From assembly GCA_017530105.1 (NCBI GenBank), contig JAFXMW010000098.1, positions 1-35,003 of the forward strand: a stretch of 35,003 bases of DNA, given 5' to 3'. Source of the DNA: Bacteroidales bacterium. GTDB lineage: Bacteria; Bacteroidota; Bacteroidia; Bacteroidales; P3. Shown here piece after piece: positions 1-35,003 of this stretch (position 1 is its first letter; each line of letters begins with the position of its first letter). The notes beneath the pieces were generated by a model. It searched no databases and had not been told where the DNA came from. It saw only the letters and a program-made list of their open reading frames with translations. A program made the position numbers and the translations under genes.

Positions 1-1
1 A

Positions 2-1267
2 TATCAGAGCAAGGCATTGCGTACACTCGGATTGGCTTACGCTGAGATTGGAGATGACAATGTAATTGCCGACGGAAAACTGGTTGACACCTCCAAGATG
101 AAAATGCTGGGCGTTGTGGCCATCAGCGACCCCATCCGTAAGGAGGTTCCAGCAGCCATCAAGGAGTGTCTGGATGCTGGTATCAAGGTTAAAATCGTCA
201 CTGGTGACACCGTTGGTACTGCAAAAGAGATTGGACGACAGGTGGGCTTGTGGAGTGACAAAGACACCGACAAAAACATCCTCACTGGTGCTGATGTGGC
301 TGCTATGAGTGACGAAGAACTGAAGAGTCGTCTACCCGAGGTAAAGATTATCTCCCGTGCCCGTCCTAACGACAAGGAACGTGTAGTACGTACGCTCAAA
401 GCGATGGATGAGGTGGTAGCTGTCACTGGTGACGGTACAAACGATGCACCTGCTCTGAATGCTGCCCATGTGGGTCTTTCGATGGGTGACGGCACTGCTG
501 TTGCTAAAGAGGCGTCGGATATGACCATTCTTGACAACTCGTTTAGCACTATTGCAAATGCTGTAATGTGGGGACGTTCACTATATAAGAACATAAAGAG
601 ATTCATCCTTTTCCAGATGACTGTCAATGTCACAGCCTGCTTCATTGTGCTGGTGGGTGCGTTCATCGGAACCGAATCACCATTAACCGTCACACAGATG
701 CTGTGGGTCAACTTGATTATGGACACCTTTGCCGCATTGGCTCTTGCCTCATTGCCTCCTACCCATGCTGTGATGAAAGAAAAGCCACGCTCAATTGACG
801 AGCATATTTTAAAAGGTATTGGCAAACCGATACTTGGTGTGGGTCTCACCTTTGCGTTCATCTGTCTGGCTCTGCTGCTTTATTTCCAGCATAACGAAGT
901 AACATATTTGACCAATGTTTTCCCGCTCACATGGGGTGCATACAACGGTGTTTCGGCTCACGAACTTGGCCTCTTCTTCACCATCTTTGTGATGCTTCAC
1001 TTCTGGTATATGTTTAATGCAAAAGCTCATTTCACTACCAGTTCAGCATTCAAAGGTATTTCATGGAATAAGACTCGCTGGTTTATCATCATCACCTCAG
1101 TAATATTCTTCGTCCAAATTGCATTGATTGAGGTCCCTGGATTGCAGGAGATGTTCAACGTCGCCAAGGGTGGACTTGGATTCTGGAATTGGGTAATAAT
1201 ACTTGTCCTTACCTCATTAGTGGTATGGATTGGTGAGATAACCCGCCCGTTTAAGAAACAAGAATAA
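2..1267 (+). CDS. Calcium-translocating P-type ATPase, C-terminal part (5' end outside window)
   Basis: This is the C-terminal 421 residues of a P2-type (PMCA-like) calcium pump, which exports Ca2+ across the cytoplasmic membrane using ATP. The frame is open to the left edge, so the phosphorylation motif (DKTGT) and N domain lie outside. Visible are the P-domain segment with DPIRKEV and IVTGDT, the hinge motif VTGDGTNDAPAL, and then about six hydrophobic segments (M5-M10). The span containing MLWVNLIMDTFAALALA is the M6 region, where N and D are calcium ligands in this family. The ending TAATAA is normal. The gene is followed by a hairpin at 1276 and by two small membrane-protein genes. Seen: motifs and spans. 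Known: P-type ATPase family. Inferred: Ca2+ rather than another cation. Confidence 0.93.
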   Translation, partial: YQSKALRTLGLAYAEIGDDNVIADGKLVDTSKMKMLGVVAISDPIRKEVPAAIKECLDAGIKVKIVTGDTVGTAKEIGRQVGLWSDKDTDKNILTGADVAAMSDEELKSRLPEVKIISRARPNDKERVVRTLKAMDEVVAVTGDGTNDAPALNAAHVGLSMGDGTAVAKEASDMTILDNSFSTIANAVMWGRSLYKNIKRFILFQMTVNVTACFIVLVGAFIGTESPLTVTQMLWVNLIMDTFAALALASLPPTHAVMKEKPRSIDEHILKGIGKPILGVGLTFAFICLALLLYFQHNEVTYLTNVFPLTWGAYNGVSAHELGLFFTIFVMLHFWYMFNAKAHFTTSSAFKGISWNKTRWFIIITSVIFFVQIALIEVPGLQEMFNVAKGGLGFWNWVIILVLTSLVVWIGEITRPFKKQE

Positions 1268-1275
1268 TAACTATT

Positions 1276-1304
1276 GGGGCACTGCATCATCGGTGTGGTG
1301 CCCC
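1276..1304 (+). terminator. Hairpin after the ATPase gene
   Basis: A perfect 7-bp inverted repeat (GGGGCAC / GTGCCCC) encloses a 15-nt loop and starts 8 nt after the ATPase stop. It is followed by ATAATTAAT rather than a clean T run, so it may be a weak terminator or an RNA-stabilising hairpin. Confidence 0.5.
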
Positions 1305-1318
1305 ATAATTAATCCGTG

Positions 1319-1420
1319 ATGAATATAAAAAGTATTATAGTCGTTATTTTTATTGCCGTTTTGGTTGTTTGTGCATTGTTATTTAAGGATTATATTAAGA
1401 ACCGTCTAAAAAAGAAATAG
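1319..1420 (+). CDS. 33-residue single-span membrane peptide
   Basis: A short ORF runs ATG to TAG and encodes 33 residues. It has a short N-terminus (MNIKS), one hydrophobic helix of about 18 residues (IIVVIFIAVLVVCALLF), and a strongly basic tail ending KNRLKKK. This is the layout of a type I/II small membrane protein with a cytoplasmic positive end. Its stop lies 2 nt before the ATG of the next gene, which suggests translational coupling and co-transcription with it. It lies between a calcium pump and a DUF4407-like membrane protein. I do not recognise a family. A role as a small regulator of a neighbouring membrane protein would be a guess. It is too short for usual gene-calling thresholds. 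Confidence 0.5.
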   Translation: MNIKSIIVVIFIAVLVVCALLFKDYIKNRLKKK

Positions 1421-1422
1421 AT

Positions 1423-1896
1423 ATGTCAAGAAAGAAGACACAGAAAAATATAACAACTATTGCAGTTGTAGTGGCAACCATTCTTGCATGGTTGTCTGGC
1501 TTTTTTGTAATGCAGATTGTGTATGATTCAATTACTGCATCAATCATTTTTGGTACAGTGTGGGCTGTTATTGTTTTTTGCGAAAGCCGTTTTTCTCAAA
1601 TCAGTTTGAAGAGTGATGGAAAGGTAGAGATTACGAAAGAGGAAATAAAAAGTAATATGTGGCAGATAGTTGCTGCAACATTAGTTGCATTTCTGGTAAC
1701 ACTACCAATAGAAATGAAATTATTCGCAATGGATATTGCGGTGTTGAAACCAATGTCCGTTCATGACTTAGGCTTACAAATATTTGCTTTAGGGGAGTTG
1801 TTTCCAGTGAAGTGGTTGCCAATGTCATTGATTTGTTTGGGTGTAATAGTTGTTTTTCAAATACCCATATTTATTAAAATGGCCGAAGAAGATTAA
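1423..1896 (+). CDS. Small DUF4407-like membrane protein
   Basis: This 157-residue protein has four hydrophobic segments at roughly residues 10-32, 37-53, 78-98 and 130-152. The pattern LSGFFV, then IIFGTVWAVIVFCESRF, and later VTLPIEMKLFAMDI resembles the membrane core of DUF4407 proteins. Those typically show a SGxYA segment, a FGLLWGLIIFxLDRF segment and KPLELKIFExEI. Here the usual long coiled-coil insert is missing. Its function is unknown. It follows the 33-residue membrane peptide with 2 nt between the two genes and ends just before a good terminator at 1917, so the two small genes form a unit. The family assignment comes from remembered patterns and is moderate. Confidence 0.7.
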   Translation: MSRKKTQKNITTIAVVVATILAWLSGFFVMQIVYDSITASIIFGTVWAVIVFCESRFSQISLKSDGKVEITKEEIKSNMWQIVAATLVAFLVTLPIEMKLFAMDIAVLKPMSVHDLGLQIFALGELFPVKWLPMSLICLGVIVVFQIPIFIKMAEED

Positions 1897-1916
1897 TGTC
1901 ATTATTTTGTAATACG

Positions 1917-1950
1917 AAAGGCTGTATCATTCTGATTCAGCCTTTTTTCT
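1917..1950 (+). terminator. Rho-independent terminator
   Basis: A 7-bp stem (AAGGCTG / CAGCCTT) with a 13-nt loop is followed directly by a T-rich run. It begins about 20 nt after the stop of the DUF4407-like gene and closes the first plus-strand unit. Confidence 0.85.
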
Positions 1951-2086
1951 TTCCTTTTTACCATATATGAAAAGTATGATTTGTAAAATTGTCTTTAATG
2001 AATTGATTAATATGATAGATTATCAAAGGATTATTATTGTGACTGGATTTTATGGGTTGATAGGGGCGGTTTCGGGCGGGTTGGGG

Positions 2087-2116
2087 TTTGGGCGTGAAAA
2101 TGTGGTTGTATCTTTG
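2087..2116 (+). promoter_or_regulatory. Bacteroidetes-type promoter, no ORF downstream
   Basis: TTTG (2087-2090), 18 nt, then TATCTTTG (2109-2116) fit the Bacteroidetes sigma-ABfr consensus (TTTG, about 19 nt, TAnnTTTG). No convincing plus-strand protein gene follows before the minus-strand gene at 2668, so the transcript would be untranslated. Confidence 0.7.
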
Positions 2117-2169
2117 CAAAGATTTTTGAGGGGTGGATGGTGATTTGTGAGGGAGGTTATCGCTTTGTG

Positions 2170-2192
2170 TGGCAGCGGCTTTGCCGTTGCCA
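2170..2192 (+). other. Strong hairpin just before the boxA-like motif
   Basis: A 10-bp stem (one G-U pair) with a TTT loop: TGGCAGCGGC pairs with GCCGTTGCCA. It ends 2 nt before the boxA-like motif, so it could act as a processing or pausing structure in the leader RNA. Confidence 0.55.
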
Positions 2193-2194
2193 GA

Positions 2195-2222
2195 AGAGTT
2201 CTTTGACTTGTTGCGTTTTGGT
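2195..2222 (+). promoter_or_regulatory. boxA-like leader motif, copy 1
   Basis: The segment beginning AGAGTTCTTTGAC is 28 nt long and matches the segment at 34779-34806 at 26 of 28 positions. The core GTTCTTTGAC resembles the boxA antitermination element of ribosomal RNA leaders (TGCTCTTTAACA in Escherichia coli). It starts 86 nt after the -7 box start, and in the second copy 81 nt after. A boxA role is inference; the repetition is seen. Confidence 0.5.
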
Positions 2223-2306
2223 TTTTATGTGTGACTTTGTCGGGTTTGAAGTGTGACTGGGATGGCGTTTCTTCCTTTTTATGGGCAGGAGCCTTTACTT
2301 CTTTAT

Positions 2307-2325
2307 TACGGGCTGGTAGCCCGTA
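2307..2325. other. Perfect 8-bp hairpin
   Basis: TACGGGCT and AGCCCGTA enclose a GGT loop. The hairpin lies between two copies of a CCTTTACTT motif (2292 and 2328 region). Confidence 0.5.
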
Positions 2326-2621
2326 CTCCTTTACTTTTGGGGTTCTATTAATTCATTTCGCTATAGTATAAAGTATGACTGTTTTGCCATTTAGTCTCAA
2401 TGTCGTTTTTCTTCTCCGCTGACGCTATCGAAGTGCTACAGGCATTTCTTCATCTTCGAGACGATAGGAGTGAGTATATTCTGTCACCGCACTGCGCTAC
2501 GCTACGCTTGTACGGTGTTATTGAGATTCAGCCTCTTCGAGGCTGTAAAAAACAGTCTTATATTATAAGAGTCATTCATTTTTCGGCTCTGCTCTCGACT
2601 TCCGCAACATTATTAAGAGTT

Positions 2622-2636
2622 TGCCTCTCCGAGGCA
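2622..2636 (+). terminator. Possible terminator of the untranslated transcript
   Basis: TGCCTC / GAGGCA with a TCC loop is followed by TTTTATAG. It lies about 30 nt beyond the end of the convergent PorE-like gene and could serve the plus-strand transcript. The stem is short. A similar hairpin (CAGCCTC / GAGGCTG) lies at 2529-2545. Confidence 0.35.
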
Positions 2637-2667
2637 TTTTATAGAAGTCCTCTTTTGTTTTGACGGT

Positions 2668-5472
2668 TTAGTGGCTTGTACTCTGAAGGCGGACTTCGAT
2701 GCGGCGGTTGAGGTGGTGGAGGCTGCCTCGGCGGGTGACGGGATGGTTGCTGCCGTGGCCTTTGGCGGTCACCTTGGCGGGAGGACAGCCGAGTCCTATG
2801 AGGTATTGGCGGATTTCTTCGGCACGTCGCTGTGTGAGTTGGGTGTTGGATGGGTTGTCGGGGTTGCCGTCGACATGACTGTGGATTTCGATGTTCAGGT
2901 TGCGCTGCTTGGCTATGGCGGCAAGGCGGCGTAGTTCGGTTTGGGAGGTGGGGTCGAATTGCCAGTTGGAGAGTCCGAAGGTGACGTTGTTGAGGGTTGT
3001 CGTCTGGCCTTCATCAATCAGTCGGGTGTAGGGGAGGACTGTGATGTTCTGTGTGGCGTTGACGTTGGTGCTGTCTTTGCCTGACGAGAGGTTGAGGTGC
3101 CATGAGGTGGGGAAGTAGAGGCTGTCGTGGATGTAGAGTCCGTAGTGGATGCCGAGGGGCAGGAGGATGAGGTAGCGGCCTGTGGAAGGGTCGGTGTGGC
3201 ACTGTCCGAGGGGTTGGCCGGTGGCAAGGTCCTCCCAGTGAATCCGGGTGGAGACTGGTCGTTGGTTGTGGTCGGTGACGGTGCCGGAGAGAATGGCTAC
3301 GGGTTGGGGACGCATGGCCTTGGGGAGGGTGGCACTATAGATGTCCTGGGAGCGGTCGGCACGGGCATAGTAGGCTCGGGTGCCGTCGGTGGAGATTTTG
3401 TAGCCCCAGTTGTCGTCGGTGGTGTTGAATTCTTTGCCTATGTTGACGGGTTGTGACCAGTGGGTCCAGCTGTTGTCGCTGAGACGGGTGGACATGAAGA
3501 GGTCCATCTGTCCGAGGGAGCCATGGCTTTCGGAGCAGAAATAAAGGGTGTGCATGTCGGGGTGGAGGAAGGGGGAGCGTTCGTCGAAGGGGGTGTTGAT
3601 GGCCGGGCCAAGCTCAAAGGGTTCACCCCATTGGCCGTTGGAGTCGAGGAGTGAGGCGTAGATGTTGACGGAGGAGTCGACTTCGCGGTCGGTGCGGCCG
3701 TTGGCGGCCCAGAGCAGGAGTCGGCCATTGGCGGCAAGGGTGGCATCGGTTTGCCAGTTGCTGCCATTGATATGGTTGGGCAGACGGTGGGTGTGCCACC
3801 CGTCGGCGGTGCGGTCGGCTTGATAGAGGAGTCCGCTCTGGTAGAGCAGGAGGGTGGTGCCATCGGGAGAGACGGAGACAGGGGCTTCGTTGCCATAGGT
3901 GTGGCTGAGGTCCATAAGGATGGTGGCGGGTGACCAGTTGTTGCCTTTGCGGTGAGTGACAAAGATGTCTTCGCCGCCAATATTGTCGGGTCGGTCTTTG
4001 GCTGCGAAATAAAGGGTGTTGCCGTCGGCACTGATGACGGGGGCATATTCGTTGCCTTTGGCACTGTTGACGGATGTCCCCAAGGGGGAGGCTTTGGACG
4101 GGTTTTGATTAGACGCTTGCAGGGTGGATAGCAGGCTGAGATAGTCGTAGTTGTCGGCGAAGTCGTCGGCATAGTGGAGAGCGGTGGCTATGGCTGCCCG
4201 CCAGCGGTGGTGGTCGATGTCGTCTTTGAGGAGCTGTTGAAGCATGAGGAAGGCTTCGCGGCAGGGGGCTATGGCATGGATGCAGCTGTCGATGATGTGG
4301 TAGTGGTAGTTTTGATAGAGCTGGAGGGCGAGGGAGTCGCGGTGGCGTTGGGAGTGAGGCATGAGGTTGGGATGGCGTTGATAGAAGCGGTGGAAGTTGC
4401 GGATGGAGGTGTGGAGGTAGGCGCGATGGAGCATATCGGCAACGGGGAGGAACAGGGTGTCGGAGGGTAGGAGTCGGGCGGCAGCCTGTTCGGCGGCAGG
4501 GATATGATGGTGTTGCAAGGCGAAATGGACAAGGTTGCGGAGGGCGGAGTCGGTCCAGTGGCTGCGTCGGTTGTGGGAGTCGAGATAATGGATGAGGCTT
4601 TGCCAGTGGGAGGTGTCGATGGTGCGGCAGTATTCAAGGCTGTCGGCAAGGTGGGTGCAGCGAGGTGTGTAGGGACTTTCGGGATAGCGTTGTCCATAGC
4701 TGCGATAATATTGTTCGGCATTGTAGTGGAGAGCATGGCGGTATTCGATGAGGTGGATGCTGTCGGTGGCTCGGGCGAGGAGGTGGGAGTTGGGGTAGGT
4801 TTGGAGAAAGAGTTCGTAGGCGGGAGTGGTGTGTTTGCTGTCGGCTTGGAGAAAGGCAAGGCTGTCGCGCAGGCGGACGGCATCGTTGAGAACCAAGGAG
4901 TGTGGTCGTCTAAGGATGAAGTCTTGCAGCATGTCGAAGGTGCCGATGTCGCGGATTTGCCGGAACTCGAGTGAGTCGCGGCAGTTGACGATGCTGTCGT
5001 GTTGGTCGGGTAGTGCATGGGAGAAATAGTTAAGGAAATGCTGGTAGGCATCGAGGGTGTGGAGACTCCGGGCCTGCTGTATGGCAAGGGAACAGATTCG
5101 CCGGAGGTCGCAGTCGAGAAGGGCTCCGCTGTAGCTGTCGCGTGCCCAGCGGTCGAGGAGGTTGGGGTCGGCGGTGCTGAAGAGGGTACGGACACGGAGG
5201 AGGTGGGTATAGGCTTTCTCGAGGTTGAGTCCTGAAAAGTCGGGGGTGCTATAGAGCCAATAGGCGGCATAGTGGCACTCCATGTTGTTGGAGTCGCGAT
5301 GGAGGCGGCGTTCGATTTTGGATTCGACTTTTTCGAATTTGCCTTTTTGTATGTCGCGTTTGAACGGATATTCGGCTTCGGCCACAGTTTGAGAGTGGAC
5401 GGAGGAGAGACAGAAAACAGTAAGGAAACTAATGAGTATTGTTTTCAGCAAGAAGTTTCTTGTTGGATTCAT
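2668..5472 (-). CDS. PorE-like OmpA-family protein with PD40 beta-propeller
   Basis: This 934-residue exported protein starts with a signal peptide (MNPTRNFLLKTILISFLTVF..., cleavage near residue 28). Residues about 35-450 are helical, TPR-like and rich in short repeats. Residues about 470-700 hold WD40/PD40 blades (NEYAPVISADGNTLYFA, DERSPFLHPDMHTLYFC, WGYKISTDGTRAYYA). A carboxypeptidase-regulatory-like domain follows near 730-800, then an OmpA C-terminal peptidoglycan-binding domain at about 835-930 (IHSHVDG, RAEEIRQYL, NRRIEVRL). The order TPR, propeller, CRD, OmpA is that of PorE of the type IX secretion system, although PorE itself is shorter (about 670 residues). It probably sits in the periplasm or outer membrane bound to peptidoglycan. 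Its ATG overlaps the stop of the TfoX-N gene by 4 nt, so it is the last gene of an operon. Codon use is markedly C-rich. Confidence 0.88.
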   Translation of the reverse strand: MNPTRNFLLKTILISFLTVFCLSSVHSQTVAEAEYPFKRDIQKGKFEKVESKIERRLHRDSNNMECHYAAYWLYSTPDFSGLNLEKAYTHLLRVRTLFSTADPNLLDRWARDSYSGALLDCDLRRICSLAIQQARSLHTLDAYQHFLNYFSHALPDQHDSIVNCRDSLEFRQIRDIGTFDMLQDFILRRPHSLVLNDAVRLRDSLAFLQADSKHTTPAYELFLQTYPNSHLLARATDSIHLIEYRHALHYNAEQYYRSYGQRYPESPYTPRCTHLADSLEYCRTIDTSHWQSLIHYLDSHNRRSHWTDSALRNLVHFALQHHHIPAAEQAAARLLPSDTLFLPVADMLHRAYLHTSIRNFHRFYQRHPNLMPHSQRHRDSLALQLYQNYHYHIIDSCIHAIAPCREAFLMLQQLLKDDIDHHRWRAAIATALHYADDFADNYDYLSLLSTLQASNQNPSKASPLGTSVNSAKGNEYAPVISADGNTLYFAAKDRPDNIGGEDIFVTHRKGNNWSPATILMDLSHTYGNEAPVSVSPDGTTLLLYQSGLLYQADRTADGWHTHRLPNHINGSNWQTDATLAANGRLLLWAANGRTDREVDSSVNIYASLLDSNGQWGEPFELGPAINTPFDERSPFLHPDMHTLYFCSESHGSLGQMDLFMSTRLSDNSWTHWSQPVNIGKEFNTTDDNWGYKISTDGTRAYYARADRSQDIYSATLPKAMRPQPVAILSGTVTDHNQRPVSTRIHWEDLATGQPLGQCHTDPSTGRYLILLPLGIHYGLYIHDSLYFPTSWHLNLSSGKDSTNVNATQNITVLPYTRLIDEGQTTTLNNVTFGLSNWQFDPTSQTELRRLAAIAKQRNLNIEIHSHVDGNPDNPSNTQLTQRRAEEIRQYLIGLGCPPAKVTAKGHGSNHPVTRRGSLHHLNRRIEVRLQSTSH

Positions 5473-5834
5473 TGGTCGGGGGATGGGTGGGAGCCTTTGG
5501 ATGAGCGCGGTCGGCGTGAGGAGGCTTTAGGTTTGGGTTCGGGCAGTTCGGCACAGGTGACCTTAACAAGAGTGGAGAGATATTCCCGGTCATCGACTTC
5601 TTCGATATAGAAATAGGGCTTGGCACCCTCGTAGGGAGGGCGCCAAGCCACTGTTTTCAACATTTTTTGTCCGGCTTCGGTAGGCTTGACATAAAAGCCA
5701 TTGTCGCTGATGAGTCCGAAGATTTTGCCGTTGCAGTAGATGGCGTAGTCGCCGAACATTTTGCGGACGGTGATTTGTCCTGCACCGGCACATTGGTCGG
5801 CAATGTATTGGACGAAGTCGGGATTGCTTGCCAT
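5469..5834 (-). CDS. TfoX N-terminal-domain protein
   Basis: This 121-residue protein has a TfoX-N domain over about residues 1-95. The signature is ITVRKMFGDYAIYCNGKIFGLISDNGFYVKPT, followed by PPYEGAKPYFYIEEVDDREYL. The TfoX C-terminal domain of the enterobacterial competence regulator is absent. Stand-alone TfoX-N proteins are common in Bacteroidetes and have no firm function. The last 25 residues are basic and proline-rich, probably disordered. It lies 17 nt after the glucan synthase gene and overlaps the PorE-like gene start by 4 nt (ATGA type), so all three appear co-transcribed. The domain assignment is strong and the role unknown. Confidence 0.85.
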   Translation of the reverse strand: MASNPDFVQYIADQCAGAGQITVRKMFGDYAIYCNGKIFGLISDNGFYVKPTEAGQKMLKTVAWRPPYEGAKPYFYIEEVDDREYLSTLVKVTCAELPEPKPKASSRRPRSSKGSHPSPDQ

Positions 5835-5851
5835 GTTTGTCGGCGTTGTGT

Positions 5852-8800
5852 TTAGTGGATGAGTATTTCGTGAGTTTGTCCGTCGTCGACAAGGTCGATG
5901 GTGGAGTAGGGTGCAGGGCTTTCGGCGGTGCGTTCATAGTAGATGACATACATGGAACTTCCATGGCGGTAGCGGATGGTGAAGTTTTGCCATTCGGAGG
6001 GTACACGTGGGTCGAGGATGAGTTTGTTGCCACGTTTGTGAATACCGATGATGTTCTCGATACCAGTCTTGTAGGCCCAAGAGGCAGAACCGGTGTACCA
6101 AGTCCATCCACCACGGCCGGGATGTTGCGGGTTGCTGTAGATGTCGGCGGCTATGCAGTAGGGCTCAACCTTATATTTGAGGACATCGGCAAGGGATTGT
6201 GTGCGATGGATGGGGTTGATGAGGGAGTAGAGGAAGTAGGCCATGTCGTAGTGTCCTTTTTTCAGTTGGGCCATGATGTACCACATGGCTCCGTGGGTGT
6301 ATTGTCCTCCGTTTTCGCGCACACCGACAGGGTAGTTCATGATGTAGCCGGGAGAAGGTTGCGATGATTGGAAAGCAGGTGTGAGGAGTTGGATGATTTC
6401 GTGCTCGCGGTTGACAAGACGGTTGTCGGTTTCGCGCATGATGGATGTGCATTGTTCGGGAGTGGCGATGTCGGTGAGGATGCTCCAGGCCTGGGAGATG
6501 AGGTCGATTTGGCACTCGGTATTGTTGCGGCTGCCCATGGGGGTGCCGTTGTCGAAGTAGGCGCGGAGGAACCAGGCACCGTCCCAAGCGTTGTTCTGGA
6601 TGGCAGAGACAAGGCGGGCACGGAATTGCGACAGCTCTTCGCAGTAGGAGAGGTCGGCACCGGGCATCTGCTGGGTGATTTGTTCCATCTTGGGCAACAG
6701 GTCGGCAAGGAAGAAGGCTACCCAGACACTCTCGCCTTTGCCATCGATGCCTACGTGACTCATGCCATCGTTCCAGTCGCCGCAGCCCATGAGAGGCAGG
6801 CCGTGAGAGCCGATGCGGTTCATGGAGCGGTTGATGGCGCGACGGAGATGTTCGTAGAGGGTGGCGTACTCGAAATTGGGGTTGTCGGGTCCGTCGGGCA
6901 GTACATAGGTTATGCAGCGTTCGGCCTCGCCTTGGTTGAGTTGGTCGGACTGGCAGAACGGTACTTTCTCGGTAAGGATGCTGTCGTCGCCTGTGACGCT
7001 GATGTACCGGTAGGTGACAAAGATGAGCCAGAGGTAGTCGTCGCTAAAGGTTGTACGGGCACCGAGATGCATGTTTTCGTGCCACCAGTGAAGTACGTCG
7101 CCTTCGGCAAACTGATGGGCAGCATGGTCGAGGATCTGTCGGCGGGCATATTCGGGGTCGCTGTAGAGGATGCTCATGACGTCTTGCAGCTGGTCGCGGT
7201 AGCCTGTGGCTCCACCCACTTGATAGAAACCAGCGCGGGCAAAGAGTCGTGCAGAGTAGACTTGGTAGAGATACCAGCGGTTGAGCATGTAGTCGAACGA
7301 TTTGTCGGGGGTCTCAATTTGGATGTGTCCGAGTTTCTCGTCCCAGTAGGTGATGACGTTGCTGAATTCGTGGTCGATGTCTTGGAAGGAGTATTGTTTG
7401 GGGGTAGGAATTGCTTTGTCGTAGACGGAGAGGATGAAGGCCACAGCTTTTTCGACACCGGAGGGGATGGTTATCGTCATGCCGAGACGTTTGCGGTTGG
7501 GGTATTCTAAGGAATGGTTGAGTTTCAGGGGCGATTGAGAATCGTCGGCGGTGATGGCGGTGAGTTGGAGTACTTTGTTCCGGTAGATGGGGTGGTAGAC
7601 ATTGCGGATGAGGATGCTGTTGGAGGCTTCGTCCCATTCGGAGTAGAGGTAGCGGGCTGTTTGTTCCTCGTTTATGCCGAGAACCAGTTTATAGACCATG
7701 TCGAGTTGGACATCGATGGGGGCATCGGTTTTGTTGCCCACTTTGATTTGGTAGTATTTCTCCATGCGTTCGAGGGCGACAAAGACTCGTGTTTTTACGG
7801 TGATGTCGTCGTATTCGGCATCGAAGGCGGAATAGCCTTGTCCGTGGCGTGCCGTGGCGGGAATGAATTGTTTGTTGTTGATGAGCAGCATTTCGCTGGC
7901 ATTGTCGCGCACGATGTCGTTGCTCCATCCAGTGAGTTTGAATTGCTGTGCGTTGAAGGCGAATGTAAATCCTGCCATGGTGGAACTGACAACACATCCG
8001 AAATGAGGATTGGAAATGACGTTGACCCACGGCATGGGCGTGTTGGTGTTGGTCACCACGTAGTCGCGTCCGTTGTTGTCGAAGCCGCCGTATTGGTTGT
8101 AGAATTCCAGACTGCTCCACACGCGGATTTGTTTCTTGATGGGGAGTACGGGGTATTCCACTTTGTCTTGGTAGTGTTGGTTGGCGGCTTCGAGTCGGTG
8201 CAGTTGTTCCTCGATGGTGAGGCCGTCGCGAGTGTTGAAGTTCAGGCGCGACACCGTGAGCAGGAGCGTCCGTTCGGCTTCGCTGATTTCGTTTCCGTTC
8301 AGGACATAAACATGACCGGCTTCCTGATGTGCGGCCCAGAGGTGTTCGGTGTTTGCCATGTTGCGGATGAAATGGGTGAGGCCGTCGTGGTCGGAGCCTT
8401 TTGCATCGTTGATGATGACGAGGTCGAGGAGCAGGCCGTGGACTTTGAAGTATTCAAAGGCTCTGAGTAGTTCTTTGGCAAATCCTGAGCGGTCGGTGCG
8501 GTCTATCTCCAAGAGCAGGATGGCGAGGTCGCCACTGATGCCGAACCGCCAGAGGTCGCTTTGCGAGAGGGTGTTCTGGGCAAGAATGGCTTGACGGTTG
8601 TTGCCAAGGGTGGCGGTTTGAGCCATGTATTTGGAGATATTGTTGTAGAGTCTCATCTGGGCTCCCTTCAGCAAGGACATGCTGTTGCGCATGTTGTTGA
8701 ATACCGAGGAGGTCTTGAAGGCATGCTCGATGTCGACGGGGCTTTGATATTGTTCGGTGAGTTGCAGGAGATGTTCGCGCGATTTGGCGAAACCGGTGAT

Positions 8801-11800
8801 GATGAAAGCACTGGCCTGTTTCCCGGCTGAAACATGGATGCGTCGGCGCATACTCATGATGGGGTCGAGGGTGGTGCCCACGGTGCCGGTGAGGGTGCGG
8901 TGGCTCTCGATGATATCGGCATGGCGCAGGCTGCCTCCCCGTCCAAGGAATTTGAGACGTGAGGTTTCGTACTCTATCAAATTGGACCAGTCGAGTTTGT
9001 CGGTTACGTCTGAAGCTTCTGCCACCCAGAGTTTGTGAATCATGTAGTGGCGGCTTTCGTTTGTGGTGGGTCGGCTAAAGAGGAGGGCTTCATGCTCGCC
9101 GTCGTATTCGCTGTGTATCTTCATTCCGTTAAATACACGGTGGTTTTCATCCTCGATGCCGGGGGCAAGAACCACTTCGCCGTATGTGGTAATCTCTAAG
9201 TCGACATCATTCTCGTTGTTGTTGGTGAATGTGTAACGGCGGATTTCGGCTGAGCGGTCTTTGAGAACGGTGACTTCGGTCTTGGTCTCGATGCCGTCGT
9301 CTATGCGCAGATAGCTGATTTTGTCGCTGGCGAAACTGACATGGTAGCTTTCCGGCATAGTGTCGAGCGGTGAATAGGTGGCAGACCACAGCTTGTCGTT
9401 GCGTAGATTGCGGATATAAAGGTATGTGCCGTAATGGTCCGAGCTGATTTTACGGTAGCGGTTGAGCATGATATTGCGGAAACGGGAGAATCCGGAACCC
9501 CTGTCGTTGAGGAGTACGGTATATTGTCCGTTGCTGATTACGCCGATTTCAGGCACGTTGGCAATACTGTCGAAGTCGCGGGCATCGCTTTCGGTCTGTA
9601 CCTTTGAATATTGGTAACGTTTGTATTGGGTGACCTTCAAGTCGATATAGGGTTTCACTTGTGCCTTCTCTTTCAGCAAGGTCTCCATGGAGCGCATGGT
9701 GGGCTCGTGCATGAAGAAATGTTGCAGACAGTGGTCGGCCAGATAGTTGGTTATGCTGGCAAGAATCATGCCCTGATGGTGGGCATAATGAGCCTGTACG
9801 GCCACATGGTCTTCCTCGTCATAGCTTTCGAACAGTCCGAAACTGCCGGTGTTGCCTTCAATCTTGTGCGGCAACGAGTACATCCCAAGGTTCTTGAATC
9901 TCTGAAGGTTTTCATACACGGCACGGTCGTCGACACTGATGGTCATCAACGAGCTGTACGGCGATATCACAATCCTGTCGGGCGTGGTGTTTTGGAACTT
10001 CAAATAAGGCACACCGAATGCATGGTATTTGTAATTCTGAGCGTCATCCAGTTCGTTGTAGGCCGTTTCGGAAATACCCCACGGCATATCCTTGTCGGCA
10101 GTCTTGACCTGTTTGGAGAAAGCCCTTTGGGCACGGATGGCGAAACTGTAGGTTTCGTCCATCAGTGTGTGCTTGTATGTGGGCAGGAAAATGAGAGGCA
10201 TGAAATACTCAAACAGTGTGCCGTACCACGATGCAACACCCTTGTAGCCCCGATACTGCACCAAAGTCTTGTCAAGGCAGAACCAATGTTTGTAAGGGGC
10301 ATCGCCTTGCGAAATAGTCATGAAGCTGGTGAGTCGTGCTTCGGAAGCGAAATTGTTGTAATGGTAGGGCAGGAGTGAGTGTGAACTATAATCGTAGCCA
10401 ATGCTGAACACATCCAAGTCGGGATTGTAAAGCTTCGAGAAATCCGTCTGGTCAATCAAGCGCACCACCCGGTTGATGAGTTGGGCGATGCTGGAAGCTA
10501 CAGCGGGCTCCTCGTTGACCGGGTTCTTGTCCAATGACAGCAGGTAACCCTTCACGGCATACAGACAGGCAACGAAATTGCCGCTGTCGGCTGTGGAAAC
10601 AAAGAAATTGGGCAGCGCGTTCAGCCGTTTGACATGGTACCAGTTGAACAAATGACCGTTCCATTTCTCAAGTTTCGACACAGTGTCAATCACGTGACCC
10701 AGTCGTTCGACAGCATCCTTGTGGCTGATAAAGCCCAACTCCGCTGCACTCACGATGGCTATAAGTGAATAGCCGATATTGGTAGGCGAGGTCTTGTAGT
10801 CGGTCTTCACCTCGCGGTTCAGTTGGTAATTGTCGGGCATCAGCCAGTTGCTCTCGTCCGTCATCAGGCTGTCGAAGAAATGCCAAGTGTCCTTGGCCAG
10901 CTGGCGTACCTCGTCGGTCTCCTTTTCCGTCAGACTCTTTTTGTCCTGGGGGAACTTCTTCCCCAGCCAGAACATCAGGAACGGGGCTCCGCACCAAGTC
11001 GCCGCACAAAACACAGTTGCAATCCAAAGCATCGTGTTCGACGAACCCGAAAGCAAGGCCAAAGCCACTATCACCGCCGTCGCGACATAGTTGAACCAGA
11101 ATTTCGAAACATAGTCGCCCAAAGTACCCTTCGTACTCTTGGCCGCCTCGTCGCTGGTAATCCAGTTCAGCAGGTTCTTATGCGAAAACCACATACGGTA
11201 GCAAGCCCTCACCAAAGCATCCGTATACATCCAAGCCTCCTTCGGTAGAAGGGCGAACTGGACAAGCGAACGGTACAGTATCACAGTGAAACCCCTCATC
11301 AGGGTGGCGTAATAATGATACCTTTTGCCGAAATTGGGCAGTTTGGTGATTTGTCCTAAAATAAAGAACACTATAGGGCTGGCCACGGCCACCAGGGCCA
11401 CCAGCACATACCATGCCGGCGAGGCCGCTTCGCCGCCGCTGAAACTGTAGATGCCGAAACCTGCCAGCATCAACACCAACACCGCCAGACTCAGCACCGA
11501 ACGCCGTAGGTTGTCGAAAATCTTCCAACGGCCTATCGTGTTCACCTGGTTCTTCACCGTCTCGCCACGCTCGTTCCGCACATGGTTCTTCAGCCAGCCT
11601 ATTATCTGCCAGTCACCGCGGGTCCAGCGGTGATGGCGTTTGGCGTCGTCGATATAATTCGACGGGTTGTCGTCGAAAAGTTCCAGGTCGTTGATCAATC
11701 CGCAGCGGATGTGGCAACCCTCTATCAGGTCGTGGCTGAGGATCAAGTTCTCGGGGAATGTGCCCTTCAACACCTGCTGGAACACCTTCACATCGTAAAT

Positions 11801-13561
11801 ACCCTTCCCGCAGAACGAACCCTCGTTAAAAATATCCTGATACAGCTCAAACGAAGCCGTCGTGTAAACGTCCAAGCCGCCCAGGCCGGCAAACAGCTGG
11901 GCATAGCGGCTCTTGTTCGTCACCTCCACGTCCACATTCACCCTGGGCTGCATGATACCGTAGCCCGCGTCCACACGCCTGCCGTCGGCCGACAGTCGGG
12001 CACGGTTCAGCGGGTGCGCCATGGCCCCGATAAGCTTTTGGGCGGAATACAGCACCAACTCAGTGTCCGTGTCCAAAGTGATGACAAACTGAATGGGGGG
12101 CACGGGACCCTCCAGCCACTCGCTGATGGTCTCGCAGCGGAACCGCTTGGCCTTCTTGGCCTCGCTGGTCCTGCCCAGCACCAAGTCGTTAAAATGCAAT
12201 ATGGCACCGCGTTTGCGCTCGTGTCCCAGCCAGCAGTTCTCTCCCTCGCTCCAGGCACGGCGGCGGTAGACAAAGTTGAAGATGTTGGAACCGTATTTCT
12301 CGTTCAGCTCCTTCACCTTTGCCAAGCCGGCCTCCACCACCTCGTCGTCCCAAGGCATCTCCTCCGTCGGGCCCGCCGCGGCGTCGCCGATAAGTGTGTA
12401 GTACAGGTTCTGCCTGCGCCTCTCCAGCCGTTGGCCGTCGCTCGCGCGGTTGATGTTCGAAAGATAATACACTTCCAATTGCTCCAGCAGTTCCTCGGTC
12501 TTCGCTTTGTTCTTCAGAATGGTGGGCATAATCACCATCGTGGCGTACTCCTCCGGAATCAGGCCGTCCTTGAATTTAATTTTAAAAGTGTTCTGAGGCT
12601 TATGTATACGGTAAAGCAATTGGTTGAAAAGGTCTATCACCACCTGGCTCATGGGCACCGTGGCCAACAGCGAGACAACAAAGGCCGTCCAGCTCCAACC
12701 CCCGCCAATCAGCATCGCGAACAACACCGCCAACACCAGCGACATCACCGCCACAATCCAGATATACCAATGTGCGCGGGCGTTCCACCGTTTGGGCGGG
12801 AACAGCTGCCAGCCCACATGCTCGCCTTTCTCGTCGGCTTTCGCTACCATCTCCTTCACCAGGTCATACTCCTTTACCTTCCGTTTCTTGCTCAGCCGCA
12901 CAATCTTTGCCCTATAGTCATCCTTCGTCTTGTCGTACATCTGGTCGTACATCCCCGCCTCCTCGTTCTTCAGCATCCGCTCCGCGAAACTCACGCTGTC
13001 TATTAGTTCTGCCATGGGCAGCTTCGTCATCTTCTTCAGCGAATTGAAGATATTCATCACCAACAGGTTCTCGTGCGAGGCCTCGTTCAGCTTCTCCATG
13101 TTGGCAAGCGACTTGTCCGTCAACGAATAATGGTAGGCATGTTTCGCCTCCATCTCGCGGCACAGGTCGGCAAGCTCTTTCAGCAGTAGCACCTTCACCA
13201 ACGGGAGTAACGCGCACACCTCGGGGTACGTCAGATAGTCCCTTTGCTTGGTCTGAGTCTGCGACATATAGCGGAACAGCAGCCCCTTGTCAATCTGGAA
13301 ATGGCACCGTTCAAGGTAACCGTGCAGCAGACCCGTCAATTGTTGCACACGTTTGTTGTCGATACTGCGGAACTCCCGGCTGCGCAAATCCACCTTCAGC
13401 ACCTTCTCCTGCTCACTAATCATATAGAAATTGTCCAGCACCCATTCGTTGGTGCTCCCCACCAACCGCTGCGATTTGGTTTCTTCAACCAATAGTAGAT
13501 AGTACCGCGTAACCTCTTTGATACTATCCTTGAATGTTTTATAAGTGCTATTCATAGGCAT
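5852..13561 (-). CDS. Cyclic beta-1,2-glucan synthase-like protein (GT84-GH94)
   Basis: This is a giant 2569-residue membrane protein of the NdvB/ChvB type, which polymerises UDP-glucose into beta-1,2-glucan and, in the classic enzyme, trims and closes the ring. Two membrane spans lie near residues 270-320. A GT84-type glycosyltransferase region follows (FVITLDTDTEL near 494, and the RHHRWTRGDWQI box near 648), then further spans near 690-760 and 830-890. A glycoamylase-like domain starts near 925 (TSPTNIGYSL). The GH94 phosphorylase-like region occupies the C-terminal part, with RDQLQDVM near 2127, HWWHENMH near 2160 and GCGDWNDGM near 2262, whose aspartate is the general acid in GH94. The length is slightly below the usual 2800. 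A good promoter lies upstream at 13583. The coding strand changes from G-rich in the 5' third to C-rich in the 3' part. Whether the product is cyclic cannot be told from the sequence. Confidence 0.9.
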   Translation of the reverse strand: MPMNSTYKTFKDSIKEVTRYYLLLVEETKSQRLVGSTNEWVLDNFYMISEQEKVLKVDLRSREFRSIDNKRVQQLTGLLHGYLERCHFQIDKGLLFRYMSQTQTKQRDYLTYPEVCALLPLVKVLLLKELADLCREMEAKHAYHYSLTDKSLANMEKLNEASHENLLVMNIFNSLKKMTKLPMAELIDSVSFAERMLKNEEAGMYDQMYDKTKDDYRAKIVRLSKKRKVKEYDLVKEMVAKADEKGEHVGWQLFPPKRWNARAHWYIWIVAVMSLVLAVLFAMLIGGGWSWTAFVVSLLATVPMSQVVIDLFNQLLYRIHKPQNTFKIKFKDGLIPEEYATMVIMPTILKNKAKTEELLEQLEVYYLSNINRASDGQRLERRRQNLYYTLIGDAAAGPTEEMPWDDEVVEAGLAKVKELNEKYGSNIFNFVYRRRAWSEGENCWLGHERKRGAILHFNDLVLGRTSEAKKAKRFRCETISEWLEGPVPPIQFVITLDTDTELVLYSAQKLIGAMAHPLNRARLSADGRRVDAGYGIMQPRVNVDVEVTNKSRYAQLFAGLGGLDVYTTASFELYQDIFNEGSFCGKGIYDVKVFQQVLKGTFPENLILSHDLIEGCHIRCGLINDLELFDDNPSNYIDDAKRHHRWTRGDWQIIGWLKNHVRNERGETVKNQVNTIGRWKIFDNLRRSVLSLAVLVLMLAGFGIYSFSGGEAASPAWYVLVALVAVASPIVFFILGQITKLPNFGKRYHYYATLMRGFTVILYRSLVQFALLPKEAWMYTDALVRACYRMWFSHKNLLNWITSDEAAKSTKGTLGDYVSKFWFNYVATAVIVALALLSGSSNTMLWIATVFCAATWCGAPFLMFWLGKKFPQDKKSLTEKETDEVRQLAKDTWHFFDSLMTDESNWLMPDNYQLNREVKTDYKTSPTNIGYSLIAIVSAAELGFISHKDAVERLGHVIDTVSKLEKWNGHLFNWYHVKRLNALPNFFVSTADSGNFVACLYAVKGYLLSLDKNPVNEEPAVASSIAQLINRVVRLIDQTDFSKLYNPDLDVFSIGYDYSSHSLLPYHYNNFASEARLTSFMTISQGDAPYKHWFCLDKTLVQYRGYKGVASWYGTLFEYFMPLIFLPTYKHTLMDETYSFAIRAQRAFSKQVKTADKDMPWGISETAYNELDDAQNYKYHAFGVPYLKFQNTTPDRIVISPYSSLMTISVDDRAVYENLQRFKNLGMYSLPHKIEGNTGSFGLFESYDEEDHVAVQAHYAHHQGMILASITNYLADHCLQHFFMHEPTMRSMETLLKEKAQVKPYIDLKVTQYKRYQYSKVQTESDARDFDSIANVPEIGVISNGQYTVLLNDRGSGFSRFRNIMLNRYRKISSDHYGTYLYIRNLRNDKLWSATYSPLDTMPESYHVSFASDKISYLRIDDGIETKTEVTVLKDRSAEIRRYTFTNNNENDVDLEITTYGEVVLAPGIEDENHRVFNGMKIHSEYDGEHEALLFSRPTTNESRHYMIHKLWVAEASDVTDKLDWSNLIEYETSRLKFLGRGGSLRHADIIESHRTLTGTVGTTLDPIMSMRRRIHVSAGKQASAFIITGFAKSREHLLQLTEQYQSPVDIEHAFKTSSVFNNMRNSMSLLKGAQMRLYNNISKYMAQTATLGNNRQAILAQNTLSQSDLWRFGISGDLAILLLEIDRTDRSGFAKELLRAFEYFKVHGLLLDLVIINDAKGSDHDGLTHFIRNMANTEHLWAAHQEAGHVYVLNGNEISEAERTLLLTVSRLNFNTRDGLTIEEQLHRLEAANQHYQDKVEYPVLPIKKQIRVWSSLEFYNQYGGFDNNGRDYVVTNTNTPMPWVNVISNPHFGCVVSSTMAGFTFAFNAQQFKLTGWSNDIVRDNASEMLLINNKQFIPATARHGQGYSAFDAEYDDITVKTRVFVALERMEKYYQIKVGNKTDAPIDVQLDMVYKLVLGINEEQTARYLYSEWDEASNSILIRNVYHPIYRNKVLQLTAITADDSQSPLKLNHSLEYPNRKRLGMTITIPSGVEKAVAFILSVYDKAIPTPKQYSFQDIDHEFSNVITYWDEKLGHIQIETPDKSFDYMLNRWYLYQVYSARLFARAGFYQVGGATGYRDQLQDVMSILYSDPEYARRQILDHAAHQFAEGDVLHWWHENMHLGARTTFSDDYLWLIFVTYRYISVTGDDSILTEKVPFCQSDQLNQGEAERCITYVLPDGPDNPNFEYATLYEHLRRAINRSMNRIGSHGLPLMGCGDWNDGMSHVGIDGKGESVWVAFFLADLLPKMEQITQQMPGADLSYCEELSQFRARLVSAIQNNAWDGAWFLRAYFDNGTPMGSRNNTECQIDLISQAWSILTDIATPEQCTSIMRETDNRLVNREHEIIQLLTPAFQSSQPSPGYIMNYPVGVRENGGQYTHGAMWYIMAQLKKGHYDMAYFLYSLINPIHRTQSLADVLKYKVEPYCIAADIYSNPQHPGRGGWTWYTGSASWAYKTGIENIIGIHKRGNKLILDPRVPSEWQNFTIRYRHGSSMYVIYYERTAESPAPYSTIDLVDDGQTHEILIH

Positions 13562-13582
13562 GTGTATTTACAGTTCATTTTA

Positions 13583-13613
13583 CAAAAATACTAAATAATA
13601 TTTAATTGACAAA
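13583..13613 (-). promoter_or_regulatory. Promoter of the glucan synthase operon
   Basis: On the minus strand TTTG (13613-13610), 19 nt, then TATTTTTG (13590-13583) match the Bacteroidetes consensus. The box ends 22 nt before the ATG, so the 5' leader is very short. Confidence 0.75.
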
Positions 13614-13786
13614 TATTTTTTTAAGATTTGTTATGGATTTTTTTAAATGTGTTGTGGTGCGCCCTCCGGCTCCACACGCTTGAATGCGGTCTCTCACTTT
13701 TCTGCAGGTTCGTTTTGTCCCCGATTCCTTTGCAAGGTATGGCTCGCTGCGGCGTGTCCCGCAGGCGGCCGTATGCGTTTTTTCGG

Positions 13787-13813
13787 TTGTTTGAAAAAAA
13801 ATGTGTATCTTTG
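13787..13813 (+). promoter_or_regulatory. Promoter of dnaX
   Basis: TATCTTTG at 13806-13813 is a good -7 box. TTG at 13787-13789 gives a partial -33 box. Transcription would start near 13820 and the ATG is at 13839. The 277-nt gap also holds a GC-rich stretch at about 13655-13785 with no gene that I can support. Confidence 0.6.
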
Positions 13814-13838
13814 CATCGTTTTTATTGTCTTTATCAGA

Positions 13839-14939
13839 ATGGAAAATTTCATTGTATCAGCGCGTAAGTACCGCCCCACGGATTTCGGCAGTGTGGTGGG
13901 GCAGCAGCATATCACCACCACCCTGAAAAACGCCATCCGTTCCGGACAGCTCGCACAGGCGTTTCTTTTCTGCGGTCCCCGCGGTGTGGGGAAGACCACG
14001 TGTGCCCGTATCCTCGCCAAGACGATTAATTGCACCAACCTCACCGCCGACACCGAGGCGTGCAACCAGTGCGAGAGCTGTCGCAGTTTCGCCGAGGGCG
14101 GCTCGATGAATATCTTCGAGCTGGACGCCGCTTCGCACAACACTGTCGACGACATCCGCGAATTGACCCAGCAGGTGTACATCCCTCCCCAGACGGGGCG
14201 TTACAAGGTGTATATCATCGACGAGGTCCACATGCTGTCGACTCAGGCCTTCAACGCGTTTCTAAAGACTTTGGAGGAGCCTCCCGCTTATGCCAAATTC
14301 ATCTTGGCCACCACCGAGAAGCACAAAATCCTCCCCACGATTCTTTCGCGTTGTCAGGTGTTCGATTTTAAGCGTATCCAGACAGAGGATATTGTCTCCC
14401 ACCTCAAAGCCATTGCCGAGAAAGAGGGTGTGGCTTACGAGGACGAAGCCCTGCACATCATCGCCCGCAAGGCCGAAGGGGGGCTGCGCGATGCCCTCTC
14501 GACGTTCGACCAGCTGGTGAGTTTCACCCGCGGCAACCTCACCCGTCAGCTCTGCAACGAGAACCTGAACCTGCTGGATGCCGACTATTATTTCCGTCTG
14601 ACAGACTACTTCCGCAACGGCGACCTCAGCGGCGCGCTCCTGCTGTATCAGGAGGTGATTGAAAAGGGTTTCGAGGGGCAGCATTTCATCACGGGTCTCA
14701 GCGAACATCTGCGCAACCTGATGGTGGCCATCGACCCCGCCACGCATAAACTCATGGAGATGGGCGAAGCCCTTCGCACCCGTTTCGGCCAGCAAGCCGC
14801 GGCTTGCGGTCTCGCGTTGCTGCTCCGCTGGCTGGACATTTCGAGCGATTACGAGTACCGTTACAAGGATGCGGGCAACAAGCGCCTTTTTGTCGAGGTG
14901 GCTTTGATGAAGCTGGCCACTGCGGTGACGAACCCTTAG
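13839..14939 (+). CDS. dnaX: DNA polymerase III subunit gamma/tau, N-terminal (gamma-like) part
   Basis: DnaX is the ATPase of the clamp loader, which opens the sliding clamp onto primed DNA. The 366 residues before the stop carry Walker A (GPRGVGKTT near residue 45), the zinc-binding cysteines (CTNL..., CNQCESC), Walker B (IIDEVHMLS), the sensor region (ILATTEKHKI) and the SRC motif (LSRCQVF). They end with the domain III helix (LFVEVALMKLA). I chose ATG 13839 (MENFIVSARKYRP) because it matches the family start and lies just after the promoter; the frame is open further upstream to 13647. A TAG at 14937 ends the ORF, but the same frame stays open to 15629 and encodes the rest of a normal DnaX. 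The product as it stands would be gamma-like. See the C-terminal entry. Confidence 0.88.
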   Translation: MENFIVSARKYRPTDFGSVVGQQHITTTLKNAIRSGQLAQAFLFCGPRGVGKTTCARILAKTINCTNLTADTEACNQCESCRSFAEGGSMNIFELDAASHNTVDDIRELTQQVYIPPQTGRYKVYIIDEVHMLSTQAFNAFLKTLEEPPAYAKFILATTEKHKILPTILSRCQVFDFKRIQTEDIVSHLKAIAEKEGVAYEDEALHIIARKAEGGLRDALSTFDQLVSFTRGNLTRQLCNENLNLLDADYYFRLTDYFRNGDLSGALLLYQEVIEKGFEGQHFITGLSEHLRNLMVAIDPATHKLMEMGEALRTRFGQQAAACGLALLLRWLDISSDYEYRYKDAGNKRLFVEVALMKLATAVTNP

Positions 14940-15191
14940 ATTGCAAGGTCGCCCAGGGCGGAGCACGGACCCAAGCAGCAGCCGGCTGGCAGAGACTCTG
15001 AGCCACAGCCGGAGTCCGTCCCTGTCGCGGCCGATACCCCAAAAAGTTCAGCTGCCCCGATTGAGGACGGTCAGCCCGACCCGTCGCGGCCGTCGCCCGC
15101 CGAACCCGAAGCATCACAGCCTTCGGACAACGCCGACACCCGTGCCGAGGCGCCTCGGGATGCAACCCCCGCACCCAGGCAGGCGCGGAGA

Positions 15192-15629
15192 GTGGCGGGC
15201 ATTTCGGTAAAGGTCGGCCAGCCCGAGACCCCGCACGACACAATGGCTCCTCCCGAACCGGACTTGCCGCCCATCACCCTTGAGGAACTCAAGTCCTGTT
15301 GGCTGAAAGCCCTCGACCAGATTGCCCCCGGCCAGCCGCAGGCGGCGGAAAGCCTTAGACACAAGGAACTGCGTATTGAGAGTGACAATCATTTCAACAT
15401 TATAGTAAACAGCGATTACACTGCGGCGGAAATCAAGCCGTTGCTGGTCTCCCTTCTCGCCACGCTCCGCTCTCTTTCCAAACGGCCGCTGCTCAACTGT
15501 TCCACCAAGGTGGAACATATTGAAAGGGAGTCCAAGCCCTATACCGCTCGCGACAAATACGAAGTGATGTCGCAAACCAACCCCTCGCTCGAAACCTTCC
15601 GTATACTTTTCCCCGAAGTGGATTTATGA
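15192..15629 (+). CDS. dnaX: DnaX C-terminal (tau-like) part, separated by an in-frame TAG
   Basis: This is the C-terminal domain found at the end of Bacteroidetes DnaX (LEELKSCWLKALDQI..., then KYEVMSQTNPSLETFRILFPEVDL). It is in the same frame as the first part, and the frame is open all the way from 14940, with a Pro/Glu/Ala-rich linker of about 85 codons. The boundary given is the first alternative start (GTG 15192); ATG 15243 is another. There are three readings: a sequencing or assembly error, a genuine nonsense mutation giving a gamma-only gene, or read-through or re-initiation producing tau. Tau normally binds the polymerase core and DnaB, and this domain is its Bacteroidetes counterpart by position only. 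Read as a whole, dnaX would be 13839-15629 with 596 sense positions plus the TAG. Confidence 0.7.
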   Translation: MAGISVKVGQPETPHDTMAPPEPDLPPITLEELKSCWLKALDQIAPGQPQAAESLRHKELRIESDNHFNIIVNSDYTAAEIKPLLVSLLATLRSLSKRPLLNCSTKVEHIERESKPYTARDKYEVMSQTNPSLETFRILFPEVDL

Positions 15630-15636
15630 TTTCATA

Positions 15637-15664
15637 AATTCATGGCAATTCATGATAATTCATG
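15637..15664. repeat. Three AATTCATG repeats at 10-bp spacing
   Basis: AATTCATG occurs at 15637, 15647 and 15657, exactly one helical turn apart, between dnaX and the antiporter gene. It could be an operator, or simple sequence produced by duplication. Confidence 0.45.
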
Positions 15665-15693
15665 TTTAATAATAATAAAAGCAGACTCGATAT

Positions 15694-16968
15694 ATGACTT
15701 TCATCTTTCTCGGACTCCTGATTTTCTGTGCCCACCTGTTCAATGCGTGGTTCAGTCGCCGTCGTATTCCCGACGTTCTCCTCCTGATGCTGATAGGCAT
15801 CCTTGTAGGCCCGGTTGCTGGATGGATTGCTCCCGACGACCTTTCGGAGATTGGTCCTGTCCTGTCTTCTCTTACGCTGCTTTTCATTCTTTTCGACAGT
15901 GGTATTGACCTCCGTATCGACATGATACGCCGCTATTGGACGGGCATGGTGCAGGTCACATTCCTTTCCTTTGTTGTCTCCATGACTACCGTGGCTTTGA
16001 TAGCCTATTTCCTTGTCAATCTTGAGTTTCAGGCAAGTCTCATGCTTGGAGGCATGGTGGCAGGCACCGCCGCGGCCATTGTCATCCCTCTTGTGCGGCA
16101 AATGCGTGTCAGCGACCGCACCCGTGTCACCCTCACCCTCGAGTCCGCTTTGTCGGGGGTGTTGTGTATCGTCATCTCCCTTGCCTTCACCGAGGGATAC
16201 AAACTCGGCGACGTCAACATCGGCTCTACCCTTGGCCGAGTCTTTGCCTCGGTGCTCATGGCCCTCATCATCGGCGTTGTAGGGGGCATCATCTGGTCTT
16301 CTTTCTTGGATCGGGTTCGCAAGCTCCAAAACTCCATGTTCCTTACCCCGGCGTTCGTCTTTGTCATCTATGGTGTTGCCGAATTGTTGGGCTATAGTGG
16401 TGCCATCGCTACGCTTTCTTTCGGACTTGTACTCGGCAACCCTGATTATTTCGAGATGTCTTTCCTCAAAAAACTCCGTCTTAACGATATGACTCGCCTT
16501 GAGGAGAATGAGAAGAGTTTCTTCAAGGAATTCGTCTTTATCCTCAAGACTTATTTCTTTGTCTACATTGGCATCTGCATTCCTTTCAACAATACTCTTG
16601 CCCTTGCATACGGCTTGGTTATCGCCGCAGCTCTCTTTGTGGTACGTTTCGCCTTGATAGCCATTGTGGGACGCAAGAATACCCAGGAGGATCGCCTTAC
16701 CGTTTCGATGATGATACCCAAGGGACTCGTCTCCGCAGTCCTCGCCTCCATGCCCGAACAGGTCAATATCGCCGCCGGCTATACCATCATCCCCGCCGCC
16801 GACACGATGAAATACATCACTTATTCTGTCATTTTCTGTTCCATTATTATATGTTCTTTCCTTGTGTTGCTCACCAGCAAGCGACTTGTCAAAGCCTCTG
16901 ACGAAGTGACCAATATTGTTCAAGACGATCAAGAAACCCTCGATGATAATACCCTTCAGCAAATATAA
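15694..16968 (+). CDS. Cation:proton antiporter (CPA1/NhaP type)
   Basis: This 424-residue inner-membrane protein has about 12 hydrophobic segments over its whole length and no C-terminal TrkA domain. Features of the CPA1 family include RIPDVLLLMLIGILVGPVAGW near the N-terminus, LLFILFDSGIDL in the third to fourth spans, and the GTAAAIVIPLV region followed by LTLESALSGVLCIVISL. The family exchanges Na+ or K+ for H+ and supports pH and ion homeostasis. The ATG at 15694 lies 64 nt after dnaX. The gene overlaps dapF by 26 nt at its 3' end, so the two are probably co-transcribed. Ion specificity cannot be told from sequence. Confidence 0.88.
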   Translation: MTFIFLGLLIFCAHLFNAWFSRRRIPDVLLLMLIGILVGPVAGWIAPDDLSEIGPVLSSLTLLFILFDSGIDLRIDMIRRYWTGMVQVTFLSFVVSMTTVALIAYFLVNLEFQASLMLGGMVAGTAAAIVIPLVRQMRVSDRTRVTLTLESALSGVLCIVISLAFTEGYKLGDVNIGSTLGRVFASVLMALIIGVVGGIIWSSFLDRVRKLQNSMFLTPAFVFVIYGVAELLGYSGAIATLSFGLVLGNPDYFEMSFLKKLRLNDMTRLEENEKSFFKEFVFILKTYFFVYIGICIPFNNTLALAYGLVIAAALFVVRFALIAIVGRKNTQEDRLTVSMMIPKGLVSAVLASMPEQVNIAAGYTIIPAADTMKYITYSVIFCSIIICSFLVLLTSKRLVKASDEVTNIVQDDQETLDDNTLQQI

Positions 16969-17734
16969 CGGGGCGGGAAACGACTTTGTCCTCGTCGACA
17001 ACCGTCAAGACGACATCCGTCTCACCGCCGACCAAATCGCCCACATTTGTCACCGCCGTTTCGGTGTGGGAGCCGACGGCCTTATCCTGCTCGGCGCCCC
17101 GGCCGATGGCTATGACTTCGTCATGCAATACTTTAATTCCGACGGCCTGCCTGCCGACATGTGCGGCAACGGGGCGCGCTGCATCGTGGCCTTTGCCCAC
17201 ACTTTGGGCTTCGGCCACCCCGTCGACGGCAAGCCCACATTCCTTTTTCTGGCAGGCGACGGTCCCCATCAAGCCGAGATTATCCGCTTTTCACCTGCCT
17301 CCCAAAGCGGCCTCGTCACAATCCACATGAAGGATGTCGACAACATCACTTCCTGTCTCGACGGCTGGCTGCTCAACACCGGCGTGCCACACTACGTCCA
17401 GTTTGTCAACAATCTCGACACCCTCGATGTGGCAGGGGAGGGGCGCCGCATTCGTCATCTTCCCCAGTTGGGTCCCCAAGGGGCAAATGTCAACTTTGTC
17501 CAGCTTCAGCCCGACGGCCACCTCGATGTGCGCACCTATGAACGTGGTGTTGAAGACGAAACCTGGGCTTGCGGCACTGGGGTAACTGCCTCGGCCATAG
17601 TCACGGGATGCCACAATATCCGAACCCGTGGCGGCGATTTCTCTGTTTCGTTCCAGCGTACCGCCAACACCGCCAGCTCCATCCGCCTAACCGGCCCGGT
17701 ATCCCTGAATTTCACCGGACAAATCAATCTCTAA
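16943..17734 (+). CDS. dapF: Diaminopimelate epimerase
   Basis: DapF converts LL-diaminopimelate to meso-diaminopimelate for peptidoglycan and lysine synthesis in the cytoplasm. Both catalytic cysteines are present, Cys74 in DMCGNGARC and Cys210 in WACGTGVTA. The N-terminal substrate motif FSKYNGAGNDFVLVD is also present. The 263-residue length is normal. I chose ATG 16943 (MIIPFSKYNG) because the family starts here; an in-frame ATG at 16916 would add nine unconserved residues deep within the antiporter gene. The start overlaps the antiporter by 26 nt. Confidence 0.95.
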   Translation: MIIPFSKYNGAGNDFVLVDNRQDDIRLTADQIAHICHRRFGVGADGLILLGAPADGYDFVMQYFNSDGLPADMCGNGARCIVAFAHTLGFGHPVDGKPTFLFLAGDGPHQAEIIRFSPASQSGLVTIHMKDVDNITSCLDGWLLNTGVPHYVQFVNNLDTLDVAGEGRRIRHLPQLGPQGANVNFVQLQPDGHLDVRTYERGVEDETWACGTGVTASAIVTGCHNIRTRGGDFSVSFQRTANTASSIRLTGPVSLNFTGQINL

Positions 17735-19837
<2,103 letters not shown>

Positions 19838-19892
19838 TTGCCACGATTTCACAATTCCTTTTCCTCAGAAAATAATCATCATTTTTCATTTT

Positions 19893-19927
19893 TCAATCAT
19901 CAATATAAAAAAAAACGTGTATCTTTG
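19893..19927 (+). promoter_or_regulatory. Promoter of the GH25-like gene
   Basis: TATCTTTG at 19920-19927 is preceded by an A run, almost the same context as the dnaX promoter (A run, then TGTG or CGTG, then TATCTTTGCAT). The -33 box is weak. The leader is about 40 nt and AT-rich. Confidence 0.6.
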
Positions 19928-19971
19928 CATTTTGTTAATAAGTACATTTTAACATTTAAATACTTTTAGAA

Positions 19972-20643
19972 ATGAATAGAAATAATACTCGTTCACGGAT
20001 TTTTGTCGCCGCTTTCACCCTTTTTGTGGCTCTTGTCTCCGTGGCCTCGGCTCAGACCACCGCACCCCTCGGAATCCTCGTTTCGCAAGACCAAAACACC
20101 ATCGACTGGCCCACGGTCAAAGAAAACAACGACCTTGAATTTGCCTACATCATGGCCACCAACGGTGCCGCCATTACCGACACCCGTCTCGGCTTCAACC
20201 TCGCCCAGGCCCACAAGGTCGGTATGCCTATCGGATGCGTTCACCGCTACGACCGCCACTACTCCGCACAAGGACAGTTCGACAACTTCCAAGCCGCTGT
20301 CAAAGGTTACTACATGGACCTTCCACCTGTGGTTTATGTAGTACCCGATAGTCCATTTGATATCAACGTTAAACGTCTTGATATGCTTCTCCAATTGTTC
20401 GAACAGGCCTATGGTGTCAAACCCCTCATCATGGCCAATCAGCAGGCCTACCTCAAATATTTCAGCCTCGAGCGTTACGCCTCCTATCATGTCCTTATTG
20501 TCAGCAACGGGCTTCAGTTCCCCGCCACCCGCTACACCCTTTGGCAGTACACCGACAAAGAGAAAGTAGCCGGCATTATGGATTACGTCCCTGCCCTCAA
20601 ACTTCATCCCACCTACAGCGTCAAGACCATCAAGTCTTTATAG
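19972..20643 (+). CDS. Secreted GH25-like protein lacking catalytic acids
   Basis: This 223-residue protein has a signal peptide (hydrophobic residues 11-24, cleavage after SVASA near 27). Most of the rest follows the glycoside hydrolase 25 (lysozyme) pattern: GILVSQDQNTIDWPTVK, FAYIMATNG, the A-x2-Q-x2-NF segment, LPPVVYVV and LWQYTDKEKVAGIMDYV. GH25 enzymes need the aspartate of GIDVS and the acidic pair of LDVE. Here these read GILVS and VYVV, so both sites are lost. Length and fold appear intact, so a binding or structural role in peptidoglycan is more likely than hydrolysis. It lies between ligA and an outer-membrane protein gene, with its own promoter. The stop is TAG. Family confidence is good; inactivity is inferred from the sequence. 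Confidence 0.85.
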   Translation: MNRNNTRSRIFVAAFTLFVALVSVASAQTTAPLGILVSQDQNTIDWPTVKENNDLEFAYIMATNGAAITDTRLGFNLAQAHKVGMPIGCVHRYDRHYSAQGQFDNFQAAVKGYYMDLPPVVYVVPDSPFDINVKRLDMLLQLFEQAYGVKPLIMANQQAYLKYFSLERYASYHVLIVSNGLQFPATRYTLWQYTDKEKVAGIMDYVPALKLHPTYSVKTIKSL

Positions 20644-20666
20644 GTTTACTTGTAAAGTAATAATTT

Positions 20667-20717
20667 AAAACTAAAAACTAAAACTTGCACTTGCAAATCC
20701 TTTTAGTTTTTAGTTTT
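20667..20717. repeat. 17-bp perfect inverted repeat of CTAAAAA units
   Basis: Arms 20667-20683 and 20701-20717 are perfectly complementary around a 17-nt loop. The arm is built from CTAAAAA units, similar to the heptads of the defence island, and the right arm ends in six T residues. It may terminate the GH25-like transcript; it lies between that gene and the beta-barrel gene. Confidence 0.6.
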
Positions 20718-20731
20718 TTAATTTAGTAAAT

Positions 20732-21463
20732 ATGAAAAAATATATTCTGTTCCTCACATTGTCCCTTGCCATCCTACCCGCCTCGGCACAATTCTTTTTT
20801 TCGGGCATAGCTGGATATGACATGACTAAGTACAAACGTTCTCAGGGTTTCGACAAAACCCTGCCCGACAGTAAATCCATCCTTCTCTCTCTCCGGGCGG
20901 GTTACAATCTCAATCCCTCCCTTCAGGCAGGCATAACCCTTCATGTCACCAATTCCATCTCTTCCACATCCAATGGCTATTTCGACCGCGACAAAGAGAT
21001 ATGGATAAACACCGAGCTTGCCGACCATACCCGCGCCACCTTTGGCGGCGGACTCTTCCTGCGCTACCTCTGCGCTGAACTCGGCAACTTCACCATTAGT
21101 GCCGACCTTGCCGCCACCTACTCCTATGGACTGGGAGTTTTCACACAAACCCAATATGACTACCGTTCTAACTTTCCAATCGTATTTAAAACCCCCTTCA
21201 ATCTTAACCAATTGCAACTAAAGCTTGTCCCCATTGTTAGCTACCGTTTTGATAGTCATTTCAGTCTCGAAGCCTACCTCGACCTCCTCGCGCTCGCACT
21301 TACCCACACCTCCCTCAACCAGCAAAAGATATATGAAGTTGACGAATACGACAACAATCCCAGCCTCGTCACCGACTACATTCTCACCACCACATCGTTC
21401 CATATTGGCCAAAGTGCCGAGAATCCCTATTATCTAACCCTCGGCCTAACCTACAAACTCTAA
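20732..21463 (+). CDS. Outer-membrane beta-barrel protein
   Basis: This 243-residue protein has a typical signal peptide (MKKYILFLTLSLAILPASAQ, cut near residue 20). The rest consists of alternating hydrophobic and polar strands, such as LSLRAGYNLNPSLQAGITLHV, RATFGGGLFLRYLC, LKLVPIVSYRFDSHFSLEAYLDLL and NPYYLTLGLTYKL. It ends in a hydrophobic C-terminal strand. This fits a porin-like or OmpA-type barrel of about 8-10 strands in the outer membrane. No specific family or ligand could be recognised. The start lies 15 nt after the inverted repeat at 20667-20717. No TAnnTTTG promoter is visible directly upstream, so it may be read from the promoter at 19920. Confidence 0.75.
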   Translation: MKKYILFLTLSLAILPASAQFFFSGIAGYDMTKYKRSQGFDKTLPDSKSILLSLRAGYNLNPSLQAGITLHVTNSISSTSNGYFDRDKEIWINTELADHTRATFGGGLFLRYLCAELGNFTISADLAATYSYGLGVFTQTQYDYRSNFPIVFKTPFNLNQLQLKLVPIVSYRFDSHFSLEAYLDLLALALTHTSLNQQKIYEVDEYDNNPSLVTDYILTTTSFHIGQSAENPYYLTLGLTYKL

Positions 21464-21470
21464 TCCACCC

Positions 21471-21574
21471 CCACCTTCGCTCGTTCCCCGTCATTTCTCC
21501 CATATTTCTCCCATCCCCGATGGGAGAAATATGGGAGAAATGAGGTATTACAATCGCCAAACGAGCGAATGTGG
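21471..21574. repeat. Nested palindrome: 25-bp perfect hairpin inside a 15-bp stem
   Basis: The inner arms 21491-21515 and 21519-21543 are perfectly complementary around a CCC loop, and each arm contains a TTTCTCCCAT direct repeat. The outer arms 21471-21485 and 21560-21574 match at 14 of 15 positions. The element starts 8 nt after the beta-barrel gene and lies at the edge of the defence island. There is no T run, so a simple terminator is not the obvious reading. Confidence 0.75.
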
Positions 21575-21580
21575 TTTTAT

Positions 21581-21592
21581 ACCCAAATCGGT
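21581..21592 (+). repeat. ACCCAAATCGGT, left copy
   Basis: The same 12 bases occur in the same orientation at 34810-34821, and inverted near 34992-35003 (as far as the window shows). The two direct copies bracket the defence island at a distance of about 13.2 kb. Confidence 0.4.
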
Positions 21593-21616
21593 TAATGTCT
21601 TATTTGTGGTAATGCA

Positions 21617-21669
21617 TTTGTCTGACACTCATCACATAAAAATAATAATTTTTTTGTGAGGGTGACAAA
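21617..21669 (-). terminator. Imperfect hairpin after res
   Basis: TTTGTC (21617) pairs with GACAAA (21664), and the neighbouring CACTCATCACA with TGTGAGGGTG imperfectly. The structure lies one base past the last stop of the res frame on the minus strand. Its loop contains A/T runs. It may end the island transcript. Confidence 0.35.
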
Positions 21670-21936
21670 TCATAAAATGTTTCTAATCTCGTCCAACATG
21701 TTCTGATAGCTAGTGACCTCATGGTAGCGTACCTTGCTGGTGGATATGTTGTTGAAGAGTTTCTTGGCACACTCTATCTTGGCTTTTTCAGCACCTTTCA
21801 GCTGCATGGAATCTAGGCTGCCTTTGGTCTCAGCGATGAAGAAAACATGCTTCACGCCCATATTGTCGTTGAACGCAATAGCCCAGTCGGGGGCGTAGTT
21901 ACCCACGGGAGTCGGTATCTGGAACGACCTCGGCAA
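21670..21936 (-). pseudogene. Type III restriction enzyme Res, detached nuclease domain
   Basis: This is the C-terminal 89 codons of the Type III restriction subunit, in the same frame as the helicase part but beyond its TAA stop. It contains the PD-(D/E)xK nuclease core: TPVGNYAPDWAIAF supplies the aspartate and FIAETKGS the E-x-K. The junction reads VCVYA-stop-LPRSF, and Type III Res proteins usually have a lysine at that point (VYAKLP), so one AAA to TAA change would explain it. No good start codon is present (TTG is the first). Unless read through or re-initiated, the nuclease is not made fused to the translocase. The catalytic residues look intact, so the break is probably recent or an error. 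Confidence 0.75.
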
Positions 21937-24783
21937 TTAGGCATACACACACACCTCCTCGGCTTTGTCCAAATCTTCGGCAAAGGTGAGCTCGCCTTTG
22001 CTGTCGGCAAACACGTAGTCGAGAATGTGTTTCTTGGCCTCGTAGGCTTTATCAATGGTCTGACGGTTCTTCTCTTGGGTGAAGATGGCGGAGTCGTATT
22101 GGTTCTCTGTGCGATTATAGCTGATATGCTCCACAATCATTGTGGCTTTCTGTTCGCGGATGATATGGCTCACTTTGCGGATGAACTCCTCGGGGTTGTT
22201 CTTAAACATGTAAAGTTTCGATAGCTGTATCCCTTTCAGTATGCGCACCACCGTCCGGCGGGTCAGCGTTGCAGCCTTGGCGATGTCACCCACCAGGTCA
22301 TAAGGCACGTTGCTGGTCGATACTTCTCGCAACTCTTTTGTACGAGTGCTTTGCTCTCCTGTGAAATCCAATTCATCATCGCCCTGCATTCCTGTGGTGA
22401 CTACATATTTCAGCTGAGTGACATTCAGGTCTCTGTTGATGGCACCAATGGACTTTTGAATTAACTCTTCACTGTCATAATGCACAGTATAGACATAGCG
22501 GTGGTTTATTTCGTTCCATAAGGCTTTGAACTCCTTCTTCTCGGCATTGTCGTTCAGGTGGTCGTTCACCACTTCGGCCTTGCCATTGGCATCTTCCACC
22601 ATATCTATCAAGGCGGTGGGGTCGAAGATACTTTGTATCAACTTATGCACCTGCTCTTCTATAGGCTGTAGTTTCTTGCTCATGGGGGCAAGTGTGCCAT
22701 TCTCCAAGTCGGTATGGTAACCCTGCTGTATGTTGCCCTTTTTGTCGATGTAGTCGTTGTCGAACAGATAGCTGACTATGCTGGCAGCTTCCTGTTCCGA
22801 AATAGTGTGCAGCCCGCCATCCACCTTGAGGGTAATGTCCTTGAAGTAGTCCACAGTGGCCTTTGTCGGACGTTCACGGAGGGCCTCTTTTGTTTCTTTC
22901 TGTAGTGCGTCTACGAATGCGCTGTAGTTTTCGTTGGCTATCACGGTCAACTTGTTTGTATCGTGCACGGCATCACCCAGACGCTCTTTGTCCATTCGGT
23001 TGCCCTCTTTATCCACGCAGATACGCAGGCCTCGCCCCACCTCTTGCCGTTTGGCTGTGGCACTGTTGGCATGACGCAATGTGCATATCTGGAACACATT
23101 CGGGTTGTCCCAGCCTTCTCGCAGGGCGGAGTGGGAGAAGATAAAGCGTGTCGGCTCATCGAAACTCAACAACCGTTCCTTGTTTTTCAATATCAAGTCG
23201 TAGGCCGAGATGTCGTCCGAGGTGTCTTTGCCTCGTTTCACCTCGCTGTTGACCGAATGGCCTTTCTTGTCGATGGAGAAGTAGCCGTTGTGTACATCAG
23301 TGGCTGGGAAACGCCGCAGATATTTCTGATAGTCGTCTTCGAACAGCGTCAGGTTCTCATTCAAGTAGCGGTTGTATTCCTCCTCAAACATCTTCCATAA
23401 CGGACCTTGAACCTCATTGCCATCGCTGTCATAACTCTTGTAGTTGGCCACCTCGTCGATGAAGAACAGCGAGAGGGTCTTAATGCCCTGCTTGAACAGG
23501 GCGCGTTCTTTCTCAAAGTGCGACTTCACGGTTTCACGAATCTGTATCTGTTGGATGGCTTTCTCGCTCACGTCGCCCATCACCTCGCCTTGGTGCAGTG
23601 ATTGACCGTTCTGGAAATGGATGGTGTTGGTTCGTGGATTGATCTCAGTAATGACGAATTCCTTGTAGGCCGGCAGCCCTGATGCATCGTATAGTGAATC
23701 ATTATGTCTGAACTTGCAGGTCTGGCGGCGTGTACTTGCGGCTCCTTTTACCTCAATATCCAGCCGCACCTCGGGAGCTTTGTTTTTCGAGAGGATGATG
23801 CTGTCGAAGTAGATATAGCTCTGATTGCCCAGCAGGTTCTGCACGGTGATACCTTTTACCTGTATCTTCTTCACCAAGCGTTGTCTGTAGGCGTCGTAGG
23901 CATCAAGGGCATAGATGCAGTTGTGCGAAGTCTTGTGCGTGGCCGAGTAGTTGAGTACAAACAACGGCTTGAAGTTGCGCAAAGCCTTTTGAGTGGCATC
24001 GCCTTCCATCTTCTGAGGCTCGTCCATTATGATGATGGGACGGTTGGCGGCAATCACGTCAATGGGGCGGCGGCTTTGAAAGTCGTCACGTTTAGTATAC
24101 ATAATTAAGCTGACCTTATTCTTTGCTTCTTCTTTGAAGTCCCGGGCAAAAGCCTGCGTATTGATAATCATCACATTGATGTTAGCATCGCTGCTGAATG
24201 AGTCTATCTGTGTCAGGTTGTTGCTACTGTAGATGAAATAGCGGGCTTTCTTGCCATAAAGCTCCATGAAATGCTCTTCCAACATGGTGAAACTCTTATA
24301 TACACCCTCGCGGATGGCGATACTGGGCACCACCACAATGAATTTCGACCAGCCATAACGCTTGTTCAATTCAAACATGGTCTTGATATAGACGTAGGTC
24401 TTGCCGGTGCCGGTCTCCATCTCTATATCGAGCGAGCATGCACCTAGTCCGACAGGCTGGCTCAGTGTTGGCGACAAAGGGATGTCGCCTGCCACCTGTT
24501 GCTGATGGATATTGTCCAATAGCTGCTGTCCCGTCAGCTCCACATCGGCATTGCGATAGCCGGTATCAGTAGGCGTTAGACCCGAGACTTTAGACTCTAG
24601 ATTGCTGTCGCCGCCAAAGTCTAATGTCTCCCGACTAAAGTCTAAAACCCCCTGCTTCCCCTTCTGATTTCCCAGGTCACGCCTATATTGTGCGTTGGTC
24701 TTCGATGGCTGTCCTGCGAACACATCCACCGTACTTTCCACCGCCTCAGTCTGGTATTGCTGTATCTTGAATTTGAACTTCAT
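21937..24783 (-). CDS. res: Type III restriction enzyme Res, helicase part (truncated by TAA)
   Basis: This 948-residue superfamily 2 ATPase is the Res subunit of a Type III restriction-modification system, which translocates or slides on DNA and cuts after meeting Mod-bound sites. It shows Walker A METGTGKT near residue 125, the DEPQ box near 254, and motif VI EVGRGLRI near 583. The family start KFKIQQYQTEAVESTVDVF is present. Residues about 46-71 (core FSRETLDFGGDSNLESKVSG) are an insertion encoded by a palindromic repeat (24571-24648), in a loop before the ATPase. A TAA at 21937 removes the C-terminal nuclease domain, which follows in frame. The start overlaps the YhcG stop by 4 nt. The gene is the last in the island, and its partner mod lies two genes upstream. 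Confidence 0.9.
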   Translation of the reverse strand: MKFKFKIQQYQTEAVESTVDVFAGQPSKTNAQYRRDLGNQKGKQGVLDFSRETLDFGGDSNLESKVSGLTPTDTGYRNADVELTGQQLLDNIHQQQVAGDIPLSPTLSQPVGLGACSLDIEMETGTGKTYVYIKTMFELNKRYGWSKFIVVVPSIAIREGVYKSFTMLEEHFMELYGKKARYFIYSSNNLTQIDSFSSDANINVMIINTQAFARDFKEEAKNKVSLIMYTKRDDFQSRRPIDVIAANRPIIIMDEPQKMEGDATQKALRNFKPLFVLNYSATHKTSHNCIYALDAYDAYRQRLVKKIQVKGITVQNLLGNQSYIYFDSIILSKNKAPEVRLDIEVKGAASTRRQTCKFRHNDSLYDASGLPAYKEFVITEINPRTNTIHFQNGQSLHQGEVMGDVSEKAIQQIQIRETVKSHFEKERALFKQGIKTLSLFFIDEVANYKSYDSDGNEVQGPLWKMFEEEYNRYLNENLTLFEDDYQKYLRRFPATDVHNGYFSIDKKGHSVNSEVKRGKDTSDDISAYDLILKNKERLLSFDEPTRFIFSHSALREGWDNPNVFQICTLRHANSATAKRQEVGRGLRICVDKEGNRMDKERLGDAVHDTNKLTVIANENYSAFVDALQKETKEALRERPTKATVDYFKDITLKVDGGLHTISEQEAASIVSYLFDNDYIDKKGNIQQGYHTDLENGTLAPMSKKLQPIEEQVHKLIQSIFDPTALIDMVEDANGKAEVVNDHLNDNAEKKEFKALWNEINHRYVYTVHYDSEELIQKSIGAINRDLNVTQLKYVVTTGMQGDDELDFTGEQSTRTKELREVSTSNVPYDLVGDIAKAATLTRRTVVRILKGIQLSKLYMFKNNPEEFIRKVSHIIREQKATMIVEHISYNRTENQYDSAIFTQEKNRQTIDKAYEAKKHILDYVFADSKGELTFAEDLDKAEEVCVYA
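24571..24648 (-). repeat. In-frame palindromic heptad element in res (copy A)
   Basis: An imperfect palindrome is built from 7-nt units, with a TTAG-type left arm and a CTAA-type right arm. GAGACTTTAGAC pairs with GTCTAATGTCTC at 11 of 12 positions around a loop of 23 nt. Its first 67 bases (24571-24637) match 28354-28420 in mod at 63 positions. It is read through in frame as part of Res. Confidence 0.85.
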
Positions 24784-25841
24784 TTTTCAGTCCCTTTCTG
24801 TTGAAGCATAAAAATCTCCTTCTGTCGCTCAATCTCTTTAGCCAGCTCATCCTCTGTCGGCAGATAAGTAAGGTATTTCGATGCAAACAACTGTTTACTA
24901 CTGTTAAGGACAGAGTACCGAGCTATGTCTTCGCTGGTTGCGGAACAAAGGAGCAAGCCTACAGTCGGATTGTCTCCCTCAGTTCTTTTCAAGTCATCGA
25001 ACATCCTTACGTACATATCCAACTGCCCTACATCCTGATGGGAAATCTTCTTCGTTTTCAAGTCTATCAGCACATAGCATTTCAAGATTACATTGTAGAA
25101 AACAAGGTCAACAAAGAAATCGCCAACATCTGTGGATATATGGTATTGTTCCGCCATAAAAGCGAACCCGCGTCCCATTTCGAGAAGGAACTCTTTGATA
25201 TGTGCAATGATGGCGTGTTCCAGTTGAGTCTCTGTATAATCGCTGTTTGAAGGCAATTGAAGAAACTCCGCCACAACAGGGTCTTTCATAAAACTGCGTG
25301 CATCATCTTTCAGCGGTGCTGTCAACTGTTGCATCTCAGCAACCACGGCATCCTTTTTGGGCGACTGTAGCAGACGATGGTAATACTGAGAGCCGACATT
25401 GCGAGCCAGCGTGCGGACGCTCCACATCTCACGAGAGGCTTCCTGTACATACCAATAGCGTGCATCATCATCTGTTACGGACAGAAGCGTTCGATAGTGC
25501 GACCAGTTCAGATTTGGTACACGCGTGTACCAAATCTCCAAGTCATTAAAGCATAAATATAACTGACGGTAATTACGCAAGTCTCGAGGAGAATAGCCTT
25601 TAGGGTAAATCAATGTCAGCTCTTTTGATAATTGGTTTATTAATCCTTTGCCATATTCCGCCCGGGTCTCACCGTGCTGCTCTTCCTCAACGATACGTCT
25701 GCCTACTTTCCAGTAGGTGAACACCGTTGTTGCATTCACGTCATTGTAGGCCTTCCGCATACCATTTTCGACGATGGTCTGCACGTCCTTCACCAATGCC
25801 GATATTCCATGTTCTTCAGAATTCATCAGTCCTTTTGCCAT
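24780..25841 (-). CDS. YhcG/DUF1016 PD-(D/E)xK nuclease-domain protein
   Basis: This 353-residue protein of the YhcG (DUF1016) family has an N-terminal DUF1016 domain (VFTYWKVGRRIVEEEQ, YGKGLINQLSKEL, YSPRDLRNYRQLY, LNWSHYRTLLSV) over residues about 15-170. A C-terminal PD-(D/E)xK nuclease fold over about 200-340 has FFVDLVFYN (D) and YVLIDLKTKK (D-x-K). Members are often encoded within restriction-modification loci, but their role there is not settled. The stop overlaps the res ATG by 4 nt (TCAT on the plus strand), so the two are translationally coupled. Upstream is a heptad array and a 32-codon ORF. With Res losing its nuclease domain, this intact nuclease next to it is notable, though replacement of function is speculation. 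Confidence 0.9.
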   Translation of the reverse strand: MAKGLMNSEEHGISALVKDVQTIVENGMRKAYNDVNATTVFTYWKVGRRIVEEEQHGETRAEYGKGLINQLSKELTLIYPKGYSPRDLRNYRQLYLCFNDLEIWYTRVPNLNWSHYRTLLSVTDDDARYWYVQEASREMWSVRTLARNVGSQYYHRLLQSPKKDAVVAEMQQLTAPLKDDARSFMKDPVVAEFLQLPSNSDYTETQLEHAIIAHIKEFLLEMGRGFAFMAEQYHISTDVGDFFVDLVFYNVILKCYVLIDLKTKKISHQDVGQLDMYVRMFDDLKRTEGDNPTVGLLLCSATSEDIARYSVLNSSKQLFASKYLTYLPTEDELAKEIERQKEIFMLQQKGTEK

Positions 25842-25884
25842 AACAGTTCTTATATGTAACGCAAGTTTTTTTTGGTAGTATGTA

Positions 25885-25968
25885 ATCTAAAGTCTAAAAA
25901 CTAAAGTCTAATATCTAAAGTCTAAAAACTAAAGTCTAAAAACTAAAGCCTAAAATCTAAAGTCTTTT
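25885..25968. repeat. Heptad array, 12 units
   Basis: Twelve consecutive 7-nt units such as ATCTAAA, GTCTAAA and AACTAAA (CTAA on the plus strand) lie between YhcG and the PIN gene. The array supplies the stop codon of the 32-codon ORF at 25950-26048. Confidence 0.9.
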
Positions 25969-26048
25969 TTATTATCACCCGATTCTCTATCTTGCAGCAA
26001 TTGCTCCAAAACAGGTTGCAGGTCATCGTATTCGTGGATTCGCTTCAT
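25950..26048 (-). CDS. 32-codon ORF ending in the heptad array
   Basis: An ATG at 26048 opens 32 codons (MKRIHEYDDLQPVLEQLLQD, then RESGDNKKDFRF) lying just after the PIN gene stop (overlap none, 7 nt gap). The first 25 residues look like a real amphipathic, acidic helix. The last residues and the TAG come from the heptad array, which suggests a longer gene cut short by the repeat, or a small protein with a repeat-made tail. I do not recognise a family. Confidence 0.4.
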   Translation of the reverse strand: MKRIHEYDDLQPVLEQLLQDRESGDNKKDFRF

Positions 26049-26055
26049 ATTTACT

Positions 26056-27858
26056 CTAAAATGGTAATTCAACATGTTTGTATATGTAGTTGACATTGAT
26101 TATTTTATCAGATAAACCTGTAACAATAATCTGTTTTTGGGGTATCGCATAGTAAGTCATTAATGCTTCTTTTATTTGAGATTTTATTGAGAAAAGACCG
26201 CCTGACTCTTTTTTGAATGTATCACTAATATTTTCCCCATTGCATTTTAATGATTTGGTGCTACCATCTGATTCTATCAAAAATTCAAATTCATAAGTCC
26301 TATTTGTTCCCACTTGAGGGACAAATCGTTTGTTTTTCACTCTCGACAATTGATCATTAATAAATTCGAATGGTTTTACTACATTTAGTTTATTGATATT
26401 GTTTATTATTTCTTCAAAGTAAGTTGCCTTAAATCCTAATGGTCGGATTTCGGCATTACTATTAAAAAATACCTCATAAAGGATACCATCTATTAATGCT
26501 TTTTGGCACCATGGTTCCCAATCTTTGATGTATGATGAATAATTTTCTAAGAAGGAGATTGCACTACCAGAAGAACCTTCTGCACATTGAGTAATGTTTC
26601 TACCTAATACAAAAATTGAACTTCTATTAATATCTGTATTGCCTACATGAATCTCTCGCAGTCTCATTATTTTGTTAATGGCAGGATTCTGAATATACCA
26701 ATCATATGATTTTAACTTTTCTATATAAGAATCCATAAAGCCATGTGTATTCGTAGTGTCATATTGTCCATCTCGTATCGCAGTTCCTATATATAGAGGA
26801 GACTCTATATCCTCTTTGTAATCTGTGGTAATAGATGTCTCTTGCTTTTCTTGTTCTATATCATTATCTATATCTATGATTTTATCAAGAGGCATAGTAA
26901 CTCCAAAGTCATCATAATCTGGAGACTCATTAGCCGTTTCTTCTTCTGCAGTTGCTATTTGGAAAGAAATTGCTAATCCACGATATTTAGAGGCAAACAG
27001 CTGTACAAATGTTTTAAAATCGATAATACAGAAGTCTGTACCACCAGTTTTAATTTGAAATTCATAAATCAAACTTTCTTTGGCAATTTTCACCCGTTCA
27101 AATTCTCCTGCATTCCTCCCCGAGTCTATTATTTGTATCTCTGGAGAATAAACTATATCAGGTTTGCTGTCTCGAGATAATAATACGGCTTTCTTGATAC
27201 TATTTGATTTGCAATATTCTAAAATTTCTTTCCAAATAATAAGGTCACCCATCTTATTGGAATCTTTGGAAGCATCTTTATAGCCCGGTGGAATTAGATT
27301 GTCACATCTTTGTCGATAAGCTTCGTCTTGGTCTTGAATTAGAGAATAGATATCTGATGACAAAGACTTTGAAGTCATTTTCTGTTCTATTTCTTCGTGA
27401 ACTTTACGTTGGTGTTGATTTAAATTTTTATTAATAGTGTTGCTTATTCTCTCCAGTAGTTCTTTTATTTTATCTACATCTTCTTTTAGCTTGTCTATTT
27501 CCCCTTGGTATATTGAACCTTGCAACAAAGTGTCTCCAATATAACCTTTCACGAAATCACTTATGTTGTTGAACTCTTTTGCATGTGTTTTTATCTTGTC
27601 CAGTTCAGATAAATATTCCTTTGTTTTTTGTAGATATACCTTATTTGAATATTCATGAATAACCCAAACTGGAACGTGGAAGCGGCTACCACATTGGTCC
27701 ATCCAACTATAAAAGTCTTGGCGAGCCGTATCATTTAAGCGGTACAATTGTGAGATGACATTTGTATCAATGAATATAGCACAATCGGCATCGTCTAATA
27801 GAGATACTATATATTGATGGTATTTAGATATGTCTTTTTTTTTCTTCGGAAACTTCAT
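26056..27858 (-). CDS. PIN-like domain protein (putative ribonuclease)
   Basis: This 600-residue protein begins with a PIN-like domain of the PIN_8 type. It has AIFIDTNVISQLYRL with Asp31, then VWVIHEYSNKVY with a conserved acidic residue near 75. A long coiled-coil insertion spans about 85-190, and KKAVLLSRDSKPDIVY lies near 220-235. PIN domains are Mg2+-dependent RNases, and long PIN_8 proteins are often found in defence loci. The C-terminal half (about 330-600) matches no family I recognise. The DNA is clearly more AT-rich than all neighbouring genes, with many ATA, TTA and AAT codons. It lies 15 nt after mod, so it seems to be an insertion in the Type III operon from another source. Target and effect are unknown. 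Confidence 0.75.
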   Translation of the reverse strand: MKFPKKKKDISKYHQYIVSLLDDADCAIFIDTNVISQLYRLNDTARQDFYSWMDQCGSRFHVPVWVIHEYSNKVYLQKTKEYLSELDKIKTHAKEFNNISDFVKGYIGDTLLQGSIYQGEIDKLKEDVDKIKELLERISNTINKNLNQHQRKVHEEIEQKMTSKSLSSDIYSLIQDQDEAYRQRCDNLIPPGYKDASKDSNKMGDLIIWKEILEYCKSNSIKKAVLLSRDSKPDIVYSPEIQIIDSGRNAGEFERVKIAKESLIYEFQIKTGGTDFCIIDFKTFVQLFASKYRGLAISFQIATAEEETANESPDYDDFGVTMPLDKIIDIDNDIEQEKQETSITTDYKEDIESPLYIGTAIRDGQYDTTNTHGFMDSYIEKLKSYDWYIQNPAINKIMRLREIHVGNTDINRSSIFVLGRNITQCAEGSSGSAISFLENYSSYIKDWEPWCQKALIDGILYEVFFNSNAEIRPLGFKATYFEEIINNINKLNVVKPFEFINDQLSRVKNKRFVPQVGTNRTYEFEFLIESDGSTKSLKCNGENISDTFKKESGGLFSIKSQIKEALMTYYAIPQKQIIVTGLSDKIINVNYIYKHVELPF

Positions 27859-27873
27859 GTTAATACTACCTGT

Positions 27874-30027
27874 TTAAATGATTCTTCTGATTGTGTCTTT
27901 ACTGTATTCTTCCCAGATTTGTTCAAAGTTGTCGGCTACTTGGTCGGTGGCGAGGCTGGCGTCTCGGAGGACGAAGTAGTAGGGGTGCTGCTTGGCGATG
28001 GCTTTGATGGCGGTCTCGTTGACATCATTGTCGAAACAGGCCATTAGGTAGCCTTCGGCAACATTCCAAACTTTGATTTTAGGCTTTAGTTTTGAGGCGT
28101 TAGACGTTAGTCCTTTTCCAGCAGTTGTCTCGTCGCTAAAGTCTAAAGTCTCACGACTAAATTCTAAACACTCTATCTTGGCCGACAATTCTATACCTAA
28201 TTCTATCATGGCTTGGAAAAGCAAGTCTTCATCTGTACGGTCATGCTTGATATTGTCCTCGAAGAGTAGTTTTTCGTTGAACTCCTCGGGTGAGTAATAG
28301 ACATCCTGCATATTGGAGCTATCGAGTTTCAGCACTCGGAAGCCGACATCTACAGGCTTTAGACCTGAGACTTTAGACCCTAGATTGCTGTCGCCGCTAA
28401 AGTCTAATGTCTCCCGACTATCGTCTATCTTTTTCTTTTGCTCTTCAAGAATTTTCTTTCCAGCCCGACGGATGCGATCCTTGCCAATTTCGCAGAGATT
28501 TGAATAGTTCGCTACTTTGCATTCTTCGTTTAGTTGAACTAAAATGAATCTTCTGTGACCAGAGTCTTCTGCATTCCTCTCTAAAGTGGCTTGAGCAGTT
28601 GTTGCAGAACCTGAAAAGAAGTCAAGAACAATCGAATCATTTTTTGTTGCAATATCGATTATTCTCTTCACTAATCGTGTCGGTTTTGGAGTGTCAAACG
28701 GAGCATTTCCAGCAAACAGTGATTTTAATTCTTTCTTTGCCTCATCGTTATGACCCACCTCGTCATATTGCCAAAGATTAGTGACGATTTTCCCATCCAT
28801 ATCCTCTAAATAAGCTTTACGTCTTACCCGACCTTGTCCTCCTTTGGTAAAATAGAATAACGGCCATGGCCCTTTTGAGTATAATTCAGAAGCATGTTTT
28901 CTGGCCGATTCAAGAGGTTCATCCAACATTATTCCTGCCACCTCTTTACGAACATCATCTCGATTAATGCCACAAATTTCAGCTCTCATTTCTTCGTCGT
29001 GAAGGTCGACTAGTTTATATTTAGCCCATCTGCTAATACTCTCAAGTACAACTCTTTGCTCACGACACCAACATCTCCCTTTTGTGGGATATATTAATTC
29101 CCCGTTGAATGGGTTTTGAACTGCGTAAACCATACCTTGGTGGGTGACCGCACCCGGTGCAAATGCATCAGCACTGGTCCAATCACATCTGTCATTATCG
29201 GGGTTGCTATACAAAGAATCCATTTGCTTGGTGCGATTGAGCCTATTGGGTGTCCAATTCGGATTCTTCGAGTACACAACAATATGTTCCACCTCTGCAG
29301 AGACACCAGTGTTGTTGTTCTTTGGGGAATAAGTTTTCTGCCATGAAATGTCGGCTACAAAGTTATGCTCTCCATAAATTTCGTTTAAAATTTTTGTTAG
29401 ATTGCAAATTTCGTTGTCATCAATCGAGATAAATATCACCCCATCCTCGCTAAGTAAGTCCTTGGCCACTTTCAACCGGGGGTAAATCATATTAAGCCAG
29501 TCGGTATGGAAGCGGCCATTGCTTTCGGTGTTGGACACGAGACGGTTGCCCTCTTCGTCCTCCTGTCCGCTGTTGTGGATGTAGTCGCCTGTGGTTTGTG
29601 CAAAGTCATCATTATAGACAAAGTCATTGCCTGTGTTGTAGGGCGGGTCGATGTAGATCATCTTCACCTTGCCCAGATAGTTTTCGCGGAGCAGCTTCAG
29701 CACTTCGAGATTGTCGCCCTCGATATAGAGGTTCTGTGTGTTGTCGAAGTCCACGCTCTCCTCACGACATGGACGCAGGGTGTCGGTGGTGGGGACATTG
29801 GCCAAGCGGATGGCGTTGCGCTTGTCAGGCCAAGTGAACTGATATCGTTCCTCTGGACCTTCCACGATGTCCTTCGACAGCTCCTGCCGCAGCTGGTCAA
29901 AGTCGATGGCCACCTCCGGCCGTCCGTTCTCATCCAACCGTTCTGTCAAACAATTCGGGAAAAACTCCCCAATACGTTTTATATTTTCATCCACGATGTT
30001 CGTGGTCTGCATATTCAATTTTTCCAT
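27874..30027 (-). CDS. mod: Type III DNA methyltransferase Mod
   Basis: This 717-residue beta-class adenine N6 methyltransferase gives the Type III system its sequence recognition and protects host DNA. Motif IV is MIYIDPPYNTGNDF near residue 129 and motif I is VLDFFSGSATTAQA near 470, the order expected for the beta class. The central target-recognition region lies between them. Two stretches in the C-terminal part are made of repeat DNA: about residues 534-558 (DSRETLDFSGDSNLGSKVSG) and about 622-649 (FSRETLDFSDETTAGKG...). They sit in loops before GFRVLKLDSSN and before WNVAEGYLMACFD. The gene is otherwise intact, so methylation is probably active. A heptad array directly abuts the start codon. 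Recognition sequence cannot be predicted. Confidence 0.93.
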   Translation of the reverse strand: MEKLNMQTTNIVDENIKRIGEFFPNCLTERLDENGRPEVAIDFDQLRQELSKDIVEGPEERYQFTWPDKRNAIRLANVPTTDTLRPCREESVDFDNTQNLYIEGDNLEVLKLLRENYLGKVKMIYIDPPYNTGNDFVYNDDFAQTTGDYIHNSGQEDEEGNRLVSNTESNGRFHTDWLNMIYPRLKVAKDLLSEDGVIFISIDDNEICNLTKILNEIYGEHNFVADISWQKTYSPKNNNTGVSAEVEHIVVYSKNPNWTPNRLNRTKQMDSLYSNPDNDRCDWTSADAFAPGAVTHQGMVYAVQNPFNGELIYPTKGRCWCREQRVVLESISRWAKYKLVDLHDEEMRAEICGINRDDVRKEVAGIMLDEPLESARKHASELYSKGPWPLFYFTKGGQGRVRRKAYLEDMDGKIVTNLWQYDEVGHNDEAKKELKSLFAGNAPFDTPKPTRLVKRIIDIATKNDSIVLDFFSGSATTAQATLERNAEDSGHRRFILVQLNEECKVANYSNLCEIGKDRIRRAGKKILEEQKKKIDDSRETLDFSGDSNLGSKVSGLKPVDVGFRVLKLDSSNMQDVYYSPEEFNEKLLFEDNIKHDRTDEDLLFQAMIELGIELSAKIECLEFSRETLDFSDETTAGKGLTSNASKLKPKIKVWNVAEGYLMACFDNDVNETAIKAIAKQHPYYFVLRDASLATDQVADNFEQIWEEYSKDTIRRII
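28081..28165 (-). repeat. In-frame heptad element in mod (copy C, diverged)
   Basis: It starts AGGCTTTAG and ends with CGCTAAAGTCTAAAGTC, then a degraded CTAA arm. The right part matches copies A and B, while the middle has diverged. It encodes the second SRETLDFS peptide of Mod in the same frame as the other copies. Confidence 0.7.
28354..28427 (-). repeat. In-frame palindromic heptad element in mod (copy B)
   Basis: It matches res copy A at 63 of 67 bases (28354-28420) and is read in the same frame, giving SRETLDFSGDSNLGSKVSG against SRETLDFGGDSNLESKVSG. The four base differences include changes that keep or alter the amino acid, so the copies have had time to diverge a little. Confidence 0.85.
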
Positions 30028-30061
30028 TTTTAGACTTTAGTTGTTAGGCGTTAGACTTTAG
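30027..30061. repeat. Heptad array, 5 units, next to the mod start
   Basis: Units TTTTTAG, ACTTTAG, TTGTTAG, GCGTTAG and ACTTTAG (TTAG on the plus strand, opposite to the array at 25885) abut the mod ATG. They would form the last part of its 5' leader. Confidence 0.8.
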
Positions 30062-30154
30062 TTTTTTCTGTTCATTTACCTTGCAGATTTCTCCATATAA
30101 TAAAAAATATATCATCAACATTTTCAATATCAGTTGTTTGTTTTGATTTGTAGA

Positions 30155-30178
30155 TTAAGCATGTTCAAACATGCTTAA
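30155..30178 (-). terminator. 11-bp palindrome over the DUF4391 stop codon
   Basis: TTAAGCATGTT and AACATGCTTAA form a perfect 11-bp stem with a 2-nt centre. The stop codon of the DUF4391 gene is inside it. It lacks a T run on the minus strand, so it may be an RNA hairpin that separates this gene from mod, or a protein-binding site. Confidence 0.45.
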
Positions 30179-30772
30179 TATTTGTTTCAGATTTATGAGT
30201 TCTCGGTGCAATTCATATTTTTTGTGCGTTTGTTTCTCCAACCGGCATTTCTTTTCGAGGGCTTCTATCTGTCGGAGCAGTCTCTCTTTCTTTTCACGGT
30301 TGATTATCTGCTGTTCGATGGTTTCTTCCGATGTGGCATCAAGGTCTCCTATACTTGCCACAATGTTGTTCCAGACATCATCAAGATTCAAACCCTGGAG
30401 TGGGATAATGGCCTCATCTGTCGGCATCCATGCCGACTGTTGCAGCTGGGTGTGAAAGATACAGAACTGCGTCTGACCATCGTAAATCAGTGCAAAAACG
30501 ATATTCTGTGGAATCAACTTTTGCAGCAACAGGATGTTCTTTGTGTCATACTCCCTATGCTTCAAATCCACCTGTAGTACATAGAAGCCTTTCACCTCTT
30601 TGCCTTCGGACAATGCCGGGACGGTGGAGGGAGACACACGGGCCACCAACACCATACGGCTGATGTCCGCATCGAAACGGTCGCGCTCAACCGTTTTCAG
30701 GTTGAACTTTTCGAAGACCGTTTTCTTGTAGAGCGGCTGGCTGATGACAGTAGATGGTGGCAAGTTGTACAT
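30155..30772 (-). CDS. DUF4391 domain protein
   Basis: This 205-residue protein of the DUF4391 family starts LPPSTVISQPLYKKTVFEKFNL. It has the conserved block FYVLQVDLKHREYDTKNILLLQKLIPQNIVFALIYDGQTQFCIFHTQL, then W...IV..IG and a C-terminal coiled coil (residues about 160-203). The domain has no established function. From memory it commonly lies between an SNF2-type helicase gene and Type III mod/res genes, as here, so it is probably a component of that defence unit. It starts 8 nt after the S23 gene, and a palindrome covers its stop codon. Identification is fairly good; role is inferred from context only. Confidence 0.8.
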   Translation of the reverse strand: MYNLPPSTVISQPLYKKTVFEKFNLKTVERDRFDADISRMVLVARVSPSTVPALSEGKEVKGFYVLQVDLKHREYDTKNILLLQKLIPQNIVFALIYDGQTQFCIFHTQLQQSAWMPTDEAIIPLQGLNLDDVWNNIVASIGDLDATSEETIEQQIINREKKERLLRQIEALEKKCRLEKQTHKKYELHRELINLKQILSMFEHA

Positions 30773-30777
30773 GATAG

Positions 30778-30805
30778 TCGTTAGTTGTTAGGCTTTAGAC
30801 ATTGG
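30778..30805. repeat. Heptad array, 4 units, at the 3' end of the S23 gene
   Basis: Units TCGTTAG, TTGTTAG, GCTTTAG and ACATTGG (TTAG on the plus strand) encode the last residues and the stop of the S23 gene. The block AGGCTTTAGAC is the same as the left edge of mod copy B. Confidence 0.75.
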
Positions 30806-31167
30806 TTTTGGGGCTTTAATGAGTTAGAAAGGGCATTGAGCATTTTGCTGATTTCTTCTATTAGGTTATAGATATTAGTTGCCAGACTCTGGTCAATATA
30901 GCCTATGCGGAGACATATTTCAATTTGTGTTTCTAATTCCCATAAAGAGCCTCGGGCAATAGATAAGAACTGAATGAACTCCTTATCAGAATTGCGGCCT
31001 TGGCCTTCGGCAATATTAGAAGGAATCGACACAACCGCTCGGCGCATCTGGTCAGACAAGGCATAGGTTTCCTCCTTTGGCAAAAGTTTGACTAGTTTAT
31101 AAACCTCAACAGTCAAATCCATTGCCTTCTGCCAAACCTTCAATTCTTTATAATTACTCGATTTCAT
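30781..31167 (-). CDS. S23 four-helix-bundle protein (23S rRNA intervening-sequence family)
   Basis: This 128-residue protein has the conserved S23/IVP signature: LKVWQKAMDLTVEVYKL, YALSDQMRRAVVSIPSNIAEGQGR, FIQFLSIARGSLWELETQIEI and a final helix. The family was first seen in intervening sequences inside 23S rRNA genes and is related in fold to the Avd protein of diversity-generating retroelements; the molecular role is unclear. The last residues (QCLKPNN) and stop are encoded by heptad repeat DNA, and an 11-unit heptad array lies 10 nt upstream of the ATG. The two flanking arrays are in opposite orientation. It sits inside a defence operon but is not a usual part of one, so it may be a passenger of a mobile element. 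Confidence 0.9.
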   Translation of the reverse strand: MKSSNYKELKVWQKAMDLTVEVYKLVKLLPKEETYALSDQMRRAVVSIPSNIAEGQGRNSDKEFIQFLSIARGSLWELETQIEICLRIGYIDQSLATNIYNLIEEISKMLNALSNSLKPQNQCLKPNN

Positions 31168-31176
31168 TTTCTTAAA

Positions 31177-31253
31177 GTCTAATGTCTAAAGTCTAATGTC
31201 TAAAGTCTAATGTCTAAAGTCTAAAATCTAAAGTCTAATGTCTAATAACTAAG
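31177..31253. repeat. Heptad array, 11 units
   Basis: Eleven 7-nt units, mostly GTCTAAT alternating with GTCTAAA, lie between the helicase and S23 genes. The array encodes the last four residues (VIRH) and the TAG stop of the helicase gene. Confidence 0.92.
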
Positions 31254-34200
31254 AAACAAATTAGTTCGAAGTCGTCGAGGCCAGAAATCTTCTTATCGAA
31301 CAGCTCTCCCTGCACTCCGTCTAGGAAGCTGTCCATATCGGACGATTCCTTCACGGAAATGATGGAGTTGATGGCTTTGCTGAGCAAGTCGGAATACTTG
31401 TCCATGCGCAGGCCATCGCGGGTTTCTTTATTGAATTGACTACAGAGTTTCACATCGGGTGCGTGCAAGGGTTTGCAGAGCAGACGCATCCTGTCGAGCA
31501 TGTCTTTGGGGTGCAAATGGTCTATGACCACATCCCCTGTGTCGGAGATATAGACCATATAGAAGGGGTGCAGCTGGTTCTTGTGGTCAATGTTTATACC
31601 TGCCGTTCTGTTTTTTAGCACAAAGATTGTTCCTGGAGGAGTCTGCTCTGTGGCTGAAACAACGGCATGCAGTCCGAAGGGGGTATGTTCCACATCGTGA
31701 TTGCTGTTCATATACTCTAGTAAGTCCAGCCGGAATTCGTTAAGTCCCAAGTCCATGATGCTTACCCCACTGTTCATCTCCTCGAGGTCAACCACATCTT
31801 CCTGCAAGCGTTTCAGCTGGATGCGCCGGTACTCTAAATCGTCTTTTTCTTCAGGTGACAGAAGATTGTCGTCGCCTGTGGAGGTCATTACCGTTACTTT
31901 CATGCGTGCCTCCACTCGGCCTTTCAGGTTGATATACTCGTCGAGCGTCATATCCGGCCAGTAATTGACCAACTGTATCTGCGCATTCTTAGACCCGATA
32001 CGGTCGATACGTCCGAAACGCTGGATAATGCGGACGGGATTCCAGTGTATGTCGTAGTTGAGCAGATAGTCGCAGTCCTGCAGGTTCTGGCCTTCACTGA
32101 TGCAGTCGGTAGCAATGAGCACATCTATCTCTTCATTCAGATTTGGATAAATGGCTGCACGTTCTTTCGAGACAGGAGAAAACAGGGTCAACACTTTGTT
32201 GAAGTCGAGTTTCTCTTTCAACTTAAGGGTACTCCTTGCTTCCACATCGCCGGTGACAAGTGCCACATTCAAACCATACTTGGACTTGATGGCGTCAGCC
32301 AAATTGTTATACAGATATTCTGCTGTGTCGGAGAAAGCCGTAAACACCAGCACCTTTTTGTTGTTGCCATTAATGGGGTGGGCAAACTTGTCTTTCAAGT
32401 CGCTGATGAGCTGCTGCAGTTTGCTGTCGTGCTCAGGCGTGATGCTTTTGAGCATATACAGCAGCAACTGGATGATTTCAAGGTCACTCTCGATTTCATC
32501 CCGCCATGAGATGTAATCCATATCCTCCAAGAGAATACGGTTTTTCTTTTTGCCGATGGTGAAGTCCTGTTCGTCCTCATCCACATCGGCACTTTCGTAG
32601 TCATCCACCGACACACGCCTTTCGCCTTTCTCAAAGCGGGCAATGGCATCGAGTGTTTCCTGCATATAGTCACGGATACGACCCAGAGTAAGGCGGAAGG
32701 AGTTGACAGACGATTCCAGCCGTTTCAGCAACTGCATATTCATCAGCCGTTGAATACCCCGTTCACGTTCTTCAATGCTCAGCCGATGTCCTGACGAGCC
32801 TTCCTCTTCTTTGTATTTCCATTGCTGGGTCGCCAGAATAAAAGCCGAAGGGGTATAAATAGCCAAACGGAGCATCTGCAATTGCTCGAATATCTCGTTG
32901 TAGTTGATGGCTGTGTCGAGGTCGGTCAGATGCGGATTGCGTGAGATGGGTTTTAGGCGCTCGGGGAATGTGCCAATGTCTGTGGTATCGTAATACTGCT
33001 GGATGTGCTTACGGCTACGGGCGATGGTCACTGCATCAAGTAGTTTGAAGAAATCGAAGTCGAGCATTCGCAACAAACGTTCCGTAGTCCTTTCTTGTGG
33101 TGGTAAGTCTGCCCAGATGTTATAGGCACCTTGTGCCTGACGGAAGATGTCGTCAATGCCCCTGTTGGTGGGCAGTAGCTTGTCAAACGCTTTTGCCTCT
33201 CCTTCGTAAGCCAACTGGAGCTGGTTCTTGAGGTCGTTGAAACGGTTGTTGACAGGAGTGGCAGAAAGCATCAATACTTTTGTCTTCACGCCTGAACGGA
33301 TTACCTTGTTCATCAGACGTAGGTAGCGGTTCTCCTTAGGGTTCTCACCGTACTCGTCGGTAGAAGTCTTTCCACCATTGCGGAAGTTGTGGCTCTCATC
33401 AATCACTACAAGGTCAAAATTGCCCCAGTTGATTCGGTCCAAGTCAATATCATTACTACGCCCGTGGTCGCGAGAGAGGTCTGTGTGATACAGAATCTTA
33501 TAGTTTAAGCGGTCTTTTACCAACGGGTTGTTCGTATAGAGCTGCCGATAGGTATTCCAGTTTTCGTAGAGCTTCTTGGGACAGAGAACAAGAACGGAAC
33601 GGTTTCGACTCTCGTAGTACTTGATGACAGACAATGCGGTGAAGGTTTTGCCCAAACCTACGCTATCGGCAAGGATGCAACCGTTGAACTTTTCCAGTTT
33701 ATTGATGATGGCCAAGGCGGCATCACGCTGGAAGTTATAGAGTTTGTTCCAGATAATAGAGTTCTTGAAGCCTGTTGCCTCATTGGGCAGTTCATCCTCA
33801 CTGATGTCTTCCAGAAACTCGTTGAAGATGTTGTATAGAGCCACAAAGTAAAGGAACTCTGGAGCATTCTCCTTATAGACGTTGCTGATATTGTCGATTA
33901 CCTCTTCCGTCACCACCTGCATACGTGCCGAGTCGTTCCATAGCTGGTTGAACAGGTCGATATAGGCTTTTGAGAATGGTGCATCGGCCTTTTGTATCAT
34001 TGTATATGCAGTGTTGCCTTTCTCACAGCCAAGGTCGACGGTTGTGAAGCCATCCAAGGGAGAATAGCTGGTATCGTCAAGAGTGATAAACCCCATCATC
34101 TGCTCGTTGGTGCTGTTGGACTTGAAACAGACCTTTTGACGTATCCACTCGGCGCACTCGTGGGCAATGGCTTTCTGCGTAAGTTCGTTTCGCAGTTTCA

Positions 34201-34465
34201 CCTCAAACTCCGAACCAAATAGTGTGCGTTCACGTCCCAGGCGTGGGATATAAAATTCCCGCTGGTGTTTAGGGGTCTTCTCTGTAGTGAATGTGGGTGA
34301 AGTGAAAATGAACCGTAGTTCTTTTATTTCTTTTAGAGCATCTTTGAGTTCTTGAAAGGCATAGATGGAAAAGCATGATGCAGCAATCGACAGTTGGCTT
34401 CCTGCCGTTATCTGCTGTAACAAATCGTCGCGCAGAGTCTTACTTACATTGTTAATCAGTTCCAT
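31235..34465 (-). CDS. SNF2-type helicase with N-terminal PLD-like region
   Basis: This 1076-residue superfamily 2 protein of the SNF2/RapA-like group carries Walker A ADSVGLGKTFTAL near residue 272, the DESHNFR box near 357, LSATPVNNRFNDL near 400 and C-terminal motifs LIATDCISEGQNLQDCD and QRFGRIDRIGSKNAQ near 820. The first 110 residues (LSIAASCFSIYAFQELKDAL...ELRFIFTSPTF) resemble the phospholipase-D-like start of defence-type helicases, without an HKD motif that I can see. It is the first gene of the island, with a -7 promoter box 86 nt upstream, and probably remodels or translocates on DNA together with the DUF4391 protein. The last codons and stop derive from the heptad array. It could be an independent defence module next to the Type III system rather than part of it. 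Confidence 0.88.
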   Translation of the reverse strand: MELINNVSKTLRDDLLQQITAGSQLSIAASCFSIYAFQELKDALKEIKELRFIFTSPTFTTEKTPKHQREFYIPRLGRERTLFGSEFEVKLRNELTQKAIAHECAEWIRQKVCFKSNSTNEQMMGFITLDDTSYSPLDGFTTVDLGCEKGNTAYTMIQKADAPFSKAYIDLFNQLWNDSARMQVVTEEVIDNISNVYKENAPEFLYFVALYNIFNEFLEDISEDELPNEATGFKNSIIWNKLYNFQRDAALAIINKLEKFNGCILADSVGLGKTFTALSVIKYYESRNRSVLVLCPKKLYENWNTYRQLYTNNPLVKDRLNYKILYHTDLSRDHGRSNDIDLDRINWGNFDLVVIDESHNFRNGGKTSTDEYGENPKENRYLRLMNKVIRSGVKTKVLMLSATPVNNRFNDLKNQLQLAYEGEAKAFDKLLPTNRGIDDIFRQAQGAYNIWADLPPQERTTERLLRMLDFDFFKLLDAVTIARSRKHIQQYYDTTDIGTFPERLKPISRNPHLTDLDTAINYNEIFEQLQMLRLAIYTPSAFILATQQWKYKEEEGSSGHRLSIEERERGIQRLMNMQLLKRLESSVNSFRLTLGRIRDYMQETLDAIARFEKGERRVSVDDYESADVDEDEQDFTIGKKKNRILLEDMDYISWRDEIESDLEIIQLLLYMLKSITPEHDSKLQQLISDLKDKFAHPINGNNKKVLVFTAFSDTAEYLYNNLADAIKSKYGLNVALVTGDVEARSTLKLKEKLDFNKVLTLFSPVSKERAAIYPNLNEEIDVLIATDCISEGQNLQDCDYLLNYDIHWNPVRIIQRFGRIDRIGSKNAQIQLVNYWPDMTLDEYINLKGRVEARMKVTVMTSTGDDNLLSPEEKDDLEYRRIQLKRLQEDVVDLEEMNSGVSIMDLGLNEFRLDLLEYMNSNHDVEHTPFGLHAVVSATEQTPPGTIFVLKNRTAGINIDHKNQLHPFYMVYISDTGDVVIDHLHPKDMLDRMRLLCKPLHAPDVKLCSQFNKETRDGLRMDKYSDLLSKAINSIISVKESSDMDSFLDGVQGELFDKKISGLDDFELICFLVIRH

Positions 34466-34550
34466 CTTGTATGTATCATGTAATTAATCCTTTTAATACA
34501 TCAAAAAGAATTGTGTTTTTTGCTGTTTCCTTTCTGTTTTATTTTGGGTG

Positions 34551-34558
34551 CAAAGATA
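34551..34558 (-). promoter_or_regulatory. -7 box of the defence island promoter
   Basis: TATCTTTG on the minus strand lies about 86 nt upstream of the helicase ATG. The expected TTTG about 19 nt further upstream is not evident. The 5' leader contains A-rich sequence and no ORF of note. Confidence 0.55.
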
Positions 34559-34675
34559 CGAATTTTTTTCTGTTTGGTGAGGATTTGGGATGGTTTTCTT
34601 GAAAAAAAGTGGGGTTGAGGATGAGGGGGTTGTATCGGGTCGGGGTGGGTATGCGCCGGTTGGGGCGGTTTGGTG

Positions 34676-34705
34676 TTTGGACATGAATTTGTTTTTGTAT
34701 TTTTG
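34676..34705 (+). promoter_or_regulatory. Bacteroidetes-type promoter, divergent from the island
   Basis: TTTG (34676-34679), 18 nt, then TATTTTTG (34698-34705). Spacing is identical to the promoter at 2087, and both precede the same leader motif. No plus-strand protein gene follows inside the window. Confidence 0.65.
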
Positions 34706-34778
34706 CAGCCGGAAAGGAGGGATGATGCGTAGAACTGGCTGTTGTCTGTTTTGCTCATTTCCATCCCTAGTTTCTGGG

Positions 34779-34806
34779 AGAGTTCTTTGACATGTTGTGT
34801 TTTGGT
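34779..34806 (+). promoter_or_regulatory. boxA-like leader motif, copy 2
   Basis: The 28-nt segment starting AGAGTTCTTTGAC is identical to 2195-2222 except at two positions. It lies 81 nt after the -7 box and 4 nt before the inverted repeat starting at 34811. Confidence 0.5.
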
Positions 34807-34810
34807 TAAA

Positions 34811-35003
34811 CCCAAATCGGTCATTAGACCGACTTTTATATCCTTTCTCGTTTTTTTAGGTCTGTTTATGCCATATCAGCATTTCTTTCGGCATCTTGTC
34901 CACATCCCTGTCTCGCCGTAGCCCGCTACGTCTTCGCCAGCGATGCGGCCAATCTGCTCGAAACAAATACTAATCTGCCATAAACCCTAATGACCGATTT
35001 GGG
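34811..35003 (+). repeat. 17-bp perfect inverted repeat enclosing about 160 nt, cut by the window edge
   Basis: 34811-34827 and 34987-35003 are exact reverse complements (CCCAAATCGGTCATTAG). The left arm also forms a local hairpin, TCGGTC-ATTA-GACCGA at 34817-34832, which would compete with the long-range pairing. The enclosed DNA shows no ORF. It could be an untranslated RNA closed by its ends, or the border repeats of a small element. What follows lies outside the window. Confidence 0.55.

Follow-up and report, generated by a model that had tools for sequence, protein, structure and literature searches.

In-frame palindromes in res and mod of a Bacteroidales bacterium and a candidate S23-centred family of short-unit repeats

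Palindromes and arrays in a type III restriction operon

We analysed a 35,003-nt stretch (the window) of contig JAFXMW010000098.1 from a Bacteroidales bacterium (assembly GCA_017530105.1). Its operon contains the following features:

21937-24783, minus strand: res (type III restriction subunit), with one solo palindrome inside it
24567-24648, minus strand: solo palindrome read in the res frame, with inverted TTAGAC-type units around the core GGCGACAGCAATC
25886-25965, minus strand: single TTAGACN array 5′ of a gene for a YhcG-type nuclease, with 11.4 copies of the 7-nt unit
27874-30027, minus strand: mod (type III methyltransferase), with two solo palindromes inside it
28081-28165, minus strand: second palindrome of mod (copy 2), diverged and read in the mod frame
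28350-28427, minus strand: first solo palindrome of mod (copy 1), read in the mod frame
30028-30067, plus strand: single TTAGACN array immediately 5′ of mod, in the opposite orientation to the one at 25886-25965
30155-30772, minus strand: DUF4391 gene, one neighbour of the S23 insertion site
30773-30818, minus strand: S23 downstream arm, inverted and degenerate, encoding the S23 C terminus and ending at the DUF4391 start codon
30781-31167, minus strand: gene for an S23 (23S rRNA intervening sequence) protein of 128 aa, PF05635 (E 1.1e-44)
31173-31245, minus strand: S23 upstream arm, ∼10 TTAGACN units, providing the helicase stop codon
31235-34465, minus strand: SNF2/ResIII helicase gene, on the other side of the S23 insertion

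In a search of the 2.75-Mb genome, res 24571-24637 matched mod 28354-28420 at 63 of 67 bases (94%, E 9.1e-24); the longer copies (24558-24644 and 28341-28427, 87 nt) were 87% identical. Both are on the minus strand and share a reading frame, giving the peptides SRETLDFGGDSNLESKVSGLTP in Res (residues ∼50-71) and SRETLDFSGDSNLGSKVSGLKP in Mod (residues ∼536-558). The third copy, at 28081-28165, is read as SRETLDFSDETTAGKGLTSNASKLKP (Mod residues ∼622-649). The first-pass annotation had described this shared repeat, its single frame and its diverged third copy, and all of its coordinates were correct. As RNA, the res copy and mod copy 1 folded with z-scores of -3.7 and -3.5, with 0 of 200 shuffles as stable; for mod copy 2, the z-score was -2.1 and 5 of 200 shuffles were equally stable. 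The Res insert lies N-terminal to the ResIII match (residues 120-283), and the two Mod inserts follow one of the two Pfam methylase stretches, that at residues 445-502.

The peptide was absent from all 11 Res and all 11 Mod homologues that could be read at the site, which means that it is not an ancestral part of either protein. One of these Mods carried a different palindrome at the site and three carried an S23 element; the position of mod copy 1 is the linker that S23 elements occupy in Mod of other phyla. The earlier annotation had expected homologue alignments to show clean gaps. Instead, the inserts took the place of linker residues in both proteins, and the sites are thus not clean gaps. 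No target duplication was seen. Elsewhere in the genome, the palindrome DNA was intergenic or at a gene end, and in stretches from two genomes rich in the TTAGACN unit, none of 48 elements fell within a gene as defined by a simple ORF rule. Copies outside genes, as looked for in the proposed search of coding and noncoding DNA, do exist, and insertion within genes proved atypical. Taken together, the homologues without the peptide and the DNA copies outside genes bear out the view of a palindromic repeat that proteins tolerate and that acts in the manner of a mobile mini-element.

Rickettsia palindromic elements are palindromic repeats that stand in frame within unrelated proteins, and the repeat had been likened to them. 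In res and mod, the likeness of an in-frame palindrome in unrelated genes held, but nothing ties the repeat to that family. Compared by description only, the two differ in taxon, in the gene-carrying full element described below and in the tandem-heptamer unit; moreover, clean insertion, as in the Rickettsia elements, was not seen in res and mod, where the linker was replaced.

The 7-nt unit of the res/mod repeat, TTAGACN, also builds the inverted arms around the operon’s S23 gene and occurs in palindromes elsewhere in the genome. The two arms (30772-30818 and 31173-31245) and the single arrays at 25886-25965 and 30028-30067 are the four further TTAGACN arrays in the window. The S23 protein scored 151.4 bits against the PF05635 profile (curated cut-off 33.8), which places it in that family, and its gene stands between inverted repeats (locus L044, inverted-flank score 33). 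The whole S23 element folded weakly better than shuffled sequences (z -1.9). No transposase or reverse transcriptase was found among the eight operon proteins scanned (21937-34824). The mini-element reading was right about mobile-like behavior but incomplete: the repeat belongs to an S23-centred family with inverted short-unit arms, found in many phyla, and one S23 gene of this family stands in the operon itself.

Comparison of orthologous loci with and without the element, as the first-pass annotation had advised, revealed an empty site. In four relatives, the last helicase codon and the DUF4391 start were separated by 8, 8, 8 and 12 nt (stop included), vs. 465 and 421 nt in the window and in one further locus (L286).

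S23 loci across phyla

We examined further loci, all sampled by way of their S23 genes, and directly observed the same architecture. Inverted flanks matching with a score of at least 30 were present at 136 of 169 S23 loci and in 1 of 331 control windows; in a later set, 18 of 20 loci had such flanks. The median score was 46.5 for matched flanks vs. 17 for mismatched ones, and 56 of 88 exceeded the mismatched 99th percentile of 41.6. A many-phyla set of 77 loci gave 38 vs. 17, and seven of eight S23 loci on cyanobacterial plasmids scored 38-63 (the eighth scored 17). The arms were biased in strand, with G exceeding C in 229 of 265.

Units varied among S23 loci and agreed between the two arms of a locus. 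At nonorthologous sites, units were similar in 2.2% of the pairs whose S23 proteins were less than 30% identical, in 54% of the 54 pairs at 70-80% identity and in 95% of those above 80% (18/19). Because the unit covaries with S23, the S23 protein itself is implicated. The two arms changed in concert in single cases only: similarity within a locus exceeded that across loci in 37 of 76 orthologous pairs, which is not a general pattern, and L110/L124 (59 and 56 within, 14 across) is one example of a pair that fits.

In 7 of 80 loci of a multi-phylum scan, S23 lay within a DNA-methyltransferase gene (Mod or PglX), and four of these seven occupied the mod linker that corresponds to the window’s first in-frame palindrome. 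All seven were read in one and the same frame relative to the host, shifted from the host’s own. The host frame ran through the nested S23 with 0 stops; synonymous shuffling gave means of 1.4-3.5, and the equivalent frame of 165 non-nested S23 genes a mean of 7.6. In one case (L186), the open host frame did not reach significance (0.155), and the non-nested S23 genes L193 and L045 were likewise free of stops in that frame. The seven sequences fell at several positions in a tree (93 rows, 118 columns) whose resolution was poor.

Arm length and unit abundance

On one 393-kb contig (G169:C1), exactly five units were counted in 16 of 24 arms and in none of the reversed control; an earlier, stricter script gave 13 of 23. 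Among 184 arms of period 7-10, 87 had 4.05-5.05 copies and 72 exceeded five units, including the window’s upstream arm. The arms of a second genome (G168) were largely unpaired and had a blunter five-unit peak (14/34). Both solved S23 structures, 2gsc and 2rld, contain five chains.

Richness in a unit was only partly confined to genomes with a cognate S23. G168 and G169, which carry relatives of the window’s S23 with the TTAGACN unit, had 283 and 280 hits to the pattern (controls 33 and 27), and 13 of 15 genomes of the window’s genus had 0-5. A modest excess was seen in G000 (29 hits, control 14). G165 and G167, in which S23 with this unit is present, showed no excess (9 hits each, controls 16 and 10), and G171 had 100 hits (control 8) with a different unit at the one S23 locus examined.

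For GGTTATN, scanned in 24 genomes, GGTTATT arrays are able to match the control pattern too, which is thus a poor one for the following counts (controls in parentheses): G027 21 (20), G024 41 (11) and G045 20 (3) among genomes with a known cognate S23, and, among the others, G035 135 (75), G008 119 (28), G002 77 (22), G055 65 (15), G022 63 (24), G001 18 (0) and at most 6 in the remainder. S23 genes with the GGTTATN unit were later found in G008 and G002; there were none among the loci fetched from G035, G055 and G022, which represent part of their S23 copies. For GTTGATNN, with controls of 0-2 throughout, genomes with a known cognate S23 had 218 (G011), 104 (G037) and 49 (G045) hits, and others had 227 (G049), 45 (G022), 37 (G001), 31 (G057), 28 (G002) or fewer. 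Three S23 loci were fetched from G049, two of them with both flanks, and neither of these two carried the GTTGATNN unit.

A putative S23-centred family and its alternatives

The reading that we favor, with a probability of roughly 0.7, is that an apparently mobile S23 family has left solo copies, lacking S23, in res and mod, and that the arms of this family serve as five-site arrays for an S23 pentamer. A full element consists of the S23 gene flanked by two inverted short-unit arrays, usually of 7-nt and sometimes of 8- to 10-nt units. Each S23 lineage has its own unit. The pentamer may bind the arm as single-stranded RNA or DNA with one protomer per unit, in which case five units would make one site; in addition, base pairing of the two arms could form a hairpin that holds the S23 gene in its loop. 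Solo palindromes retain the two arms around a short core. Most would insert between genes or at gene ends and a few in protein linkers, where stop-free copies would be tolerated. We infer from sequence comparison that the elements move, and S23 may have a part in this.

A broader proposal, which we advance tentatively and hold a little less probable than its converse, is of a mobile element of many phyla whose sole protein is an S23 pentamer on five-unit RNA or ssDNA arms; with a lineage-specific unit, each S23 would spread its own repeat. Such an element might explain many heptamer repeats as well as rRNA intervening sequences, and it may insert in a methyltransferase gene with S23 read in a second frame through the open host frame.

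Alternatively, the arrays could be regulatory sites for another protein, acting in translation or termination, with the res and mod copies duplicated by chance and S23 a passenger. The positions directly 5′ of mod, the YhcG-type gene and S23 in the window agree with this, as do the paired solos on G169:C1, four of nine of which lie between convergent genes, and the post-transcriptional role proposed for TAACTGA heptamers (PMC4679880). The arm bias (229/265) would fit a strand-specific binder, and some genomes are rich in a unit with no S23 of that unit among the loci fetched. We nevertheless consider regulatory sites unlikely, since they leave unexplained the matched inverted arrays at S23 (136/169 vs. 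1/331), the covariation of unit and S23 identity, and the nesting in Mod and PglX. Quite unlikely, in our judgment, is a separate transposase of the REP/RAYT or MITE type that moves the palindromes with S23 as cargo. REP/RAYT systems comprise one gene between inverted palindromes together with dispersed gene-less copies, and the S23 family resembles them in both respects; moreover, we know of no nuclease, transposase, polymerase or other catalytic activity of S23. However, the gene between the arms is S23 rather than a Y1 transposase, the arms are tandem arrays, the scanned operon proteins include no transposase and, in loci sampled by S23, the covariation of the unit points to S23 itself.

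Simple-sequence slippage, with phase variation in mod, would account for tandem units and recalls the heptamer simple sequence repeats (SSRs) frequent in bacteria (PMC4692102), but not for inverted arm pairs, a short core, imperfect units, open frames within genes or an arm size peak at about five units; we hold it to be very improbable. A phase-variation SSR was rejected, as near-identical direct units were lacking and the arms were inverted, with imperfect units and an open frame. To an ancestral or convergent origin of the res and mod peptides we give almost no weight: the single frame and near-identical peptide of the two copies would suit it, but it was rejected because the peptide is missing from the homologues examined (11 of Res, 11 of Mod) and the same palindrome DNA occurs outside genes.

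Under the S23-family reading, the 23S rRNA intervening sequences (IVS) of Coxiella and others would be ribosomal members of the same kind. They likewise hold an S23 ORF within terminal inverted repeats; the Coxiella IVS, called a selfish genetic element by its authors, ends in a 28-bp stem and has heptamers (GACAGAT) in tandem immediately 5′ of the S23 ORF (PMC4990558). They differ from the elements described here in site, which here is between or inside protein genes (the window’s S23 copy lies between the helicase and DUF4391 genes, not in a 23S rRNA gene), and in that the latter have lineage-specific units and dispersed S23-less palindromes. By 2016, IVS elements carrying S23 had been known for more than 25 y, with function and origin still unclear (PMC4990558).

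Heptamer SSRs have been described in Xanthomonas (GGGAATC), Nostoc (GGGGA(C/T)T), Beggiatoaceae and cyanobacteria (TAACTGA), and Calothrix (PMC4692102 and PMC4679880). Like the S23 arms, they are tandem 7-nt units and largely intergenic; in Xanthomonas, four units are commonest, and two species have 70 and 75 inverted pairs (PMC4692102). The accessible portions of these papers name no proven binding protein and, by text search, do not mention S23 or a four-helix protein (PMC4679880 and PMC4692102). Among the matches listed in a literature collection with few subscription papers and no bioRxiv preprints, the Coxiella heptamers were the only link between such a protein and short repeats. The link proposed here would provide a testable partner for IVS elements and heptamer repeats alike, and the family pattern could explain the frequency of seven-letter repeats in bacteria. 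One solved S23 (XCC0516) is from Xanthomonas, where it occurs alongside heptamer repeats.

Avd of diversity-generating retroelements and PF05635 have been described as structurally homologous (PMC10053308); unlike such retroelements, the operon has no reverse transcriptase among the eight proteins of 21937-34824. Of broader significance is that, in loci of four phyla, one gene is nested within another and read in a second frame, each time at the same linker of a defence methyltransferase. S23-type inserts seem to be present in protein models (PADLOC PDLC02522), which calls for caution. The reported association of S23 with CRISPR adaptation genes (PMC10910872) may stem from insertion rather than function; in our set, S23 lay near CRISPR adaptation genes on two cyanobacterial plasmids.

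Repeat copies in the window and its genome

The first-pass annotation had reported a 67-base repeat in res (24571-24637) and mod (28354-28420) and a third, more diverged copy in mod (28081-28165); we recovered the same coordinates, the common frame and the divergence of the third copy, and hairpin folding of the two close copies was better than that of 200 of 200 shuffled sequences. A search of the genus with one copy (119 genomes) matched only the window's own genome and, weakly, G055 (E 0.006). The window's genome has similar palindromes on contigs C30 and C31, in intergenic DNA or at a gene end, and their core is near GGCGAYAAYAATCTAAAG. The repeat's 7-nt unit also makes up four further arrays in the window, two of which form arms around a gene for a 23S rRNA intervening sequence protein (S23). 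We refer to the gene between its arms as the full element and to two arms around a short core as a solo.

Repeat features of the window and its genome
25886-25965, minus strand: array of the 7-nt unit TTAGACN
30028-30067, plus strand: array of the same unit, inverted relative to 25886-25965
30772-30818: array of the same unit, inverted relative to 31173-31245
30781-31167: S23 gene (PF05635), between the mutually inverted arrays 30772-30818 and 31173-31245
31173-31245, minus strand: array of the same unit
C30, ~12190-12260: palindrome
C31, ~2940-3000, 12490-12570 and 14011-14076: palindromes

The window's S23 scored 151 bits, and three weaker matches occur in its genome, one of 52 bits, above the cut-off, and two under it. 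The arrays at 25886-25965 and 30028-30067, in inverted order, at most 83% complementary and 4.1 kb apart, flank a PIN-like gene and mod, as if the repeat bracketed a larger module. Inverted AAAACTA/TTTTAGT heptamers between two ORFs (20658-20724) are perhaps a small palindrome with a different unit. At 21471-21574, inverted 44-nt arms (16 nt spacing, 70% complementary) contain the 11-nt repeats ATTTCTCCCAT and ATGGGAGAAAT. The mod-res interval (24780-27858 in the window) differs between relatives: 3090 nt in the window (PIN-like and YhcG genes) and 3078, 4660, 16, 1012 and -1 nt in L283, L284, L285, L286 and L287.

Matched arms around S23 genes

PF05635 matches were found in 58 of 59 genus genomes, at up to 18 places each and above the cut-off in 57. 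We compared flanks at 88 genus loci (those with both flanks among 92 domain hits), at 77 loci from the best 80 of at least 566 relatives in a multi-phylum scan of genome contigs, and in eight plasmid records, each of them cyanobacterial, out of 31; selection followed the S23 score or was made manually from a list, so that sampling was non-random. When the upstream flank of each genus locus was aligned with its reverse-complemented downstream flank, the median score was 46.5 within loci and 17 across loci, and 56 of the 88 exceeded the 99th percentile of mismatched pairs. The multi-phylum loci gave 38 vs. 17 for mismatched pairs (99th percentile, 45). With 200-nt flanks, 136 of 169 S23 loci scored at least 30, against 1 of 331 control windows on the same contigs, and a later batch had matched flanks at 18 of 20 loci.

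The arms also tracked the protein. For pairs of loci at non-orthologous sites, we scored an arm of one locus against the opposite arm of the other, counting scores of at least 30 as similar. Similar pairs made up 2.2, 1 and 3% at S23 identities of <30, 30-40 and 40-50%, then 11.6, 21.5 and 54% at 50-60, 60-70 and 70-80%, and 95% (18/19) above 80%. Because like S23 genes with like arms occupy unrelated sites, these sequence comparisons imply that gene and arms would move jointly.

Two S23 genes, G008:C32:70027 (L332) and G002:C23:3252 (L335), each contain an inner stop codon yet retain matched arms, which suggests that the gene decayed before the arms. Five further S23 places in the genus profile search have one stop codon. 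In the upstream flanks of L057 and L061, a stretch of ~70 nt (array plus inner flank) is tandemly repeated, a hint of how arrays and solos multiply.

Insertion sites and nesting within host genes

The window's element lies between a SNF2/ResIII helicase gene and a DUF4391 gene. Seven operon stretches from relatives were available, G091 and G130 not being comparable. In G139, G017, G062 and G109 no S23 separates the two genes, and the distance from last helicase codon to DUF4391 start is 8, 8, 8 and 12 nt, stop included; the element occupies 465 nt in the window and 421 nt in L286 (G165). The window's helicase stop codon lies in the upstream arm, and the downstream arm terminates at the DUF4391 start codon. 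Since four relatives are without the element, gain is favored over loss, although the site data alone would fit both.

The window's insert is absent from all 11 Res homologues, and its Mod inserts from all 11 Mod homologues with sequence at these positions (L195, a twelfth, has no residues there). The expected clean gap did not appear: where the window's Res has its insert, the 92% identical Res of L283 contains a short linker of unrelated sequence. The Mod linker that holds the window's first palindrome (28354-28420) is occupied in L218 by an in-frame palindrome with a different unit (GAGGAAT), and in Omnitrophus L166, Synergistaceae L186, Treponema L195 and Fibrobacter L202 by a whole S23 element; the Mod sequence of L195, broken at a point upstream of its insert, was kept split. 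Three Bacillota loci (L159, L162 and L183) have an S23 element within BREX PglX, the PglX of L162 being a C-terminal piece below the NCBIfam cut-off.

All seven nested S23 genes use an identical shifted reading frame relative to the host, and the host frame runs through each with zero stops, compared with means of 1.4-3.5 after synonymous shuffling; the share of shuffles with equally few stops was 0.155 for L186 and at most 0.04 for the other six. In 165 non-nested S23 genes, the corresponding frame had a mean of 7.6 stops and zero in two (L193 and L045). The nearest in-frame start of the nested genes is ATG in five and GTG in two. The PADLOC PglX profile PDLC02522 (positions ~270-415 of 1218) matches the shifted-frame S23 stretch in four of these hosts; the nesting pattern therefore extends beyond seven loci, and the model itself seems to hold an S23 insert.

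Unit number, genomic spread and a proposed mechanism

TRF gave a hit in 328 arms; 219 of these had a best tandem period of 7, 14 or 21, and 47 of the remaining 109 had one of 8-10. The threshold was low, and 74 of 111 control windows also passed it, 18 of those at period 7 or 21. On the S23-sense strand, upstream arms contain 9% C vs. 23% in flanks, and 229 of 265 arms have more G than C. Arms with periods of 7-10 most often hold 4.05-5.05 copies (87 of 184; 25 have fewer and 72 more). Leaving out arrays of fewer than three units, we counted exactly five TTAGAC units in 16 of 24 arms on G169:C1 (393 kb; 13 of 23 with the first script version), and five in 14 and four in 8 of 34 arms in 392 kb of G168, picked where hits were already listed; the reversed-sequence controls gave none. 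Because each of the two solved S23 structures contains five chains, we propose one protomer per repeat unit.

Matches to TTAGACNTTAGAC (up to one mismatch) were counted with controls in 23 genomes. G168 had 283 (control 33) and G169 had 280 (27); their S23 genes (L136 and L137) are related to that of the window and have the same unit. G000 had 29 (14), and 13 further genomes from the window's genus had 0-5. Against a simple reading, G165 and G167 have S23 with this unit but only 9 matches each (controls 16 and 10), and G171 has 100 (8) while the one S23 sampled from it bears another unit. Counts were 10 (15) in G062, 19 (18) in G091, 1 (16) in G130 and 21 (17) in G170; two other unit patterns gave a mixed outcome. 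On G169:C1, nine solos consist of two inverted arms separated by -2 to 15 nt, the opposite order occurring zero times. By our own ORF rule, 0 of 15 elements on G169:C1 and 0 of 33 in the G168 stretches lie inside genes despite a coding share of ~92%, so in-gene copies are exceptions.

Most likely, five-unit arms would be bound as single strands by S23, the candidate binding protein. The two arms could pair into a hairpin, copying via RNA or hairpin DNA could yield full elements and solos, and protein linkers would retain solos having open frames. In excerpts of published work, the Coxiella rRNA intervening sequence has a terminal stem of 28 bp and, ahead of the S23 ORF, tandem heptamers (PMC4990558); it fits as a ribosomal form of the element. 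Heptamer repeats are known in Xanthomonas, Nostoc, Beggiatoaceae and others, with no proven partner named in the excerpts (PMC4692102, PMC4679880); S23 is a candidate partner because of the cyanobacterial plasmid loci. Among the literature matches listed, with bioRxiv and most subscription work outside scope, we found no description of paired inverted arrays flanking S23 other than in rRNA, of solos of such arrays or of S23 nested in methyltransferases. A published study reports an association of S23 with CRISPR adaptation genes (PMC10910872). On plasmids of Anabaena sp. 90 (L279) and Pseudanabaena galeata (L282), cas6 and cas4 are separated by S23 and its inverted arrays, and such insertions may explain that association.
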